Assembly: GCF_030812255.1 (NCBI RefSeq)
Contig: NZ_JAUSSH010000006.1
Coordinates: 124,001-188,000, forward strand
Direction: 5' to 3'
Length of the DNA: 64,000 nt
From: Paeniglutamicibacter psychrophenolicus
GTDB lineage: Bacteria; Actinomycetota; Actinomycetes; Actinomycetales; Micrococcaceae
Shown here: positions 1-64,000 of the stretch, in pieces
How the letters are laid out: every line of letters begins with the position of its first letter
Position numbering within the stretch: the first letter of the stretch is position 1
Notes under the pieces: generated by a model
What the model was told of the DNA's origin: nothing
Databases searched by the model: none
What the model saw: only the letters and a program-made list of their open reading frames with translations
Made by a program: the position numbers and the translations under genes

Positions 1-2
1 CC

Positions 3-2114
3 GACAAGCTCGGTGATGGTGCGGTCTCGCTGCACGCCGGCACCTCAAAGCTCTCCCTCGGCGCGTGGGATGCCGCGGCCGGCGCCTCCAAGCTGGGCAA
101 CGGGGCCGGCGACCTGGCAACCGGTGTGGACAAGCTTGCCGCGGGAACCGCTTCACTCGATGCCGCGGCGGGCAAGCTCGATGCCGGGGCCGGCAAGCTG
201 GCCACAGGTGCACGGGATGCCCACACAGGTGCAGGTGCACTGAGTGCGGGCTCGACCAAGCTCGCCACCGGCACCGAATCGCTGGCCACGGGCACAGCGA
301 TCCTGGACTCCGGGGCACAGTCGCTCAAGGCCGGAACCCTCGACCTGTCCGCGGGAATGGCGAAGCTGGGCCTGGGAACGGGCCAGGCCAACGCGGGAGC
401 CCAGGACCTGTCCGCCGGCGCTCAGCAGCTCTCCGCCGGTGCCGATGCAACCCGGGACGGGGCCCAGAAGCTTGCCGCAGGAACCCAGGCGGCAAACGCG
501 GGTGCCCAAAAACTCGCGGAAGGAACCTCGAGCGCCGCGGCCGGATCGGACGCCCTGGCCGCCGGAAGCGGCAAACTGCTTGGCGGCGTCGAAGAACTCG
601 CCGCCAAGGCTCCCGCCCTGCTCGAAGGCGTGGCAGGCCTGAAGGACGGCTCAGGCCAGCTTGCCTCCGGCAGCACCAAGCTGGCCGCAGGCACCAAGGC
701 GCTGGCCGCCGCCGCACCGCAATTGCGCGGCGGGATCGTCGCGGCGCAACAAGGTTCCTCCGGCGTCGAGGACGGTGCCAAGAACCTGTCCGACGGGCTG
801 GCCACGGCCGTTGCAAAGACCGCAGAACTGGCCGCCGGAACCGAGCGTCTCTCCGGCGGTCTCGCGGACCTGGCGGCATTCATGAAGGAAAACCCGGCGG
901 TGCCGGCGGGCCTGTTGCTGGATAAGGTCAACGCCCTGAGTTCGGGTTCCCAGGACCTCAACGGCGGGCTGAAGAAGCTGCACTCCGGCACCACCAGCCT
1001 GTCCGCCGGTGCCCGGGAACTTGCCGCCGGAAGCAAGCAACTTGCGCAGGGCATGGACGCCCTGAAAGCGGGAACCAAGGAACTTCCCCAGCAGACCGGC
1101 GCGCTGGATGACGGTGCACAGGCACTGAAGTCCGGTGCCGCGCAGCTCGATGGAGGACTGGGAAAACTCAGTGACGGTTCCAAGGCCCTGGGCGAAGGCA
1201 TCGGCGCGCTGAAGGCCGGGGCCACCGATCTGGATGCCGGCGCCAAGAACCTCAACGCGGGACTCGGACAACTCGACGCCGGGTTCAACGATTCTTCCAA
1301 GGGCCTGCTGGCAGGCCTGGGCTCGCTGGGCAACGGAGCCTCGCAGCTGGCCGAGGGCACCGATGCCTTGGCCGCCGGAACCACCAAGCTCAACACCGGG
1401 GCCGGTTCCCTGGCGCGGGGAACTGCATCATTGGAAGAAGGGGCCGGCAAGCTCGGCACCGGCGCCGATGCCCTGGCCCAGGGCGGAAGCAAGCTCGCGG
1501 CCGGAACCTCGGCCCTTGATTCCGGGGCCCTCAAGCTCAACACCGGGGCCAAGGACCTGGCAGCTGGCGGCAAGAAGCTTGCGGCCGGAACGGACCAGCT
1601 GGCAGCCGGAACAGGCGAGCTCAAGGCCGGAACCTCCAAACTGGCGGCCAATACCCCTGCCCTGGCCCAGGGCGCCGACTCGGCTGCAGCAGGTGCAGCC
1701 AAGGTCAAGAACGGTGCCGGAAACCTGGCTGCAGGCAACGCGAAACTCGCCCGCGGCGCCGAAGACCTCGACGCCGGTGCGGCGAAGCTCGCGGGCGGCA
1801 CCGAAACACTGGCGTTGGGCCTCGAGGCCCTGCGCAAGGGCACCTCGGACCTGTCCACCGGAGCCACCAAGCTCGACGACGGTGCGGCGAAGCTGGCCGA
1901 TGGCAACTCCCAGCTCGCCACCGGCCTGTCCACTCTCTCGGAGGGTTCCACGCAACTTGCCAGCGGAACCTCGCGGTTGGAGGCCAGCACGCAGGCGGTC
2001 TCGGCAGCCAAGATCAGCAGCGGTCCCAGTGCGCTGCTGCTGCTCATCCCGCTGGCGTTGTTGCTGATCCCGGTGCTGGTCATGGTCCGCAACCGCCGGT
2101 ACCTGCGCGGCTAG
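3..2114 (+). CDS. C-terminal part of a very long heptad-repeat membrane protein (YhgE/Pip-like)
   Basis: The frame is already open at the left edge, so the N-terminus lies outside the window; about 703 residues are visible. Almost all of it is an uninterrupted seven-residue repeat of the X-X-X-Leu-X-X-Gly type, with units such as KLAAGTK, DLSAGAQ and ELAAGTE, repeated roughly 80 or more times. It ends in one hydrophobic segment (ALLLLIPLALLLIPVLVMV) and a basic tail (RNRRYLRG), so the repeat region should be held on the outer face of the membrane. Such heptads are known from YhgE/Pip (phage infection protein) relatives, which have membrane segments at both ends. The regular Ala/Gly/Leu pattern suggests a long helical rod. 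Function unknown. A hairpin follows the stop codon. Confidence 0.85.
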   Translation, partial: DKLGDGAVSLHAGTSKLSLGAWDAAAGASKLGNGAGDLATGVDKLAAGTASLDAAAGKLDAGAGKLATGARDAHTGAGALSAGSTKLATGTESLATGTAILDSGAQSLKAGTLDLSAGMAKLGLGTGQANAGAQDLSAGAQQLSAGADATRDGAQKLAAGTQAANAGAQKLAEGTSSAAAGSDALAAGSGKLLGGVEELAAKAPALLEGVAGLKDGSGQLASGSTKLAAGTKALAAAAPQLRGGIVAAQQGSSGVEDGAKNLSDGLATAVAKTAELAAGTERLSGGLADLAAFMKENPAVPAGLLLDKVNALSSGSQDLNGGLKKLHSGTTSLSAGARELAAGSKQLAQGMDALKAGTKELPQQTGALDDGAQALKSGAAQLDGGLGKLSDGSKALGEGIGALKAGATDLDAGAKNLNAGLGQLDAGFNDSSKGLLAGLGSLGNGASQLAEGTDALAAGTTKLNTGAGSLARGTASLEEGAGKLGTGADALAQGGSKLAAGTSALDSGALKLNTGAKDLAAGGKKLAAGTDQLAAGTGELKAGTSKLAANTPALAQGADSAAAGAAKVKNGAGNLAAGNAKLARGAEDLDAGAAKLAGGTETLALGLEALRKGTSDLSTGATKLDDGAAKLADGNSQLATGLSTLSEGSTQLASGTSRLEASTQAVSAAKISSGPSALLLLIPLALLLIPVLVMVRNRRYLRG

Positions 2115-2153
2115 GACGCGGTTCCCATCGCACCCATGCGATGAAAGCAGGAG

Positions 2154-2190
2154 CAGGTGGCGTGGCCCCGGTTTGGGGCCGCGCCACCTG
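2154..2190 (+). terminator. Hairpin terminator after the heptad-repeat gene
   Basis: A 16-bp stem (2154-2169 with 2175-2190, one G-U pair) closes a 5-nt loop about 40 bp after the stop codon. Only a short T run follows. It probably ends the upstream transcript. Confidence 0.6.
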
Positions 2191-2295
2191 TGCTTTCCCC
2201 GTTGCTGCCATTCGTACCAACAACCGCGAACGAGGAAACCTCGGAAAACGTGCATCGCAGGGAATGCAAGGCACCCCCGTGTTGCTGTACCTGGC

Positions 2296-2778
2296 ATGAA
2301 CATCAACACCATTCCCATCGCAAAAATGGATGGAACAATGACAACCCTCGACGACTACGCCGCTCAGGTCGTCCTCCTGGTCAATGTCGCCTCACGCTGC
2401 GGGCTCACCCCGCAGTACGCGCAGCTTGAACAGCTTCAACGCACCTACGGGAACCGCGGTTTCACCGTGCTCGGATTCCCCAGCAACCAGTTCCTGCAGG
2501 AACTGTCCAGCAATGAGGCGATCGCGGAATTCTGTTCGAGCACCTACGGCGTCACCTTCCCGGTCTTCGACCGCATTCGGGTCAACGGCAAGCATGAACA
2601 CCCGCTGTACACCGAGCTGAAGAAGACAAAGGATGCTTCAGGGAAGGCCGGGCGCATCACGTGGAACTTCGAGAAGTTCCTGCTGATGCCCTCGGGCGAA
2701 ATCCGGCGATTCCGCCCGCAGACCGTGCCCGATGACCCCGAAATCATTCGCGCAATCGAAGCCAATCTCCCGGGCTAG
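2296..2778 (+). CDS. Glutathione peroxidase family protein
   Basis: 160 residues, the usual length for bacterial GPx, a thiol peroxidase that reduces hydroperoxides, normally in the cytoplasm. The peroxidatic site NVASRCGLT puts Cys35 where animal enzymes carry selenocysteine. Gln65 in FPSNQF and Trp123-Asn124 in TWNFEKF complete the catalytic set. Cys80 in FCSSTYGVTFP fits the resolving cysteine of thioredoxin-linked GPx, while the other common cysteine of the FPCNQF motif is Ser63 here. The ATG at 2296 is chosen because homology begins there; the frame is open further upstream without GPx-like sequence, and no strong ribosome site is visible. Actinobacteria generally lack glutathione, so thioredoxin or mycothiol is the likelier reductant (inference). 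Confidence 0.9.
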   Translation: MNINTIPIAKMDGTMTTLDDYAAQVVLLVNVASRCGLTPQYAQLEQLQRTYGNRGFTVLGFPSNQFLQELSSNEAIAEFCSSTYGVTFPVFDRIRVNGKHEHPLYTELKKTKDASGKAGRITWNFEKFLLMPSGEIRRFRPQTVPDDPEIIRAIEANLPG

Positions 2779-2908
2779 CGACGCGGTCCCCCACGCAGAC
2801 CGGTTCGAGCGGTGTTCCGTTCCGGTGCCCGTCACCGTTCTAGGTGTTCGGGCCCCGCAGGCACTAGCGTGTGAGGGGTCGCAAGAATAGTTTGAAGTGA
2901 GGAATTTC

Positions 2909-3892
2909 GTGGGAGCATCAATCCGCATTGGCATTGCCGGTTATGGAAACTTGGGACGCGGGGTGCAGGCAGCGATTGCCAAGAACCCCGACATGGAGTT
3001 GGTTGGCGTCTACACCCGACGCGACCCGGCAGCGTTGTCCCTTCCCGGAGGTGCCACGGCCTTCCATATGGATGAGCTGGCCAAGCACACCGAAGACATC
3101 GACGTGCTGGTCCTGTGCGGCGGTTCGAAGTCCGACCTGCCCGAGCAGGGCCCGGCCTTGGCCGCCATGTTCAACACCGTCGACAGCTTCGACACCCACG
3201 CCAAGATCCCCGAGCACTTCGCCGCCGTCGATGCCCCGGCCACCGCCGCCGGCAAGACCGCGCTGATCTCCGCCGGTTGGGACCCGGGAATGTTCTCCAT
3301 CAACCGCGTCTACGGCGAGGCGCTGCTTCCCGACGGAGAAACCTACACCTTCTGGGGCCGCGGCCTGAGCCAGGGCCACTCCGACGCCATCCGCAGGGTG
3401 CCCGGCGTTGCCGGCGGCGTCCAGTACACGATCCCCAGCACCGAGGCCATCGCCAAGGTACGCGCGGGCGAACGCCCGACCCTGAGTACCCGCGAGAAGC
3501 ACGTGCGCGAGTGCTTCGTGGTGCTCGAGGACGACGCCGACGCCGCGTCGGTCCGCGAGGCCATCGTGACCATGGAGCACTACTTCGACCAGTACGACAC
3601 CACTGTGAACTTCATCGATGCCGCCACCCTGGCCTCGGAGCATTCTTCCATGCCGCACGGCGGCTTTGTCTTCCGCAGCGGCAACACCACTGACGAGCAC
3701 TCCCAGGTCATCGAATATTCGCTGACCCTGCAGTCCAACCCTGAGTTCACCTCCAGCGTGCTGGTGGCCTACGCCCGTGCGGTGCACAAGATGAACCAGG
3801 CCGGCCAGATCGGGGCAAAGACGGTCTTCGACGTCGCGCCCGGCTTGTTGTCTCCCAAGTCCCCGGAGCAACTGCGCGCAGAGCTGCTGTAG
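2909..3892 (+). CDS. ddh: meso-Diaminopimelate D-dehydrogenase
   Basis: 327 residues, close to the corynebacterial enzyme. It catalyses the NADPH-dependent one-step reductive amination of tetrahydrodipicolinate to meso-diaminopimelate, a shortcut in lysine biosynthesis. The N-terminal Rossmann motif IGIAGYGNLGRGV, the family segment SAGWDPGMFS and the stretch WGRGLSQGHSDAIR identify it. The GTG at 2909 is preferred over an in-frame GTG at 2897 because a GTGAGG ribosome site lies 6-7 nt before it and the protein then begins just ahead of the Rossmann strand, as in homologues. It stands alone and ends in a strong terminator, so it is probably monocistronic. The reductive direction is assumed from the family. 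Confidence 0.93.
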   Translation: MGASIRIGIAGYGNLGRGVQAAIAKNPDMELVGVYTRRDPAALSLPGGATAFHMDELAKHTEDIDVLVLCGGSKSDLPEQGPALAAMFNTVDSFDTHAKIPEHFAAVDAPATAAGKTALISAGWDPGMFSINRVYGEALLPDGETYTFWGRGLSQGHSDAIRRVPGVAGGVQYTIPSTEAIAKVRAGERPTLSTREKHVRECFVVLEDDADAASVREAIVTMEHYFDQYDTTVNFIDAATLASEHSSMPHGGFVFRSGNTTDEHSQVIEYSLTLQSNPEFTSSVLVAYARAVHKMNQAGQIGAKTVFDVAPGLLSPKSPEQLRAELL

Positions 3893-3914
3893 TTCGCAGC
3901 AAGACTTTGTTCTT

Positions 3915-3955
3915 CGGGTGGGCGCAGACCGCAGGGTCTGCGCCCACCCGTTTTT
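3915..3955 (+). terminator. Rho-independent terminator of ddh
   Basis: A perfect 16-bp stem (3915-3930 with 3935-3950), a 4-nt loop and a run of five T residues at 3951-3955. This is the clearest terminator in the window. Confidence 0.95.
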
Positions 3956-3969
3956 CACGTCCTACCAGA

Positions 3970-4554
3970 TCACTTCTTGCGTTTGTCCCGCCGCGGTTTG
4001 TGCAACCATGGTCGCAGCAACTGCGTGGTTACCGGCAGGAAGATGTAGGTCATCAGCGGGGTGAGAATACATATATTCAGCAGCACCGCCAGTACCAGCG
4101 GCCAATCCCCCAAGAAGGGCATCAGCAGGAAGTTGGACAGCAGGCTCAGCGGGAAGAACGGCAGGAAGATGCTGACCGCTTGCTTCCAGCGCGGCGGAAC
4201 CACGGTCTCCGTAATGGTGAGGTTCGTGTCCCCGGGCTGTTCGAACCAGCCCTCGATTCCGGTGCGGTGTTCGACCTTGGTGATCTCCACTAGTTCGGCC
4301 GCGCTGTCGATCCACCAGCTACGTTCCTCGGATTCGTCCCACGCCGCCAAGGCCTTGGCGGAGGAGAACCGGTAGAGGACATGCCATTCGTTGGAGTCGG
4401 GAGCGGTGCGGATCCATCCGGATCCAAGGTAGCCGTCCCACTCCCGGGCCAGCACCTGGCCGGCCTGGACCCATGCATTGAAACGACGGTGATGTTCTGG
4501 AAGTACCGTCCGGGTTATCGATACGGTGATTGGGGTTGCTTGTGGCATTCCCAT
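3970..4554 (-). CDS. ABM-domain protein with two C-terminal membrane helices
   Basis: 194 residues. The first 110 or so look like an antibiotic-biosynthesis-monooxygenase (ABM, dimeric alpha+beta barrel) fold: SITRTVLPEHHRRFNAWVQ, then GYLGSGWIRT and EWHVLYRFSS, the usual first strands of the family. The C-terminal part holds two hydrophobic segments (around SIFLPFFPLSLLSNFLLM and LVLAVLLNICILTPLMTYIFL) and a basic tail KPRRDKRKK. This tethered two-domain arrangement is known in bacteria, but no reaction is established for it. ATG at 4554 is used; ATG at 4548 is nearly as good. It is convergent with ddh, and the ddh terminator lies between them. Confidence 0.75.
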   Translation of the reverse strand: MGMPQATPITVSITRTVLPEHHRRFNAWVQAGQVLAREWDGYLGSGWIRTAPDSNEWHVLYRFSSAKALAAWDESEERSWWIDSAAELVEITKVEHRTGIEGWFEQPGDTNLTITETVVPPRWKQAVSIFLPFFPLSLLSNFLLMPFLGDWPLVLAVLLNICILTPLMTYIFLPVTTQLLRPWLHKPRRDKRKK

Positions 4555-4696
4555 AATCTAGTGCCCTCCCGGTTCCCACCACGAATCCGAGGAAAATTTC
4601 AGCGATTCGAAGGCTCGAGCCCATGGATATTCCGGGAGCACATGCGTGTTCCCGGTGATGGCTTCCGCGCTTGGAAGTGGGTGTGGAAGTGGGCGT

Positions 4697-6109
4697 CTAT
4701 AGCCGCTTGGGTGGCCACTGGGGGCCTGATCCATTTATCTGGGCAGGTGCCATCGAGATGTAGGTGTGGCTGCTGGGCGTGGTGATCTCGAAGGCATGCC
4801 GGCCGGCGCCGGAAATCGGGGATTCCGTCCAGCCTGGCGCTTCCTTGGTCATATTGCAGCGTTTGCAGCGCCCCGATGAATTTTCTTCGGTGGTTTTCCC
4901 GTCACGGCTCACCTGGACCACGTGGTCAAGTTCCTGGATTCTGCCGTTGCAAAAGGGGGTCCGGCAATATTGGTCACGGACCTTGATGAATTTCTTGAGC
5001 TGCCCGGTGAAGAGCCGCCCGGTGGATTCCATGGCCACCAATTTCCCGGTCTCCGGGGCCACATATAGGTTCCGAAGCCAGGTGTCCAATGGATTTTCCG
5101 GGCTCCCTGCCAACAGTTCGAGGCCCTTGGCTGCACTGAGGAAACCATGGCCGGGAACCAGCACCGGGTGCTGGGCATCTTCGGTCAGGTTCTCGGCATT
5201 CATCACCAGCAGGAGTTCGACAGGAACACTGTCTCCCGCCTTGGTGCCCGTTACCTTCTCAAATGCGGTGTCAGCGGCCACTTGGGCCCGGGACCGGTCG
5301 TCTTCCGCACTCCTGGGCTTGTCCACAGCGTTGCGTATAGCCTGCAACATCGGCAGGCCCTGCTCCAGGGGCAATCTGCCGCTGAATTTCACGGTGTAGT
5401 CATCAATTTGGTAGCCATCGAAGTAGCGGCGCTTGATGGCAAGATCCTCCAGATCCGCAGCAGCCTTGGGTTCCAGGGCCAGCGCCCAGCAATGGATCCG
5501 GTCCCGCAACATGGCGGTTCCAGCCTCGAAGCAGGATTGCTGCCCGTTCCACAGCAGCGCATCAATCAGCTGCCGGTTTTCGACCCGCAGGTCACGCACG
5601 CCAGAAACCACCACCAGGGCTTGCTCGAACGTGATCAGTCCGGATCGCATGCCCCGGAGGGTGCTGGGCAGATCTTCGGCCAGGAGCCGCGAGTTGTTCA
5701 TGAAGCTGGCCCCGCTGTCCGGGGAAACATGCAAAGCCAGGGCCACTTCACCGCGGGTTCCCCATGCGGGGTTGTCCTTCCGCGTCCCTGTTTCCACGCG
5801 CTTGGCGATCACCGTATCCTCGAAGGCCACCGCTTGCGCTACTTGCTTCGCCCATGTGGCCGCCTTCAGGGCCTCCAAAGCCCCCAAGGACTCAATCGCC
5901 TGGTGAGTTCCCTCGTGCAGCGGGGCAGCGTTCACGGCCGAGGCCACGCAGCGGATCCCGTCAATGCCGGTGCGTGTCACGTGCTCGGCGACCATCGCAT
6001 CCAGGTCAACTCCCGCAAGCACCAGCGCATCATAAGTGGGGGCTTGTCCTGCGGTCGACATCACGTTCCCATGAAGCGGGTTGCTGCTGCTCGATGACTC
6101 CGATGCCAT
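4697..6109 (-). CDS. DUF222 domain and HNH endonuclease-type protein
   Basis: 470 residues. The N-terminal 300 or so residues resemble the DUF222 (13E12-like) domain common in multicopy actinobacterial proteins. The C-terminus carries an HNH nuclease module: CRTPFCNGRIQELDHVVQ, then ENSSGRCKRCNMTKEAPGW, with two Cys pairs able to bind zinc and the Asp-His of the catalytic strand. DNA cleavage is expected from the fold, but the biological role of this family is unknown. Start uncertain: ATG at 6109 lies only 6 nt downstream of a TATAAT at 6116-6121, which would give a leaderless or nearly leaderless message; ATG at 6061 is an alternative. The flanking DNA upstream is AT-rich compared with the rest. 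Confidence 0.85.
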   Translation of the reverse strand: MASESSSSSNPLHGNVMSTAGQAPTYDALVLAGVDLDAMVAEHVTRTGIDGIRCVASAVNAAPLHEGTHQAIESLGALEALKAATWAKQVAQAVAFEDTVIAKRVETGTRKDNPAWGTRGEVALALHVSPDSGASFMNNSRLLAEDLPSTLRGMRSGLITFEQALVVVSGVRDLRVENRQLIDALLWNGQQSCFEAGTAMLRDRIHCWALALEPKAAADLEDLAIKRRYFDGYQIDDYTVKFSGRLPLEQGLPMLQAIRNAVDKPRSAEDDRSRAQVAADTAFEKVTGTKAGDSVPVELLLVMNAENLTEDAQHPVLVPGHGFLSAAKGLELLAGSPENPLDTWLRNLYVAPETGKLVAMESTGRLFTGQLKKFIKVRDQYCRTPFCNGRIQELDHVVQVSRDGKTTEENSSGRCKRCNMTKEAPGWTESPISGAGRHAFEITTPSSHTYISMAPAQINGSGPQWPPKRL

Positions 6110-6238
6110 ACCACAATTATAGAACTAAACGACGACAATTAGAAGCTGTCATGGCAGGTAATAGAATAAAGATTCTAACTGGATGAAACGGCTCCGATCG
6201 TCGGCAAATGCACCCTAAGTCCATGAACGGCCTGCCAG

Positions 6239-6590
6239 CTAAGACTCCAGAAGCTGCACCAAAACCTTCGACGGGACCGCGGTGATGGCCTCGATGTCGC
6301 CGGGTCATGCTCAATTGTTCCGGAGGCATCCGACAGATAGGTGGAACCCCGTTGCGCCCTGCCATCTCGGGGACTTGCCAGGTTCCCGCGAGGCAAATGC
6401 TTCAACGACTTCGGAAACCGGCCGTCCATGGACCGCCCCTGGCACCCAAGCCACCTCGTCGAGGGAAAGGCCTTCGCGACAGCCCCGCTCGCAAGTTGCC
6501 CCAACACGCCCGGCAGGATCACGCACCAACGCCATGGCCGCACGAGGTCGCGCTGCACCGTCACTGCGACCCCGCCCGAGCCTGCTGGCT
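6239..6590 (-). pseudogene. Decayed 3' fragment of an NmrA-like NAD(P)-binding reductase
   Basis: Read on the minus strand, three frames together give a protein similar to residues about 165-287 of the intact gene at 14002-14865: PAGSGGVAVTVQRDLVRP, then VRDPAGRVGATCE, EAFASREPGKSPRWQ, STYLSDASGTIEHDP and DIEAITAVPSKVLVQLLES, ending at a TAG at 6239-6241. The intact copy has PAGDGRVAVVAQHDIART, EAYASREPYKAPRWQ, STYLSIASGAMEQVSG and DIEAITGVPPMTLAQLLET in the same order. At least two frameshifts separate the blocks. The similarity starts right after the stop codon of the PucR-type gene, and no N-terminal half is present, so the fragment was probably cut off by a rearrangement joined at that point. 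Confidence 0.8.
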
Positions 6591-6591
6591 C

Positions 6592-7776
6592 CTACGACCA
6601 ACCCACCACCAATCGTGCCGCCTGGACGGGAATGGTGGGGTCCACTCCGGTTAGTTGGGCGAAGCGTTTGAGTCGGTTCATCAAGGTGTTGCGGTGGCAG
6701 TACAACTGTTCGGCGGCATGTGCAATGCTCCCGGTTTGCAGGTAGGCCTGAACCGCTTCGCCCAATCGACGACGCTCGGTCGCGCCGCAGTGGTCCAGCG
6801 CGCGCTCCACCTCGCCCAGCCCCGGAGCGCCCGCCCGTTCCAGCTCTCGCCGGGCCATGCGGGCCCATCCCCGGGCCCACGTCATTGCGCCTTCTTCCGC
6901 CGGTTCCAGCAGCCTTGCCAACGCGGCGGCCACGGCGGCGGCGTGCGGAACCTGCTCCAACAGGCAGCCCTCCCCTATCAAGCCGCAGGAGAGTCGCCCA
7001 AGGCTCTCGTTGAGCCGCTGGGCCTCCGAGCCGGCACGCTCCTCGAGTGGATAAAAAACCACAAGTGCATCAGCCATGGAATAGGTGAACACCTGGTTGC
7101 TCGCCTGCGCATTGGCCAACGCAAGGCGCAGTGCAGGGATATGGTCCCACGGCGCGACCGCGACCACATATTTGGTGCCGGGGTCCTGGCCGAGTTCCTC
7201 TGCTATCCGGTCCAACGCGGAAGGCGCCAATTTTTTCTCGCTAAAGAGCGTGGCCAGGTAGCCCTGCCTCTTGCTTGCGGCCTCCGCCTGGATCCTGGCC
7301 AGCTCGGCGACATAGGCCCTCTGGGTTTCCCCCGCGTAGCCGTCTACGACCTCCCAGACGCGGGCGGTGTGCTCGACCAGCAATTGTGCGTCCGCGGGCG
7401 CGGCAATGGCGGTGATGGCTTCCCAGATCACCGAGAAGTCCAAGCGGATTGCGGTCATCAGCGCCTCAATGGGCACTCCCGCCCGTGCCCTGGAGACTCC
7501 CACATCCAGCGCGATGGCATCGCGTTCACGCAGGTAGCCCGGTTCGTCGTCATCCGCCTTCATGGCCAGGATCAGGGCCTTGAACGACGCGCTGCCGGTG
7601 CGCCTGATCTCACTGATCGGCAACGGTGATTGGGCGTAGATCGAAATGGTGCCCAGACGAGCAATGAATTCGTCGGTCAGCTTCCCAACGTCCAACCCAT
7701 CCAGCAGGGCGCTCCAGCGCCCTGAATCGCCTGGTTGGCCGTTTTGCTCGCTTTCGGTGCCTTGGTTCAGTGCCAT
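6592..7776 (-). CDS. PucR-type transcriptional regulator (CdaR-like)
   Basis: 394 residues. The C-terminus is the PucR-family helix-turn-helix: AVQAYLQTGSIAHAAEQLY, then CHRNTLMNRLKRFAQLTGVD. The middle resembles the GGDEF-derived CdaR domain, and the N-terminal 180 or so residues are helical and probably sense the inducer. Members control purine, sugar-acid or amino-acid catabolic genes as activators. It is divergent from the transporter gene at 7939 across about 160 bp, so it most likely controls the operon 7939-14005. Its stop codon abuts a pseudogene fragment. ATG at 7776 fits the family length. Confidence 0.88.
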   Translation of the reverse strand: MALNQGTESEQNGQPGDSGRWSALLDGLDVGKLTDEFIARLGTISIYAQSPLPISEIRRTGSASFKALILAMKADDDEPGYLRERDAIALDVGVSRARAGVPIEALMTAIRLDFSVIWEAITAIAAPADAQLLVEHTARVWEVVDGYAGETQRAYVAELARIQAEAASKRQGYLATLFSEKKLAPSALDRIAEELGQDPGTKYVVAVAPWDHIPALRLALANAQASNQVFTYSMADALVVFYPLEERAGSEAQRLNESLGRLSCGLIGEGCLLEQVPHAAAVAAALARLLEPAEEGAMTWARGWARMARRELERAGAPGLGEVERALDHCGATERRRLGEAVQAYLQTGSIAHAAEQLYCHRNTLMNRLKRFAQLTGVDPTIPVQAARLVVGWS

Positions 7777-7938
7777 TCGATCATATTATGTGCTTTTGCA
7801 CCGTTTGTGGCGTGGAACTCGTTGTGAATCGTGCGGCGCATCACGGTGGATCCTTGGCAAGATAAACATCGTCCCCACAAACCGGATGGCTTGCAGCAAC
7901 GCACCGGGCCTCCCCTTGAGATCAGGCAGAAAAATCCC

Positions 7939-9261
7939 ATGACCCACACTGGAACACTCGAAGCGGGTGCAACACGGCAGATCTCCGACAAGGAGGCCAC
8001 CAAGGTTGCCATTGGCGCCCTCATTGGCACCGCCATGGAGTGGTACGACTTCTTCCTCTTCAGCGCCGCCGCCGCGCTGGTATTCAACATCCAGTTCTTC
8101 GACAGCCAGAACGCCACGGCTGCCGCCATGGCAGCCTTCGCCACCTTCGGAGTGGGGCTCGTGGCCCGCCCCATCGGCGGAATGATCTTCGGGGTGATGG
8201 GCGACAAGATCGGACGCCGCAAGACGCTCATGGTGACCATCGTCGGCATCGGCGTGATCACCGGCCTGATCGGTTTGCTGCCGACCTACGCGGCCATCGG
8301 GATTGCCGCGCCGATCCTGCTGGTTCTGCTGCGCATCGCCCAGGGCCTGTTCGTGGGCGGCGAATGGTCCGGAGCCATGACCATCGTGGTGGAAAACGCG
8401 CCGCTGCACCGTCGTGCCCGTTACGCGGCACTGCCGCAGATCGGCTCGCCCATTGGCACGATCCTCTCCTCGGGAGGCTTCTTCCTGATGACCGTGTTCC
8501 TGTCCCAGGAGAGCTTTGACGCCTGGGGCTGGCGCATCCCGTTCCTGGCCGCGATTCCGATGCTGCTCGTGGCACTGTACATCCGCAGCCGCCTCGACGA
8601 GTCCCCCGTGTTCAAGGAATTGATGGAGAAGGGCGAGACCGAAAAGGCCCCGATCCGCACCACGCTCAAGGAATCCTGGAAGCACATCATCATCGGCATG
8701 GCTGCCGGCATGCTCGGCATCGGCGGTTTCTACCTGGTCACCGCGTTCGTGGTCTGGTACGGCGTCAATGTGCTGGAATACGAGCGCTCCCTCATGCTGC
8801 TGGGCGGCATCATTGCCGCCGTGGTGGAAATCCCGGTATTGATCCTTGGCGGCCGCCTCGGCGAGCGCTTCGGCTCCTCCAAGGTCATCACCTACGGCGG
8901 AATCTTCTCCGCGATCATCGCCTGGCCCGCCTTCCTGCTCATCGATTCGGGCAACGACGTGCTGGTCATCGCCGGCATGACCCTGGCCGTCGCGGCGCTC
9001 TCGCTGCCCTACGCCGCCTCCGGCACGGTGCTGACCGGGCTGTTCCCGGCGAAGACCCGCTACACCGGCGTCGGATTCGCGCAGAACACCGCCGGCATGA
9101 TCTCCGGGTTCATCCCACTGGCCGCCACCGCCCTGGTCGCCGCCGCGTCCAACCACTGGTGGCCCGCCGCCGCCATGCTCATCTTCCTCTCGCTGTTCAC
9201 CGCGGTTGCGGGCGTCATCGCCCCTCGTCTCAGCGTCGACCTGCCCGGCTTCAAGCACTAG
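7939..9261 (+). CDS. MHS-family (metabolite:H+ symporter) MFS transporter
   Basis: 440 residues with about 12 hydrophobic segments. The opening AIGALIGTAMEWYDFFLF and the loop RPIGGMIFGVMGDKIGRRKT are hallmarks of the MHS family (ShiA, ProP and KgtP relatives), which import carboxylates, betaines or amino-acid-like compounds with protons. FVGGEWSGAMTIVVE in helix 4-5 also fits. The frame is open to 7831, but the ATG at 7939 is where family similarity starts, and AGGCAGA lies upstream. It is first in a set of four same-strand genes behind a divergent PucR-type regulator. It probably brings in the substrate of the downstream enzymes, which cannot be named from sequence. Confidence 0.9.
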   Translation: MTHTGTLEAGATRQISDKEATKVAIGALIGTAMEWYDFFLFSAAAALVFNIQFFDSQNATAAAMAAFATFGVGLVARPIGGMIFGVMGDKIGRRKTLMVTIVGIGVITGLIGLLPTYAAIGIAAPILLVLLRIAQGLFVGGEWSGAMTIVVENAPLHRRARYAALPQIGSPIGTILSSGGFFLMTVFLSQESFDAWGWRIPFLAAIPMLLVALYIRSRLDESPVFKELMEKGETEKAPIRTTLKESWKHIIIGMAAGMLGIGGFYLVTAFVVWYGVNVLEYERSLMLLGGIIAAVVEIPVLILGGRLGERFGSSKVITYGGIFSAIIAWPAFLLIDSGNDVLVIAGMTLAVAALSLPYAASGTVLTGLFPAKTRYTGVGFAQNTAGMISGFIPLAATALVAAASNHWWPAAAMLIFLSLFTAVAGVIAPRLSVDLPGFKH

Positions 9262-9268
9262 CGACCCT

Positions 9269-9312
9269 CCGGTGTGCACCGCAGGGGCCCCAAATCCTGC
9301 GGTTCACACCGG
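9269..9312 (+). terminator. Long hairpin between the transporter and the ThDP-enzyme gene
   Basis: Two 17-nt arms (9269-9285 and 9296-9312) pair with a single mismatch around a 10-nt loop, starting 8 nt after the transporter stop codon. A T-rich stretch (9321-9332) follows after a gap of about 8 nt. It may be a partial terminator or an RNA-stability element that sets different levels for transporter and enzymes. Confidence 0.65.
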
Positions 9313-9361
9313 ACCCCACAGTCTTCTTTTTACGCTCCACAACAAAGGACCACGACCGCTC

Positions 9362-11017
9362 ATGACCCTGTCAGCCGGCCACCTCATCGTCAAGACCCTC
9401 GAAGCCCACGGCGTGGAGCGCATCTATGCGGTTCCGGGTGAAAGCTACCTCGATGTGCTCGACGGGCTTCACGATTCCCCGATCCACACCGTCGTCACCC
9501 GCCACGAGGGCGGTGCCGGCTTCATGGCCCTGGCAGAGGGCCGGCTCGGCGAGACTCCCGGCATTGCCATGGTCACCCGGGGCCCCGGTGCCGCGAACGC
9601 CATGATCGCGATCCACACCGCCTGGCAGGACGCCACCGCGATGGTGCTGTTCGTCGGGCTGATTCCGCTGGCGGACCGCGGACGGGACTCCTTCCAGGAG
9701 TTCAGCCTGGAGGGTTGGTTCTCCACCACCGCCAAGGCGGTCTTTGTGCTCGATGACGAGCACCAGGCCGGCGACGTGGTGGCACGGGCCATGCGCCTGG
9801 CCTCCACCGGACGCCCCGGACCGGTCGTGGTCGGACTGCCCGAGGACGTCCTGGTCCGCATGACCTCCTCCCCCGTGCCCGCGGTGCTTCCGTTGCCCGA
9901 GGCCGCACCAAGTGCAGCGGGCCTCGACTCGCTGTCCGACCTGCTCGGCCGGGCGATGCGGCCGGCGATCATTGTGGGCGGGGACGGCTGGGATCCGGCC
10001 ACCTCGGCAAGGCTTGCCGATTTCGCCGAGGCCGCCCACGTGCCGGTGCTGGCCGACTGGCGCGCCTATGACGCGATCGACCACGACTCCCCGGCCTACG
10101 CGGGCTGGCTGGGCTATGGCCGGGCCGAACGCACCGTGCAGGCGCTGAACGATGCCGACCTGTTGGTCTTCATCGGCTGCACCCGCGGCGATGTGCTCTC
10201 CGAGGGCTACCAGGCCGCGCTGGACACCCCGACCATCGTGGTGTCCCCCGACGCCGAGCTGACGGGCCACGCCGGACGCATCGACGCGCACCTGGGCATC
10301 GGCCCGGCGCAATTCGTTTCAGCCCTTCCCTCCGGCGACTCGCTGCGCGGCACGCGCGGCCCGCAGTGGATGGAGAAGCTGCGCGCAGAACAGCTGGACT
10401 TCATTGTCCCCGGAGCCGACGGCGGCACCGGCGTGGACCTGGGCATCGCCTTCGAATCCCTCGAGGCCGCCCTGGACCAGGACCGCATCATCACCTACGG
10501 CGCTGGCAACGCAACCCTGTGGGGCCACCGCTATCTGTCCCACCACGGTCCGAAATCGCTGGTGGGACCGCGCAACGGCGCCATGGGGCTCTCCGTTCCG
10601 GCCGCCGTGGCGGCAAGCATCATGCACCCGGGCCGCCACGTCGTGGCCGTCTGCGGGGACGGGGACTTCTTCATGAACGCCCAGGAACTTGCCGTCTCCT
10701 TCGCCCACGGCGGCACCCCGCTGGTCGTCGTGGCGGACAACGGGATCTTCGGCACCATCGTGGACCACCAGCGCCGGCACTACCCGCAGCGCCCCTCGGG
10801 CACGTCGATGGAAAACCCGAACTTCGCCCAGTGGATCAAGTCCTTCGGCGGGCACGGCGAATTCGTCGCCACCACCGCGGAGTTTGCCCCGGCACTCGAA
10901 CGCGCCCTGGCCAGCGGCCTGCCGGCGGTGCTGCACCTGAAGACCGACCCGGCCACCATGGGCCCGGGCACCGTCGCGCACCGATCCGTGGCAAGCGGTG
11001 CGGAGGCCCACGCATGA
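9362..11017 (+). CDS. Thiamine-diphosphate-dependent enzyme (acetolactate synthase/decarboxylase superfamily)
   Basis: 551 residues with the three domains of this superfamily. The N-terminal pyrimidine-binding domain has YAVPGESYLDVLDGL and RHEGGAGFMA, whose Glu activates the cofactor. The C-terminal domain has the Mg-ThDP motif starting CGDGDFFMNAQELA and closing with VVVADNGIFGTI. Because the catalytic Glu is present it is not a canonical glyoxylate carboligase, which lacks it. Candidates are a 2-oxoacid decarboxylase or carboligase; the reaction cannot be fixed from sequence. The ATG at 9362 follows a long open upstream frame without homology. Its stop overlaps the next start (ATGA), so it is translationally coupled to the amidohydrolase and likely acts in the same pathway. 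Confidence 0.88.
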   Translation: MTLSAGHLIVKTLEAHGVERIYAVPGESYLDVLDGLHDSPIHTVVTRHEGGAGFMALAEGRLGETPGIAMVTRGPGAANAMIAIHTAWQDATAMVLFVGLIPLADRGRDSFQEFSLEGWFSTTAKAVFVLDDEHQAGDVVARAMRLASTGRPGPVVVGLPEDVLVRMTSSPVPAVLPLPEAAPSAAGLDSLSDLLGRAMRPAIIVGGDGWDPATSARLADFAEAAHVPVLADWRAYDAIDHDSPAYAGWLGYGRAERTVQALNDADLLVFIGCTRGDVLSEGYQAALDTPTIVVSPDAELTGHAGRIDAHLGIGPAQFVSALPSGDSLRGTRGPQWMEKLRAEQLDFIVPGADGGTGVDLGIAFESLEAALDQDRIITYGAGNATLWGHRYLSHHGPKSLVGPRNGAMGLSVPAAVAASIMHPGRHVVAVCGDGDFFMNAQELAVSFAHGGTPLVVVADNGIFGTIVDHQRRHYPQRPSGTSMENPNFAQWIKSFGGHGEFVATTAEFAPALERALASGLPAVLHLKTDPATMGPGTVAHRSVASGAEAHA

Positions 11018-12681
11018 GGCTCGATCTGCTGGTGCGCGCCGGCACCATCCTGACCATGGACGAGGCGCGCCCCACGGCCCGCGAGATGGGGATCATCGGC
11101 GGGCGCATCGTGGGGTTCGACGAGGACCTGGCCGGATGCAGCGCGGACCGCACCGAGGACTTCGGCGAGGCGACCATCACCCCCGGCTTCATCGACGCGC
11201 ACTGCCACACCACCTGGTGGGGGCTGGGGCTCGCCGCCCTGGATCTCTCGGAGGCACGCGGGCTGGAGGAGCTCTACGCCCTGCTCGAGGCCGAGATGGA
11301 TCGGCTGGCCGCCACCCCCGGCGTGTGGCTCAACGGCACCGGCTTCAACCACAAGAACCACGGCGGCCACTTCCCCGACATCGTACGGCTCGATGCGATC
11401 ACCGGGGACCGCCCGCTGTACCTGCGCCACGTCTCGGGGCACGCCTCGATCACCAACACCGCCACCCTCGCCCTGGCCGGGGCCCTGGAACCGGGCTTCG
11501 CCGATCCCGTGGGCGGCGCCGTGGTGCGCGACGCGCACGGATCGCCCACCGGGCTGGTCGAGGAAGCGGCCCAGGGCATCATCCAGAAGATGCTCCTGCC
11601 CTACTCCGCGGAGCAGATCGTCGGTGCCCTGGACGCCGCGACCGCCCGTTACGCCGCCGAGGGCATCACCTCCTTCACCGAGGCCGGCGTCGGCGGCGGC
11701 TGGATCGGCCACTCCCCCGTCGAGGTCACCGCCTACCAAGGGGCGCTGGCCGCCGGGAAGCTGCACGCCCGCGCCCAGCTGATGCCGACACTCGACGCGC
11801 TGCGCGAGCAGGAATCCCATGCCTCCGACGCCCACGGCAGCGGAACCGGGCTGGGGCTGGACCTGGGCATCACGGCCGGGTTCGGCAACGAGCACCTCTC
11901 GCTGGGCCCGGTCAAGGTGTTCATGGACGGCTCGCTGCTGGGTGCCACCGCCGCGGTGACCGAGGACTATTGCGGACACCTGCACAACAGCGGCTACCTG
12001 CTCGACGACGCCCAGGCATACCGGGAACGGGTCGCGGCCGCCTACCGCTCCGGCTGGCCCGTGGCGCTGCACGCCATCGGGGATGCGGCCATCGACCTGG
12101 CGATCGAGATCATCTCCGGGCTGCAGGAGAAGCACGGCCGCAATGCGCTGCCCAACCGCATCGAGCACTTCGGCATCGCCCGCCCCGACCAGGTCGCGGC
12201 CGTGGCCAGGCACGGCATCGCGGTGACCCCGCAGGCATCCTTCATCGGCCCGCTGGGCGACCAGTTCGCCACGCTCGTCGGTCCCGAGCGCGAGGGCTGG
12301 CTCTACCGCGGCCAATCGCTGCTGGCCGCCGGGGTCCTGGCCGCCGGCAGCTCGGACTTGCCGGTTGCCGACAACAACGTGCGCCGCGCCATGGCCTCGG
12401 CCGTGGACCGCCGGACCGAAAACGGGAAGGTGCTCGGCGGAGCGGCCGAGTGCCTGAGCCCGTTGGAGGCGCTGCGGCTCTACACCGTCAATGCCGCCAA
12501 GGCCACCGGCCTGTTCGCCGACCGCGGGTCCCTGGCCCGCGGCAAGCTCGCGGACTTCACGGTGCTTTCCGCCTCCCCGCTGCACGCCGCGGACATTGCC
12601 GCGCTCGAAATCCTGGGCACCTTCGTCGGCGGAAAGTCCAGCTACACACGCTCCGCCGCCGCAGTTCCCGCCACCGCCTGA
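11014..12681 (+). CDS. YtcJ-like amidohydrolase (Amidohydro_3 type)
   Basis: 555 residues. Metal-site motifs of the amidohydrolase superfamily are visible: PGFIDAHCHTTWW (HxH), VALHAIGDAAIDLAIE (third His) and SSDLPVADNNV near the C-terminus, the arrangement typical of YtcJ/NfdA-type enzymes, which cleave C-N bonds in N-substituted formamides, amides or cyclic imides. The final 60 residues form the small beta domain around ARGKLADFTVLS. The ATG at 11014 overlaps the stop of the thiamine-enzyme gene by 4 nt. With the downstream M20 enzyme it suggests stepwise hydrolysis of a nitrogen-containing compound (inference). Confidence 0.88.
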   Translation: MRLDLLVRAGTILTMDEARPTAREMGIIGGRIVGFDEDLAGCSADRTEDFGEATITPGFIDAHCHTTWWGLGLAALDLSEARGLEELYALLEAEMDRLAATPGVWLNGTGFNHKNHGGHFPDIVRLDAITGDRPLYLRHVSGHASITNTATLALAGALEPGFADPVGGAVVRDAHGSPTGLVEEAAQGIIQKMLLPYSAEQIVGALDAATARYAAEGITSFTEAGVGGGWIGHSPVEVTAYQGALAAGKLHARAQLMPTLDALREQESHASDAHGSGTGLGLDLGITAGFGNEHLSLGPVKVFMDGSLLGATAAVTEDYCGHLHNSGYLLDDAQAYRERVAAAYRSGWPVALHAIGDAAIDLAIEIISGLQEKHGRNALPNRIEHFGIARPDQVAAVARHGIAVTPQASFIGPLGDQFATLVGPEREGWLYRGQSLLAAGVLAAGSSDLPVADNNVRRAMASAVDRRTENGKVLGGAAECLSPLEALRLYTVNAAKATGLFADRGSLARGKLADFTVLSASPLHAADIAALEILGTFVGGKSSYTRSAAAVPATA

Positions 12682-12712
12682 TCCCCGCCCCCACCACCTT
12701 GCAGGAGAGACC

Positions 12713-14005
12713 ATGACCCCGACCAACAATCCGTTCCTTGCCGACTTCACCTCGATGAGCAGCCACGGCGCCACCGCCGGCGGCGGCGTGGACCGCCAGG
12801 CCGCCACCGTGGCCGACGGGCAGACCCGCAACTGGTTCCGCGGACTGGTCGAGGGCCACGGCTTCACCGTGCGCTACGACGCGGTCGGCAACCAATACGC
12901 GATGCTCGAGCTGGTTCCCGGCGCCCCGTGGATCGCGGTGGGATCACACCTGGATTCCCAGCCGCTGGGCGGCCGCTTCGACGGGGCCTACGGCGTGCTG
13001 GCCGGGGCGCACGCGGCCAAGCGCGTGCAGGAATCCCTCGCCGGCACCGAGGGCACCGCATTGTTCAACATCGTGGTCATCAACTGGTTCAACGAGGAGG
13101 GCTGCAGGTTCAAGCCCTCAATGATGGGCAGCTCCGTCTACACCGGCAAGCTGCCGGCCAACCAGGTGCTGGAAACCACCGACCCGGCCGGCACCACGGT
13201 GCGCGAGGCGCTCGAGGCCATCGGGACCATCGGCGACTTCGAGCTGCCCGTGGCCGCCTACGTGGAGATCCACATCGAGCAGGGCCGCTCCCTGGAGGAC
13301 CGGGGGCTGTCCATCGGCCTGGTCGAGTCGACCTGGGGCGCGAACAAGTACGAGTTCACGGTCCACGGGGACCAGGCGCACACCGGCGCCACGGTCATCG
13401 CCGACCGCCGGGACGCGCTGCTGGGCGCCTCCGCACTGGTGGTGGCCGCCCGCGAGATCGCCCTGGAGCACTCCACCAAGGAGCACATGGTCATCACCTC
13501 CTGCGGCGAGTTCACCGTCTTCCCGAACTCCCCCGTGGTGGTGGCCAGCCGCGTGAACCTGCTGGTGGACGTGCGCTCCACCGACCCCGACGTGCTGGCC
13601 GCCGCGGATGCCGACCTGCACGCCCGCATCGCGAAGATCGAGCAGCTGGCCAACGTGCGGATCGAGCGCGGCAAGGAGCACGTCTGGGGCGCCAAGGCCT
13701 ACGATGCGGCCGGGCTCGAGCTGGCGGCGCGGGCCGCCGCGTCGCTGGGCCTGAGCCACGGGGTGGTGCGCACCCTGGCGGGCCACGACTCGACGAACAT
13801 GAAGGACATTGTCCCGACCATCATGCTCTTCGTGCCCAGCGTCGAGGGCATCAGCCACAACGAACGCGAGCTGACCAGTGACGCGGACATGCTCAAAGGT
13901 GTGGACCTGCTCACCGAGGTGCTGGCGCGCGTGGTGCGCGGCGAGTTCATCTCACCCTCCGGGGTGGTGGAGGAACCCGCCGGGGATTCTTCCCTCGTTT
14001 CCTAG
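12713..14005 (+). CDS. Zn-dependent hydrolase, N-carbamoyl-L-amino acid hydrolase/allantoate amidohydrolase type (M20)
   Basis: 430 residues. Metal and substrate residues of the HyuC/AllC group are present: VGSHLDSQPLGGRFDGAYG, WFNEEGCRFKPSMMGS, then EIHIEQGRSLED and AGHDSTNMKDIVPT followed by SVEGISHNERE. These enzymes remove a carbamoyl or amide group from carbamoyl amino acids, allantoate or ureidoglycine. GGAGAGACC precedes the ATG at good spacing. It is the last gene of the apparent operon that begins at 7939. It converges on the NmrA-like gene, and the stop codons of both share one CTAG at 14002-14005. Substrate not assignable from sequence. Confidence 0.9.
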   Translation: MTPTNNPFLADFTSMSSHGATAGGGVDRQAATVADGQTRNWFRGLVEGHGFTVRYDAVGNQYAMLELVPGAPWIAVGSHLDSQPLGGRFDGAYGVLAGAHAAKRVQESLAGTEGTALFNIVVINWFNEEGCRFKPSMMGSSVYTGKLPANQVLETTDPAGTTVREALEAIGTIGDFELPVAAYVEIHIEQGRSLEDRGLSIGLVESTWGANKYEFTVHGDQAHTGATVIADRRDALLGASALVVAAREIALEHSTKEHMVITSCGEFTVFPNSPVVVASRVNLLVDVRSTDPDVLAAADADLHARIAKIEQLANVRIERGKEHVWGAKAYDAAGLELAARAAASLGLSHGVVRTLAGHDSTNMKDIVPTIMLFVPSVEGISHNERELTSDADMLKGVDLLTEVLARVVRGEFISPSGVVEEPAGDSSLVS

Positions 14006-14865
14006 GAGCGATTGGCCGGCAGGGTTTCCAGCAGCTGCGCCAGCGTCATCGGCGGCACCCCGGTGATCGCCTCGATGTCCCCGCTGACCTGTTCCATGGC
14101 CCCGGAGGCAATCGAGAGGTAGGTGGACACCCAGGCGTCCACCTGCCACCTCGGGGCCTTGTACGGTTCCCTCGAGGCATAGGCTTCCTCGAGGGTCTCG
14201 TCCACGTAGCCGACAGGTTCCCCGCGGGCCTCACCGAGCTGTCGGGCAACCTCGGTGAGCGACAGCGCCTCGGGGCCGGTCAGCTCGTAGGTCGCCCCCA
14301 CGTGCCGCGCCGGATCACGCAGGATCGCCACGGCGGTGCGCGCGATGTCGTGCTGGGCCACCACCGCGACCCTGCCGTCCCCGGCGGGCCCCCGGATGGC
14401 CCCGTCTGCTCCCACGAGCCCGGGCAGGAAGTCGGCGTAGAGGTTGTCGCGCAGGAAGGTGAAGTCCAGGCCTGAGGCCCTGATGTATTCCTCGGTGGCG
14501 AAGTGGTCCCGGGCCAGGGTGAACACCGCGTCCTGGGCGGCACCGACAAATGAGACATACACCAGGTGGCGGACCCCGGCCTCGAGGGCCGCATCGACGA
14601 AGTCGCAATGCTGCTCCAGGCGCTCCAGCGATTCGGAGGCCGAGACCATGAACACCGTTTCGGCCCCGGCCAGCGCCGTGCGCGTGGCGGAGGTGTTCTC
14701 GTACGCCGCCTGCAACACCGTGGCACCGTCCACCGGCGGGGCCTTGCGCGGGGTCCTGGCCAGCAGGCGCTGCTTCACGCCGGCCGCGGAAAGCCCGGCC
14801 GCGACCCGGCCGCCAAGGCTTCCAGTGGACCCGGTGACGGCCAGCGGCGGGGGAACGATGATCAT
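14002..14865 (-). CDS. NmrA-like NAD(P)-binding SDR-family oxidoreductase
   Basis: 287 residues. The Rossmann motif AVTGSTGSLGGRVAAGL is at the N-terminus, followed by VDGATVLQAAYENTSATRTA and FVGAAQDAVFTLARDHFATE, as in QOR2/NmrA-type atypical short-chain dehydrogenases, which act as quinone reductases or redox sensors. The frame is open far upstream, but homology begins at the ATG at 14865; a GGAGG lies almost against it, so the exact start is not firm. A broken paralogue of its C-terminal half lies at 6239-6590. It converges on the M20 hydrolase gene with overlapping stops. Confidence 0.85.
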   Translation of the reverse strand: MIIVPPPLAVTGSTGSLGGRVAAGLSAAGVKQRLLARTPRKAPPVDGATVLQAAYENTSATRTALAGAETVFMVSASESLERLEQHCDFVDAALEAGVRHLVYVSFVGAAQDAVFTLARDHFATEEYIRASGLDFTFLRDNLYADFLPGLVGADGAIRGPAGDGRVAVVAQHDIARTAVAILRDPARHVGATYELTGPEALSLTEVARQLGEARGEPVGYVDETLEEAYASREPYKAPRWQVDAWVSTYLSIASGAMEQVSGDIEAITGVPPMTLAQLLETLPANRS

Positions 14866-14985
14866 GCCTCCATTGCACCACTGATTCGGCCCCCGGGTAC
14901 AGCAAGGCTGGAACCGTGTCCCCCACTGGGCAAAAAGACCGCGGATCCCATGGATTTTCGGGCCCGGCAGGACGATGCTTAGGGC

Positions 14986-15366
14986 ATGAAAGAGTTGAAC
15001 CACAGCGCCGTATATGTCGAGGCAACACGGACGAACATCCACGACATCGTCCGCACCCTGGTCGATGCCATCGGCGCCCCCGCGGTGCAGCAGCTGGCCG
15101 GCACCCAGGACGCCACCGCACCGCACCGCTGGGCCCACCCGGACAGCACGGAACCGGACACCATGACGGAGCAGCGGCTGCGCCTGGGCTACCGGGTCTG
15201 GCTGACCCTGCAGTCGCTGGAGGACCCGCAGGCGGCCGTGAACTGGCTGATGTCCCCGAACCGGGCGCTGGACGAGGAGCGGCCCATGGATTTCATTGCG
15301 CGCCTGCATGCCCAGCAGGTCGTGAACACCGCCGAGTCGCTGGTCACCCACGAGGATCGCCGCTAG
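14986..15366 (+). CDS. Small protein resembling a Xre/MbcA/ParS-type antitoxin toxin-binding domain
   Basis: 126 residues. The C-terminal half (WLTLQSLEDPQAAVNWLMSP, then NRALDEERPMDFIARLHAQQ and VVNTAESL) has the layout of the MbcA/ParS/Xre C-terminal domain: a helix, a Trp-Leu-x-x-Pro-Asn turn, Pro-hydrophobic-Asp, and a final helix with a conserved Val. In toxin-antitoxin loci that domain binds a RES-fold NAD-degrading toxin, but no RES gene is next to it here. The N-terminal 60 residues could be a degenerate helix-turn-helix. It is convergent with nanE, sharing a CTAG double stop at 15363-15366. The assignment is by pattern only. Confidence 0.6.
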   Translation: MKELNHSAVYVEATRTNIHDIVRTLVDAIGAPAVQQLAGTQDATAPHRWAHPDSTEPDTMTEQRLRLGYRVWLTLQSLEDPQAAVNWLMSPNRALDEERPMDFIARLHAQQVVNTAESLVTHEDRR

Positions 15367-16046
15367 CGCAGCGCGGCGTCGAACCAGCCGGTGATGGTTG
15401 CCGGGTGGGTGATCGCGGTGCCGACGACCACGGCAAACGCCCCGGCGTCCAGGGCAGCGCGGGCCTGGGCCGGGGTGTGGATGCGGCCCTCGGCGACCAG
15501 TGGCACCGACAGGCCCGCGGCGGCGATCGCCTCCAGCAGTTCCAGGTCCGGGCCCTGGGTCTTGGGCCGTTCCCCGGAATAGCCCGCCAGCGTGGTCCCG
15601 ACCAGGTCCGCCCCGGCCTCGGCCGCGGCCAATGCGTCTTCCAGCGACCCGCAGTCCGCCATGACCAGGGCGTGGGACTCGGCGTGGACCAGCTCGATGG
15701 TCTGCTGCAGCGACAATCCGTCCGGGCGCCCGCGCCGGGTGCCGTCCAGGGCGACGATGTGCGCCCCGGCGTGGGCCACGGCCAGCGCGTGGCGCGCGGT
15801 CGGGGTGATGAAGACGCCCTCGTGTCCGTCCTTCCACAGCCCGATCACCGGGACCTCCACGGTGCTGCGGGTGAATTGCACATCCGCGATGCCCTGGACG
15901 CGGATGGCAGCGGCTCCCCCGATGACGGCGGAGGCGGCGACCTGCGCCATCGTGGTGGGGGTGCGCATGGGTTCGCCCGGGTAGGCCTGTGCGGAGACGA
16001 TCAGGCGCCCGCGCAGGGCCTCGAGTTCGGCGGGGGTCAAGAGCAT
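15363..16046 (-). CDS. nanE: N-acetylmannosamine-6-phosphate 2-epimerase
   Basis: 227 residues, the family length. It converts N-acetylmannosamine-6-phosphate to N-acetylglucosamine-6-phosphate in sialic acid catabolism. It is a TIM barrel with the NanE signatures RLIVSAQAYPGEPM near the start, IGLWKDGHEGVFITPT, IVALDGTRRGRPDG, MADCGSLEDALAA and GADLVGTTLAGYSGE. The frame is open far upstream, but the ATG at 16046 carries GAAGGAAC at the right distance. It overlaps the end of the ROK kinase gene by 10 nt, so the two are coupled. Last gene of the sialic acid operon. Confidence 0.93.
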   Translation of the reverse strand: MLLTPAELEALRGRLIVSAQAYPGEPMRTPTTMAQVAASAVIGGAAAIRVQGIADVQFTRSTVEVPVIGLWKDGHEGVFITPTARHALAVAHAGAHIVALDGTRRGRPDGLSLQQTIELVHAESHALVMADCGSLEDALAAAEAGADLVGTTLAGYSGERPKTQGPDLELLEAIAAAGLSVPLVAEGRIHTPAQARAALDAGAFAVVVGTAITHPATITGWFDAALR

Positions 16047-17026
16047 GGAAGTTCCTTCGAATCGGTCGGGGCCAGGAAGAGGCCGGCGGCGCCGATCAGC
16101 GCCGCGTTGTTGCCCAGGGCCGCGGGAAGCAGTTCCAGGTGCGCCAGCGGGTCGATGGCCTCGGCGGCGAAGCCCTCCCGCACACCATCCCACCACAGGG
16201 TTCCGGCCCCGCTCATGCCCCCGGAGAGCACGATGGCCTCCGGGTCCAGGATGTTGGCCAGCGAACCGGCGGCGATCCCGGCGGCCAGCGCCCCGGTGCG
16301 CAGCGCCTGGCGGGCCAACGCATCCCCCGCATAGGCGCGGGCGGTCAGTTCGCGGGTGTCGGGAACGGACGGATCCCCGCCCAGGCGCAGGTAGTTGCGG
16401 TGGATGCCGGGGCCCGCGGCGATGGCCTCGAGGTGGCCGGTGCGCCCGCAGGAGCATGGCAGGGACGTGGCCAGCGGGGAGGCGAAGTGCCCCATGTGCC
16501 CGCCGACGTGGTGCGCGCCGGTCTGCGGCACCCCGTGCAGCAGGTGCGAGCCGCCCACCCCGGTGCCCACGGCCAGCAGCAGCACGTTGGCCCGGCCCGC
16601 GGCGGCGCCGCACCAGGCCTCGCCCAGGCCGTGGGCGTGCACGTCGTTGACCGCGCGCACGGGCAGGTTGGTGCGGGTGTACAGCTCGGCGGCCAGGTCG
16701 GTGCCGGCCCAGCGGGCAATGGTGTCGGTGGCCGAGAGCACCCGGGCGGTTCCCGGGTCGATGACCCCGGCCGCGCCCAGGCCCAGGCCGATCAGGTGCA
16801 GGTTCGCCGCGGCTTCGGTGGCCGAGAGCCCGGCCACCAGCGAGGCCACGGCGTCGAGCACTGCGCGGGCGCCGGCGGTGGCGGGGGTCGGGACCGAGGC
16901 GGCGGCCAGGACGGTGCCGGCGGCGTCAACCAGGCCGGCGGCGATCTTGGTGCCGCCCAGGTCGATGCCGAACGCGGCGGTGCGCCCCGGATTCCCGGGG
17001 CGCACCAGTGCTGTTGCGTTGACCAT
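16037..17026 (-). CDS. nanK: ROK-family kinase, probable N-acetylmannosamine kinase
   Basis: 329 residues. The ATP-binding motif AFGIDLGGTKIAAGLVD and the second sugar-kinase motif VLSGGMSGAGTLWWDGV identify a ROK kinase; AVNDVHAHGLGEA carries the catalytic Asp. The position between the aldolase and nanE indicates phosphorylation of N-acetylmannosamine with ATP. The zinc motif reads CSCGRTGHLEA: the usual third cysteine of CxCGxxGCxE is His here, while GGHMGHF supplies histidines upstream, so zinc may be held differently. It lies 6 bp after the aldolase gene and overlaps nanE. Confidence 0.87.
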   Translation of the reverse strand: MVNATALVRPGNPGRTAAFGIDLGGTKIAAGLVDAAGTVLAAASVPTPATAGARAVLDAVASLVAGLSATEAAANLHLIGLGLGAAGVIDPGTARVLSATDTIARWAGTDLAAELYTRTNLPVRAVNDVHAHGLGEAWCGAAAGRANVLLLAVGTGVGGSHLLHGVPQTGAHHVGGHMGHFASPLATSLPCSCGRTGHLEAIAAGPGIHRNYLRLGGDPSVPDTRELTARAYAGDALARQALRTGALAAGIAAGSLANILDPEAIVLSGGMSGAGTLWWDGVREGFAAEAIDPLAHLELLPAALGNNAALIGAAGLFLAPTDSKELPCS

Positions 17027-17032
17027 GGACGC

Positions 17033-17965
17033 CTAGAGCAGGCCGGTCTCGGCGAGGATCGCGGTGATCGCGGCGGCCTCGGAGTCGTTCAGGTCCACCA
17101 TCGGAACGCTCATCTTGTTGCAGCCGATGACGCCCTGGGCGACCAGTGCGGTCTTGAACGCGCCCAGGCCCGCGGCGCCGCCGGAGACGCGTGCCGAGTC
17201 CGGGGTGTAGACGATGTCGAAGACGCGGGCCAGCCGGTCCTGTTCCTTGGCTGCGGTGGCGAAGTCGCCGGCGACCGCGGCGTCGAAGAGGCGGCGGTAG
17301 CCGGCCGGATCGACGTTGCCCAGGCCCGGGACCACGCCGTGGGCGCCGCCCAGCAGCGCACCGTCGACGACGACCTCGTGGCCGGTGAACACGGAGAAGC
17401 CCTCGATGTCCTTGGTGGCCAGCAGCAGCTGGCGGAAGGACACGTCGTCGCCCGAGGAATCCTTGACCCCGACGATGACCCCGTCGGTGGCCAGCGCCAC
17501 CGCGGTGGCCACCGACAGCTTGACGTGGGTGCGCACCGGCACGTCGTAGGCGAAGATGTCCACGCCCAGCGCGGCGTGGATGGCGCGGAAGTGCGCCTCG
17601 ACCTCGGCGGCGTTGGACAGCGCGTAGTACGGGGTGGTGACGACCAGGGCGTCGGCGCCGAGGTCGACCATCTTGCGGCCTTCCTCGATGACGCGGTTGG
17701 TGGTCTGCTCGTTGGCGCCCACGACCAGCGGGACGCGTCCGGCGTTGGCGGCGGCGATGGTGGTGACCACGAGCTCGCGCTCGGTGTTGGTCAGGTACGG
17801 GACCTCGCCGGAGGAACCGAGCACGAACAGGCCGGTGACTCCTCCGGAAATGAGGTGTTCGACGACGGCCTGCAGGCCCGCCACATCGATGGCCCCCTCC
17901 GCGGTGCGCGGGGTCACGACCGGGGGGATGACGCCGGAGTACTTGGGGTTGTTAGCGAATGCCAC
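17033..17965 (-). CDS. nanA: Dihydrodipicolinate synthase/N-acetylneuraminate lyase family aldolase
   Basis: 310 residues. A class I aldolase barrel with GLFVLGSSGEVPYLT (2-oxoacid carboxylate site), the catalytic Tyr in DIFAYDVPVRT and the Schiff-base Lys in VGVKDSSGDD. On its own the sequence could be a lyase for several 2-oxo sugar acids; the neighbours NanK and NanE and the ABC transporter make N-acetylneuraminate (or a close nonulosonate) the best substrate, giving N-acetylmannosamine and pyruvate. GTG start at 17965 with only a weak GAAAG upstream. A GC-rich hairpin separates it from the ABC genes. Confidence 0.82.
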   Translation of the reverse strand: MAFANNPKYSGVIPPVVTPRTAEGAIDVAGLQAVVEHLISGGVTGLFVLGSSGEVPYLTNTERELVVTTIAAANAGRVPLVVGANEQTTNRVIEEGRKMVDLGADALVVTTPYYALSNAAEVEAHFRAIHAALGVDIFAYDVPVRTHVKLSVATAVALATDGVIVGVKDSSGDDVSFRQLLLATKDIEGFSVFTGHEVVVDGALLGGAHGVVPGLGNVDPAGYRRLFDAAVAGDFATAAKEQDRLARVFDIVYTPDSARVSGGAAGLGAFKTALVAQGVIGCNKMSVPMVDLNDSEAAAITAILAETGLL

Positions 17966-18008
17966 GGGAAAATCTTTCTTTAGGGGTGGTGCTTGGGGTG
18001 GGGAAGGT

Positions 18009-18053
18009 GGCGGGCGGGGGCGCGGATGTGTGGTGCCGCGTTCCCCGCCCGCC
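18009..18053 (-). terminator. Intercistronic hairpin between ABC ATPase gene and aldolase gene
   Basis: Perfect 11-bp GC-only arms (18009-18019 with 18043-18053), with more pairing inside the loop. There is no T run on the minus strand, so it is more likely an mRNA processing, stability or partial-termination element within the operon than a full terminator. Confidence 0.55.
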
Positions 18054-18057
18054 GGGT

Positions 18058-18864
18058 CTAGAGCTGCAGCAGCGTGGGTGCCGCGCCGAGCAGCGTGCGG
18101 GTGTACGGGTCGGTCGGGTTCTCGAAGACCTGTGCTGCGGTGCCGGATTCGACGATCTTGCCCGCGTTCATCACGCAGATCCGGTCCGAGATGTAGCGCA
18201 CGGTCTGGATGTCGTGGGAGATGAACACCATGCCGAGGTTCAGCGTGGCCTTCAGGTCGGTGAGCAGGTTCAGCACCTGGGCGCGCACCGAGACATCCAG
18301 CGCGCTGGTCGGCTCGTCGGCGACGATGATATCCGGGTCCAGGGCCAGGGCGCGGGCGATGGCCACGCGCTGGCGCTGCCCGCCGGAGACCTGGTTGGGC
18401 ATCGCGGAGGCCGCCGAGGCCGGCAGCCCGACCACCGAGAGCAGGTCCGCGACCTTGGCCGCGCGGCTGGCGGGGGTGCCGATGCCGTGGATCTTCAGCG
18501 GGTCGGTGAGGATGTCGGAAATGCTCATGCGCGGGTTCAGCGCGGTGGAGGGGTCCTGGAAGACCACGGCCACCGAGCGGCCGAATTCCTTGCGGCCGGC
18601 CGCATTGCGCTTGGAGGCGTCCTTGCCGCGGAAGAGCACCTGGCCGCTGGTCGGTTCCTGCAGGCCCACCAGCACCGAGGCGAGGGTGGACTTGCCGCAG
18701 CCGGATTCGCCGACGATGCCCACGGTTTCCCCGCGCGAGACGGAGAAGTCGACCCCGTTGACCGCCCGGACGATGTTCGGGGAGAAGAGCTTGCCGCCGC
18801 GGGCCCGGTGCTGCACGTGGATGTCGCGCAGCTGAACGACGGGGGTGGTGGATGCGTTGCTCAT
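18058..18864 (-). CDS. ABC transporter ATP-binding protein (OppF/DppF type) of the sialic acid locus
   Basis: 268 residues. Walker A is GIVGESGCGKSTLASVLVG, the signature is QVSGGQRQRVAIARALA and Walker B is PDIIVADEPTSALDVS, followed by the switch His in FISHDIQTVR. The C-terminal ENPTDPYTRTLLGA is the short OppF-type tail. It is the second ATPase of the importer; the first is fused to a permease in the gene just upstream, whose stop overlaps this start by 4 nt (ATGA). The start at 18864 is the overlap ATG, although the frame is open further upstream. Confidence 0.92.
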   Translation of the reverse strand: MSNASTTPVVQLRDIHVQHRARGGKLFSPNIVRAVNGVDFSVSRGETVGIVGESGCGKSTLASVLVGLQEPTSGQVLFRGKDASKRNAAGRKEFGRSVAVVFQDPSTALNPRMSISDILTDPLKIHGIGTPASRAAKVADLLSVVGLPASAASAMPNQVSGGQRQRVAIARALALDPDIIVADEPTSALDVSVRAQVLNLLTDLKATLNLGMVFISHDIQTVRYISDRICVMNAGKIVESGTAAQVFENPTDPYTRTLLGAAPTLLQL

Positions 18865-20870
18865 CGCGAGACTCCTGGGGAAACTGGTTCGTGGCTGGCC
18901 CAGAAGTGTTCCGGGTGCCCCCCGGCCGGCACGAAGTCGGTGGGACGGTTCGGATCCGCCGCGGCCCGCTGGGAGCGTTCGGCGAACCGGTCCCCGGCCG
19001 CGAACGAGTACGGGGAGGGCACCGTGCCGGGGATCTGGTGCAGGCGCGTGGCGCCGGATTCGATCGAGAGCACCGCGCCGAGCAGGCCCTGGGTGTATTC
19101 GTGCGCCGGGGCGGCGAGCACCGCCGGGACCGGGCCGGATTCGACGACCTGGCCGGCGTACATCACCGTCACGCGGTGCGCCAGCGAGGCGACAAGTGCC
19201 AGGTCGTGGCTGACGAAGACCATCGCGAAGCCGAGGGTTTCGCGCAGTTCGTTGAGCAGGTCGACGACCTGCTTCTGGACCGTGACATCCAGCGCGGTGG
19301 TCGGCTCGTCGCAGACCACGAGCTTGGGCCTGCGGCTCAAGGCCATGGCGATGAGCACGCGTTGGCGCTGCCCGCCGGAAAGCTCGTGCGGGTAGGAGCG
19401 CAGCGTGCGCACCGGGTCGAGCTTGACCAGGCGCAGCAGTTCCTCGGGGCTGGTGCGCCCGCCGCGCTTGGTGAGCTGGCGCAGCTGGTCGCCGACCAGC
19501 ATCGAGGGGTTCAGCGAGGAGAGCGCATCCTGGTAGACCATCGCGATCTGCTCGCCGCGCAGGCCCTTGTAGACCTTGTCGTCCCCGGCGATGTGGTTTC
19601 CGTCGGGACCGACGGGCAGCAGTTCCTTGTCCCCGAACTTGATGGAGCCGGTGACCACGGCGGTGTCCGGCAGCAGGCCCATGATGGCCAGCGAGGTGAT
19701 CGACTTGCCGCAGCCCGATTCCCCGACCAGCGCCATGGTTTCGCCCTCGCGGACGGTGAAGGAGACGTTGTCCACGATCCGGGTCTCGCCGAAGCGGGCC
19801 GGGAAGCGGATCGAGAGGTCCCTCACCTCCAGGATGGTCTTCGGTTCCCCGGCCGGGGAATCGAGCACCAGGCGGTCGGTGCGTTTGGCCTCGGTGGCCG
19901 CGAGCAGCTCGAGCTCGGCGCGCAGGCGGGCCAGGGCGGCGGTGTCGACGGCCGGCTTGGCGGCCTTGGCCGCGGCCCGCTCCGAGGTGGAGGCCGACTT
20001 CCTGGTGGACTTGGGGTTCACCAGCGCGTCGGTCATGCCCTCGGCCAGGATGTTCAGCGCCAGCACCGTAAGCAGGATGGTGACGCCGGCGAAGGTGGTG
20101 GCCCACCAGGCGCCGTTGAGCACCAGGGTGCGGCCGTAGGAGATCACGTTGCCCCAGGACGGGGCGGGATCCTGGATGCCGGCACCCAGGAAGGAGAGCG
20201 AGGCCTCGAGGATGATGGCGTCGGCGACCATGATGGTGGCGAACACCAGCACCGGGGCGGCGCAGTTGCGCAGCACGTGGGTGCCCAGGATGTAGAAGCG
20301 GCCGGCGCCGATCACGCGTTCGGCACGCACGTAGTCCTCGCCCCATTGGGCCAGCACGTTGGCGCGGACCACGCGGGCGATCTGCGGGGTGTAGATGATC
20401 GCGATCGACAGGATGATCACCGGCAGCGAGTTGCCCAGCGAGGCCAGCAGCGCAGCGGCCAGTGCGATGCCCGGGAAGGCCATGAGCATGTCCATGATGC
20501 GCATGATGGTCTCGTTGGCCCATTTGGCGCTGGTGGCGGCAAGGGCGCCGAGCAGGCCGCCCATCACCAGGGCCAGGGCGACCGAGCCCAGGCCGACCAG
20601 CAGCGAGGCCTGGGCGCCGAAGAGCAGGCGCGAGAGGATGTCGCGGCCCAGCCGGTCGGTGCCGAAGGGGTTTTCGCCGCTGGGGCCCTGGGCGGGGATG
20701 CCGGAGGCGAGCGGGTCGTGCGGGGCCAGCACGGGTGCCAACAGCGCCGCGAGGGCGACCAGCACCAGGAAGGCCAGGGAAATCTTGGAGCCCAGCGGCA
20801 GCGCGGTGAAGCGCGTGCCGCCGGCGCTCAGGCTGGCAACAAGTCCGTTGCGGGGGGCGAGGAGAGCCAT
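18861..20870 (-). CDS. Fused ABC permease and ATP-binding protein (DppC-DppD type)
   Basis: 669 residues. Residues 1-280 or so are a DppC-like permease: N-terminal helix, then PFGTDRLGRDILSRLLFGAQ, about six membrane segments and the EAA loop region AERVIGAGRFYILGTHVL. A charged linker (STRKSASTSERAAAKAAK) joins it to a DppD-like ATPase with Walker A ALVGESGCGKSITSLAIMG, signature HELSGGQRQRVLIAMAL and Walker B KLVVCDEPTTALDV, plus VFVSHDLALV. Frame and linker are intact, so this is a true fusion, not a sequencing merge. Four-gene importers with such a fusion are known for sialic acid uptake in some bacteria, which fits the adjoining nan genes. The ATG at 20870 has GGAGAGCC before it. Confidence 0.92.
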   Translation of the reverse strand: MALLAPRNGLVASLSAGGTRFTALPLGSKISLAFLVLVALAALLAPVLAPHDPLASGIPAQGPSGENPFGTDRLGRDILSRLLFGAQASLLVGLGSVALALVMGGLLGALAATSAKWANETIMRIMDMLMAFPGIALAAALLASLGNSLPVIILSIAIIYTPQIARVVRANVLAQWGEDYVRAERVIGAGRFYILGTHVLRNCAAPVLVFATIMVADAIILEASLSFLGAGIQDPAPSWGNVISYGRTLVLNGAWWATTFAGVTILLTVLALNILAEGMTDALVNPKSTRKSASTSERAAAKAAKPAVDTAALARLRAELELLAATEAKRTDRLVLDSPAGEPKTILEVRDLSIRFPARFGETRIVDNVSFTVREGETMALVGESGCGKSITSLAIMGLLPDTAVVTGSIKFGDKELLPVGPDGNHIAGDDKVYKGLRGEQIAMVYQDALSSLNPSMLVGDQLRQLTKRGGRTSPEELLRLVKLDPVRTLRSYPHELSGGQRQRVLIAMALSRRPKLVVCDEPTTALDVTVQKQVVDLLNELRETLGFAMVFVSHDLALVASLAHRVTVMYAGQVVESGPVPAVLAAPAHEYTQGLLGAVLSIESGATRLHQIPGTVPSPYSFAAGDRFAERSQRAAADPNRPTDFVPAGGHPEHFWASHEPVSPGVSR

Positions 20871-20874
20871 GAAG

Positions 20875-21831
20875 TTACACCGTCCTGATGCGCGGGTTGA
20901 TGAGCAGGTAGAGCAGGTCCACGGCGATGTTGACCAGCACGAAGGTGACCGCAATGGCGAGCACCACGCCCTGGACCAGGTTCACGTCGGAATTGGTGAT
21001 GCCGTTCATGATCAGCTGGCCCATGCCGGGCAGCGAGAAGATCATTTCGATCACCACGGCGCCGCCGAGCAGGTACCCGATGCGCAGGCCCAACACGGTG
21101 ACCGGGGTGACCAGCGCGTTGCGCAGCACGTTGCGGGTCAGCACCTCGCCGCGCGGCACGCCGTTGCCGATGGCCGTGCGGACGTAGTCCTTGTCCAGTT
21201 CCTCGACCATCGAGGTGCGCACCACGCGGATCAGCGAGGCGGAGACCGGGATGGCCAGTGCGAGTGCGGGAAGGGTCATGTGGGCCAGCCAGCCGCCGAG
21301 CCCGGTGCCCGCGGCGGCCGCGCCGCCGGAGGGGAAGAGCGGGTTGGTGCCCAGGGCGAGCCACTGGATCAGCAGGATGCCCAGCCAGAAGGACGGGGTG
21401 GCGATCGCGGCAATCGAGAAGACGCGGACCAACTGGTCGGGCCAGCGGTCGCGGTAGAGGGCGCCGAGCACGCCGAAGACCAGGGAAAGAACCACGGCGA
21501 TCAGCACGCCGAAGAAGGTCAGCTGCAGGGTCAGCGGGAACGCGTTGGCGATCATTTCGCCGACCGGGCGGGCCGGCGGGGTGGTGGTGCCGAAGTCCAG
21601 GCGGATCAGCCGGGCCAGGAAGGAGACGTACTGGATGACCAGCGGGTCATTGAGCCCGCGCTCCTCGCGGTAGGCGTCCTTGGCCGCCGCGCTGGCGCCT
21701 TCGCCCAGGGCGGAGGTGGCCTCGTCACCGGGTGCAAGTTTAAGGATGATGAAGACCAGGAAGGTGACTCCCAGGATCATCAGGGGCAGGGCGGCGAGGC
21801 GGCGTAGCAGCAGCCGTAGGAGGGTTCCCAC
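20875..21831 (-). CDS. ABC transporter permease (OppB/DppB type)
   Basis: 318 residues with six predicted membrane helices. TLLRLLLRRLAALPLMILG opens the first helix, followed by the OppB-type ILKLAPGDEA loop, and the EAA motif region RTAIGNGVPRGEVLTRNVLR sits before the last helices. It pairs with the permease half of the fused protein to form the membrane channel. The GTG at 21831 has GGAG 7 nt upstream and is preferred to an earlier ATG. It ends 4 bp before the fusion gene. Confidence 0.9.
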   Translation of the reverse strand: MGTLLRLLLRRLAALPLMILGVTFLVFIILKLAPGDEATSALGEGASAAAKDAYREERGLNDPLVIQYVSFLARLIRLDFGTTTPPARPVGEMIANAFPLTLQLTFFGVLIAVVLSLVFGVLGALYRDRWPDQLVRVFSIAAIATPSFWLGILLIQWLALGTNPLFPSGGAAAAGTGLGGWLAHMTLPALALAIPVSASLIRVVRTSMVEELDKDYVRTAIGNGVPRGEVLTRNVLRNALVTPVTVLGLRIGYLLGGAVVIEMIFSLPGMGQLIMNGITNSDVNLVQGVVLAIAVTFVLVNIAVDLLYLLINPRIRTV

Positions 21832-21886
21832 GCAAGAACTCCGATGGGTAGGCAATAAGTTGGCAAGTGGTGTTGCAGGAGGGGTG

Positions 21887-21926
21887 CGGTTGCGCCGCCG
21901 GCTTGGGAGAATCGGCGGCGCAACCG
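21887..21926 (-). terminator. Intercistronic hairpin after the binding-protein gene
   Basis: A perfect 13-bp stem (21887-21899 with 21914-21926) and 14-nt loop, starting 13 nt after the binding-protein stop codon. Hairpins at this place often protect the upstream message, keeping binding protein in excess over membrane parts. No T run is present. Confidence 0.65.
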
Positions 21927-21939
21927 GAACGTTCGAGGG

Positions 21940-23553
21940 CTAGGCCTTGGGGGCCACGCCGACGAAGGAGATGCCGGTGGTCGGAAGCGGCTTGAAGCCC
22001 TCGAGCTTCTTCTCGTCCCAGGCGGTCGGCAGCTGGCGGTGCAGCACCGGGTACAGCGGGACCTGGTCGGAGAGCAGGTTGATGGCCTCGGTCCAGGCCT
22101 TGACGGCACCGGCCTCGTCCTTGGACTTCACTGCCGCATCGAGCATGCCCTGCAGCGCCTTGTATTCGGCGGCCTTGGACCAGCGGAAGCGGTTGGTCGG
22201 CCAGACATCGCCGCGGTAGAACCAGCTCAGCAGCAAATCCAGGTCGTTGCCGAAGACCGAGGGATCGCCCGGGGCGGCCACGATGGTGAACTTTCCGGTG
22301 TCGACGCGCTCGGTGTACAGGGCACCGGACTGCAGGTTCTGCATGGTGACCGTGACGCCCGGGAGCTTGTTCCAGGATTCGAGCAGCAACGGGGCGATGT
22401 CCTTGACCCAGGAGGTGTCGGTGGTCAGCAACTCGATCTCGAGGTTGGTGACGCCGGCTTCCTTGAGCAGGGCCTCGGCCTTGGCGGCGTCGAAGCCGTA
22501 GACGTTGGCGGCCTTGACGTACTGCGGGTGGGTTTCCTGCACGTAGGAGGTGGCCGGCTTGGCGTTGCCCAGCAATGCGCGGTCGATGACGGTCTGCGTG
22601 TCGGTGGCGTAGTGGAATGCCTGGCGCACGCGCTTGTCGGCGAACGGGCCGGACTCGCAGTTGAACATCAAAAAGAGCAGGCCGAAGGACTGCACCGATT
22701 CGACGTTCATCTTGGACTTGAGGCGGTCGACGTCCAGGTACGGGACGTCCTCGATGGCCGCGACGCGGCCGGATTCGGCGGCCGTGACGCGGGCTGCGGC
22801 GTCCGAGAGCAGGTACCAGGTCATGGTGTCCGCCTTGGCAGCGTAGGCGCCGTTGTAGTCGGCGAACTTCTCGAAGACGATCTTGTCGTCCTTGGTGGCG
22901 GAGACCAGCTTGTACGGGCCCGAGCCGACCGGGGCCGCGTCGAATGCCGCCTGGTCCGCGGAGGCGAGCTTCTTCGGGACGATCTTGACCACGGAGATGC
23001 GGGTGGCGAAGAGCGGGAAGGCGTAGTTCAGGGTGAACACGACGGTGTCTTCGCCCTTGGCCTTGACCGACTTGATGAACGGCACGAACTGCGCGAACAG
23101 CGAGGCGTTCTTGGCGTCGGTGACGCGATCGAAGGAGTAGACGACGTCCTCCACGGTGACCGGGTCGCCGTTGTGGAACTTGGCGCCGGAGCGAAGCTTG
23201 ACTTCCCAGCTGGTGTCGGTCAGCTGCTTCGGGTCGGCGGCGGCCAGTGCCAGGTACGGCTCGCGGGTTGCCGGGTGCAGGTCGACCAGGCCCTCGAAGA
23301 TGTGCAGGTTGGCGGCGAACGGGGTGGCGCCGGAGGAAGTCATCGGGTCGAAACCGGTGGACAGGGCGTAGGAAATGCCGGCTTCCAGGTGGGTGGCGGC
23401 ACCTGTGGCGGCGGCGCTGCCGCCGGTTGAGGTCCCTGGGCTCGAGCAGGCCGCAACCGTTGCCGAGAAGGCAGCTGCTGCACCAAGCATGCCGGTCATC
23501 TTGAGAAATTCACGACGGCCACGGGGCTTGCTGGCCAAATCCTTGATGGTCAT
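21940..23553 (-). CDS. ABC transporter substrate-binding lipoprotein (family 5) of the sialic acid locus
   Basis: 537 residues. The N-terminus combines a twin-arginine motif ([11 protein letters not shown]) with a lipobox (ATVAACSS, lipidated Cys36), so it is probably a Tat-exported lipoprotein on the outer face of the membrane. The body is a DppA/OppA-type solute-binding domain, with [20 protein letters not shown], then [20 protein letters not shown] and [19 protein letters not shown]. Family 5 proteins mostly bind peptides or nickel, but some sialic acid importers use them, and the nan genes downstream favour that. It is the first gene of the operon, behind a promoter and a palindrome shared with the divergent regulator. 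Confidence 0.9.
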
Positions 23554-23593
23554 ATCTAATCTCTTTCATTTCCAAGACGGTGAAAGTCGGACG

Positions 23594-23605
23594 TAGGACG
23601 TCCTA
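23594..23605. promoter_or_regulatory. Candidate operator of the FadR-type regulator
   Basis: A perfect 12-bp palindrome, TAGGACGTCCTA, 41-52 bp before the binding-protein start codon and just downstream of a minus-strand promoter candidate. FadR/GntR regulators bind short palindromes, and this is the only conspicuous one between the divergent genes. Confidence 0.6.
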
Positions 23606-23618
23606 TGCTGTGAGATAG

Positions 23619-23648
23619 ACTGTAAGCGCCATCACCGCCACACGTCAA
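23619..23648 (-). promoter_or_regulatory. Probable promoter of the sialic acid operon
   Basis: On the minus strand TTGACG (23643-23648) and TACAGT (23619-23624) are 18 bp apart, a reasonable sigma-70-type pair. The predicted transcription start lies next to the palindrome at 23594-23605, so a bound regulator would block it. Confidence 0.5.
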
Positions 23649-23730
23649 CCGCGTCACAGTGGAAACCTTGCATCATCATTGACTCAGCAGGGAATCTTCA
23701 CCGCCCATCCGAAAGGGGAATCAGCCGCTC

Positions 23731-24465
23731 ATGATCGTCTCGCGACCACCTCGTCTCGATGCCCACGCCAGGCTGCGTGCGCTCACCTCCGACATCACCG
23801 ACCTGATCCTGGACCGCGGACTTTTGCCGGGAGATGCCATGCCCACCGAGCAGGAGCTCATGGCGGAGCTGGGCGTGGGGCGCAACACCCTGCGCGAGGC
23901 CATCAAGGTCCTGCAGGCCCTGGGCGTGGTGGAAATCCGCCACGGCTTCGGCATGTTCGTGGCCGAGGAGAACCTCGTGGCCCTGTCCGACTCGCTGACC
24001 TTCCGCGGGCAGATGTCGCTGCGCCACAAGGGGCACGAGGCCAACGAGCTCGTGGACGTGCGCCAGGCGCTCGAGGCCGGGCTCGTGGGGACGGCCATGT
24101 CGGCGATCACCGAGCAGCACCTGGCCGAACTCGAAGCCATCGTGGTGGACATGGAGCGGCTCGCGGCCGACGGCCACAGCTTCATCGACGCCGACAGGAA
24201 TTTCCACCGGATCCTGTTCGAGCCGCTGAACAACCAACTGCTGAGCAACCTTTTGGGCGTCTTCTGGGATGTGTACCGCACCATCCACCAGAGCATCGAC
24301 GCCAAGGACAGCACCCGCGCGCATCTTGCCGAAACCGCGCATTCGCACCGCGAACTATTCGAGGCCGTCAAGTCAGGCGACAAGCCGCTGGCCAGCTCGC
24401 TGCTCGCCTGCCACTTCGACGGGATCCGCGGCCAGCTCGCGGAATTCAACGCCCCGGCCGGCTAG
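23731..24465 (+). CDS. nanR: GntR/FadR-family regulator, probable repressor of the sialic acid operon
   Basis: 244 residues. An N-terminal winged helix-turn-helix (MPTEQELMAELGVGRNTLRE, then AIKVLQALGVVEIRHGFGMF) is followed by a FadR-type all-helical ligand domain (FCD) with DVRQALEAGLVGTAM, DADRNFHRILFEPLNN and HRELFEAVKSGDKPLA, including metal-ligand-like Asp and His residues. Divergence from the ABC/nan operon implies that it controls it, probably as a repressor released by a sialic acid intermediate (inference). The gene name is by context. It converges on the thioesterase gene with a shared CTAG double stop. Confidence 0.85.
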   Translation: MIVSRPPRLDAHARLRALTSDITDLILDRGLLPGDAMPTEQELMAELGVGRNTLREAIKVLQALGVVEIRHGFGMFVAEENLVALSDSLTFRGQMSLRHKGHEANELVDVRQALEAGLVGTAMSAITEQHLAELEAIVVDMERLAADGHSFIDADRNFHRILFEPLNNQLLSNLLGVFWDVYRTIHQSIDAKDSTRAHLAETAHSHRELFEAVKSGDKPLASSLLACHFDGIRGQLAEFNAPAG

Positions 24466-25028
24466 CCCCAGAAGTGCGGCGCCGGCTTTCGGGCCCCGGG
24501 CAACGCGGTGTCCTCGCGCCAGCGCGCCACCCAGTCGGGCAGCACCAGGTCCGCGGGAACTTCCAGCCCCATCGCGGCGAGGATCTCCTCGTTGGAGACC
24601 GGGCCCTTCTTCGAGAGCAGCCGGGTGGCCATCGTTGCGTGCACGTAGATTTCACCGTCCGCGACCATCCGCTGCTCAAAGTAGATGCACTTGTCGTCCA
24701 TGCCCAGGATGCGGGTTTCCTGCGTGAACTTCTGGTTGAAGACCACGGACTTGCGGAAGGAAATGGTCTCGGCCTGGACCACCGGGGTCCACTTGTTCTT
24801 CCTCATCACGTTCCACACCCCGGCGCGCACCATGAGATCGAACCGACCAAGGTCGAAGAGCGAGAAGTACATGCCGTTGTTGATGTGTCCGGCCACGTCG
24901 ATGTCGGTGAGCAGCGCCCGCATCGGCACCGAGGAGGTATCGAACATGGACAGCTTGGGGCGCCTGCCGGCAGTGGCGAGCAGGACCAGGAGGCGAAAGA
25001 GAGCATGCATGAACCCCATCCTACTCAT
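24462..25028 (-). CDS. Hotdog-fold acyl-CoA thioesterase-like protein
   Basis: 188 residues. The hotdog core is seen in RALLTDIDVAGHINNGMYFS, with the Asp-x-x-x-His-Asn-Asn-x-x-Tyr pattern of 4-hydroxybenzoyl-CoA thioesterase relatives, and in VVQAETISFRKSVVFNQKF; the N-terminal segment ALFRLLVLLATAG could be a membrane anchor as in THEM6-like members. It would hydrolyse an acyl-CoA of unknown chain type. Several ATGs (25028, 25019, 25010) are possible starts. Its stop codon overlaps that of the convergent regulator. Confidence 0.78.
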   Translation of the reverse strand: MSRMGFMHALFRLLVLLATAGRRPKLSMFDTSSVPMRALLTDIDVAGHINNGMYFSLFDLGRFDLMVRAGVWNVMRKNKWTPVVQAETISFRKSVVFNQKFTQETRILGMDDKCIYFEQRMVADGEIYVHATMATRLLSKKGPVSNEEILAAMGLEVPADLVLPDWVARWREDTALPGARKPAPHFWG

Positions 25029-25067
25029 GAGTAACTTAACTGTCGCCCGTTTTGTGGCGTGCTAGTG

Positions 25068-25083
25068 ATTGACTTATATCAAT
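25068..25083 (+). promoter_or_regulatory. Palindrome upstream of the MFS exporter gene
   Basis: ATTGA-N6-TCAAT, overlapping a TTGACT and a TATATC that could be promoter parts. It lies about 70-85 bp before the exporter start and is a candidate operator for a regulator encoded elsewhere. Confidence 0.35.
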
Positions 25084-25154
25084 GAGTTGATTCAAGATGG
25101 AACCCGGACACCACCGTGCCTCCGGACATCGCATCCATCTTCAGGACCCACACC

Positions 25155-26432
25155 ATGGCCCCGCGCGCGCTTCGACCCTTCGCCCATCGCGATTACCGCA
25201 TCCTGCTCATCGCCATGGCGATCAGTGTCTTTGCCCATGGAATGTGGGCCGTGGCAATGGTCTACCAGGTCAAGCACCTGGGCGGCGGCCCGGCCCAGCT
25301 TTCGGTGGTGGCCACCGCAACCTCGCTCGGCCTGCTTGGCTTCGTGCTCATTGGCGGCATCACCGCGGACCGGGTCAGCTGCAGGAAAATCATCATCGCC
25401 GTCGAGGCCGTCTCGCTCACGGTGATGAGCACCCTGTCGGTCCTTGCACTCACCGGCTCCATCCAGCTCTGGCACCTCGCCGTGGCAGGTTTCATCCAGG
25501 GCGCCGGTGCCGCATTCTTCTTCCCCGCGTACTCGGCGCTGCTTCCCCGCATCCTGCCGGCCGAGGACCTGTTGGCCGCAAACGGCATGGAGGGGATGTT
25601 CCGACCGGTGCTGCAGCAGGCCGCGGGTCCCGCCATCGCCGGGGTGCTCGTCGCCTCCTTTGCGCCCTCGATGGCGATAGTCGGAATTGCCGCCTGCCAT
25701 CTGGTGGCCTTCGTGGTGTTGAACCTGCTTGGCCACCACCGCGCCTACGACGCGCACTTGGAACCCGACCAGAAGCGCCCCAGCGTCCTGGCCGACCTCC
25801 GCGAGGCGGTCAGCTACACGCTGGGCACACCGTGGCTGCTGTGGACCCTGTTGTTTGCCGTCGTCGCCGTGCTCAGTTTCATTGGCCCGATCGAGGTTCT
25901 GCTCCCCTTCGTCGTGGAGGACCAGCTCAACGGCAATGCAAAGACCTTCGGCTTCATGCTGGCGGCATTTGGCATCGGCAGTGCGCTGGGCTCGATGGTC
26001 ACCGCATCGCTTCCCCTGCCGCGGCGCTACCTGACCTTCATGATGGCGTTCTGGGCCTTTGGCACGATCCCCCTGGCGTTCATCGGGTTGACCCGGTCCC
26101 CCTGGCAGCTGGCCGCGCTGTTGGTCGTCGTGGGAATCACCGGAGGGCTCGGGCAGGTCATTTGGGGAACGCTGTTGCAGCGCCGGGTTCCGACCCACAT
26201 GCTCGGGCGGGTGTCCTCGTTGGACTTCTTCGTCTCGCTGGCTCTCATGCCCGTGTCGATGGCGCTTGCCGGCCCGCTGGGCGCAATCATGCCGCTGTGG
26301 ATCATCTTCGTGGTGGCTGGTGTGGCCTCACCCGTGATCGGCGTCCTGGCTTGGCTTGCAGGGCGAATGTACCGGGACGAGATCGATCATCCGCTCGACC
26401 GGGTGGACGCACCGCAGCAGGCCGACGCCTGA
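25155..26432 (+). CDS. MFS transporter, EntS/MFS_3-like exporter
   Basis: 425 residues with about 12 membrane segments. RPFAHRDYRILLIAMAISVF at the start, the loop GGITADRVSCRKIII, and EVLLPFVVEDQLNGNAKTFG before the second half are in the order typical of MFS_3 exporters (enterobactin exporter EntS and related drug pumps). GTG at 25116 would add 13 residues; the ATG at 25155 is preferred because AGGA lies 8 nt upstream and family similarity starts there. Substrate unknown. A long hairpin follows the stop codon. Confidence 0.85.
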   Translation: MAPRALRPFAHRDYRILLIAMAISVFAHGMWAVAMVYQVKHLGGGPAQLSVVATATSLGLLGFVLIGGITADRVSCRKIIIAVEAVSLTVMSTLSVLALTGSIQLWHLAVAGFIQGAGAAFFFPAYSALLPRILPAEDLLAANGMEGMFRPVLQQAAGPAIAGVLVASFAPSMAIVGIAACHLVAFVVLNLLGHHRAYDAHLEPDQKRPSVLADLREAVSYTLGTPWLLWTLLFAVVAVLSFIGPIEVLLPFVVEDQLNGNAKTFGFMLAAFGIGSALGSMVTASLPLPRRYLTFMMAFWAFGTIPLAFIGLTRSPWQLAALLVVVGITGGLGQVIWGTLLQRRVPTHMLGRVSSLDFFVSLALMPVSMALAGPLGAIMPLWIIFVVAGVASPVIGVLAWLAGRMYRDEIDHPLDRVDAPQQADA

Positions 26433-26435
26433 GTT

Positions 26436-26469
26436 GTCCCGGGCCATGTTCCGCAACATGGCCCGGGAC
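26436..26469 (+). terminator. Hairpin after the MFS exporter gene
   Basis: A perfect 15-bp stem (26436-26450 with 26455-26469) and 4-nt loop begin 4 nt after the stop codon. There is no T run, as is common for terminators of GC-rich actinobacteria. Confidence 0.7.
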
Positions 26470-26577
26470 ACCGGACGGGCACCCGAATGGAGAGCCTGTG
26501 GAAAACCTCTCCCAAACTTTTGGCAACGGGGCTAGGATGTCTGCTAATTGACTCCAACCGAATCGTAGGCCGTTGGC

Positions 26578-27234
26578 ATGTTTGCGAAATTCAAGAAGGT
26601 CATGCTCGTCTTCTGCTCCGGCGCGCTCGTGCTCACTGCAGCGGGATGCGCCGGAAACGCGGAACCGGTCGAGCCGACCAAATCGCATCCGACGCCTACA
26701 ACAACCGCAACGAGTTCGCCTCCGACGCCGTCGCCGACCCCCACCGCGAAGCCAACTCCCACACCGGTTCCGGGAAGTTCCAAAGGCCCCGCAAAGAACT
26801 GGCCAGTCCCCAAGATGCCGGATGCTGCAAAGGAAAGAACTGAAGCGGGGATCATTTCCTTCACAGAACATTGGTTCGACGTTCTCGAGTACATGTATGT
26901 CACCAATGAGACCGAGCAGTTGAAAGAAATCACTCGGCCGCAGTGCATCGAATGCGCTGAGAACTTTATTGATCCAGCCGACGGACTCGCGAATAGCGGC
27001 GCTTGGTCCATGGGTGGAAGGCTCGATGCAAAGGTAACGCTGGCTGTCGTGACAGACAGCAAGTCCGGTCTTGCCAATTTCCGGCTCGACCGAGAGGATC
27101 TACTGATCTATGACCGGAACGGCGAATATAACGGGAAGCTTCCGGGAACAGCAAAGGCTGACGTTGGGGCCCTTGTTCTTGAATATTCGGACGGCTGGAA
27201 AGTCGTCAATCTTCAATGGCTCGATTCTAAGTGA
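26578..27234 (+). CDS. Secreted lipoprotein, DUF6318-like
   Basis: 218 residues. Signal peptide with lipobox LTAAGC (lipidated Cys24), then a low-complexity Pro/Thr/Ser linker (about residues 38-66) and a globular domain of about 140 residues with HWFDVLEYMYVTNETEQLKE, QCIECAENF and YSDGWKVVNLQWL. The layout resembles DUF6318-type lipoproteins of actinobacteria (family by pattern only); the CIEC pair could form a disulfide. Six base pairs separate it from the next secreted protein, so they are likely co-expressed. Codon use is clearly less GC-rich than in the neighbours from about 26.8 kb on. Function unknown. Confidence 0.75.
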   Translation: MFAKFKKVMLVFCSGALVLTAAGCAGNAEPVEPTKSHPTPTTTATSSPPTPSPTPTAKPTPTPVPGSSKGPAKNWPVPKMPDAAKERTEAGIISFTEHWFDVLEYMYVTNETEQLKEITRPQCIECAENFIDPADGLANSGAWSMGGRLDAKVTLAVVTDSKSGLANFRLDREDLLIYDRNGEYNGKLPGTAKADVGALVLEYSDGWKVVNLQWLDSK

Positions 27235-27240
27235 GCTCAG

Positions 27241-28182
27241 ATGAACCGCTCGAAGTTTTTCGCCACGGGATCAGCTTTGATGCTAATAGCTGCTTTCTTT
27301 GTAAGCATGGATGCTGAGGTTGCTTTTGCTTGTCCGGATGCAGAGTACTCCACAAATGGCAGCGGATACGAAGCCACGGGTCCGGGATGTCCTTTCCAAT
27401 CGGAGGGCAAAACATACGGTGATAAGCAACCGGGCCGAACTCACACGATCAACAACGGCCCCAAGATCCGGTACGAAGTGACCTATTTCCAAGAATGCAG
27501 TCCCGCGATGACGCTCATCAGGTCCTGCTCTGCCAATACAGACGCTCCGTGTCCCGATGGAAGTTACCCCCTGACCCGACTCATTAAGGCGCTCAACGGG
27601 CCTCGCGCCGGGCAGACCATTTCACTTCGACAATATTGCTCGACTGAACCGGCGATTGAGGTACCTGGAGCAGAAAACGACATTGCAAGGGTGACTCCGG
27701 ACCAATTCCGCAGAATGCCGCTTGTTGCTTCGAGCATTGTCAGCCAGCCCGAGAACTTCTCGCTGCGCAACGGGCACGCCCACCTGTACGCCGAATCCGA
27801 ACCCCAAAATTTCAACATCACCCTGTTCGACCAGGATATCCGGGTGCGCGCGATCCCCGTTTCCTACCTGTGGACCTACGGCGACGGAACCTCCCGGACA
27901 CTCGCGTTCCCCGGCGGCCCGGTCGCCGAGCGCGGCTTCGACGAACCCACCAGCACCAGCCACGTCTACCAGGACACCGGCGACTTCAGGGTCGGCCTGA
28001 CCACCCGGTTCCGCGGGGAATACTCGACCGAGGGCGGCCCCTGGACCCCGATCCCGGGCGTCGCCAACGTGCCCAGCGAGCAGGTCACGATGAGCGTGTG
28101 GCGGACCAAGAAGATCCTGGTCGCCGAGAACTGCAACAACGCCCCCCACGCGCCGGGCTGCGCTTCCCTGTTCGACAAGTAG
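27241..28182 (+). CDS. Secreted protein with PKD-like domain
   Basis: 313 residues. N-terminal signal peptide (FFATGSALMLIAAFFVSM), a Cys-rich N-terminal half (about eight cysteines before residue 140) and a PKD-like beta domain near the C-terminus: VSYLWTYGDGTSRTLAF, then TSTSHVYQDTGDFRVGLTT. No catalytic motif is visible. It follows the lipoprotein gene at 6 bp. The first 480 bp or so are notably AT-richer than the second half, so the gene looks compositionally mosaic. A surface or envelope role together with the lipoprotein is plausible but not shown. Confidence 0.75.
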   Translation: MNRSKFFATGSALMLIAAFFVSMDAEVAFACPDAEYSTNGSGYEATGPGCPFQSEGKTYGDKQPGRTHTINNGPKIRYEVTYFQECSPAMTLIRSCSANTDAPCPDGSYPLTRLIKALNGPRAGQTISLRQYCSTEPAIEVPGAENDIARVTPDQFRRMPLVASSIVSQPENFSLRNGHAHLYAESEPQNFNITLFDQDIRVRAIPVSYLWTYGDGTSRTLAFPGGPVAERGFDEPTSTSHVYQDTGDFRVGLTTRFRGEYSTEGGPWTPIPGVANVPSEQVTMSVWRTKKILVAENCNNAPHAPGCASLFDK

Positions 28183-28238
28183 CGCCACTACGGGCTCCCG
28201 CGTTTTCTGCGCAGCGGACAACGCTCTGCGCCTTCGCG

Positions 28239-28613
28239 TTACAGGTACGGGCGCGTGATGAATTCGATGTAGTGCCCCGCAGGATCCAAGAGGTAGACGC
28301 CGCGGCCGCCATGTTCGGTGTTCGTCTGGCCCGGACGGGTTCGCTGCGGGTCCGCCCAATGTTCAAGTCCGCGCTCATGGATCCGCGCGTAGGTGCGCTC
28401 GAAGTGCGCATCGTCCACCAGGAATGCGTAGTGCTGGGGCGGGAAGTCGATGGGCGGTTCGGCGAACTGCAGCATGACCCCGTCGTCCAGCTGGAGGTTG
28501 GTAAACGGGCCCCAGCTTTCGATGCGGTGGGCCTCGGCGAGGTCGATGTAGAACTGCGCCGAGGCCTCGCGGTCCTTGGCGGCAATGATGGTGTGGTTGA
28601 AAGAAATGCTCAT
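28239..28613 (-). CDS. VOC-superfamily (glyoxalase/dioxygenase-fold) protein
   Basis: 124 residues, a single vicinal-oxygen-chelate domain. FNHTIIAAKDREASAQFYID gives the first metal-type His, QHYAFLVDD the second half, and LLDPAGHYIEFITRP the terminal Glu; this is the order of glyoxalase and fosfomycin-resistance-like folds. The reaction is not assignable. AGGA upstream supports the ATG at 28613. It converges on the PKD-like gene. Confidence 0.85.
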   Translation of the reverse strand: MSISFNHTIIAAKDREASAQFYIDLAEAHRIESWGPFTNLQLDDGVMLQFAEPPIDFPPQHYAFLVDDAHFERTYARIHERGLEHWADPQRTRPGQTNTEHGGRGVYLLDPAGHYIEFITRPYL

Positions 28614-29137
28614 GGTTTTTCCTGGTTCTCGAATCGGTGAATCCGAAGGATGCAGGCAACACCTGGCCCAGTCGACAGGCAGTGTGGAAAAGTGTGTGCG
28701 CCGGATACGGAGGGGCTCTTGCTGAACGCAAGATCGTCACCACGGTGCAGAGCGGTTCGTGAACCGCTGCGTTGTGGCAACGACGTGAGTTGCCTTGACC
28801 TCCTGGAAGCTCGGCCCATCTGGGGCGCATCAAGAATTTTTGCAGGTCACGGCGATTGCTGCAAGGACGTGTTCGGTGAACCCGGATGCTTCCCCGCATC
28901 GAAGCACTCCTAGGTGTCAGCGCCGGGCGGCCAATGCGTGGTCGGCAAGCGCAACCTGCTCCGGGGCAGCTAACTTCTTCGACCTCGACGAGAACGCCAA
29001 GGACATCTACACCTCCACCCGCACGGTCTTCGCCAAGGACTACGGGATCGACATGGATGCCGCCCGCCAGCCGCTGGCAGAACCGCTGCCGCTGCCCGAG
29101 GGCCGGTAACCGGTCGGAGGCCGAGGTTCCCGCAGTC
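28614..29137. other. Gene-poor stretch of about 520 bp
   Basis: No intact gene is evident. It contains a 7-bp inverted repeat GCGGTTC-GT-GAACCGC (28752-28767) of unknown role and, at the right end, the remnant described at 28917-29109. Confidence 0.5.
28917..29109 (+). pseudogene. Probable remnant of the 3' end of a gene
   Basis: Two frames carry plausible high-GC coding sequence separated by one shift: APGGQCVVGKRNLLRGS up to about 28971, then NFFDLDENAKDIYTSTRTVF and onwards to PLAEPLPLPEGR and a stop at 29107-29109. No start or upstream domain is present. The parent family was not recognised. It may be the tail of a deleted gene. Confidence 0.35.
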
Positions 29138-30955
29138 CTACTTCGGTCCGCGGCGCGGCCTGAACGGACGCGTCCCCTCGACCTCCGCGATGGCGTCGGC
29201 GGCGCGGATCAGCCCCAGGTGCGAGAGCGCCTGCGGGAAGTTCCCGGCCATGTGCCCGGAGACCGGGTCGAATTCCTCGGCCACCAACCCCAAGTCGTTG
29301 ACGGTTTCGGCGAGTTTCTCGAACAGGGCCCGGGCATCGTCGAGGCGCCCCGAGTGGGCATACTGCTCCACCAACCAACAGGTGCACACCAGGAACGTGT
29401 ACTCCCCCGGCGGCAGCCCGTCTCCCGCGGCCTCGGTGCGGTAGCGGCGGATGAACCCGTGTTCGTCGAGCAGGTCCTTCTCCAGCCGTGCCACGGTCCC
29501 CAGCATCCGGGGGTCCTGGTAGTCGACGAAGCCGACCTGGGCCAGGACCAGCAGCGAGGCGTCAACCTCGGTGGTGGCGTAGGTCTGCGTGAACGAGTCC
29601 AGATCCGCGTTGAAGCCCTTTTCCATGATCTCGGCGCGCAGCTTGTCGCGGGCGGACTCCCACGCCAGCACGTCGCCGGTCAGCCCGTGGTGCTTCACCG
29701 CCCGGACCCCGGCATCCAGGGCCGCCCACATCATGACCCGCGAGTGCGTGAAGTACTCCGGGTTCCCGCGCATTTCCCACAAACCGTGGTCCTTGCGTTT
29801 CAGGTTGGCAATCACGTAGTCGATCAGCGCCTTTTGCAGCGGCCAGGAGAAGTGGTCCTCGCGCCCGCCCATGGTGCGCAGCTCGTCGAGCGCGACCATG
29901 ACTTCGCCGACCACATCCCCCTGGTACTGGTGCACCGCGGCGTTGCCCACCCGCACCGGCTTGGCTCCCCCGTACCCGGGCAGGTGCTGCAGGACGCGCT
30001 CGGGCAGCTCGCGTTCCCCGCCGACCCCGTACATGATCTGCAGGTTGTTGTGGTCCCCGGCAATGGCTCGCAAAAGCCAGTCGCGCCAATGCATCGCTTC
30101 CTGCTCGTAGCCGTGGGTCATCATCACCTGCAGCGTCAGCGCGGCGTCGCGCAACCAGCAGTAGCGGTAGTCCCAATTGCGTTCCCCGCCGAAGAACTCC
30201 GGCAACGAGGTGGTCGGCGCGGCGACGATCCCGCCGGTCTCGCGGTGGGTCAGCGCCTTGAGCACCAGCAGCGAGCGGCGCACCAGAGCGTCGTGGGCCT
30301 CATGCCTGGGGATCTTCGCGGCCCAGTCGTGCCAGTGCTTCGCGGTCTGGGTCATGGCCAGGCCCACATCGCTGGGCTCGGGGGTCGCCGCATGCCCGGG
30401 ATAGCAGGCGAACTCGAAGTCGAACACGTCTCCGGCCCGCACGTCGAATTCGTCGCGGTGGGTGTGGTGCCTGGCCTTGGGCAGCCGGGCGGCATGCAGC
30501 ACCGCGGCCTTCGGTCCGGCAACCGCCACCAGCGACTCGGTGCCCTTGACCGGGTCGAAGCTGCGCCGCACCCACGGCAGCACCGCCCCGTAGTTGTACC
30601 TGATGACCAGTTCGTGTTCCACCCGCATGGTTCCCGAGAGCCCCTCCACGCGCCGCATGATGCCGGAGTGTCCATTGCCCGTCGGCATGAAGTCGGTGAC
30701 CAGGATCTGTCCGGTGTCGCTTGCCCACAGGGTGCGCAGCACGAAGGAAGCGTCGAGGTAGTTGCGGCTCACCACTTCGCCCTGCAGCGGCGCCAGCAGC
30801 CAGCGGCCGTTCTCCTGGCCGCCCAGCAGCGAGGCGAAGACGGATCCCGAGTCGAAGCGCGGGAAACACAGCCAGTCCACCGAGCCCAGCCGGGAGACCA
30901 GTGCCGCGGTGCGCTGGTCCGAAAGCAACGCGTAGTCCTCGATGAAAGTGCCCAT
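29138..30955 (-). CDS. Glycoside hydrolase family 15 protein (trehalase/glucoamylase-like)
   Basis: 605 residues, the size of actinobacterial GH15 trehalases. The N-terminal beta domain (FIEDYALLSDQRTAALVSRL, then GSVDWLCFPRFDSGSVFASL) is followed by the (alpha/alpha)6 barrel. Acid/base signatures are RNWDYRYCWLRDAALTL and, near the C-terminus, VAEEFDPVSGHMAGNFPQAL. It lacks a signal peptide, so it acts in the cytoplasm, probably on trehalose or an alpha-glucan oligomer. The ATG at 30955 is where homology begins; an ATG at 30973 is possible. Divergent from the histidine kinase gene. Confidence 0.9.
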   Translation of the reverse strand: MGTFIEDYALLSDQRTAALVSRLGSVDWLCFPRFDSGSVFASLLGGQENGRWLLAPLQGEVVSRNYLDASFVLRTLWASDTGQILVTDFMPTGNGHSGIMRRVEGLSGTMRVEHELVIRYNYGAVLPWVRRSFDPVKGTESLVAVAGPKAAVLHAARLPKARHHTHRDEFDVRAGDVFDFEFACYPGHAATPEPSDVGLAMTQTAKHWHDWAAKIPRHEAHDALVRRSLLVLKALTHRETGGIVAAPTTSLPEFFGGERNWDYRYCWLRDAALTLQVMMTHGYEQEAMHWRDWLLRAIAGDHNNLQIMYGVGGERELPERVLQHLPGYGGAKPVRVGNAAVHQYQGDVVGEVMVALDELRTMGGREDHFSWPLQKALIDYVIANLKRKDHGLWEMRGNPEYFTHSRVMMWAALDAGVRAVKHHGLTGDVLAWESARDKLRAEIMEKGFNADLDSFTQTYATTEVDASLLVLAQVGFVDYQDPRMLGTVARLEKDLLDEHGFIRRYRTEAAGDGLPPGEYTFLVCTCWLVEQYAHSGRLDDARALFEKLAETVNDLGLVAEEFDPVSGHMAGNFPQALSHLGLIRAADAIAEVEGTRPFRPRRGPK

Positions 30956-31097
30956 GGCCCCACCCAATCGCATTTGCCGCTCCCAGACAAGGGAATTCGG
31001 GTTCCAGTGCCGCAACGGAAGACGCCCCGCCGGTTCCCGGTGCGATAGGTTCGTGAGTGGGATTGATGACGACAGCTGCGCAACCAGAGGATGGACC

Positions 31098-32462
31098 ATG
31101 AAATTCCAGGCCTTGCGCCAACGCTTCCTGCCCGGCGATTTTCCGCCCGAGGAATGGGAACGCCGGCAACCGAGCCGTCAGCAGTTGCGGCGCGATGCCT
31201 GGGTGACGCTGCTGCTCATGGCCGCGGCGCTGCTGGGCATGGAAATGATCCTCAGCTTCGCGCCGGCGGAAGACGCCCCCGACCGCGTCCCGGCCTACCT
31301 GGCCATGTGCGCGATGATTGCCCCGCTGGCGGTGCGCCGGCGCTTCCCGATTGCCTCGATGCTGGTGCTCTCGGCGCTTTTCATCGGCTTCGGCACCTGG
31401 CTTCCGGCGGTCATGATGCAGCTGGCACCGCAGATCGCCTACTTCGTCGGGCTCTATTCGGCGGTCACCTGGGCGCGCGACCGGCGCGGCCTGAGACTGG
31501 CATTGGGCGGCGTCATCCTGGCCATGGCCGTGTGGCTGCTGGTCGCCATCACCAACGCGAAGCTGTTCTACGGCACCGAGCTGGAACTGCCCATCGCCAT
31601 CGAGACCTCCGGCTTCATCGACCCGGTCATCGCCTACGCCGGGTACAACTTCCTGGTCAACCTCTTCTACTTCGGCGGTGCCATCTTCCTGGGAGAGACG
31701 TCCTGGCGCAGCGCCTGGCGGCACGAGGTCGTGGTGGAACAGGCCGCACAGCTGCAGGAGCAGGCCAAGGAGCTGGCCCGCCGCGCGGTGGTCGACGAAC
31801 GCCTGCGCATTGCCCGGGAACTGCACGACGTGGTGGCACACCACATCTCGGCCGTCGGGGTGCAGGCGGCGGCCGCCCGCATGGTCCAGCCGCGGGACCC
31901 GGAACGCGCGGCCGCGCTGATGCTCGGCATCGAGGACTCGGCCCGCCAGGCGGTGGGCGAGACCCGCTCGCTGCTGCGGGTGCTGCGGCACGGGGACCCG
32001 GACGGGGAAGGCGCCACCGACCGTTCCCCGGAACCCTCGCTGGGGCAGCTGCCGGGGCTGGTGGAGCAGTCGGCCCGCGCCGGGGTCGCGGTGCAGCTGA
32101 TCACCGTCGAACACCGGCCGGGTTTCCTGGGCGAGGTCGGCCCCGGGCTGGGCCTGGCGCTGTACCGGATCGCCGCCGAGTCCCTGGCCAACGTGCGCGA
32201 GCACTCCACCGCACGCTCGGCGGTGCTCTCGCTGCGCAGCGGCAGCGACGGGAACGGCGACTGGGTGGAGGTAGAGGTCATCGATGACGGGACCCCGCGC
32301 CCGGGAACCTCCGGCAGCGGCTACGGCCTGCGCGGCATCAAGGAACGCGCGGCGCTGCACCACGGGCTGGTGGACATCGGCCCGCGCTCCCCGGCCGGGT
32401 GGCGCACCCGCGCCCGGCTGCGCACCCTGCACACCCCCGACACCGTTGAAGGAACCCCATGA
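31098..32462 (+). CDS. Sensor histidine kinase (NarL-type, HisKA_3)
   Basis: 454 residues. About five or six membrane segments in the first 200 residues, then a HisKA_3 dimerisation helix with the phospho-acceptor His243 in RIARELHDVVAHHISAVGVQ, and a HATPase_c domain (ALYRIAAESLANVREHST, VEVIDDG, GYGLRGIKERA). It has a membrane-embedded sensor with no large external domain, as in cell-envelope stress sensors. The ATG at 31098 follows GAGGATGGACC; the frame is open further upstream without homology. The stop overlaps the start of the regulator gene (ATGA). Confidence 0.92.
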   Translation: MKFQALRQRFLPGDFPPEEWERRQPSRQQLRRDAWVTLLLMAAALLGMEMILSFAPAEDAPDRVPAYLAMCAMIAPLAVRRRFPIASMLVLSALFIGFGTWLPAVMMQLAPQIAYFVGLYSAVTWARDRRGLRLALGGVILAMAVWLLVAITNAKLFYGTELELPIAIETSGFIDPVIAYAGYNFLVNLFYFGGAIFLGETSWRSAWRHEVVVEQAAQLQEQAKELARRAVVDERLRIARELHDVVAHHISAVGVQAAAARMVQPRDPERAAALMLGIEDSARQAVGETRSLLRVLRHGDPDGEGATDRSPEPSLGQLPGLVEQSARAGVAVQLITVEHRPGFLGEVGPGLGLALYRIAAESLANVREHSTARSAVLSLRSGSDGNGDWVEVEVIDDGTPRPGTSGSGYGLRGIKERAALHHGLVDIGPRSPAGWRTRARLRTLHTPDTVEGTP

Positions 32463-33151
32463 GCCCCATCCGCATCCTTGTCTGCGACGACCAGGCACTG
32501 ATCCGCTCCTCCCTGGCCCTGATCCTGGGCACCGACGAGGCCCTCGCGGTCGTGGGCACGGCCGCCGACGGGCAGGAGGCCGTCGCCGCGGCCCTGGACC
32601 TGCACCCGGACGTGGTGCTCATGGACATCCAGATGCCGGTGCTCGACGGGGTCCGCGCCACCGCGCAGATCACCTCGGCAACCAACGCCAAGGTCGTCGT
32701 GCTGACCACCTTCGACCGCGACGACTACCTCTTTGCCGCGATCGATGCCGGGGCCAGCGGGTTCCTGCTGAAGAACACCGAACCGGAAATGATCATCCAG
32801 GCGGTGCACGCCGCGGCCGGCGGCCAGGCACTGCTCTCCCCCGAGGTCACACTGCGCATCATCCAGCGCGGCACCGCCGCTTCGGCGCCGGGCACGAGCG
32901 CGGCGCCGACGGCCGCACTCGCCCCGGATGACCGGCGGGTGCTGGACGAGCTGACCAACAGGGAACGCGAGGTGCTCACCAGGCTGGCCTCGGGCCTGTC
33001 CAACGCGGAGATCGCCGCTGCCCTGCATGTCTCGGAGGCGACCGTGAAGACGCACCTGTCCAACGTCTTGGCCAAGGCCGGGGTGCGGGACAGGGTGCAG
33101 GCCGTCGTCTTCGCCTACCGGGTCGGGCTCATCCCTTCGATGGAGGCCTGA
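32459..33151 (+). CDS. LuxR/NarL-type response regulator
   Basis: 230 residues. Receiver domain with acidic pocket in ILVCDDQALIRSSL, phospho-acceptor Asp56 in VLMDIQMPVLDG, the switch Thr in VVVLTTFDRDDY and Lys in FLLKNTEPEM; an Ala-rich linker; then a LuxR helix-turn-helix (LTNREREVLTRLASGLSNAE, SEATVKTHLSNVLAKAGVRD). It is the partner of the kinase encoded with a 4-nt overlap. The ABC exporter genes 118 bp downstream are the likely targets. Confidence 0.94.
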   Translation: MSPIRILVCDDQALIRSSLALILGTDEALAVVGTAADGQEAVAAALDLHPDVVLMDIQMPVLDGVRATAQITSATNAKVVVLTTFDRDDYLFAAIDAGASGFLLKNTEPEMIIQAVHAAAGGQALLSPEVTLRIIQRGTAASAPGTSAAPTAALAPDDRRVLDELTNREREVLTRLASGLSNAEIAAALHVSEATVKTHLSNVLAKAGVRDRVQAVVFAYRVGLIPSMEA

Positions 33152-33269
33152 GGCCGGGGCGCAGGTTCCGTGCAGGCGAATTTCATTCCTTCGAACGATC
33201 CGCCGCGGCCGGCCCCGCACATAGATTGGAAGGCAGGAGAACACCCGCCAAGCAAAGGAATGTCCCACC

Positions 33270-34151
33270 GTGTTAGAGGTACAAGGTCTCACCCGGCGAT
33301 TCGGTGACCGGACGGTGCTTGACGAGGTGTCGTTTTCCGTCCCCGCCGACGGCATGACAGGTTTCGTCGGGGCCAACGGCGCCGGCAAGACCACCACCAT
33401 GCGCATCATCATGGGAGTGCTCAAGTCCCATTCCGGGTCGGTGTACTTCAACGGCACGCAGATCACGAACACCGACCGGGCCCGCTTTGGCTACATGCCT
33501 GAGGAACGCGGACTCTATCCCAAGCAGCAGGTGCTGGACCAGCTCCAATACCTCGGCCAGCTGCACGGCATGAGCCGCACCGATGCCCGTACCGAGGCCC
33601 TGGACCTGCTGGACCGCTTCGGCATTGCCGATCGGACCAAGGACAAGCTCGAGTCACTCTCGCTGGGCAACCAGCAGCGCGTGCAGGTCGCCGCCTCGCT
33701 GATGCACCACCCCACCGCGTTGGTCCTGGACGAGCCGTTCTCCGGGCTGGACCCGCTGGCCGTGGACTCCATGACCAAGCTGTTGGCCGAGCGGGCCGCC
33801 ACCGGGGTGCCGATCCTCTTCTCCAGCCACCAGCTGGATCTGATCGATACGCTCTGCGACAACCTCGTGGTGCTGGCGGGAGGCAAGATCGTGGCTTCCG
33901 GCAGCGCCGCGGAGCTGCGGGCGCGGGCCAGCGCCAAGCACGTGGTGGTGACCCCGCCCGATGCCGGATGGCTGCGCGAGCAGCCCGGCGTGCGGGTGCT
34001 GGATGTCGCGGGCCCGCGGGCCCTGGTGGAGTTCACCGATGACGCCACGGCCCAGCGCGTGCTGCGCACCGCGGTGGATCGCGGGGCCGTCACCGAATTC
34101 GCCCCGCAACGTCCTTCGTTGGCAGAAATCTACCGGGAGGTCATCCGATGA
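33270..34151 (+). CDS. ABC-2-type exporter ATP-binding protein (NatA/CcmA-like)
   Basis: 293 residues. Walker A is GFVGANGAGKTTTMRIIMG, the signature reads LSLGNQQRVQVAASLMH and Walker B is ALVLDEPFSGLDPLA, with FSSHQLDLIDTL after it. The C-terminal domain of about 80 residues is typical of drug or sodium exporters. GTG start at 33270. Its stop overlaps the permease start (ATGA). Together with the two-component system upstream this looks like a stress- or antibiotic-responsive export module. Confidence 0.92.
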   Translation: MLEVQGLTRRFGDRTVLDEVSFSVPADGMTGFVGANGAGKTTTMRIIMGVLKSHSGSVYFNGTQITNTDRARFGYMPEERGLYPKQQVLDQLQYLGQLHGMSRTDARTEALDLLDRFGIADRTKDKLESLSLGNQQRVQVAASLMHHPTALVLDEPFSGLDPLAVDSMTKLLAERAATGVPILFSSHQLDLIDTLCDNLVVLAGGKIVASGSAAELRARASAKHVVVTPPDAGWLREQPGVRVLDVAGPRALVEFTDDATAQRVLRTAVDRGAVTEFAPQRPSLAEIYREVIR

Positions 34152-35386
34152 GCATCACCGATCACCGCACCAGGCCCACCGATGCACCGGTCCGGTCCGC
34201 ATCCTCTGGGCAGCCAAGCGCGCCATGGCTGATCGTGACCCTGCGCGAGGTCACGGTGAAGGTCCGGGACAAGTCGTTTCTCATCACCACGTTGGTCACC
34301 CTCGCGCTCATCGTGGGTTCGGTGGTGTTCGCCGGGATCATGGGAGACAAGACCACCACCGCCACGATTGCCTTCGAACAAAACGGCAGGACCGCTGCCC
34401 TGATGGCCTCGGCCAACGAGCTGGCCCTCGCCAACGACCGGAAGGTCGAATTGGTTTCCCATCCGGTGCCGTCAGGAACCGCGGTCCTCGAGGCCCTGCG
34501 TGCCAAGGACGTCGACCTGGTGCTCGCACCCACCCCGGATGGCTACAGCCTCACCGCGCTGAAGGAGGTGCCCGGCTCGGTCCAGTCGCTGCTCGGCGAC
34601 GCGGCAAGCGCCCAGGCACTGGAATTCAACGCCGGGAAGCTGGGGGTCTCCCCCGAGTCGTTGACCGCAGGTTCCACCGTGAGCCCGGTGCTGCTCGACG
34701 GGGATTCGGAACGCAACTCGATGGCCATGGTCATGGGCTTCATCTTCTCGTTCCTGTTCTACATGTCCGCAATGATCTTCGGGATGCCGATCGCCAACTC
34801 GGTGGTGGAGGAAAAGCAGAACCGGGTGGTGGAGATCCTGGCCACCGCCATCCCCATCCGCCAGCTGCTCGCGGGCAAGATCCTGGGCAACATGATCCTG
34901 GCCATGGGGCAGCTGTGCCTGTTCACGGGGATCGGCCTGCTGGCCCTGAACATGATGCCCACCCCGGTCCCGTTCGTTTCGGTGGTGTTCGCCACCGCCG
35001 GCTGGTTCCTGGCCTTCTTCCTGGCCGGCTTCCTGATCCTTGCCGCGGTCTGGGCGGCACTGGGCGCCATGGCCTCGCGCACCGAGGACCTGCAGCAGTC
35101 CACGGGCCCGGTGATCATGGTGCTGGTGGCGGTGTTGTTCACCGGCATCTACGCCAAGGGCACGTTGTTGGTCGTCGCGTCCTATGTCCCGGTGATTTCC
35201 TCGGTGGCCATGCCGATCCGCTTGCTGAGCAGCGATGTTCCGCTGTGGGAGCCTTTCGCCTCGCTGGCCGTTGCCGTCGCGGCGGCATGGGCCATGGTGC
35301 TGTTCGGCGAGAAGATCTACCGCCGGGCCATCATGCAGACCGGTTCTGCGCTGTCCTGGCGCAAGGCGCTGAAGCTCGAGGACTAG
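34148..35386 (+). CDS. ABC-2-type exporter permease (NatB-like)
   Basis: 412 residues. One N-terminal helix (FLITTLVTLALIVGSVVFAG), a large external domain of about 150 residues, then five hydrophobic segments with the ABC-2 motif NSVVEEKQNRVVEILATAIP ahead of RQLLAGKILGNMILAMGQ. This is the NatB/YhaP-type topology. It is coupled to the ATPase gene by a 4-nt overlap and forms the exporter with it. Substrate unknown. Confidence 0.9.
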   Translation: MSITDHRTRPTDAPVRSASSGQPSAPWLIVTLREVTVKVRDKSFLITTLVTLALIVGSVVFAGIMGDKTTTATIAFEQNGRTAALMASANELALANDRKVELVSHPVPSGTAVLEALRAKDVDLVLAPTPDGYSLTALKEVPGSVQSLLGDAASAQALEFNAGKLGVSPESLTAGSTVSPVLLDGDSERNSMAMVMGFIFSFLFYMSAMIFGMPIANSVVEEKQNRVVEILATAIPIRQLLAGKILGNMILAMGQLCLFTGIGLLALNMMPTPVPFVSVVFATAGWFLAFFLAGFLILAAVWAALGAMASRTEDLQQSTGPVIMVLVAVLFTGIYAKGTLLVVASYVPVISSVAMPIRLLSSDVPLWEPFASLAVAVAAAWAMVLFGEKIYRRAIMQTGSALSWRKALKLED

Positions 35387-35395
35387 CCACAGCTT

Positions 35396-35821
35396 TCAAG
35401 GAACAAGTTGAATTTGCCGCAGGGCGCCATCTCGCGCGGCCGCGATATGCCCAAAATCCTTGTCACATGAAATCACGGTGGCATTGTTGAGCATGGCGTA
35501 AGTTGCGATAAGCGTGTCGCTTGCTCCAGCGGCACGAACCAGTCCGTTCCCCCGCAGTGCGGATTGGATCACGAGTACGTCATGCACTGTTGGATGAACC
35601 AAGGGTTGCAACAGTTTTTCCATCCGCATCCGGTAATTATCATGCTCCACCTTGTTTCGCGCCATGAAGCAATATTCCAGGGCGGCAGGCGGGCATGTCA
35701 TGATCACTCCTCGGTGAGAAATGTGGTCGATAAATCCGGTCACCGGATTCCTGGAGCCATAATGTGACCATGCGCTGGCATCGATGAGATACAGCGGAAG
35801 CGACGACCCGAGGCCGTTCAT
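35396..35821 (-). CDS. PIN-domain toxin (VapC-like ribonuclease)
   Basis: 141 residues. The PIN acidic residues are all present: Asp14 in YLIDASAW, Glu49 in ALEYCFMA, Asp102 in GASDTLIATYAM and Asp120/Asp122 in SCDKDFGHIA, so the Mg-dependent RNase is probably active. The gene starts at the ATG at 35821, which shares its A with the antitoxin stop codon (TGATG); a GTG at 35824 is the alternative. Its AT-content is higher than that of flanking genes, in keeping with a mobile toxin-antitoxin cassette between the exporter and putA. Confidence 0.88.
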   Translation of the reverse strand: MNGLGSSLPLYLIDASAWSHYGSRNPVTGFIDHISHRGVIMTCPPAALEYCFMARNKVEHDNYRMRMEKLLQPLVHPTVHDVLVIQSALRGNGLVRAAGASDTLIATYAMLNNATVISCDKDFGHIAAARDGALRQIQLVP

Positions 35822-36045
35822 CACGCCACGGAAGTATCTGAATCCGGGTAGTCGATAACGGTGGCTCGTCGTTGTTCCACAGTCATGGGATGGGCTTTCA
35901 TGTCATCCAACACGGCTTGCTGGTGGTTCAAGGCAAGCACGACGTCCAGGGCCATGTCGATGGCTTCTCGGGCCGAGCCTGCGGACAAGATTCTTTTGGC
36001 TTCCTCAATTTTGGCTTTGTCGACATCGACAGAAGTGATGGCCAT
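35821..36045 (-). CDS. VapB-type antitoxin
   Basis: 74 residues. The N-terminus AITSVDVDKAKIEEAKRILS, followed by AGSAREAIDMALDVVLALNH, is the ribbon-helix-helix-like pattern of VapB antitoxins; the C-terminal part should wrap around the PIN toxin. The ATG at 36045 fits the domain; a GTG at 36054, three nt after GAAGGGAAC, is an alternative. The overlap with vapC is the usual coupling, and the protein should autorepress the pair. Confidence 0.85.
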   Translation of the reverse strand: MAITSVDVDKAKIEEAKRILSAGSAREAIDMALDVVLALNHQQAVLDDMKAHPMTVEQRRATVIDYPDSDTSVA

Positions 36046-36183
36046 GACGACCACGTTCCCTTCAATTCTGCGTATATCGGTGAGTATATGGGTCACTGGT
36101 TTTCGCTGGAAGGCTTCGGACGACCTGAAGTTCGGGGGCCGTCCCCAGCCAAGTGTTGCCCACCTCTGCAGCAAACAGCGAAG

Positions 36184-36214
36184 GCCCGCAGCTCCCGGGC
36201 AGGGGGCTGCGGGC
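36184..36214 (-). terminator. Hairpin between putA and vapBC
   Basis: A perfect 9-bp stem (36184-36192 with 36206-36214) about 25 bp after the putA stop codon, probably ending the putA transcript before the vapB gene. Weak T content on either side. Confidence 0.6.
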
Positions 36215-36238
36215 TTTCTCATCAGCGGGCCGCGGTTG

Positions 36239-39200
36239 TTAGATAACCGAGTCGCTCAGGTGGTTCGGGGTGCCGAAGCGGTGCGCGGTGATGGAAACCG
36301 CCTGCTCGTGCAGGAAGGTCAGCATTTCCACCCGACCCGCGGAAACCACGTTGTTGGCGTAGATGGCAACATCGGGCTTGCCGTTGGTTGCCTCGGCGAC
36401 ATCCATGACTGAGCCGCCGATCAGGCGGATTCGGGCTGCGGAGTCCGGACCGGTCTTGGCGGCCAGGCGTGCCGCGCGAGCGCCGAAACCCTGGGCATCC
36501 TCAACCACGACGGTGGCGGAGGATTCAGTGAGCACGGAGCGGATTGCGGCCGGGACTTCGACGGCGGAGGAAACGGTGACGCGGGAACCGGCGGCGATGC
36601 CCGCGGCAACGACGCGAACCAGCTCGGCGATGCCGTGGCCCGAGGTCTCGTTCTCGAAGCGCACGGTCACCGGCAGGGCGCGGTAGCGGAAGACGTTGCG
36701 CTCGGCGTGCAGGCCGGAGACGTCCTTGGCGGTGTTGAACTCGTTGGCCCAGACGGCGGCGTCGGAGGCCAGCGCGCCTTCGAGCCAGGACAGGTCCGCA
36801 GCCTCGAGGCCGGACTCGCCGGCAGCCTTCAGCAGCGCGGAGGAGGTTGCCGAGAGCGTCCCGGTGTGTGCCACCGGGGCGTCTTCCCAGGAGCCCATGC
36901 CCACCAGGTAGTTCGGACCGCCGGCCTTGGTGCCGGCACCGATGGCCGACTTCTTCCAGCCGCCGAACGGCTGGCGCTGCACGATGGCACCGGTGATGCC
37001 GCGGTTGATGTAGAGGTTGCCGGCCTGGATGTTCTCCAGCCAGTAGGCCATCTCATCCGAATCCAGCGAGTGCAGGCCCGAAGTCAGGCCGTAGTCGATG
37101 TCGTTGACAATGGCCACTGCCTCTTCGAGGGTCTCCGCGGTCATGACGCCGAGGATCGGGCCGAAGTACTCGGTGAGGTGGTACTCGGAGCCGCGCTTGA
37201 CCCCCGAGCGGACGCCCGGGCTCCACAGCTTGCCGGACTCGTCGAGCTTCTTGGGCTCAAGTACCCACTTCTCGCCCTCGCCCAGCGTGGTCAGGCCGCG
37301 CAGCAGCTTGCCCTCGGCCGGTGCAATGACCGGGCCCATCTGGGTCTGCGGGTCCTGCGGGTAGCCGACCTTCAGCGAGCGGATGTCGTCGATGAGCTGG
37401 TTGTGGAAGCGCTTGGAGTCCGCTGCCGAGCCCACCAGGATCACCAGCGAGGCGGCCGAGCACTTCTGGCCGGCGTGGCCGAAGGCCGAGGCCGCGACGT
37501 CCTTGGCGGCCAGGTCCAGGTCGGCGTGCGGGGTGACGATCACGGCGTTCTTGCCCGAGGTTTCGGCCAGCAGCGGCAGGTCCTTGCGGAAGGAACGGAA
37601 GAGCTGTGCGGTCTCGTAGCCGCCGGTGAGGATCAACCGGTCAACGCTCGGGTGTGACACCAGTTCGGTGCCCAGCCCGCGTTCGGAGAGCTGGACCAGC
37701 TGCAGGACATCGCGCGGCACGCCGGCTTCCCACAGGGCCTCGACCATGACGGCGCCGGAGCGTGCCGCCTGGCCCGCGGGCTTGATGATGACCGCGGAGC
37801 CGGCGGCCAGCGCCGAGAGGGTGGAGCCGGCCGGGATGGCCACCGGGAAGTTCCACGGCGGGGTGACAACGGTCAGCTTCGAGGGCACGAAGGTGGCGCC
37901 GTCGACGTTTTCCAGCTCCAGGCCGCGCTGGGCGTAGTAGTGGGCGAAGTCGATGGCTTCGGAGACCTCGGGGTCGCCCTGGTCCAGGGTCTTGCCGCAT
38001 TCGGAGCCCATGACCTCGAGCAGGTCGGCGCGGTGCGCCTCCAGGGCGGCACCGGCGCGGTGCAGGATCGCGGCGCGGGCGGCGGCGCCCATGGCCTGCC
38101 AGGACTCGGAGGCCGCAACGGCGGTCTGAACGACCTGGTTCAGCTCGTCCTCGGTGTGGATCATGGCCTTGGCCACGGAGTCGTTGCCGAGGGTCGAGCC
38201 GACCATCTTGTTCACGATCTCCCGGCCCCAGGCGCGGTTGCCCGGCAGGTCGGGGTCGGTGTCGGGGGTGTTTTCGAAGTCGAGCGTGCCGTCGGCCAGC
38301 GCGGCGAGCTTGGCCTCGATCGCCTCGGGGTCCACGATGTTGCGGTCCTGGATGCGGTGCGGTGCCGGGACGGAGTCGTCCAGGTCCGCCAGGGAGGCGA
38401 GGAAGCGCTGCTTCTCGCGCTCGAACAGGGCTTCGTTCTTGTCCAGCTCGAAGACCGCGGACATGAAGTTTTCCTGGCTGGCGCCCTCTTCGAGGCGGCG
38501 GATCAGGTAGGCGATGGCCACGTCGAACTCGCCCGGGTGCACGACCGGCGTGTAGAGCAGCAGGCGCCCGACATCCTTGCGCACTGCCTCGGCCTGGCCG
38601 GTGGCCATGCCCAGCAGCATCTCGAATTCGATGCCCTCGGTGACGCCGCGGCCCTGGGCCAGCAGCCAGGCCAGGGCGACGTCGAAGAGGTTGTGGCCGG
38701 CGATGCCGATGCGCACGTTTTCCACGTGGCCCGGTCGCAGTGCGTAGTCCAGCACCGACTTGTAGGAGGTGTCCGAGTCCTGCTTGGTGTTCCAGGTGGC
38801 AACCGGCCAGCCGTGCAGGTTTGCCTCGACCTGCTCCATCGGAAGGTTTGCACCCTTCACGACGCGGACCTTGATCGGGGCGCCGCCGAGGCCCACGCGC
38901 TGGGCGGACCATTCCTGCAGGTGGATCATGGCCGACAGGGCGTCGGGAAGGTAGGCCTGCAGCACGATGCCGGCCTCCAGGTCACGGAATTCGGGGAGGT
39001 CGAGGATCCGGGTGAAGACCGCAATGGTCAAATCCAGGTCCTTGTACTCCTCCATGTCCAGGTTGATGAACTTCTTTTTGGGCGCGGAGGTGGCGGCCAG
39101 GCGGTAGAGCGGGATGAGCTTTTCGATGATGTGCTCGACGGCCTCGTCGAAGGCCCAGTGGTTGTGCGGGGCCACGGTGGAGGAGACCTTGATGGACACG

Positions 39201-39775
39201 TAGTCGACATCGTCGCGGGCCAGCAGCTTGTGGGTTCCCTCGAGGCGGCGGGCGGCTTCGCCCTCGCCGAGGATCGCTTCGCCCAGGAGGTTGACGTTGA
39301 GGTCGATGCCCTCCTTCTTGATCTTGGAGATCGAGGCGCCGAGCTTGGCGTCGGTGGCGTCGATGATCAGGTGGCCGACCATCTCGCGCAACACGCGGCG
39401 GGCCACCGGAACCACGATGCCCGGCAGGATCGGGGCCATGGTGCCACCCAGGGCCACGGCCGACTTCATGTACCAAGGCAGGAAGGAGGGGACCTTCGGG
39501 GCCAGGGCCTTGAGGTTGCGGGCGGCGACCTTCAGGTCCTCGGGGCGGATCACGCCGTCGACGAAGCCGACGGTGAAGTCCAGGCCATTGGGGTCCTTGA
39601 GCACACCGGCAAGCTGCGCGGCGGAGGCATCTACGGGAACCTTCGAGCCTTCGGTGAGCCAGTGGCGCACCAACTTGATGGCTTCGTCTGCAAGGTCCTG
39701 GGGGCGGACCAGAGCGGTGCCGTCGGCGGCGAGGGCCGGCGGGACTACACGCACGTGCGGGGTCGTAAGGGACAC
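36239..39775 (-). CDS. putA: Bifunctional proline dehydrogenase/L-glutamate-gamma-semialdehyde dehydrogenase
   Basis: 1178 residues. The proline dehydrogenase barrel (roughly residues 90-430, FAD-dependent) includes VSIKVSSTVAPHNHW, FINLDMEEYKDLDL, GIVLQAYLPDALSAM and RVVKGANLPMEQVEA. The aldehyde dehydrogenase domain (about 520-1000) has VVTPPWNFPVAIPAG, LLAETSGKNAVIV and catalytic Cys772 in FGHAGQKCSAASLV. The last 170 residues resemble the extra aldehyde-dehydrogenase-like C-terminal domain of type B PutA. No DNA-binding ribbon-helix-helix is present, so it does not repress itself as enterobacterial PutA does. It oxidises proline to glutamate. The GTG at 39775 has AAGGAG at ideal spacing. 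Divergent from a LysR regulator. Confidence 0.95.
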   Translation of the reverse strand: MSLTTPHVRVVPPALAADGTALVRPQDLADEAIKLVRHWLTEGSKVPVDASAAQLAGVLKDPNGLDFTVGFVDGVIRPEDLKVAARNLKALAPKVPSFLPWYMKSAVALGGTMAPILPGIVVPVARRVLREMVGHLIIDATDAKLGASISKIKKEGIDLNVNLLGEAILGEGEAARRLEGTHKLLARDDVDYVSIKVSSTVAPHNHWAFDEAVEHIIEKLIPLYRLAATSAPKKKFINLDMEEYKDLDLTIAVFTRILDLPEFRDLEAGIVLQAYLPDALSAMIHLQEWSAQRVGLGGAPIKVRVVKGANLPMEQVEANLHGWPVATWNTKQDSDTSYKSVLDYALRPGHVENVRIGIAGHNLFDVALAWLLAQGRGVTEGIEFEMLLGMATGQAEAVRKDVGRLLLYTPVVHPGEFDVAIAYLIRRLEEGASQENFMSAVFELDKNEALFEREKQRFLASLADLDDSVPAPHRIQDRNIVDPEAIEAKLAALADGTLDFENTPDTDPDLPGNRAWGREIVNKMVGSTLGNDSVAKAMIHTEDELNQVVQTAVAASESWQAMGAAARAAILHRAGAALEAHRADLLEVMGSECGKTLDQGDPEVSEAIDFAHYYAQRGLELENVDGATFVPSKLTVVTPPWNFPVAIPAGSTLSALAAGSAVIIKPAGQAARSGAVMVEALWEAGVPRDVLQLVQLSERGLGTELVSHPSVDRLILTGGYETAQLFRSFRKDLPLLAETSGKNAVIVTPHADLDLAAKDVAASAFGHAGQKCSAASLVILVGSAADSKRFHNQLIDDIRSLKVGYPQDPQTQMGPVIAPAEGKLLRGLTTLGEGEKWVLEPKKLDESGKLWSPGVRSGVKRGSEYHLTEYFGPILGVMTAETLEEAVAIVNDIDYGLTSGLHSLDSDEMAYWLENIQAGNLYINRGITGAIVQRQPFGGWKKSAIGAGTKAGGPNYLVGMGSWEDAPVAHTGTLSATSSALLKAAGESGLEAADLSWLEGALASDAAVWANEFNTAKDVSGLHAERNVFRYRALPVTVRFENETSGHGIAELVRVVAAGIAAGSRVTVSSAVEVPAAIRSVLTESSATVVVEDAQGFGARAARLAAKTGPDSAARIRLIGGSVMDVAEATNGKPDVAIYANNVVSAGRVEMLTFLHEQAVSITAHRFGTPNHLSDSVI

Positions 39776-39890
39776 GGCTGCTTCTCCTTGGAAGGAAGGG
39801 GTGGCTAAAAAAGGGGCTACCACTACCCATCTTGCACACGAAAGGTGTCGCTTTGATAGGCGGGTTCACCAGTCAGTATGGACCCAACCA

Positions 39891-39908
39891 TCACTTCGGC
39901 AAAAGTGA
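39891..39908. promoter_or_regulatory. Palindrome between putA and the LysR gene
   Basis: TCACTT-N6-AAGTGA lies in the 233-bp gap between the divergent putA and lysR-type genes, which is otherwise richer in A and T than the coding DNA. It is a candidate operator for the adjacent LysR-type regulator. Confidence 0.4.
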
Positions 39909-40008
39909 ACAAACCCGAACGAATTGCTTCGGCTTTTCCAATGTATCGTTGGGGTATCGGCAAAGGCCGCATTCCGGCCGCGCCACCGAGCATCCCAGGG
40001 AGCCAACC

Positions 40009-40953
40009 ATGCTTGAAATCCGCCGCCTGCGGCTGCTGCGGGAGCTGAGCATCCGCGGCACCATTGCCGAGGTTTCCGACGCCCTGAGCTACAGCCCCTC
40101 TTCCGTTTCCCAGCAGCTTTCGCTGCTGGAAAAGGAAACCGGCGTGAAGCTGCTGCGCAAGGTCGGCCGGCGCCTGCAGCTGACCCCGCAGGCCGAGGTC
40201 CTGGTCGCCCACACCGACGAGTTGCTCGATTCCATGGAACGTGCCGAGGCCGACCTCGCCTCGACCCAGCCGGCGATTGCCGGCACGGTGCGCCTGGCGG
40301 TGTTCCAGACAGCGGTGCTCTCGCTGATTCCCACGGTGCTGCGCGAGCTGCGGCGCCAGTACCCGCACCTGCGGGTGGAGATGGTGCAGCACGAGCCGGA
40401 AACCGCATTGCATGAGACGTGGGCGCGGGATTTCGACCTGGTCGTCGCCGAGCAGTACCCCGGGCATGCGGCCCCTCACTATGAGGCCCTGGACCGCAAG
40501 ATCCTGGCCCACGACGCCATCCGACTGGCACTGCCTGGAAACAACGACGAGATGCCCGCGGAGTTCCGGCATGTCTCCTCCATCGAGACCGCGGCGGGCC
40601 TCCCGTGGGTCATGGAGCCGCGCGGTGCGGCCTCCCGGCACTGGGCCGAGCAAGCCTGCCGCACCGCGGGCTTCGAGCCGGATGTGCGCTACGAGACTGC
40701 GGACCTGCAGGCCCACGTGCGATTGGTCGAATCCGGCAATGCCGTGGCCCTGCTGCCGGATTTGGTCTGGGCCTACCGGGTCCGGGACCTGCGTGTGATC
40801 GACCTGCCCGGAGCCCCGCACCGGACCATGTTCACCGCCATGCGGCACTCCTCCGCGCAGCACCCCGGATTGGTCGCCGTGCGCAAGGCGCTGCACGAGC
40901 AGGCGGTGGCGCTCCCCGGACCGCATGCGGTCGGCGACAGTACGGTTACTTAG
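40009..40953 (+). CDS. LysR-family regulator, probable controller of putA
   Basis: 314 residues. N-terminal winged helix-turn-helix (MLEIRRLRLLRELSIRGTIA, AEVSDALSYSPSSVSQQLSL) and a LysR substrate-binding domain (GTVRLAVFQTAVLSLIPTVL onwards). It diverges from putA, and putP follows on the same strand, so it most likely tunes proline catabolism, standing in for the DNA-binding part missing from PutA. The ATG at 40009 is preferred: the frame is open further upstream but the HTH starts here. The inducer is presumably proline or a derivative (inference). Confidence 0.85.
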   Translation: MLEIRRLRLLRELSIRGTIAEVSDALSYSPSSVSQQLSLLEKETGVKLLRKVGRRLQLTPQAEVLVAHTDELLDSMERAEADLASTQPAIAGTVRLAVFQTAVLSLIPTVLRELRRQYPHLRVEMVQHEPETALHETWARDFDLVVAEQYPGHAAPHYEALDRKILAHDAIRLALPGNNDEMPAEFRHVSSIETAAGLPWVMEPRGAASRHWAEQACRTAGFEPDVRYETADLQAHVRLVESGNAVALLPDLVWAYRVRDLRVIDLPGAPHRTMFTAMRHSSAQHPGLVAVRKALHEQAVALPGPHAVGDSTVT

Positions 40954-41134
40954 GTCACAAACACGTAACGACGCCGTGAGAGCCGCCACAAACCGGTGAA
41001 CTTTGCTGTCATACTCGAGACCGGTTGCGTTCCACAGGCACGTGCCGGTGCGGCAGTGCAACCGTGCCGCCGGCAACGAAAGACCCCGGAGATCACCCTT
41101 CCCCGGGACGCCCCAACCTTCATGAGGACCCATC

Positions 41135-42664
41135 ATGTCCGATTCAACATTCCAGCTGATAGCCATCGCGGTGTACCTTGCCGCCATGCTGGGCATCGGC
41201 TACTTCGCGTTCAAGCGCACCAACAACATCGACGACTACATGCTCGCGGGCCGCGGGCTGAAGCCCGGGGTCGCAGCGCTCTCCGCCGGCGCCTCCGACA
41301 TGTCCGGCTGGCTGCTGATGGGCCTGCCAGGCGCGATCTACCTCAATGGCCTCATCGAGGCCTGGATCGCCATCGGCCTGACCATCGGCGCATGGCTGAA
41401 CTGGAAGTTCGTGGCCCCGCGCCTGCGCTCCTACACGGCGGTGGCGCAGAACGCGATCACCATCCCCAGCTTCTTCGAGAAGCGGCTGAAGGACAACAGC
41501 CACTTCCTGCGCATCGCCGCCTCGGTCATCATCCTGGCGTTCTTCACCTTCTACGTCTCCTCAGGCATGGTGGCGGCGGGCAAGTTCTTCGAGTCCTCCT
41601 TCGGCTGGAACTACTTCACCGGCCTGTTCGTGGTCGCCGCAGTCACGCTGCTCTACACGCTCTTTGGCGGCTTCCTCGGTGCAACCCTCACCGACGTGGC
41701 CCAGGGACTGCTGATGTTTGCCGCACTCATTGCCGTCCCAATCGTGGCCATCTTCCAGATGGGCAACATCGGGCAGATCGGTGACAAGATCACGCAGGTC
41801 AACCCGGATGCGCTGAACCTGTTCTCGTCCTTCAACACGACCAACGGATTCCTGGCCGCCGTCGCCATCTTCTCCACCGCCGCCTGGGGCCTGGGCTACT
41901 TCGGCCAGCCACACATCATCGTGCGCTTCATGGCGCTGCGCTCCCCGTCCGAGGCCAAGACGGCCCGACGCATCGGCATCGGCTGGATGATGCTCACGGC
42001 ACTGGGCGCGATCGTCACCGCACTGGTCGGCATCGCCTACTTTGCCGGCAGCCCGGAAAAGGAGATCACCGACCCGGAGACGGTCTTCCTGCTGCTGAGC
42101 CAGATCTTCTTCCACCCGTTCGTGGCCGGGCTGGTGCTCGCCGCTGTGTTGGCGGCCATCATGTCCACCATGTCCTCGCAGCTGATCGTTTGCTCCTCGG
42201 CCCTGGTCGAGGACCTGTACAACATCGCCGGCAAGAAGCTGGCCCCCAAGCGCGAGGTCATGCTCGGGCGCACCGGCGTGCTGGTCGTGGCCGTTGTTGC
42301 CGCTGCGCTGGCCCTGAACCGGGACTCCAGCATCCTGGAGCTGGTTTCCTTCGCCTGGGCCGGCTTCGGCGCGGCCTTCGGACCGATCGTGCTGCTGAGC
42401 CTGTACTGGCGCAAGCTGACCTCCACCGGCGCCCTGGCGGGCATGATCACCGGTGCCGTGACGGTCTTCGTCTGGGGCAACATCGACGTGTTGTCCTCGG
42501 CCATGTACGAGATCGTTCCGGGCTTCGTGCTCAACCTCGTCGTTGCCGTGTTGGTCTCCCGTGCCACCTACAAGCACAACGCCGCCATCGAGGAGGAGTT
42601 CTCCGCGATGGAAGCGGAAATCGAGGAGAACGCACCCTACGTCGAGGCACCCGTCGTTCCGTAG
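41135..42664 (+). CDS. putP: Sodium/proline symporter
   Basis: 509 residues, a member of the sodium:solute symporter family with about 13 membrane segments. Na+ and proline-site regions of PutP are visible: NNIDDYMLAGRGLKPGVAAL, SAGASDMSGWLLMGLPGAIY, then WGLGYFGQPHIIVRFMALRS and IMSTMSSQLIVCSSALVEDL. It imports proline with Na+, feeding the neighbouring PutA. GAGGACCC before the ATG at 41135. A hairpin lies after the stop codon. Confidence 0.94.
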   Translation: MSDSTFQLIAIAVYLAAMLGIGYFAFKRTNNIDDYMLAGRGLKPGVAALSAGASDMSGWLLMGLPGAIYLNGLIEAWIAIGLTIGAWLNWKFVAPRLRSYTAVAQNAITIPSFFEKRLKDNSHFLRIAASVIILAFFTFYVSSGMVAAGKFFESSFGWNYFTGLFVVAAVTLLYTLFGGFLGATLTDVAQGLLMFAALIAVPIVAIFQMGNIGQIGDKITQVNPDALNLFSSFNTTNGFLAAVAIFSTAAWGLGYFGQPHIIVRFMALRSPSEAKTARRIGIGWMMLTALGAIVTALVGIAYFAGSPEKEITDPETVFLLLSQIFFHPFVAGLVLAAVLAAIMSTMSSQLIVCSSALVEDLYNIAGKKLAPKREVMLGRTGVLVVAVVAAALALNRDSSILELVSFAWAGFGAAFGPIVLLSLYWRKLTSTGALAGMITGAVTVFVWGNIDVLSSAMYEIVPGFVLNLVVAVLVSRATYKHNAAIEEEFSAMEAEIEENAPYVEAPVVP

Positions 42665-42684
42665 CCAACGCCTGGATGTGACTC

Positions 42685-42715
42685 TGCCCCCTCGCCATGT
42701 TTCGGCGAGGGGGCA
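42685..42715 (+). terminator. Hairpin terminator of putP
   Basis: A perfect 12-bp GC-rich stem (42685-42696 with 42704-42715) and 7-nt loop, about 20 bp after the stop codon; no T run. Confidence 0.7.
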
Positions 42716-42788
42716 CTGTCGTGCTTGACTTGGAACGACAAATAGTCACTCGCTTATACAAAGAGCCCCTGAGAGGGAGGAAAGTCGC

Positions 42789-43196
42789 ATGAAGGAACTT
42801 TTCGATTTCAATTTCGACAGCTTCGTCACCCCCAAGGTCGTCAAGATCGTCTACATCTTGATCACCATCGGCCTGGGCATCCTTTACCTGGGCATCGTGA
42901 TCGGTGCGTTCGCCTCCCGGCAGGTCGCCTTCGGCTTCTTCGCGATGATCATCATCGGCCCGCTGGTCGTGCTCATCTACCTGGCCCTGGCACGCATGGG
43001 CCTGGAATCGCTGATCGCCACGATCCGCACCGCGCAGAACACCGGCGAGCTGGTGCGCCTGGCCGGCGGCAATGCCGCGGGCTCCAACCAGCCCGCGCCC
43101 GGCACCTACCCGGGCGGCACCGGTCCCTCGTTCGGCGGCCCCGCAGGCCCGACGGCACCTCCGGCCAACCCCTACGGGAATGGGCCGCAGGCCTAG
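42789..43196 (+). CDS. DUF4282 domain membrane protein
   Basis: 135 residues. Starts MKELFDFNFDSFVTPKVVKI and has two membrane segments (IVYILITIGLGILYLGIVIG and VAFGFFAMIIIGPLVVLIYL), then a short amphipathic stretch and a Pro/Gly-rich tail. This is the DUF4282 layout, common in actinobacteria; function unknown. GGGAGGAAAG before the ATG is a strong ribosome site. Single-gene unit with a long inverted repeat after it. Confidence 0.88.
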   Translation: MKELFDFNFDSFVTPKVVKIVYILITIGLGILYLGIVIGAFASRQVAFGFFAMIIIGPLVVLIYLALARMGLESLIATIRTAQNTGELVRLAGGNAAGSNQPAPGTYPGGTGPSFGGPAGPTAPPANPYGNGPQA

Positions 43197-43217
43197 CCGC
43201 AGCACCGGCCACGCCTC

Positions 43218-43275
43218 GAACCGGCGGTGGATTCACGGGAAAGCCCAAGCGGCCCCGCGAATCCACCGCCGGTTC
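43218..43275 (+). terminator. Long inverted repeat, terminator of the DUF4282 gene
   Basis: Perfect 17-bp arms (43218-43234 with 43259-43275) around a 24-nt loop, followed by CGTTTT. Starts 21 nt after the stop codon. Confidence 0.75.
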
Positions 43276-43344
43276 CGTTTTCCCCTCCCCCGGCGAGCGC
43301 GCACGGACCCACAAGGAACCGGTTTTCGACGGTAGGATCTTGGC

Positions 43345-44865
43345 ATGCCTGATGCCTCTGTTCCTTCCCCGAACGCGCCCGAGACCACGCCCAAGCCCGA
43401 GGTCGTGGACGATTTTGTCACCCGCAGCCACCGCACCGCCTCCGGGCTGCGCTACACCAGCACGACCGGCCGGATGGTGCTGCGCAAGGAAGAGGACACC
43501 GAGGGCAAGACCGAGGGCTTCAATGCCAAGGCGGAAATCTTCCTGGTCGCCTACACCGCCGAGACCGAGGAAACACCCGCCACCGGGAACGGGACCAAGT
43601 CCCGCGCCAAGAAGCCCGCCGGAGTGGTGGCGGCCAACCGGCGACCGGTGGTGTTTGCCTTCAACGGCGGCCCCGGCTCGGCCAGCCTCTGGCTGCACAT
43701 GGGCCTGCTGGGCCCGCGCATCGTCGATTCCGGGGACGTGGGAAACATGACCCCGGCACCCTACGGGGTCATCGACAACCCCGAGTCGCTGCTGGAGCAC
43801 GCCGATGTGGTGATGATCGACCCGGTGAACACCGGGTTCTCCCGCGTCGTTGAGGGCGGGACCACCGACGAGTTCCATTCCTTCACCGCCGACCGCGACC
43901 TGGTCGCCGAGGTCATCCGGCTCTGGGTCACCCGCAACCAGCGCTGGCTCTCCCCCAAATACCTCATCGGCGAGTCCTACGGCACCATGCGCGCGGTGGC
44001 CGTGGCCCGGCGCCTGCAGGAGGCCCACGGCATGGCGGTGAACGGGCTGGGGCTGATCTCCGCGGTGCTGAACATGTCCACCCTGGACTTCGCCCCGGGC
44101 AACGACACCCCCTACGCCCTGCACCTGCCCACCTATGCGGCGATCGCGCACTACCACGGCCGCCACGGCAACCGACCGCTGGAAGAGATCGTGCGCGATG
44201 CCGAGGACTACGCCTCGGGCGACTACGTGGTGGCCCTGCACCTGGGCAACCGGCTGTCCAAGCGCAAGTACGACGGCGTGGTCAAGCACCTGGCCGAGCT
44301 CACCACGCTCTCCGAGTCCTTCATCCGGCGCACCAACCTGCGCTGGGACTACATGGAGTTCGCCACCGAGCTGCTGCGCGAAAACGGGCTGATGGTCGGG
44401 CGCCTCGACGGGCGCTTCACCGGGGTCCCCCCGCGCCTGCAGGAATCCCACACCTGGGACGACCCCTCGATGCGCGCCATCACCGGCCCCTTCTCCGCGG
44501 CCATCAACCACTACGTGCGCGCAGAGCTGGGCTACGAATCGGACCTGCCCTACGAGGTGCTCACCGGCCGGGTGCACCCCTGGAGCTACGACACCTTCGA
44601 AGGCAAGCCCGTCGACGTCACCCGGGACCTCGAGCGCCTGCTCATCGACATCCCCGAGCTGCGCGTGCACGTGGACTACGGCTACCACGACGGCGCGACC
44701 CCGCACTATGCCGCCGAGTACGTCTGGGCGCACCTGGATGTCCCTGCGGCCGCCCGGGCACGCTTCAGCCACCACTACCACGCGGCCGGGCACATGATGT
44801 ACCTGGACCCGGCCGTGCGCACCACGCAGCTGGCCGCACTGGCCGGGTTCGTCACGGGGGTGTAG
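43345..44865 (+). CDS. Serine carboxypeptidase-like peptidase (S10 family)
   Basis: 506 residues. Oxyanion segment FAFNGGPGSASLWLHMGLLG, nucleophile Ser211 in LIGESYGTMRAVAV, Asp in HVDYGYHDGATPHYAAEY and His in HHYHAAGHMMYL: the complete alpha/beta-hydrolase triad of S10 peptidases, which remove C-terminal residues. No signal peptide is seen, so it is probably cytoplasmic, as in other bacterial members. The residues around 75-95 are a variable loop. It stands upstream of the epimerase gene with 30 bp between. Confidence 0.9.
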   Translation: MPDASVPSPNAPETTPKPEVVDDFVTRSHRTASGLRYTSTTGRMVLRKEEDTEGKTEGFNAKAEIFLVAYTAETEETPATGNGTKSRAKKPAGVVAANRRPVVFAFNGGPGSASLWLHMGLLGPRIVDSGDVGNMTPAPYGVIDNPESLLEHADVVMIDPVNTGFSRVVEGGTTDEFHSFTADRDLVAEVIRLWVTRNQRWLSPKYLIGESYGTMRAVAVARRLQEAHGMAVNGLGLISAVLNMSTLDFAPGNDTPYALHLPTYAAIAHYHGRHGNRPLEEIVRDAEDYASGDYVVALHLGNRLSKRKYDGVVKHLAELTTLSESFIRRTNLRWDYMEFATELLRENGLMVGRLDGRFTGVPPRLQESHTWDDPSMRAITGPFSAAINHYVRAELGYESDLPYEVLTGRVHPWSYDTFEGKPVDVTRDLERLLIDIPELRVHVDYGYHDGATPHYAAEYVWAHLDVPAAARARFSHHYHAAGHMMYLDPAVRTTQLAALAGFVTGV

Positions 44866-44895
44866 CACCGCAGTCCGGGTGGCTAAGCTGGGACC

Positions 44896-46296
44896 ATGGC
44901 CTGGCAGCGCACGCAAACCCACTTCCTCGCACGTCCCACCGCCGCAGTGTGGGAGGTGCTGCGCGACCCGTCCCGGGTCCCCCAATGGAACCGGGCCATT
45001 GCGCGCCTGGAACCGCGCGAGGCACCGGTGGCCGCCGGGACCGAACTGGAGCTGGCCCCCGCGGGGAAGCTCGTCGGCCCGATCCATTCGGCCACCGCAC
45101 CTGCGGCAACCATCACCAGGTTCGACGAGGGCAGCTCCATCGCCTGGCGCCAGCCGCAGCCCGGCGGACACCTGCTGGTGGACTGGTCGCTGCGCGAGGT
45201 TCCCGGGGGCACCGAACTGACCCAGTCGGTCACGGTCGCAGGCCCGGCCTCCGTCGTGTTCGCGCAGACCGCGGCCAAGCCGATCGCGGCGCACTTCGCC
45301 GAGAACTGCGCCCGGCTCTACGCGCTGGCCGGGGGAACCGCCACGCAGGAATTGCGCATCGTCATCGCCGGAGGCCACGGGTTCCTCGGCTCCCGCGCCG
45401 CGGCGGACCTGTACTGCCGCGGGCACGAGGTAACCATCCTCACCCGTGCCGTCCGTCCCGACAGCCCCTACACCCAGGTCCTGTGGGACGGGAAGAACCA
45501 GGGCCCCTGGTCGACCGTGCTCTACCGCGCCGGAGAAGACACCGCGGTGCTGAACCTGGCCGGGGAACTGGTGGACCTGCCGCCGACCGAGGCCAACATC
45601 GCGCGCCTGCGCGCCTCTCGCGTGGATTCCACCCGCGCGCTGGTGGACGCCTCGAATGCCGCCCCGGAGCCGCTGTCCGCGTTCCTGCAGGCCAGCACCA
45701 CCGCGATCTTCGCCGACGCCGGAGAGCGGCACCTCACCGAGGATTCCTCCCTGCCTACCGGCGCGGCCGCGCTGGCGCAGATGACCGGGGTGGCCAGGCC
45801 CTGGGAGGATGCGGCGGCCGGGGCGCACACGAAGCGGCTGAATATCCTGCGCACCTCCCTGGTCTTCGAGCAGGAGAGCCCGTTGGTGGACCGGCTGTCG
45901 CTGCTGGCCCGGGTCGGCCTGGGCGGCCCGGTGGCCGGCGGGGACCAATGGGTCAGCTGGATCCACCTGGCCGACTGGCTGCGCATCGTCCGGGCGGCCC
46001 TGGGGCTGGAGGAAAACCTCGCCCTCCCGGCCGGGATCATCCACCTCGCGGCCCCGCTTCCGGTGCGCAACAGCCAAATGATGGCCGCGCTGCGTGCCCG
46101 GGTGGCACCCGGGCCCCTGCGCAGGTTCTCGCTGCCCACCCCGGCACCGGTGCTGGCAGCCGGCGCGGTGCTGCTGCACACCGACCCGGCACTGGGCACC
46201 ACCGGACGGCACGTGACCTCCAGGGTGCTGGCCGATGCCGGGTTCGAGTTTACCTATCCGGACTTCGAGGCGGCGCTGGGGCAGATCCTTGGCTGA
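44896..46296 (+). CDS. SRPBCC domain fused to TIGR01777-type NAD-dependent epimerase
   Basis: 466 residues. Residues 1-145 or so form an SRPBCC/START-like hydrophobic-ligand domain (TQTHFLARPTAAVWEVLRDP, then SRVPQWNRAIARLEP). Residues 150-460 are an extended SDR of the TIGR01777/YfcH type: RIVIAGGHGFLGSRAAADLY, VLNLAGELVDLPPTEANI, QASTTAIFADAGERHLTEDS and a DUF1731-type C-terminus ending YPDFEAALGQILG. This fusion is known in actinobacteria; no substrate is established. The stop lies inside the 5' end of the alkyltransferase gene. Confidence 0.88.
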   Translation: MAWQRTQTHFLARPTAAVWEVLRDPSRVPQWNRAIARLEPREAPVAAGTELELAPAGKLVGPIHSATAPAATITRFDEGSSIAWRQPQPGGHLLVDWSLREVPGGTELTQSVTVAGPASVVFAQTAAKPIAAHFAENCARLYALAGGTATQELRIVIAGGHGFLGSRAAADLYCRGHEVTILTRAVRPDSPYTQVLWDGKNQGPWSTVLYRAGEDTAVLNLAGELVDLPPTEANIARLRASRVDSTRALVDASNAAPEPLSAFLQASTTAIFADAGERHLTEDSSLPTGAAALAQMTGVARPWEDAAAGAHTKRLNILRTSLVFEQESPLVDRLSLLARVGLGGPVAGGDQWVSWIHLADWLRIVRAALGLEENLALPAGIIHLAAPLPVRNSQMMAALRARVAPGPLRRFSLPTPAPVLAAGAVLLHTDPALGTTGRHVTSRVLADAGFEFTYPDFEAALGQILG

Positions 46297-46816
46297 GGAT
46301 CGCCGGCTGCGCCACGCCGTCATGGACTCGCCCCTCGGCGAGCTGCGGATCGTGGCCTCGGCGCGCGGGATCGCCGGGATCTACATGGAAAACCACTCCC
46401 ACCCGCCGGACCCCGAGAGGCTCGGGCAACTGCTGGGCTCGGTGGCCGATGACCCGTTCATCGCCCACTGCGCGAGCGAGCTTGCCGAATACTTCGCCGG
46501 CACCCGGACCGCCTTCAGGGTGCCGCTGGATGCGCAGGGAACCGAGTTCCAGAAGCGGGTTTGGGAGCAACTGGCACGCATTGAATTCGGCACGTCCCGC
46601 ACCTACGGCCAGCTGGCCCTGGCGCTGGGCGACGAGAAGCTGACGCGCGCGGTGGGCACCGCCAACGGGCGCAACCCGATCTCGATCATCGTTCCATGCC
46701 ACCGGGTAATCGGTGCGGACGGTTCGCTGACCGGATACGCCGGAGGGCTGGGGGCCAAGCTGTTCCTGCTGCGCCTCGAGGGCATCGAGCCGCCGCCCGA
46801 GGCAACCCTGTTCTAG
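46289..46816 (+). CDS. ogt: Methylated-DNA--protein-cysteine S-methyltransferase
   Basis: 175 residues from a TTG at 46289, the usual size. Suicide DNA repair protein: the alkyl group of O6-alkylguanine is moved to Cys137 in SIIVPCHRVIGADGSLTGYA. Upstream, FQKRVWEQLARIEFGTSRTY and TRAVGTANGRNPI give the DNA-binding helix and arginine finger. The start is not certain: the first ATG at 46322 would cut the first beta strand (RHAVMDSPLGELRIVAS), so the TTG overlapping the epimerase stop is preferred. It likely shares a transcript with the epimerase gene. Confidence 0.88.
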   Translation: MAEDRRLRHAVMDSPLGELRIVASARGIAGIYMENHSHPPDPERLGQLLGSVADDPFIAHCASELAEYFAGTRTAFRVPLDAQGTEFQKRVWEQLARIEFGTSRTYGQLALALGDEKLTRAVGTANGRNPISIIVPCHRVIGADGSLTGYAGGLGAKLFLLRLEGIEPPPEATLF

Positions 46817-46833
46817 GAAGGGTCGGACGCTGC

Positions 46834-47610
46834 TCAGGCCAGGATCAACGTGTCCAGGGCCTGGCGCAGCAGGTCCTTGGCTTCCTCGTCCAGACGCGTT
46901 CCGGTGACCAGCGCGTCGACCTGGGACAGCGGGACGATCTGGCACAGCCCGGTCACTCCCCACTTGGTGTGGTCGGCCACGATGATCTGGCGTGCCGCCG
47001 CCTTGATGAAGGCCTGGTTGGTCTGCGCCTCGAGCATGTTCGGGGTGGTGAACCCGTCCTCGGCGGTCATGCCGTGCACGCCCAAAAAGAGCACGTCCAC
47101 GTGCAGCTGGCCCAGTGCCGAGAGTGCCAGCGGTCCGACCAAGGCGTCGGAGACGGTGCGGATCCCGCCGGTGAGGATGATGTTCTGGCTCGGGTTGGCC
47201 GCGGCATAGAAGATCTCGGCGATCCGCGGGGAGTTGGTCACCACGGTCAGGTCCTTGATCCCGGTGCACTGCGAGGCCAGGGCATAGGTGGTGGTGCCCG
47301 AGTTCAGTGCGATCGACATGCCGGGCTTGATCAGCTTCACGGCGGCCTGGGCAATGGCCAGCTTTTCGCCGGATTCCAGTGCGAGCTTGTGCGTGAAGCC
47401 CGGTTCGCTGCTGGTCGGAGCGGCATCCAGCGTGGCCCCTCCGTGGACCTTGACCAGCGCGCCGCGCTCGGCCAGCGCGTTCAGGTCGCGCCGCACCGTC
47501 ATCTCCGAGACGCCCAGCTCGGCGGCCAGGGACGTCACGCGCACCTGCTCGCGTTCTCGCAGGGCATCGAGGATGCGCTGTTGCCGGGCACTGGCCAGCA
47601 TCTCGGTCAT
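46834..47610 (-). CDS. DeoR-family regulator, probable repressor of galTK
   Basis: 258 residues. N-terminal DeoR helix-turn-helix (RQQRILDALREREQVRVTSL, AAELGVSEMTVRRDLNALAE) with the family HGGA signature, then the DeoRC sugar-phosphate sensor (ALNSGTTTYALASQ, then VVTNSPRIAEIFYAAANPSQ, DVLFLGVHGMTAEDGFTTP, IVADHTKWGVTGLC). It is divergent from galT-galK, so it probably represses them and is released by a galactose metabolite (inference). Confidence 0.9.
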   Translation of the reverse strand: MTEMLASARQQRILDALREREQVRVTSLAAELGVSEMTVRRDLNALAERGALVKVHGGATLDAAPTSSEPGFTHKLALESGEKLAIAQAAVKLIKPGMSIALNSGTTTYALASQCTGIKDLTVVTNSPRIAEIFYAAANPSQNIILTGGIRTVSDALVGPLALSALGQLHVDVLFLGVHGMTAEDGFTTPNMLEAQTNQAFIKAAARQIIVADHTKWGVTGLCQIVPLSQVDALVTGTRLDEEAKDLLRQALDTLILA

Positions 47611-47662
47611 GGCGATCCGTTCGGTTGGGCATCTGGTTCAGTAATCCATCGTAGCGAAAAAA

Positions 47663-47689
47663 CGAACACAAATCGTCGCTTGGTGTTCG
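47663..47689. promoter_or_regulatory. Inverted repeat, candidate DeoR operator
   Basis: CGAACAC (47663-47669) and GTGTTCG (47683-47689) face each other across 13 bp, 53 bp upstream of the DeoR gene in an AT-richer patch between the divergent genes. Confidence 0.5.
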
Positions 47690-47818
47690 AAGTTGCGCGG
47701 AAGGTATCCACCAACCCCGCGGGGATTTTCCAATGCCCACATCCACCAATGATGGAGAGGACCGACAACGGGCACTTGGGAGCGTGTTCCCGACCTTCCG
47801 CCCTACGTTGCCTTCTGA

Positions 47819-47843
47819 TAGAATTTGATCGAAATTGTTTGAT
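47819..47843 (+). promoter_or_regulatory. Promoter element and TTTGAT direct repeats upstream of galT
   Basis: TAGAAT at 47819-47824 could be a -10 box. Two TTTGAT copies at 47824-47829 and 47838-47843, 14 bp apart, follow it and could be regulator sites. The -35 match is weak. Confidence 0.4.
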
Positions 47844-47877
47844 TTGGATCGATGACACACCTCGCCAAGGAGCAGCC

Positions 47878-49010
47878 GTGGACCACAACCCCAGCCCGAG
47901 TGAACCGGTACGCAGCACCCTGGCCGACGGACGCGAACTGCTCTATTTCTTCGACGAGGCTGCGGTCCCGGCCAGCTTCACCGCCCCGGCCGACACCCGC
48001 GAGCTGCCGGCCCGCCCGGCAACATCGCAACTGCGCTACGACGCACTGGCCGGGGACTGGATCTCCTTCGCCGCCCACCGCCAGGGCCGCACCCACCTGC
48101 CGGCGGCCAGCGAATGCCCGCTGTGCCCCACGCGCCCGGACATGGCCAGTGAGATTCCGGCGGACACCTACGACGTCGTGGTCTTCGAGAACCGCTTCCC
48201 CTCCTTCGGACCCGGGCAGCATGCCTCGCACGTGGAGGCCGAGCTCGGCGCGGTGCGCCCGTCCCACGGCCGCTGCGAGGTCATTGCCTTCGGCCCCGGG
48301 CACACCGAATCGCTCACCACGCTCGGCGAGCGCCGCATCCGCACCGTGATCGAGGCGTGGGCCCAGCGCACCACGGAACTGGGCGCGCTTGAGGGCATCG
48401 AGCAGGTCTTCCCGTTCGAAAACCGGGGAGCCGAGATCGGGGTGACGCTGCACCACCCGCACGGGCAGGTCTACGCCTACCCGTACACCACCCCGCGCAC
48501 CGAGAACCACCTGGCGCGGGCCGCCGCACACAGGGCGCGCACGGGGAACAACCTCATGGCCGACATCCTGGACTTCGAGCTCGCCGACGGACGGCGCGTG
48601 CTGGAACGCGGCACCCACTTCACCACCTTCGTGCCCTACGCCGCTCGCATGCCCGTCGAGGTTCACCTGGTGCCGCACCGCCAGGTCGCGGACCTGGGCG
48701 AGCTGACCGGCGAGGAGCGCGACGAGCTGGCTGCCATGTACCACCGGCTGCTGCTCACCGTGGATGGGTTGTATTCCACCCCCACCCCGTACATCGCCGG
48801 CTGGTTCCAGGCTCCCCGGACGCACGAGCACCGCGCCGAGGCCTGGCTGCACCTGCAGCTGACTTCCCCGCGCCGGGCCGAGAACAAGCTCAAGTACCTG
48901 GCCGGCTCCGAGGCTGCCATGGGCGCGTTCATCGGGGATGTCACCCCCGAGGCCGCCGCCGCGGCGCTGCGCGAGTCCGCCGCCCGCCTGGCGAACACCA
49001 TTCCCGCCCT

Positions 49011-49014
<4 letters not shown>
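47878..49014 (+). CDS. galT: Galactose-1-phosphate uridylyltransferase
   Basis: 378 residues. Leloir pathway enzyme exchanging galactose-1-phosphate with UDP-glucose. Nucleophile motif TLHHPHGQVYAYPY (HPH), N-terminal metal-site-like CPLCPTRP, and FENRFPSFG, as in GalT. GTG start at 47878 with AAGGAG five nt upstream; the frame is open far upstream without homology. The stop overlaps the galK start (GTGA), so the two are co-translated. Confidence 0.93.
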
Positions 49015-50192
<1,178 letters not shown>

Positions 50193-51413
50193 TCAGCAGG
50201 GCAGCGACGAAGGAAGCCGCACGGGCGTCCTGAGAACGGCCCCGGCCCCGTCGGCACCGCGGTAGGCGCGGCACACGCCCAGCCCGCGGCTGGCCAGGTT
50301 GGCCTTGATCTGCCGCAGCGAGTCGGGGGCGAATCCCTGCCACTGCATGTGCATCAGCACGGTGTCCCCGGCCCTGGCGGCCGAGGCCCGGGCCACCGTG
50401 GTCGCCTTCGACTTGGTGCTCCAGTCAAGGGTGTCGCGCGACCAGGTCCAGATCGCCATGCCCACCCGGTCGTAGGCGCACACGACGCTGCCGTCGACCG
50501 CACCGTACGGGGGCCGGCCGAAATTGGTGTGCACGCCGGTGCCGCCGAGCTGGGCGGCGGCGGCCGAACAACTCAGCGGGCGCAGGTCCGGGTGGCTCAC
50601 CGAGTGGTTGATGACCCATTGCCCCTTGGCCCGGGCCCGCGCCGCCAGGTCGACGCCGTAGCGCGCCTTGAACGAAGAGAGGCAGTTGCCGGTCGGCGCG
50701 ATGACCAGGCCCATGTTGTGGCTTGCCGCGTAGTCGATGGCCGCGGTGAAGGCGCTGAGCGTGCGCGGGCAGTCGTCAAAGGTCAGCACCACGCGCGAGG
50801 TGCGGTTCGGACCGGTGGACCGGGGCGTGCTGGGCGCCGTTGGCGTGGAGGTGCCACTGCCGGTGGTGACGTACGCATTGGAAACCCAGCCGGTGCGACC
50901 GGCGTAGCCGACCTTGTACCAGCCGTTGGAGGCACGCGAGAGCACCTTGACCGTGGTGCCCTTCGGAATGGTCAGCAGGATCCGGTACGCGGTGCTCGGA
51001 CCCGTGCGCAGGTTCAGGTTCGCGGTGGTGCGCACCGATGCCGGCAACGCCCCCGGGGACGAGGAACCCACGGCGGTGACGTAGGAGTTGCTGACCCATC
51101 CGGTGCGACCGGCGTAGCCGACCTTGTACCAGCCGTTGGAGGCACGCGAGAGCACCTTGACCGTGGTGCCCTTCGGAATGGTCAGCAGGATCCGGTACGC
51201 GGTGCTCGGACCCGTGCGCAGGTTCAGGTTCGCGGTGGTGCGCACCGACGCCGGAAGCGCCGCCGCCACCGTCACGGACGCCGAGGCCGAAGCGGCGGGC
51301 ACCTCGGACACCCCGGCAGCCATCGTCGGAACCGACGAAACCAGCAGCGCCGCGGCCACCAGGAGCCCGCAGGCGCCCCTCACTGAATTGTATTGTCCCC
51401 AAGACCCCAACAT
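50193..51413 (-). CDS. Secreted polysaccharide deacetylase with two SH3 domains
   Basis: 406 residues. Signal peptide (SVRGACGLLVAAALLVSSVP), two bacterial SH3 domains of 70-residue period (each ANLNLRTGPSTAYRILLTIP to GWYKVGYAGRTGWVSN), a Ser/Thr/Pro linker and a NodB-type deacetylase domain: RVVLTFDDCPRTLSAF gives the catalytic Asp and metal Asp, QWVINHSVSHPDLRPL the metal histidines, FGRPPYGAVDG the Arg motif and DTVLMHMQWQ the final His. It probably binds the cell wall and deacetylates peptidoglycan or another GlcNAc polymer. The ATG at 51413 with GGGGGAA upstream is chosen because the signal peptide starts there. Confidence 0.9.
   Translation of the reverse strand: MLGSWGQYNSVRGACGLLVAAALLVSSVPTMAAGVSEVPAASASASVTVAAALPASVRTTANLNLRTGPSTAYRILLTIPKGTTVKVLSRASNGWYKVGYAGRTGWVSNSYVTAVGSSSPGALPASVRTTANLNLRTGPSTAYRILLTIPKGTTVKVLSRASNGWYKVGYAGRTGWVSNAYVTTGSGTSTPTAPSTPRSTGPNRTSRVVLTFDDCPRTLSAFTAAIDYAASHNMGLVIAPTGNCLSSFKARYGVDLAARARAKGQWVINHSVSHPDLRPLSCSAAAAQLGGTGVHTNFGRPPYGAVDGSVVCAYDRVGMAIWTWSRDTLDWSTKSKATTVARASAARAGDTVLMHMQWQGFAPDSLRQIKANLASRGLGVCRAYRGADGAGAVLRTPVRLPSSLPC
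50890..51038 (-). repeat. Copy 1 of a 149-bp perfect direct repeat (SH3 coding)
   Basis: Identical base for base to 51100-51248, with a 210-bp period, inside the deacetylase gene. Confidence 0.95.
51100..51248 (-). repeat. Copy 2 of the 149-bp perfect direct repeat (SH3 coding)
   Basis: Identical to 50890-51038 including third codon positions, which implies recent duplication or gene conversion. Confidence 0.95.
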
Positions 51414-51676
51414 CGGAAATTCCCCCCTGATTGCTTCCCCCCAGAAGACTGTTGCAGCCAGTATGGGGCCGCCGGCCGCCACCCGCAATCGATATTCCAT
51501 GTTGTGTCCTTATTGTGCGCAACCCGATGCATTCGCGCACGTTGGAAAACGCCTTGGAGTGTGCCCCACGGGCACCGCACTCCTAGCCATTTCCCTGCAA
51601 ATGCGCATACTGTGGGAGGGAATGACGCGCGGGTCCTGCCCGCGCGCTGCGTTCGCTGCAGGAATGAGGGATTCGC

Positions 51677-52093
51677 ATGGATCGCGTTGCCATCGTCTAC
51701 TACCAACGTGATGCACTTGCCAAGCTGCGTTCCACCGAGCTTGCCGAGCAATTGAGCGCCCATGAGCTGCGCTCCGAAATCCTTGAAGTCACCAGTTCAT
51801 CGGCGCACGAACTCATCTATTTCGACGGCGTGGTCCTGGTGGGCCCGCTGCGTTTCTCGCGCATGCACGGACTGGCGTTGGTCAAGGCCGTGTTCGGGTT
51901 CAGGCCCGTTGCCCTGTTGCTGACCGGTTCCGGCGACAGCGACCGCATCCTGCGCCTGCTGCCCAAGCACATGCGCGGGGAAGTGCCCGTGTTCACGGCC
52001 GGAGGCAGCGACCTCCCGCATGCCGGGATTGCCCCCTTGGTGACGTGGTTGCGCGCCATGATCGGCTATTCGGGATACCGGGCCATCGGCTGA
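51677..52093 (+). CDS. Small flavodoxin-like protein of unknown function
   Basis: 138 residues. An alternating strand/helix pattern (RVAIVYYQRDALAKL, FDGVVLVGPLRFSRMH, FRPVALLLTGSGDSDRILRL, EVPVFTAGGSDLPHAGIAP) fits a flavodoxin or HemG-like fold, but the phosphate-binding loop of flavodoxins (T/S-x-T-G-x-T) is not obvious. GAGGG six nt before the ATG supports the start. About 260 bp of non-coding DNA separates it from the divergent deacetylase gene; nothing else was recognised there. Function not known. Confidence 0.6.
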   Translation: MDRVAIVYYQRDALAKLRSTELAEQLSAHELRSEILEVTSSSAHELIYFDGVVLVGPLRFSRMHGLALVKAVFGFRPVALLLTGSGDSDRILRLLPKHMRGEVPVFTAGGSDLPHAGIAPLVTWLRAMIGYSGYRAIG

Positions 52094-52112
52094 ACCGCAC
52101 CACGCGACATAC

Positions 52113-52149
52113 ACGAAAGGCCCCAAACATGAAGTTTGGGGCCTTTCGT
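52113..52149. terminator. Bidirectional hairpin terminator between the flavodoxin-like gene and tRNA-Ala
   Basis: A perfect 16-bp stem (52113-52128 with 52134-52149) and 5-nt loop, placed 20 bp after the protein gene and 6 bp after the 3' end of the convergent tRNA. It can serve both strands. Confidence 0.85.
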
Positions 52150-52155
52150 ATTTCG

Positions 52156-52228
52156 TGGAGGTAAGGGGATTCGAACCCCTGACCTTCTGCATGCCATGCA
52201 GACGCGCTACCAACTGCGCCATACCCCC
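52156..52228 (-). tRNA. tRNA-Ala(GGC)
   Basis: 73 nt forming a full cloverleaf on the minus strand: acceptor GGGGGTA with TACCTCC, D arm with AGTTGGTA, anticodon stem TCTGC/GCAGA with loop ATGGCAT (anticodon GGC, reads GCC and GCU) and T loop TTCGAAT. The discriminator base is A; CCA is not encoded. Confidence 0.95.
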
Positions 52229-52449
52229 GAAAAGGACTGGTTTCAGGCTTTCCCGAAGGGCTGCCGAACCGAGATAACAATCTACAGCACCCCGGCACCC
52301 AAACGCCAATCGACCCGGTTCCACCCACCCCGCACACCCGGCCGAACCGCACCATCGGCCGCAGGAAAGCGCAAAAATACGCGGCAATACCAGCAGCGCG
52401 AACCCGAACATGACGTCGCTCACAGTTGCCTTCCGGACGCCCGGCGGGA

Positions 52450-52471
52450 CGCGGGCACCGCGGTGCCCGCG
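52450..52471. repeat. 22-bp perfect palindrome in the gap before the TetR gene
   Basis: A 22-bp GC-rich sequence equal to its own reverse complement, within the roughly 390-bp gene-free gap 52229-52616. Role unknown. Apart from this and the small palindrome at 52546-52558, nothing was recognised in the gap. Confidence 0.7.
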
Positions 52472-52545
52472 GGCTTCGAAATCCAAGACAGCCGGATGTC
52501 CGCGCCTGCGGCGCGAAATCCGCTTCCTGCGCGTCTTCGCAGGTC

Positions 52546-52558
52546 AGGTGACACACCT
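52546..52558. promoter_or_regulatory. Palindrome upstream of the TetR gene
   Basis: AGGTG-ACA-CACCT about 60-70 bp before the TetR start, followed by a related GGTGTCAGGTTAG at 52569-52581. Candidate autoregulatory operator. Confidence 0.5.
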
Positions 52559-52616
52559 AATACCGCGGGGTGTCAGGTTAGTAAGGGATGGCCCAAAATC
52601 TCGCTACTCTAGCAAC

Positions 52617-53225
52617 ATGGCAATACGTGGTTCATACGCAAAGGGCATAGCAAAGCGTGCCGAGATTCTAGATGTGGCGCTGGAGGTGTTTGCACTTGAA
52701 GGCTACCGGGGAACATCCCTGCGCAAGGTCGCAAGCCTGTGCAACCTGTCCCTGGCCGGTGTGATGCATTATTTCGACTCCAAGGAAGACCTTCTCGTCC
52801 AGATCCTGCGCAGGCGCGACGCCCGCAATGAAATCAGCGGGACCTTGGAGCAGCAAGAAGACCAGTTTGCCGATATCTTGGGGCAGGCACCCAGCGAGCC
52901 CGGCCTGATTGCCCTGTACGTGACGATGGCCGCGGCGGCCTCGAACCCGGAGCATCCCGCGGCGGCCTACTTCCAGGAACGCAATGCCCGGTTGCTGAAG
53001 ATCTCCGAAGACTCCTACTATGCCGGCAAGCCCACGCCGTCGGCCGAGGAACTCGAGTATTTCCGCACCATGACGCGCTTGGTCCTGGCTGCGGCCGATG
53101 GCCTGCAGCTTCAGTGGCTGGTGGACCGCAGCATCGATGTCGTGGGAACCATGCAGGAACTGATGTCCCAGACGCACGATGCCATGGACAAGAAGCTGGG
53201 GCGCCTGGCGGCGACTTCCGAGTAA
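52617..53225 (+). CDS. TetR-family transcriptional regulator
   Basis: 202 residues. N-terminal TetR helix-turn-helix (ILDVALEVFALEGYRGTSLR, KVASLCNLSLAGVMHYFDSK), then an all-helical ligand domain. The ATG at 52617 is preferred though the frame is open further upstream. It converges on an MFS exporter gene, a common regulator-pump arrangement; the gene may also act on other targets. Ligand unknown. Confidence 0.9.
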   Translation: MAIRGSYAKGIAKRAEILDVALEVFALEGYRGTSLRKVASLCNLSLAGVMHYFDSKEDLLVQILRRRDARNEISGTLEQQEDQFADILGQAPSEPGLIALYVTMAAAASNPEHPAAAYFQERNARLLKISEDSYYAGKPTPSAEELEYFRTMTRLVLAAADGLQLQWLVDRSIDVVGTMQELMSQTHDAMDKKLGRLAATSE

Positions 53226-53250
53226 CGCGCCACCGCGCCCGCCGGTGCGG

Positions 53251-54483
53251 CTACCTCGACGAGGCTGCTGCCAGTCGCTTGGCCCGGATTCCCGTGGCCA
53301 GCGCCAGCAGCAGCCCGAGGAGCGCCAGGCCCGCACCGAGGAACGCGGGCGCCCGGTACCCAAGCCCGGCGGTGATGACCGCTGCACCCAGGGCCGCGCC
53401 CAGCGCGTTGGCGACATTCAGCGCCGAGTGGTTCAGCGAGGCGGCCAACGACTGCGCGTGCGGGGCCGAATCCATGAGCAACGCCTGCAGCGCTGGCACC
53501 AGCAGCGAGCCGGTGCCGCCGAGGATGAAGACCAGCACCAGGGTCGGCACCATGTGGGTTGCCACCACGCCGAACAGCGCCATGAAGAGCACCATGGCGG
53601 AGGTCGCGACGTAGATGGCGCCAAGAACCGACCAGTCGGCCAGCCTTCCGCCGATCAGCGAACCGACCACCATGCCGATGCCGTAGAGGCCCAGCACCAG
53701 CGGCACGGCCCGGATCGGCAGCCCGGTGACATCGGTGAGGATCGGGCTGATATAGGAATACACGGCAAAGAACCCGCCGAAGCCGACGATGCCGGTGAGC
53801 ATCGCCATCCACACCTGACCGCTGCGCAGCGCGGACAGTTCCCTGCGGATGCTGGCTCCCTCGTGCACCGGGGAGAATGGCACGAAAACGCGGATGGCAA
53901 CCCAGGTCAGCGCCCCGACGAGGCCGACCACGGCAAACATCCAGCGCCAGCCGAAGCTCTGCCCCAGGAACGTCACCACGGGCACGCCAAGCACGTTGGC
54001 GACCGACAGCCCCAGCATCACCCAGGCGATGGCGCGCCCGCGCATCGACGCGGGCACCAGGGTGCCTGCCAGGATCGCGGCGATGCCGAAGTACGCGCCG
54101 TGCGGCAGCCCGGCCAGGAAGCGGGACACGAGCATCCACTCGTAGTTCGCGGCGAACAGCGAGCTGAGGTTCGCCAGCGTGAAGAACGCCATGAGCCACA
54201 GGACCATGGTCTTGCGGGCAACCCGGGCACCCAGTGCCGTGAGGATCGGGGCACCCACCACGACGCCCAGGGCGTAGGCGGAGATCAGCAGGCCCATCCG
54301 GGCGTTGCTGACGCCCAGGTCCGTGGCGCCCTCCTGAAGCAGGCCCATGATGGTGAATTCGGTGGTGCCGATGCCGAACCCGCCCATGGCCAGGGCCACG
54401 ACCGCCAGCAGCAGTGCCCGCCCCGACAGTTGGGTGGAGCGTTTCAGGTTGGTGCTGCCCGGGGCGATGGCGTCGGAATTCAC
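53251..54483 (-). CDS. MFS transporter (DHA1/AraJ-like exporter)
   Basis: 410 residues with 12 membrane segments. ALAMGGFGIGTTEFTIMGLL in helix 1, the loop LGARVARKTMVLWLM, RFLAGLPHGAYFGIAAILAG and WVMLGLSVANVLGVPVVTFL are features of the AraJ/YdeA/CmlR-like group that export sugars or drugs. GTG at 54483 with AAGGGA upstream. It converges on the TetR gene, which may control it. Confidence 0.87.
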   Translation of the reverse strand: MNSDAIAPGSTNLKRSTQLSGRALLLAVVALAMGGFGIGTTEFTIMGLLQEGATDLGVSNARMGLLISAYALGVVVGAPILTALGARVARKTMVLWLMAFFTLANLSSLFAANYEWMLVSRFLAGLPHGAYFGIAAILAGTLVPASMRGRAIAWVMLGLSVANVLGVPVVTFLGQSFGWRWMFAVVGLVGALTWVAIRVFVPFSPVHEGASIRRELSALRSGQVWMAMLTGIVGFGGFFAVYSYISPILTDVTGLPIRAVPLVLGLYGIGMVVGSLIGGRLADWSVLGAIYVATSAMVLFMALFGVVATHMVPTLVLVFILGGTGSLLVPALQALLMDSAPHAQSLAASLNHSALNVANALGAALGAAVITAGLGYRAPAFLGAGLALLGLLLALATGIRAKRLAAASSR

Positions 54484-54658
54484 GGGTCCCTTTTTCGAGG
54501 TTCGGTGCGGAGGCGACGGCGGGCAAACGCTTGCGTTCCTGCCGCCGCAGTCTCCAGCCTACGTGGCCGCGGGCACCGCGCGGGGCCTTGGTGAGCACCC
54601 CCACAGCCGCTGCGGGCCGGAGGGTGCCACGCGTGTTCCGGGACCTGTGGTGCCGGTC

Positions 54659-55912
54659 CTAGAGGGCCATCAGGTCGTTGCCCGTGTCCTGGAGCGTCGC
54701 CACCGGGATGTTCTTGCCGATCATCGAGCGCAGGTGGTCGTTGACGTCCCAGATGTTCACGTTCATGGCGGCGGTGATCACGCCCTGGCGCAGCCAGAAG
54801 ATGATGAACTCCCCCGAGGCCATGTCCCCGCGCACCACCGCCTCGTCCTCGGCCTGCCGGTCCCCGACGTATTCCATGCCCAAATCGAACTGGTCGGTGA
54901 AGAAGTACGGCAACCAGTCATAGGATTGATCGCGTCCCAGGATGGTGGCGGCGGCGAGCTTGCCCTGGCGGATCGCGTTGTCCCAGTGCTCGACGCGCAT
55001 GTTCCGGCCCAGCGCGGTGTTGTAGGCCTCGGCGATGTCGCCGATGGCCAGGATGCTCTTGTCGCTGCTGCGCAGGTGCTCATCGACCACGACCCCGCTG
55101 CCGACCTCGAGGCCCGCGGCGACGGCCAGCTCGTTGTTGGGCACCGCCCCGATGGCCAGCAGGACGATATCCGCGGGAATGTCCCCGGTCGGGGTCTGCA
55201 CGGCTAACCCCTTGTGGGGGTCCGCGGCGATTCCGGTGACCCCGGTCCCGAAGCGGCACTGGACGCCGTTGGCGATGTGCAGCTGCGCCACGTGCGACCC
55301 GAATTCGGCGCCCATGGCCGTCGCAAGGGGAACCTGGTCCGGGGTCAGCACCGTGACCTCGAGGCCGGCCGAGCGTGCCGAGGCGCCGACCTCCATCCCG
55401 ATCCACCCGGCGCCGATGATGACCAGGTGCCGGCCGGACACCAGTTGCTCCTTGATGGCCTTCGAGTCTTCCAGCGACCGCAGCGTGTGGACGCCGGGCA
55501 GGTCCCACCCGGTCATGTTGGCGTTGCGGCCCCCGAGCCGGGAACGGCACCCGGTGGCGATCACGAGGTTTTCGTAGCCCAGGGTCGAGGAGTCCGACAG
55601 GGAGACGGTCTTGGCTGCCTTGTCGATGGCTTCGGCCGTGGTGCCCAGGCGCATCGCAACGTCCGCGCCGGTGTACCAGCTTCCGGGGAAGGGCTCGAGT
55701 TCCAGCGCGGGCTTGCTGCCCTGGAGGAATTCCTTGGACAGCGGCGGTCGTTCGTAGGGAACTTCGTTTTCGGAGGCGATCAGTGTGATGGGCTTGGTGT
55801 AGCCGCCCTCGCGCAATTCGTGGATGCAATGGGCCGCGGCAAGTCCGCCGCCAATCACCACCGTCCCCAATTCTCCTTGCGCTTCCGCTTGCGTCATCGC
55901 CGCTTCACTCAT
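54659..55912 (-). CDS. FAD-dependent NAD(P)/ferredoxin reductase-like protein
   Basis: 417 residues. FAD Rossmann motif VVIGGGLAAAHCIHELREGG, the family segment ENEVPYERPPLSKEFLQG, NAD motif LVIIGAGWIGMEVGASARSA, and the FAD-closing ILAIGDIAEAYN. The C-terminal domain (SYDWLPYFFTDQFDLGMEYV) is that of bacterial oxygenase-coupled ferredoxin reductases. AGGAGG eight nt before the ATG at 55912. No oxygenase or ferredoxin gene is next to it, so the partner is unknown. Confidence 0.9.
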   Translation of the reverse strand: MSEAAMTQAEAQGELGTVVIGGGLAAAHCIHELREGGYTKPITLIASENEVPYERPPLSKEFLQGSKPALELEPFPGSWYTGADVAMRLGTTAEAIDKAAKTVSLSDSSTLGYENLVIATGCRSRLGGRNANMTGWDLPGVHTLRSLEDSKAIKEQLVSGRHLVIIGAGWIGMEVGASARSAGLEVTVLTPDQVPLATAMGAEFGSHVAQLHIANGVQCRFGTGVTGIAADPHKGLAVQTPTGDIPADIVLLAIGAVPNNELAVAAGLEVGSGVVVDEHLRSSDKSILAIGDIAEAYNTALGRNMRVEHWDNAIRQGKLAAATILGRDQSYDWLPYFFTDQFDLGMEYVGDRQAEDEAVVRGDMASGEFIIFWLRQGVITAAMNVNIWDVNDHLRSMIGKNIPVATLQDTGNDLMAL

Positions 55913-56161
55913 GGTTATTGCCTCCTGCCAGGATGGTGCCACCGCCGTGATTCGGGGTTTTCGGGAAAGTGGTGGTGACCGTGTGTATTCCTCTCTTCAG
56001 AATGTCACTTGGCGTGGCAAGAGTCGAGGGTTCGGCCATGGCCGATGAGTGGGCGCCGAAAAACATCAGCGTTCCGGCTGGGAATCACGTGACAGGTCTC
56101 TGGGCGGAATCACAGCCGCCGTCGATGCATCGAACAGGTCGATGTGCGATTCTTGGTAACG

Positions 56162-57148
56162 ATGTCTGTTTACCCGCCCCGGCCACGCGCTGCGAAACGT
56201 ACCCGTCGGCCTCCCTCGCGCGCCCAGCGTTTCCTGAGATTCCTGGTGTTTCTCGGCGCGCTGGGAACCGCGCTGCTGATTGCTTTCCACACCCGCATCC
56301 CGGATGCCCTGGGCCTGGGCCTGCTGCTGGACAACGCCGCCCCCTGGCTGGGGCTGGTGGTTCCGCTGTTGTTGTTGGTGGCGCTGGCTTCGCGCAGCCG
56401 CACCTCGCTGGTGGTCCTGTTGGTGCCCGCGCTGGCCTGGATCCTGGCTTTTGGCCCGGCGATCGTTCCGCTGTCCTGGACGGCGCCGGCGTCCGCGGCC
56501 CACACGTTGACGGTCTCCAGCCAGAACATCAAGGCCGGAACCGGGGCGGCTGCGCAGTCCGCGCAGGAGCTGGCGGCAAGCGGCAGCGACATCGTTGCCC
56601 TGCAGGAGCTCGAGGCCGGCAGCGCCTCACGAGTCACCGATGCCCTGGGCACCGCCTATCCGCACCATTTCGTGGTGGGCACCGTCGGGGTCTGGAGCAA
56701 GTATCCCCTTGGGGAGTCCCGTTCCCTGGATCTGGGGTTGGGATGGAAGCGCGCCCTGTCGACGCGGGTGGCCACCGGGCAGGGAGAGGTTTCGCTCTAT
56801 GTCATCCATGCGGCCTCGGCCCGGCCCAACGACCACGTCGACCGCGACGTGATGCTTGGGCAGCTGGCCGCCGCGGTGCGGGCCGACCCGCACCAAAACG
56901 TCATGGCCGTGGGCGACTTCAATGCCACCAGCACCGACCGGGCGTTCACGCAGATGTCTACGGTGCTCGATGAGCCGAACCAGGACGACGGGCTCTTCGG
57001 GTTCACCTGGCCGCGGGCTCCCTTTGCCATGATGCGCCTTGACCACGTGCTGGTGCGCGGACTGGAGGTCACCTCGAACAGCAATGTCGAAGCCGGGCTC
57101 AGCGACCACTTGGCCGTCCGGGCCACGGTGAACCTGCCCGGGGAATGA
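56162..57148 (+). CDS. Membrane-anchored endonuclease/exonuclease/phosphatase (EEP) family protein
   Basis: 328 residues. Three hydrophobic segments in the first 115 residues, then an external EEP domain: TVSSQNIKAGTG (metal Asn), DIVALQELEAGSAS (Glu), VMAVGDFNATSTD (Asp-Phe-Asn) and AGLSDHLAVRATV (Ser-Asp-His). The active site looks complete; substrates of such proteins range from nucleic acids to phospholipids. The ATG at 56162 is used; a GTG at 56144 is possible. Confidence 0.85.
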   Translation: MSVYPPRPRAAKRTRRPPSRAQRFLRFLVFLGALGTALLIAFHTRIPDALGLGLLLDNAAPWLGLVVPLLLLVALASRSRTSLVVLLVPALAWILAFGPAIVPLSWTAPASAAHTLTVSSQNIKAGTGAAAQSAQELAASGSDIVALQELEAGSASRVTDALGTAYPHHFVVGTVGVWSKYPLGESRSLDLGLGWKRALSTRVATGQGEVSLYVIHAASARPNDHVDRDVMLGQLAAAVRADPHQNVMAVGDFNATSTDRAFTQMSTVLDEPNQDDGLFGFTWPRAPFAMMRLDHVLVRGLEVTSNSNVEAGLSDHLAVRATVNLPGE

Positions 57149-57172
57149 TTCGGCACCGCCGATCGTTGAGGT

Positions 57173-57844
57173 TCACCCCTCCAGTCCGGTGACCCTCATG
57201 GTGATGTTGATGCGTCCGGATTCCAGCCCGCAACCGGCGGGAGCGGTACCGGGCAGGACCTTGGTGACGCCGTGGTACGCAAGGCGCGCCGGGCCGCCGA
57301 AGACGAACAGGTCCCCGGAGGCCAACGCGATGTCTTGATAGGGCTTGCTCCGGTTCAGGGTGTTGCCGAAGCGGAAGGTGCAGGTGTCCCCGATGGAAAT
57401 CGAGACCACCGGGGCCACCGACCGTTCGTCGCGGTCCTGGTGCATGCCCATTTTGGAGTCGGCACCGTAGTAGTTCACCAGGGCGGTGTCGGGCGTGTAT
57501 GCCCTGGCCGCGGCCTGGTCCCCGGTGGCTGCCAACAAGGCATTGCGTCCCAGTCGCGCAATCCAGTCGGGAAACTCCAGCACCCGGTTGCCGTTGACGT
57601 CGACGGCCTCGCGGGAATAGGCGTAGGGCCGCCAGTGCCACCCGAGGCACACGGTTTGGACCGACATCTCGTGGGCACCGATCCTGGCCGCGCGCGGCGG
57701 CACCGGGCCCCGTCCCCACTCGTGGAAGCGGGCCACGATCCAGCGTTGTTCCTCCAGGCCCAGCCAATCCGGAACCCAGTGGGCCCCGGGCGCCAGCTCC
57801 CGCCGGGGACGGCCCAGGAAGCTGTCGGAAAAGAGCGCATCCAT
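57173..57844 (-). CDS. AlkB-like 2-oxoglutarate/Fe(II) dioxygenase
   Basis: 223 residues. Iron ligands in KMGMHQDRDE (His-x-Asp) and ARLAYHGVTKV (distal His), and the 2-oxoglutarate Arg in RINITMRVTG; ALVNYYGADSK precedes them as in AlkB. This is the dealkylating DNA/RNA repair fold, so oxidative removal of N-alkyl lesions is the likely role. AAGGA lies upstream of the ATG at 57844. Convergent with the EEP gene. The ogt-type protein at 46.3 kb is a second alkylation repair function in the window, but not linked. Confidence 0.9.
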   Translation of the reverse strand: MDALFSDSFLGRPRRELAPGAHWVPDWLGLEEQRWIVARFHEWGRGPVPPRAARIGAHEMSVQTVCLGWHWRPYAYSREAVDVNGNRVLEFPDWIARLGRNALLAATGDQAAARAYTPDTALVNYYGADSKMGMHQDRDERSVAPVVSISIGDTCTFRFGNTLNRSKPYQDIALASGDLFVFGGPARLAYHGVTKVLPGTAPAGCGLESGRINITMRVTGLEG

Positions 57845-57912
57845 GGGGCGGGGGTCCTTCCTGTCGGTTCGGTTCCGGGCCCTTGGCCACGGGCCGAGCA
57901 GCCGTACCGGTG

Positions 57913-59067
57913 TCAGCCGGCGCTGATGACGTGCGGGTAGGCAGCTGCCCGGTTCTGGAATTCGAGAATGGCCGGGTTCACAATCACGCCGTCCCGGATC
58001 TCGATGGCGCGGGCTATCGTCTCATTTTCCTTCCAGGCGGCGGGCCCGTCCAGCACCACGTCCAGGAAGGGCAGCAGTGCCTCGCTGATTTCCCAGCTGG
58101 CGGAGTTCCACAAGTATGAGGGGCTGTGGTCGACCGCGTAGTAGTTGATGTTCCGGCCCACGGTGAACATCGGATCGGCGAAGGTGGTGGGCTTGGCCCA
58201 TTCGAATCCCATGCCCTCGTCGCAGGAGACATCGATGATCAGGCTGCCCGGATAGAACGCCGTCAGGTCCTCGGTCTGCAGGTACATCAACGGCGCGTTG
58301 GGGTCCTGCAGGGTGCAGTTCACCACGATGTCGCTTTCGGCCAGGAACGGTGCCAGCGGCAAGCGTCCCTCGTCCGTGATGACCTCGCTCAGGTTCGGTC
58401 CGCCGTCGTGGTCGAACTGGACCATTTGGACGGAGTGGATGGGTGAAGCGACGGCCGCGACGGAGCGTCCGGTCAGGACACGCACGTCGTGGATGCCGTG
58501 GGCGCGCAGGGCAGTGACAGCTCCACGGGCGGTGGCGCCGAACCCGATCACGGTTGCCGAGAGCCTGCGCCCGTAGTCACCTGTGTTGCCGCACAGTTGC
58601 AGGGCGTGGATGACCGATGAGTAGCCCGCCAATTCATTGTTCTTGTGGAACACGTGCAGCCCGAAGCTGCCATCGGTTCCCCAGTGGTTCATGGCTTCGA
58701 AGGCAATGATATTGAGTTTCTGGTCAATGGCCAGCTGCGTCAGTGCGGTGTCCTGGACACAGTGCGGCCAGCCCCACAGTGTCTGGCCCTCATGCATCTG
58801 TGCCAGATCCGAGGCCTGGGGCTTGGGCAGGAGAATGATGTCGCTGCCGGCCATGGTTTCTTCGCGCGTGGCAAATCTTCCTACGAATGGTGCGAGGTCT
58901 TCATCGTCCATTCCGCAGGCCACCCCATAGCCGGATTCGACCGTGATGCGGTCTCGGAAGCGCTCGTCGATACGTTCAAAGTGAGACGGGTGGATCGGCA
59001 AACGTTGCTCGTCCACCTTGTTGGAAGTGGCAATAACACCCAGTGTAAGTTCGTTTGTAAAGTCCAT
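57913..59067 (-). CDS. ceo: N5-(carboxyethyl)ornithine synthase
   Basis: 384 residues. Alanine dehydrogenase/PNT-like protein: N-terminal part with KVDEQRLPIHPSHFERI, EMAGSD-type loop (ETMAGSDIILLPKPQ), FEAMNHWGTDGSFGLHVF, and the NAD domain LSATVIGFGATARGAVTAL. The order and length fit the NADPH enzymes that condense pyruvate with ornithine (or lysine) to N5-(carboxyethyl)ornithine. The closest family call is by these segments; a lysine-type relative cannot be excluded. Single gene with AGGAAG upstream of the ATG at 59067. Confidence 0.82.
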   Translation of the reverse strand: MDFTNELTLGVIATSNKVDEQRLPIHPSHFERIDERFRDRITVESGYGVACGMDDEDLAPFVGRFATREETMAGSDIILLPKPQASDLAQMHEGQTLWGWPHCVQDTALTQLAIDQKLNIIAFEAMNHWGTDGSFGLHVFHKNNELAGYSSVIHALQLCGNTGDYGRRLSATVIGFGATARGAVTALRAHGIHDVRVLTGRSVAAVASPIHSVQMVQFDHDGGPNLSEVITDEGRLPLAPFLAESDIVVNCTLQDPNAPLMYLQTEDLTAFYPGSLIIDVSCDEGMGFEWAKPTTFADPMFTVGRNINYYAVDHSPSYLWNSASWEISEALLPFLDVVLDGPAAWKENETIARAIEIRDGVIVNPAILEFQNRAAAYPHVISAG

Positions 59068-59152
59068 GCGTCTTGTTCTCTTCCTAGGAGGAGCAGGCCA
59101 AAATGACCCGCCCCATAGGGCTCACGGTACACCGGGTCGTGATCCGGGGCAC

Positions 59153-59623
59153 TCAGGTTCGGCCCGTGTTACCTTCGCTCCGCGGCGGATTCTCCGACCG
59201 TTCGCTCGGCGGGTTCTCCCCGGGCAAGCCGTTGCGCAACAGCCATGCGGTGTGGAGTTCGCGGCGCCGGTGCAGGATCCTGCTGGCGACAAGCATCAGC
59301 GTGGTCATCGCGGCAAGCATGATGGCGAATGCCGTTGGATAGGGCACGAATTCGGGACTGGCGGCAATCCCCGCAAGCAGTGCCCCCGTGATGAAAACGC
59401 CCGCCGCCATGCCGTAGTACAGGATGCCGGACCTGCGGTTGCTTCCCACCGATTGGTACAGGTTGCGCCCGTACCACTGCCTGAACCGCACCTTGCCGGG
59501 GCGGTCTCTTTTCAGCTTCAAGAAGCCGTGGACGAAGCAGGCCAGCCCGAAGCCGAGGGCGACAAGCACCGGCACGATCCACATTTTGTAGTCGAACCCC
59601 ATGGCCCAACTCAACACCAGCAT
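59153..59623 (-). CDS. Small membrane protein of unknown function
   Basis: 156 residues with about three hydrophobic segments: WIVPVLVALGFGLACFVHGF, ILYYGMAAGVFITGALLAGI and TAFAIMLAAMTTLMLVASRI, and a charged tail. No family was recognised. The ATG at 59623 overlaps the end of the preceding gene by 13 nt; an ATG at 59602 is an alternative. Last of three apparently co-transcribed membrane-protein genes. Confidence 0.65.
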   Translation of the reverse strand: MLVLSWAMGFDYKMWIVPVLVALGFGLACFVHGFLKLKRDRPGKVRFRQWYGRNLYQSVGSNRRSGILYYGMAAGVFITGALLAGIAASPEFVPYPTAFAIMLAAMTTLMLVASRILHRRRELHTAWLLRNGLPGENPPSERSENPPRSEGNTGRT

Positions 59624-60024
59624 CGGGACAAAAAGTACCCAAAGAGCGGACCAAAAAGCATCCAGGCCCAGGCACAGACCTGGGCCCCGGCATAGGCGGC
59701 GGCTTCCTGTTCAAACTCGGTGGGTTCGGTGTCGAAGACCTGCGGACCGGGCATGACCGCGCGGACCACCCTCCGGTTGGGTTGCTGCCCGACCAGGTGC
59801 GCGGCGTAGACCTTGTCGCGCTCCATGCGCAGTTTGCGGGCGTGGAGCAGGCCATGGATCGCAATGGCGATGGCGATGGCAACCCACATCCCCACCAGGA
59901 TGCTCGATACCCGGGCGATATCGTGGTCACCGGCCATGAAGGCGGCAAGCACCGTGAAGAGCGCACCGGCCACCGCAATCCCGATGGCTGCAATCTTGTC
60001 GCCCCGGATCGACTGGTCGGCCAT
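59611..60024 (-). CDS. Small membrane protein of unknown function
   Basis: 137 residues with two N-terminal helices (IAAIGIAVAGALFTVLAAFM and SILVGMWVAIAIAIAIHGLL) and one near the C-terminus (VCAWAWMLFGPLFGYFL). No family recognised. The ATG at 60024 has AGGTGG eight nt upstream and is preferred over a GTG at 60036. Middle gene of the three-gene group. Confidence 0.65.
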   Translation of the reverse strand: MADQSIRGDKIAAIGIAVAGALFTVLAAFMAGDHDIARVSSILVGMWVAIAIAIAIHGLLHARKLRMERDKVYAAHLVGQQPNRRVVRAVMPGPQVFDTEPTEFEQEAAAYAGAQVCAWAWMLFGPLFGYFLSRCWC

Positions 60025-60036
60025 GGTAAAGGCCAC

Positions 60037-60252
60037 CTACGGCTTGGCCGGCCGCAGTGCCGCCAATCCGGCGCCAGCCCCGGAAATGAGCAGGGCCACG
60101 ATGCCCAGACCGGTCATCACGGTTGCTCCCCACGGATCAACGTCGGTGAGCCGACGCACCAGCAAAGCCGCTGCCGAAGCCGGGAAGATCCCTGCGCCGT
60201 AAGGCATGAAGTGAAAGACCCGGATGCGCCGCTCGACGAATCCGAGTGCCAT
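60037..60252 (-). CDS. Very small membrane protein, hypothetical
   Basis: 71 residues with one clear hydrophobic segment (TVMTGLGIVALLISGAGAGL) and a weaker one before it. Twelve bp upstream of the next gene, so probably co-transcribed. No ribosome site is obvious before the ATG at 60252 and no homology is recognised, so it is less certain than its neighbours. Confidence 0.5.
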   Translation of the reverse strand: MALGFVERRIRVFHFMPYGAGIFPASAAALLVRRLTDVDPWGATVMTGLGIVALLISGAGAGLAALRPAKP

Positions 60253-60349
60253 GTGCTGGAATTCGTTGGCATCGGGGATCCGGGGATCCTTGGGAGGGTG
60301 AATGCGCCTATGCTGGGGATCCCATCGTGGATTCGGGCAAGGAGACGTC

Positions 60350-60820
60350 GTGGAACAGCAGACACTGGGTGCAGCGCTCGAGGCGGAGCACCGCGAAATC
60401 GATGGAGGGATCGAGGCGTACCTGGCCGCGACCGGAACCGCGCAGGATCAGTCCGAGACACTGGTGCGTTCCCTGGCCGGACTTCGCCGCCACATCTACC
60501 TGGAGGAAGAGTTCCTCTTTCCGCCCTTGAAAAGGAGCGGATTGATGGGGCCGATCTTCGCCATGGAACGCGAACACGGCCAGTTGTGGCACGCCATGGC
60601 CGGCATCGACAGCTCGATCGAACGCGGAGACGCTCCCGGCACCCGCACCGCTTGCACCGAACTACTCGGGCTTTTGGACAAGCACAACGCCATGGAGGAA
60701 AAGGTCATTTACGCCCAGGCCGATCAGCTGTTGGACGAAACGGCGTCCTCGGCCTTGGGCGATTTCCTTGGCTCCGGGGTCCTGCCCGCGGATTGGTCGC
60801 CGCGTTCGGCCCGCGCCTGA
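60350..60820 (+). CDS. Hemerythrin-like domain protein
   Basis: 156 residues, a four-helix hemerythrin-type fold with the iron-ligand pattern AEHREIDGGIEAYL, RHIYLEEEFLFPPL, EREHGQLWHAMAGI and LDKHNAMEEKVIYAQ. These proteins bind a di-iron centre and sense or store oxygen or nitric oxide; the exact role is unknown. GTG at 60350 with AAGGAG five nt upstream; an earlier ATG in the frame lacks both signal and homology. Confidence 0.88.
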   Translation: MEQQTLGAALEAEHREIDGGIEAYLAATGTAQDQSETLVRSLAGLRRHIYLEEEFLFPPLKRSGLMGPIFAMEREHGQLWHAMAGIDSSIERGDAPGTRTACTELLGLLDKHNAMEEKVIYAQADQLLDETASSALGDFLGSGVLPADWSPRSARA

Positions 60821-60868
60821 CCCGCCGGCGGCGCCGCACCCCGAGCCAGCTCGGATAGGCTCGGTGGC

Positions 60869-62047
60869 ATGGGACAACACGGAAAAACAGCCATCGGCAC
60901 CGCCCGGATCGTTGCCGGGGCAGGAATCCTCTGGCTGTTCAGCGGCGCGCTGAACGGCTGGATGCTCGCCCACCAGGTCCGCCTGCCCGCCCAATTCACC
61001 CGGATGCTCTTTCCCGAGACGATCACCATGCGAACCTGGCAATCGGCCCAGCCATGGCCGATCCTGCTTTCCCTGTTTTCCGTCCTGGCTCTGATGGCCT
61101 TTACGCTCCTGCTGCTGCGGGGAGCCGGCATGCGTGCGGGCAAGCAAGCCGGCAATCATCCCATCGGATTCCTTTCCATGTGGATGTCCATCGTGCTCGC
61201 CGGTTTCGCCACGGCCGCCTTTGCTTCCCTGGGCGACGTCATTGCCTCCTGGCCGCCGGCGCGGTTGGCGTGGCTGCTGGACGGCGTCCAACCCGCCTTG
61301 CTCGCGGCCGGCTACTGGGGAATCATCTGGGGCTGGCTGCCCGCGCTGGCGGGAACCCTGGCGATGAAATCCGCGAAGCCGATCCCCGATCCGAAGACCG
61401 CGCGGCGGCGGCCCGATGCCATGCCGTTGTTGGTGGCCGGGATGCTCGCAGTGATACTTGTCGTCACGATCCCCGCCGCTTACAACTACACCGAGGAAAC
61501 CCAAACCCCGCAGGCCGCTCCCCCGCCGACCGAGGCTCCCTCGCCGACCCCGTACGGATGGCCGGATCGGTCGGACGCTTTCCAACCGACCGGGGAAAAT
61601 TGGTGTGCGGGCGAAGGCGTGTCCATTTCATGGCATGAACCGGAGGGGGCGACGGGACACCGGGGGATGGCCTTCGACCTGACGAATACCGGGACCGGTC
61701 CTTGCATCGTGGAGTCCTACCCAGACATCGCCTTCAACAACGCCGAGGGGTGGGCCATCGACGTGCTGGTGGTCCATGGCGGTTCGTTCATGACCGATGA
61801 TCCCGGGGTCTCGGCCATCACCCTGTTGCCCGGCCAAAGCGCGCGGGCCTTCCTGGGCTGGAACGCCATGGCGGCAGCGGGCGATGTGCGCACCGGGACC
61901 ATGCTGGTGGCGCCCTACGCGGGGACCTTGCGCCACAGTTCGCCGGTGGACCTGGACATCATTGACGGCGGCGCCGTGTCGGTCACCGCCTGGGAGCTCG
62001 TCAAGGATCCAACCGGCACAAACAAAAGCACCCGCCCAGCCCCGTAG
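60869..62047 (+). CDS. Membrane protein with C-terminal DUF4232-like domain
   Basis: 392 residues. Four or five membrane segments in the first 215 residues (for example PWPILLSLFSVLALMAFTLL and MPLLVAGMLAVILVVTIPAA), a Pro/Thr-rich linker, then an external beta domain resembling DUF4232: GMAFDLTNTGTGPCIVESYP, two Cys that may bond, and VSAITLLPGQSARAFLGWNA. Function unknown. The last 20 bp of the gene overlap the terminator of the convergent tRNA gene. Confidence 0.75.
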   Translation: MGQHGKTAIGTARIVAGAGILWLFSGALNGWMLAHQVRLPAQFTRMLFPETITMRTWQSAQPWPILLSLFSVLALMAFTLLLLRGAGMRAGKQAGNHPIGFLSMWMSIVLAGFATAAFASLGDVIASWPPARLAWLLDGVQPALLAAGYWGIIWGWLPALAGTLAMKSAKPIPDPKTARRRPDAMPLLVAGMLAVILVVTIPAAYNYTEETQTPQAAPPPTEAPSPTPYGWPDRSDAFQPTGENWCAGEGVSISWHEPEGATGHRGMAFDLTNTGTGPCIVESYPDIAFNNAEGWAIDVLVVHGGSFMTDDPGVSAITLLPGQSARAFLGWNAMAAAGDVRTGTMLVAPYAGTLRHSSPVDLDIIDGGAVSVTAWELVKDPTGTNKSTRPAP

Positions 62048-62062
62048 GGTTCCGGCGGGTGC
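62024..62062 (-). terminator. Terminator of tRNA-Ala(CGC), overlapping the 3' end of the DUF4232-like gene
   Basis: 9-bp arms (62028-62036 with 62054-62062) followed on the minus strand by TTTT at 62024-62027. It starts 8 bp after the tRNA 3' end; its distal arm and T run lie within the convergent coding region that ends at 62047. Confidence 0.8.
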
Positions 62063-62069
62063 AGAAGTG

Positions 62070-62142
62070 TGGAGCATAGCGGAATCGAACCGCTGACCTC
62101 TTCGATGCGAACGAAGCGCTCTACCAACTGAGCTAATGCCCC
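62070..62142 (-). tRNA. tRNA-Ala(CGC)
   Basis: 73-nt cloverleaf on the minus strand: acceptor GGGGCAT with ATGCTCC, D arm AGCTCAGTTGGTAGAGC, anticodon stem CTTCG/CGAAG with loop TTCGCAT (anticodon CGC, reads GCG) and T loop TTCGATT. Discriminator A; CCA not encoded. Confidence 0.95.
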
Positions 62143-62220
62143 GTGTCATGGCTTGGAGCCGCAACATTTTCAGCCTAAACCCGCGACGACCCGCATGCAA
62201 AATCCTAGGGTGCCGGGTGC

Positions 62221-62439
62221 CTATTCCTCGTCGCCGTCGGCGGCCCCGGCCTCGATGGATTCGCGCGCCACGGTGTACTGGCGCTGGATGTAGGCTTCAA
62301 GTTCGCTGCGCTCCACCCGCCAGACCCCGCGACCGCCGATCTTGATGGCCGGCAGGTCGCCGCTGCGCACCAATGACCGCACCTGCGGCAGGTTTACATT
62401 CAACTCGTCGGCGACATCTTCTAGACGCATGAACCTCAT
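62221..62439 (-). CDS. Excisionase-type helix-turn-helix DNA-binding protein
   Basis: 72 residues. MerR/excisionase-like winged HTH: MRLEDVADELNVNLPQVRSL, VRSGDLPAIKIGGRGVWRVE, then RSELEAYIQRQYTVARES and an acidic tail. This single-domain type is a standing chromosomal gene in many actinobacteria (BldC-like proteins are similar), so it need not signal a mobile element even though a tRNA gene is next to it. ATG at 62439 or 62430 are equally possible starts; the frame is open to 62568 without homology. Confidence 0.8.
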   Translation of the reverse strand: MRFMRLEDVADELNVNLPQVRSLVRSGDLPAIKIGGRGVWRVERSELEAYIQRQYTVARESIEAGAADGDEE

Positions 62440-62548
62440 GTATTGAAGGCTACCCGTTTCCGGGTCACCAAGGCGGTCCAGGTCGCTTCTGTGGATAACG
62501 GATGCCGGTTTCACCGGGTTCGGGACCTCCCGGGGGCAAAAAACTAGA

Positions 62549-62591
62549 GTGGTCCGCGATGACTCCAAGTTTTGGAATCTTTGCGGACCAC
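62549..62591. repeat. Inverted repeat upstream of the HTH gene
   Basis: Perfect 9-bp arms GTGGTCCGC (62549-62557) and GCGGACCAC (62583-62591) with a nested TCCAA/TTGGA pair between. Role unknown. Confidence 0.55.
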
Positions 62592-62624
62592 CCTGACGTT
62601 TCGACCTGAGGCCTTGTGGGCCGG

Positions 62625-62659
62625 CCTGTAGCGCGGCCTGGATCCGGTCCCGCTACAGG
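62625..62659. repeat. Second inverted repeat in the HTH-Lrp gap
   Basis: Perfect 9-bp arms CCTGTAGCG (62625-62633) and CGCTACAGG (62651-62659). Role unknown. The rest of the gap becomes AT-rich towards the Lrp gene. Confidence 0.55.
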
Positions 62660-62794
62660 GGTCTGCTCCCCGTAGCTTGTGACCTTGGTTGAGCTTCTAA
62701 CAACCACTAAAGCAACAACCGGGCATACCGCGCAACACAGTTGGGTATCACTGATCATTTTGACTAACATGGAGTGGTAGCTACCGAACAACTT

Positions 62795-62807
62795 GGTCAG
62801 TCTGACC
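62795..62807 (+). promoter_or_regulatory. Candidate autoregulatory operator of the Lrp gene
   Basis: GGTCAG-T-CTGACC, a 13-bp palindrome 22-34 bp before the Lrp start. A TTGACT at 62760-62765 could be the -35 box of the same promoter. Confidence 0.5.
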
Positions 62808-62829
62808 GAACCTAGGCGAAGGAGCCGGA

Positions 62830-63306
62830 ATGACGCCGGAATCGTACCAACTGGATGATACGGACAGGCGCATCCTCTTGGCCCTGGACGAGGATCCCCG
62901 CGTTCCCACCATGATGCTGGCGCAGCGCCTGGGGTTGGCCCGAGGAACCGTCCAGACACGCATGGAACGCCTGGCCAGCTCCGGCGCCTTGCGCCCGAAC
63001 TCCAGCCGCGTGAAGCCGGCCTCGGTCGGACGCGGCGTCTCGGCCGTCGTCAGCGCCGAACTGGACCAGTCGCACCTGGAGGAAGCCATCGCCGCGTTGA
63101 GCCTCATTCCCGAGGTCCTGGAATGCGTGGCCCCGGCCGGGGACACCGACCTTTTGATCCGGGCCGTCGCCACCGATCCGGATGACCTCTACCGGGTCAG
63201 CGAGGAAATCCGGCTGTGCCCGGGAATCACCCGGACCTCCACCTCGATGATCCTGCGCGACGTGATTCCCTACCGAACCACCGCACTGCTCAACAACCTG
63301 AGCTAA
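62830..63306 (+). CDS. Lrp/AsnC-family transcriptional regulator
   Basis: 158 residues. N-terminal HTH (LDDTDRRILLALDEDPRVPT, MLAQRLGLARGTVQTRMERL) and a RAM effector domain with VLECVAPAGDTDLLIRAVAT. Such regulators respond to amino acids. GAAGGAGCCGGA before the ATG is a strong ribosome site. The RidA gene follows on the same strand after about 100 bp with a hairpin between, which suggests related amino-acid functions rather than a single transcript. Confidence 0.92.
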   Translation: MTPESYQLDDTDRRILLALDEDPRVPTMMLAQRLGLARGTVQTRMERLASSGALRPNSSRVKPASVGRGVSAVVSAELDQSHLEEAIAALSLIPEVLECVAPAGDTDLLIRAVATDPDDLYRVSEEIRLCPGITRTSTSMILRDVIPYRTTALLNNLS

Positions 63307-63323
63307 CCGGCCGAAACATGCCC

Positions 63324-63346
63324 GGCAATGTTCCGGTGACATTGCC
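63324..63346 (+). terminator. Hairpin between the Lrp and RidA genes
   Basis: 8-bp stem GGCAATGT/ACATTGCC (63324-63331, 63339-63346), loop 7 nt, with CTTTTT about 14 nt later. Probable weak terminator. Confidence 0.5.
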
Positions 63347-63412
63347 CTTGATGCCCTAGTCTTTTTCCGGGCGCCGTTTTGCCGTCCGCACCACATTTGA
63401 TTGAGGAGCATC

Positions 63413-63808
63413 ATGGGCACTTTGGGCCTTACGAACATCGACATTGCAGGCATCACCACCGAGGCAAGCCCGTTCCCGAGCGCCACCCGCGCCGGAGACC
63501 TGGTTTTCGTTTCCGGCATGGTCTCCAAGGACGAACACAAGGTCCTGGTCGGGGTCGGCGACATCTACGCGCAAACGGTCCAGACGCTCAAGAACCTGCG
63601 CACCGTCCTGGCCGCCTACGACCTCGGGCTCGATGCGGTCGCCACGGCCACGGTCTACATCAACGACGCGGCCATGGCCGGGGAATACAACCGCGCCTGG
63701 GTCGACACCTTCGGCAGCCACCGTCCCTCGCGTGCCACCATCGTTGCTCCGCTGCTCGCCCCCGAGCTGCTGGTCGAGGTCCAGGCCACCGCCTGGGCGG
63801 GCAAGTAG
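63413..63808 (+). CDS. RidA-family protein (enamine/imine deaminase type)
   Basis: 131 residues, a single YjgF/RidA domain: PFPSATRAGDLVFVSGMVSK, then DIYAQTVQTLKNLRTVLAAY and RPSRATIVAPLLAPELLVEV. RidA proteins hydrolyse reactive 2-aminoacrylate and other enamines formed by pyridoxal enzymes. The Arg in RPSRATI is in the usual place of the substrate-carboxylate Arg. GAGGAG four nt before the ATG at 63413 favours this start over one at 63401. Confidence 0.9.
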   Translation: MGTLGLTNIDIAGITTEASPFPSATRAGDLVFVSGMVSKDEHKVLVGVGDIYAQTVQTLKNLRTVLAAYDLGLDAVATATVYINDAAMAGEYNRAWVDTFGSHRPSRATIVAPLLAPELLVEVQATAWAGK

Positions 63809-63833
63809 CCACCCCGCAGGGCATGAAATTTCA

Positions 63834-63885
63834 GGGACACGAAGGGCCAAGCCCAACCATTGATTGAGCCGGTCCTTCGTGTCCC
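63834..63885. terminator. Inverted repeat after the RidA gene
   Basis: Perfect 12-bp arms (63834-63845 with 63874-63885) around a 28-nt loop, between the RidA stop codon and the convergent open frame at the right edge; it could serve both strands. Confidence 0.6.
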
Positions 63886-63888
63886 CCG

Positions 63889-64000
63889 TCAGGCTCGGGG
63901 ATACCCGGTCTCCGAGGGCCCAGGCTTCACGTCCTCGCCGATCACGGCCCCGGTGGCCTTGCCCAACCCGTGACGCGCGGGGAGCCTACTTCTCCACGGC
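63889..64000 (-). CDS. Possible C-terminal end of a gene running off the right edge
   Basis: An open minus-strand frame enters from the right edge and ends in TGA at 63889-63891; its last residues read GLGKATGAVIGEDVKPGPSE, then TGYPRA. Too short to identify. The placement behind a terminator-like hairpin is consistent with a gene end. Confidence 0.4.
   Translation of the reverse strand, partial: PWRSRLPARHGLGKATGAVIGEDVKPGPSETGYPRA

Follow-up and report, generated by a model that had tools for sequence, protein, structure and literature searches.

Which compound is taken up and degraded when two different C-N hydrolases are encoded beside a thiamine diphosphate (ThDP) enzyme and a carboxylate-type importer? 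This question is raised by a locus of the soil actinobacterium Paeniglutamicibacter psychrophenolicus (genome 4.57 Mb) within a 64,000-nucleotide stretch, here called the window, for which the original prediction had placed five genes at 6592-14005. All five were present there, and family models agreed with the proposed importer, ThDP enzyme and pair of hydrolases. The features are as follows:

6592..7776, minus strand: PucR-type (C-terminal HTH_30) transcriptional regulator, divergent (PF13556 54 bits, cut-off 27)
7789..7801, plus strand: operator-like palindrome TGTGCTTTTGCAC, between the regulator and importer starts (pattern TGTGCWTTTGCAC, single genome occurrence)
7939..9261, plus strand: MHS-family proton symporter, an importer (MFS_1 96 bits; TIGR00883 359 bits)
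9362..11017, plus strand: ThDP-dependent enzyme, PRK08199-like, with catalytic Glu27, read as a 2-oxo-acid decarboxylase (TPP_enzyme N/M/C)
11014..12681, plus strand: YtcJ-like Amidohydro_3 metal-dependent amidohydrolase, read as an N-acyl hydrolase (PF07969 245 bits, cut-off 30)
12713..14005, plus strand: M20 hydantoinase/carbamoylase-family hydrolase with Val275 replacing the family Asn (Peptidase_M20; TIGR01879 274 bits, cut-off 204)

As had been proposed, the regulator diverges from four tightly spaced genes (7939-14005): by the refined limits, 100 bp separate the MHS and ThDP genes, the ThDP and YtcJ-like genes overlap by 4 bp, and 31 bp lie between the YtcJ-like and M20 genes. A promoter and terminator scan gave nothing above shuffled sequences. 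The claim of a single catabolic unit was borne out by related loci, where co-occurrence of the families was strong: among L037-L063, the 27 fetched loci that encode a ThDP relative, 20 had all five genes together, as did each of the 18 in which ThDP identity exceeded 61%. The condition named as refuting the prediction, enzymes that do not co-occur, therefore did not hold. Fourteen other genomes of the genus were compared: 11 carried a ThDP ortholog at least 82% identical, and three (G004, G006 and G012) only a 46-47% paralogue. Near 80 relatives of the M20 gene we found ThDP in 56, YtcJ in 42, MHS in 63 and PucR in 64, versus 3, 1, 1 and 0, respectively, in 40 control stretches; the loci behind these co-occurrence counts share descent. 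The M20 profile, run against 396 genomes of the phylum at E 1e-130, recovered the host and G525 only, at a threshold too strict for judging spread. The host also has a ThDP paralogue that stands alone (G000:C15, L064); its neighbours were not informative. The families are known and their combination is undescribed. A search of the open-access literature found no described pathway matching the cluster, which is weak evidence of absence with most subscription papers outside its scope, and for 4-ureidobutyrate and related compounds no bacterial pathway that fits was among the matches listed.

The best NCBIfam model of the ThDP enzyme was PRK08199, a family to which no reaction is assigned; its cut-off was missed by 3 bits (535.8 against 539) and passed at 591 bits by the sister-operon enzyme of L116. 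The catalytic Glu predicted for it was found as Glu27 in the window and in all 52 aligned cluster relatives. Glyoxylate carboligase lacks this Glu and has Val in its place, so the presence of Glu27 excludes that identity. AruI (PRK07524) was also rejected as a candidate: the enzyme scored 163 against 500 bits, keeps Glu27 where the AruI-like enzymes (n=5) carry Q, T or V, and belongs to a separate clade (in a tree of 54 rows, 49 grouped with the window and five AruI-like rows, two of them on long branches, stood apart with support 100/100). In sister operons, the ThDP gene adjoins an aldehyde dehydrogenase (ALDH) gene with a gap below 300 bp in 10 of the 80 M20-relative loci and in further loci, such as L036, L057, L061, L062, L115, L116, L140, L141 and L142. 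An ALDH gene lay within 10 kb in 28/80 M20-relative loci and 3/40 controls (p=0.0009, a value which, as for co-occurrence generally, overstates independence because the loci are related by descent). Neighbours of proteobacterial ThDP relatives on plasmids vary; ALDH adjoins the ThDP gene in Azospirillum, and is one gene apart in Paracoccus yeei; in the stretches from Sphingomonas and Comamonas, no ALDH was among the genes listed. Because of the ALDH neighbour we favour the role of 2-oxo-acid decarboxylase. The window operon has neither an ALDH nor an aminotransferase gene; elsewhere, the host genome encodes a class III aminotransferase at 65% and an ALDH at 45%.

For the M20 enzyme, the best models and folds were all of the hydantoinase/carbamoylase type (PRK09290.2-1 gave 423.2 vs 424). 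The AllC model (TIGR03176) reached 182 bits against a cut-off of 598, and we rejected allantoate deiminase as its identity. The claim that the cluster does not match the allantoin, hydantoin or pyrimidine pathways as such was upheld. Annotation pipelines call this M20 clade allantoate amidohydrolase. That one of these known pathways is nevertheless encoded here is very improbable. The M20 family names speak for it, as do Williamsia M20 genes of the same clade in a setting of reductive pyrimidine catabolism (dihydropyrimidinase, beta-ureidopropionase and beta-alanine aminotransferase), but the AllC score does not, no allantoinase is among the five genes, and no dihydropyrimidinase is present in the window or above 32% identity in the host, for which a pyrimidine pathway was thus rejected.

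Position 275 of the M20 enzyme is Val or Ile in all 88 relatives and Asn in 4/4 outgroup enzymes. This Asn of the PNSxN/SRNVIPG motif, which we take to contact the substrate, was found in 5/5 PDB alignments among the matches listed (18 matched) and is absent from the window enzyme; the open-access literature yielded no relevant paper on M20 substrate residues. H79 and D90 are kept in 87 of the 88 relatives (one gap), and E128, E129, H187, H382 and R288 in all of them. With RrCbAA (8c46), an N-carbamoyl-beta-alanine amidohydrolase, the window enzyme shares the family model, fold (TM about 0.86), metal and catalytic residues and carboxylate Arg, but it is 33% identical and has Val275 instead of the family Asn. 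8c46 reportedly accepts N-carbamoyl amino acids of the alpha, beta and gamma types and relies on Arg291, Glu131 and His385, whose probable equivalents, matched by motif, are R288, E128 and H382.

The same M20 clade, always with Val/Ile275, occurs in three other settings: with an AruI-type or AruI-like ThDP enzyme and a dimethylargininase-like gene (L131, L132, L128, L200, L203 and L233), with an L-amino-acid oxidase/monooxygenase and an amidase (L214, L218 and L228), and with a dihydropyrimidinase and a class III (omega-) aminotransferase (L216, L226 and L230). One of four scanned ThDP enzymes from such neighbourhoods passes the AruI cut-off (L132); for the other three, AruI is the best model or close to it, at scores under the cut-off. 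Singly, DDAH (3/80 vs 0/40), aminotransferase (4/80 vs 0/40) and D-2-hydroxyacid dehydrogenase (9/80 vs 2/40) were not significant. M20 relatives on plasmids of Pantoea, Pseudomonas and Arthrobacter U41 have another setting (amidase, kinases and a sodium symporter). Because of its neighbours elsewhere, we favour an M20 enzyme whose substrates would be ureido (or N-acyl) acids with the nitrogen at a position other than alpha. An aminoacylase-type M20 acting on N-acyl rather than N-carbamoyl compounds, in an operon degrading N-acyl amino acids, would fit the Asn change in the substrate region, the ArgE/DapE deacylase (PRK06837) near M20 in 7/80 loci and the reported presence of acylases such as SgELA in the YtcJ family; with all best models and folds of the other type and a same-clade M20 within a dihydropyrimidinase cluster, we regard it as improbable.

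Our best explanation, a tentative one, is that the PucR-controlled operon serves the uptake of a carboxylate with an N-acyl or N-carbamoyl (ureido) group and its breakdown by a decarboxylase and two amide-cleaving enzymes. One of the closest parallels is the arginine transaminase pathway of Pseudomonas aeruginosa, with the 2-ketoarginine decarboxylase AruI, KauB and GbuA. It shares with the cluster a ThDP enzyme and a C-N hydrolase for the chain-shortened acid, and with the sister operons the ALDH step, and in L131 and L132 AruI-like genes have M20 genes of this clade as neighbours; unlike it, the window has a ThDP enzyme that fails the AruI model and neither a guanidinobutyrase nor an ALDH. 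In the scheme that we infer for the operon, the MHS protein (TIGR00883 is its best model, although below the cut-off of 443, and the shikimate transporter model gave 296 bits, also below cut-off) would import the substrate. The ThDP enzyme would decarboxylate a 2-oxo acid to an aldehyde, an ALDH, encoded in the operon of sister lineages and not here, would oxidise it, and the M20 enzyme would then act on a non-alpha ureido (or N-acyl) carboxylate, giving ammonia, CO2 and an amino acid of the beta or gamma type; removal of an N-acyl (formyl-like) group would fall to the YtcJ-like enzyme. Decarboxylation, oxidation and then C-N cleavage would resemble the arginine pathway. Gene content, conservation, co-occurrence, the single operator site and the kept catalytic residues are observations, from which the scheme derives each reaction, the sequence of steps and the kind of substrate. 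The original prediction was thus partly supported: the catabolic unit, two C-N hydrolases, catalytic Glu, co-occurrence and import by a carboxylate-type importer stood, whereas its order of ring opening, carbamoyl removal and then 2-oxo-acid conversion did not. With ThDP beside ALDH, and AruI-like or monooxygenase replacements beside M20, the related clusters fit decarboxylation before C-N hydrolysis at least as well.

In the YtcJ-like enzyme, H63, H65, H143, H353, H385 and D448 are invariant in 18 aligned relatives. Its nearest relative of known setting is an amidohydrolase of plasmid p2MP of Arthrobacter sp. 68b (42.5% identity over 99%), located in a ring-cleavage setting with a luciferase-like oxidoreductase, a flavin reductase and a succinate-semialdehyde dehydrogenase. 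We take this amidohydrolase to be PyrC of pyridine degradation, which presumably cleaves a formamide. It is of the same Amidohydro_3 family as the window enzyme, as is presumably the formamide deformylase NfdA; the window cluster has no pyridine monooxygenase or semialdehyde dehydrogenase. The p2MP relative suggests that the window enzyme hydrolyses an N-acyl (formamide-like) bond and does not open a ring. The metal-ligand pattern H63, H65, H353, H385 and D448 agrees with that reported for SgELA.

It is possible, though in our view unlikely, that the YtcJ-like enzyme opens a cyclic ureide or imide, the M20 enzyme decarbamoylates an N-carbamoyl alpha-amino acid, and transamination gives a 2-oxo acid on which the ThDP enzyme acts last. 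YtcJ adjoins M20 (gap below 300 bp) in 34/80 loci, also without ThDP, as expected for consecutive steps; the M20 family includes L-carbamoylases, and imidazolonepropionases are among the many amidohydrolase fold neighbours of YtcJ. Against this order stand the p2MP relative, which presumably cleaves a formamide, the replaced Asn of the M20 clade and its beta/gamma-type neighbours. Fold searches with the YtcJ-like and M20 enzymes gave no pointer to substrate. ThDP was missing within the available flank of 24/80 M20 loci, including L166 with MHS, YtcJ and M20, and in L117, L129, L130 and L133 a YtcJ gene accompanies M20 with no ThDP gene, so the ThDP enzyme is not always needed. Glycine release, suggested by GcvPA/GcvPB beside YtcJ in L061 and L062, was rejected (0/80 M20 loci).

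RidA and RraA genes occurred in 25/80 and 24/80 M20 loci, respectively, and in none of the 40 controls. Together with MHS-RidA-RraA-ThDP-M20(-ALDH) operons in L189, L219 and L224 and a RidA near the p2MP amidohydrolase, they would fit a route that starts from an N-heterocycle: N-acyl or N-carbamoyl enamines made from it would be cleaved by the YtcJ-like and M20 enzymes, hydrolysis by RidA would turn the enamine into a carbonyl compound, and RraA and the ThDP enzyme would act on the oxo acid that results. We consider this rather unlikely, given that RidA, RraA and an oxygenase are absent from the window operon and that the arginine-type and pyrimidine-type M20 neighbours give saturated compounds. 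The decarboxylation-first scheme leaves RidA and RraA unexplained, and the missing ALDH and aminotransferase genes also speak against it.

The PucR-type ortholog is divergent from MHS in relatives as well. Its N-terminal PucR domain (PF07905) was not listed for the window regulator at E 0.001 and is present in that of L131. The pattern TGTGCWTTTGCAC occurs once in the whole host genome, and of the exact palindrome matches in fetched loci longer than 9 kb, with the window counted, 29 of 29 lay between the PucR and MHS starts, at least four pairs being one genome seen twice. A degenerate GTGCN4GCAC was found near 26/66 PucR-like genes, with a background of 0.019 per stretch. The regulator may control the four-gene operon through a putative operator at 7789-7801, and because this site is unique, regulon and inducer are open to direct tests.

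More broadly, and rather doubtfully, the locus may represent a pathway that is widespread in actinobacteria but undescribed, in which 2-oxo acids of the omega-ureido, guanidino or N-acyl kind are decarboxylated first and the amine is freed last, and whose PucR-type regulator has a GTGC-N4-GCAC operator not reported before. Exchangeable first steps (a PRK08199-like ThDP enzyme with ALDH, an AruI-like ThDP enzyme with a deiminase, or an amino-acid monooxygenase with an amidase) would feed one dedicated M20 clade. If true, this would give both the PRK08199 ThDP family and the M20 clade an assigned reaction, and would explain the use of a class of nitrogenous acids by Arthrobacter-like soil bacteria, Brevibacterium and Leucobacter.

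The window lies on contig C6 of the host genome, and the predicted four-gene run behind a divergent PucR-type regulator was found there at 6592-14005, in the order MHS, ThDP, YtcJ-like, M20, with a 4 bp overlap between the ThDP and YtcJ genes. The cluster genes, named by family assignment, and their neighbours are:

4697-6109, DUF222/HNH endonuclease gene, adjoining the regulator
6592-7776, minus strand, PucR-type regulator, divergent
7939-9261, plus strand, MHS importer
9362-11017, plus strand, thiamine-diphosphate (ThDP) enzyme
11014-12681, plus strand, YtcJ-like amidohydrolase
12713-14005, plus strand, M20 hydrolase
15363-17965, sialic-acid-type set of NanE, ROK kinase and DHDPS/NanA-family genes
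18058-23553, dipeptide-type ABC transporter, after the NanE/ROK/NanA-family set

The sialic-acid-type and transporter genes adjoin the cluster in only part of its relatives, and in relatives DUF222/HNH homologs (40-48% identity) flank it on either side, as if mobile around it. Further off, 126-2114 encodes a 662-residue protein with many short Gly/Ala/Leu repeats and no confident Pfam domain. The cluster is chromosomal in complete genomes, and a plasmid of Arthrobacter sp. StoSoilB13 carries one variant, in which the MHS gene (L036, 4663-5950) matched as two pieces in different frames, a possible frameshift.

An M20 profile search of genome contigs gave 574 confirmed relatives, and the flanks (up to 10 kb) of the best 80 were compared with 40 control stretches out of 20 related genomes. 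The expected co-occurrence was borne out among these best 80, with ThDP enzymes of either subfamily near 56 (controls, 3/40), YtcJ near 42 (1/40), MHS near 63 (1/40) and PucR near 64 (0/40), together with aldehyde dehydrogenase (ALDH; 28 and 3), RidA (25 and 0) and RraA (24 and 0). Dimethylargininase-like enzymes (3 and 0), D-2-hydroxyacid dehydrogenases (9 and 2), class III aminotransferases (4 and 0) and PRK06837 deacylases (7 and 0) were not significant alone in this sample. Because the 80 loci share descent, contig ends truncate some flanks, and cases and controls come from unmatched genomes, the p-values serve as a guide only.

A ThDP match at E 1e-100 occurred in 66 of 148 related genomes, many holding only a 46-47% paralogue, and an 82-95% ortholog in 11 of the 14 other genomes of the genus. 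All five genes were present in 20 of 27 loci (L037-L063) fetched around ThDP relatives of at least 50%, namely L057, L060 and every one of the 18 whose ThDP identity exceeded 61%; L055, L056, L058 and L059 lacked YtcJ, and L061, L062 and L063 lacked M20.

Alignment of 17 regulator-importer intergenic stretches revealed an almost invariant palindrome, whose window copy, TGTGCTTTTGCAC at 7789-7801, is the one site in the host genome that matches TGTGCWTTTGCAC exactly and, judged by sequence, is likely the operator. In fetched loci longer than 9 kb, 29/29 matches of TGTGCWTTTGCAC, at least four pairs of them from the same genome, fell between the PucR and MHS starts. Of 66 PucR-like genes, 26 had GTGCN4GCAC no more than 260 bp away (about one expected); the other 40 lacked it, among them the nine ALDH-type loci L169 and L171-L178. 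A scan of the cluster gave no promoter-like signal, and no convincing terminator, that exceeded those in shuffled sequences.

The catalytic Glu predicted for the ThDP enzyme is indeed present, Glu27 being kept in 52/52 aligned cluster relatives and replaced by Q, T or V in 5/5 enzymes resembling AruI, the 5-guanidino-2-oxopentanoate decarboxylase of the arginine transaminase pathway; a tree thinned by 15 loci split the two groups with support of 100/100. In 88 M20 relatives the catalytic positions (H79 and D90 in 87, with one gap) and Arg288 were conserved, and position 275 was Val/Ile in all 88, versus Asn in 4/4 outgroup enzymes and in 5/5 PDB alignments displayed among the matches listed. 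The AlphaFold2 model of the M20 (pLDDT 86.7) was nearest to solved chain 5i4m and gave a TM of 0.86 with 8c46, the N-carbamoyl-beta-alanine amidohydrolase RrCbAA. The paper on that enzyme (PMC10952681) assigns ligand binding to Glu131, His385 and Arg291 and describes substrates of the alpha, beta and gamma types.

The YtcJ model (pLDDT 87.2) was nearest to 3igh, an uncharacterised protein of 25% identity. A relative on plasmid p2MP of Arthrobacter sp. 68b, which reportedly has a role in pyridine breakdown, has genes for a luciferase-like oxidoreductase, a flavin reductase, a semialdehyde dehydrogenase and RidA beside it. The ligand pattern of the window's YtcJ-like enzyme agrees with that given for the acylase SgELA (PMC10699109), and the Amidohydro_3 family embraces acylases, NfdA and bile-salt hydrolases (PMC13081902). 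Split glycine dehydrogenase genes (GcvPA/GcvPB) are divergent from a YtcJ relative in each of two genomes, at L061 (16036-19166) and L062 (1149-4213), and occur in 0/80 of the best 80 of 574 M20 loci; a Streptomyces relative (L074, 6971-8545) sits within a non-ribosomal peptide/polyketide cluster.

Six operon variants bear on function. Variant a, in Arthrobacter-type loci, is ThDP-ALDH-YtcJ-M20, the ALDH being nearest to aminobutyraldehyde dehydrogenase PRK13473 (588 versus a cut-off of 615). Variant b is MHS-RidA-RraA-ThDP-M20-ALDH (L189, L219, L224). In Leucobacter sp. L43 (L210), MHS-ThDP-YtcJ and MHS-RidA-RraA-ThDP-M20 are neighbouring operons with sister ThDP copies. Variant c joins dimethylargininase-like, AruI-like ThDP and 2-hydroxyacid dehydrogenase genes to M20 (L128, L131, L132, L200, L203, L233), with no 2-hydroxyacid dehydrogenase labelled in L131 and an agmatinase-family gene 0.9 kb past M20 in L200; among the four ThDP enzymes scanned against models, that of L132 exceeded the AruI cut-off (541 versus 500), that of L131 had AruI as best model (448), and those of L128 and L233 had it second. 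Variant d is M20-amidase-L-amino-acid oxidase/monooxygenase (L228; same families in L214 and L218). Variant e, from Williamsia (L216, L226, L230; models run on one member per family), holds an NCS2 permease, dihydropyrimidinase, M20 and PRK06062-like class III aminotransferase, a family also found near YtcJ/M20 or YtcJ/ThDP in Brevibacterium-type loci (L118, L120, L124, L125, L147, L148). Variant f is YtcJ-M20-MHS-PucR without ThDP (L117, L129, L130, L133; also L166).

The common theme of variants a, c and d would be an acid shortened by decarboxylation, through a ThDP decarboxylase with ALDH or a monooxygenase with amidase, beside the same M20 clade, which in variant e adjoins genes for making and using a beta-ureido acid. 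On these neighbourhood contexts, decarboxylation would precede the M20 step, and the M20 substrate would be a ureido or N-acyl acid with its nitrogen elsewhere than at the alpha carbon. A pathway through an enamine intermediate is a rival explanation, with which RidA and RraA fit better. The host has a PRK06062-type aminotransferase match (65%) and ALDHs (at most 45%) elsewhere, and therefore other loci could supply later steps; it also holds one further M20 of the family (31%) and no dihydropyrimidinase above 32%.

As to the original prediction of a candidate new pathway, all the enzyme families are already known, and in the open-access literature searched we found no described pathway with this combination of them. 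The operon itself is real and conserved, and is probably a dedicated catabolic one.
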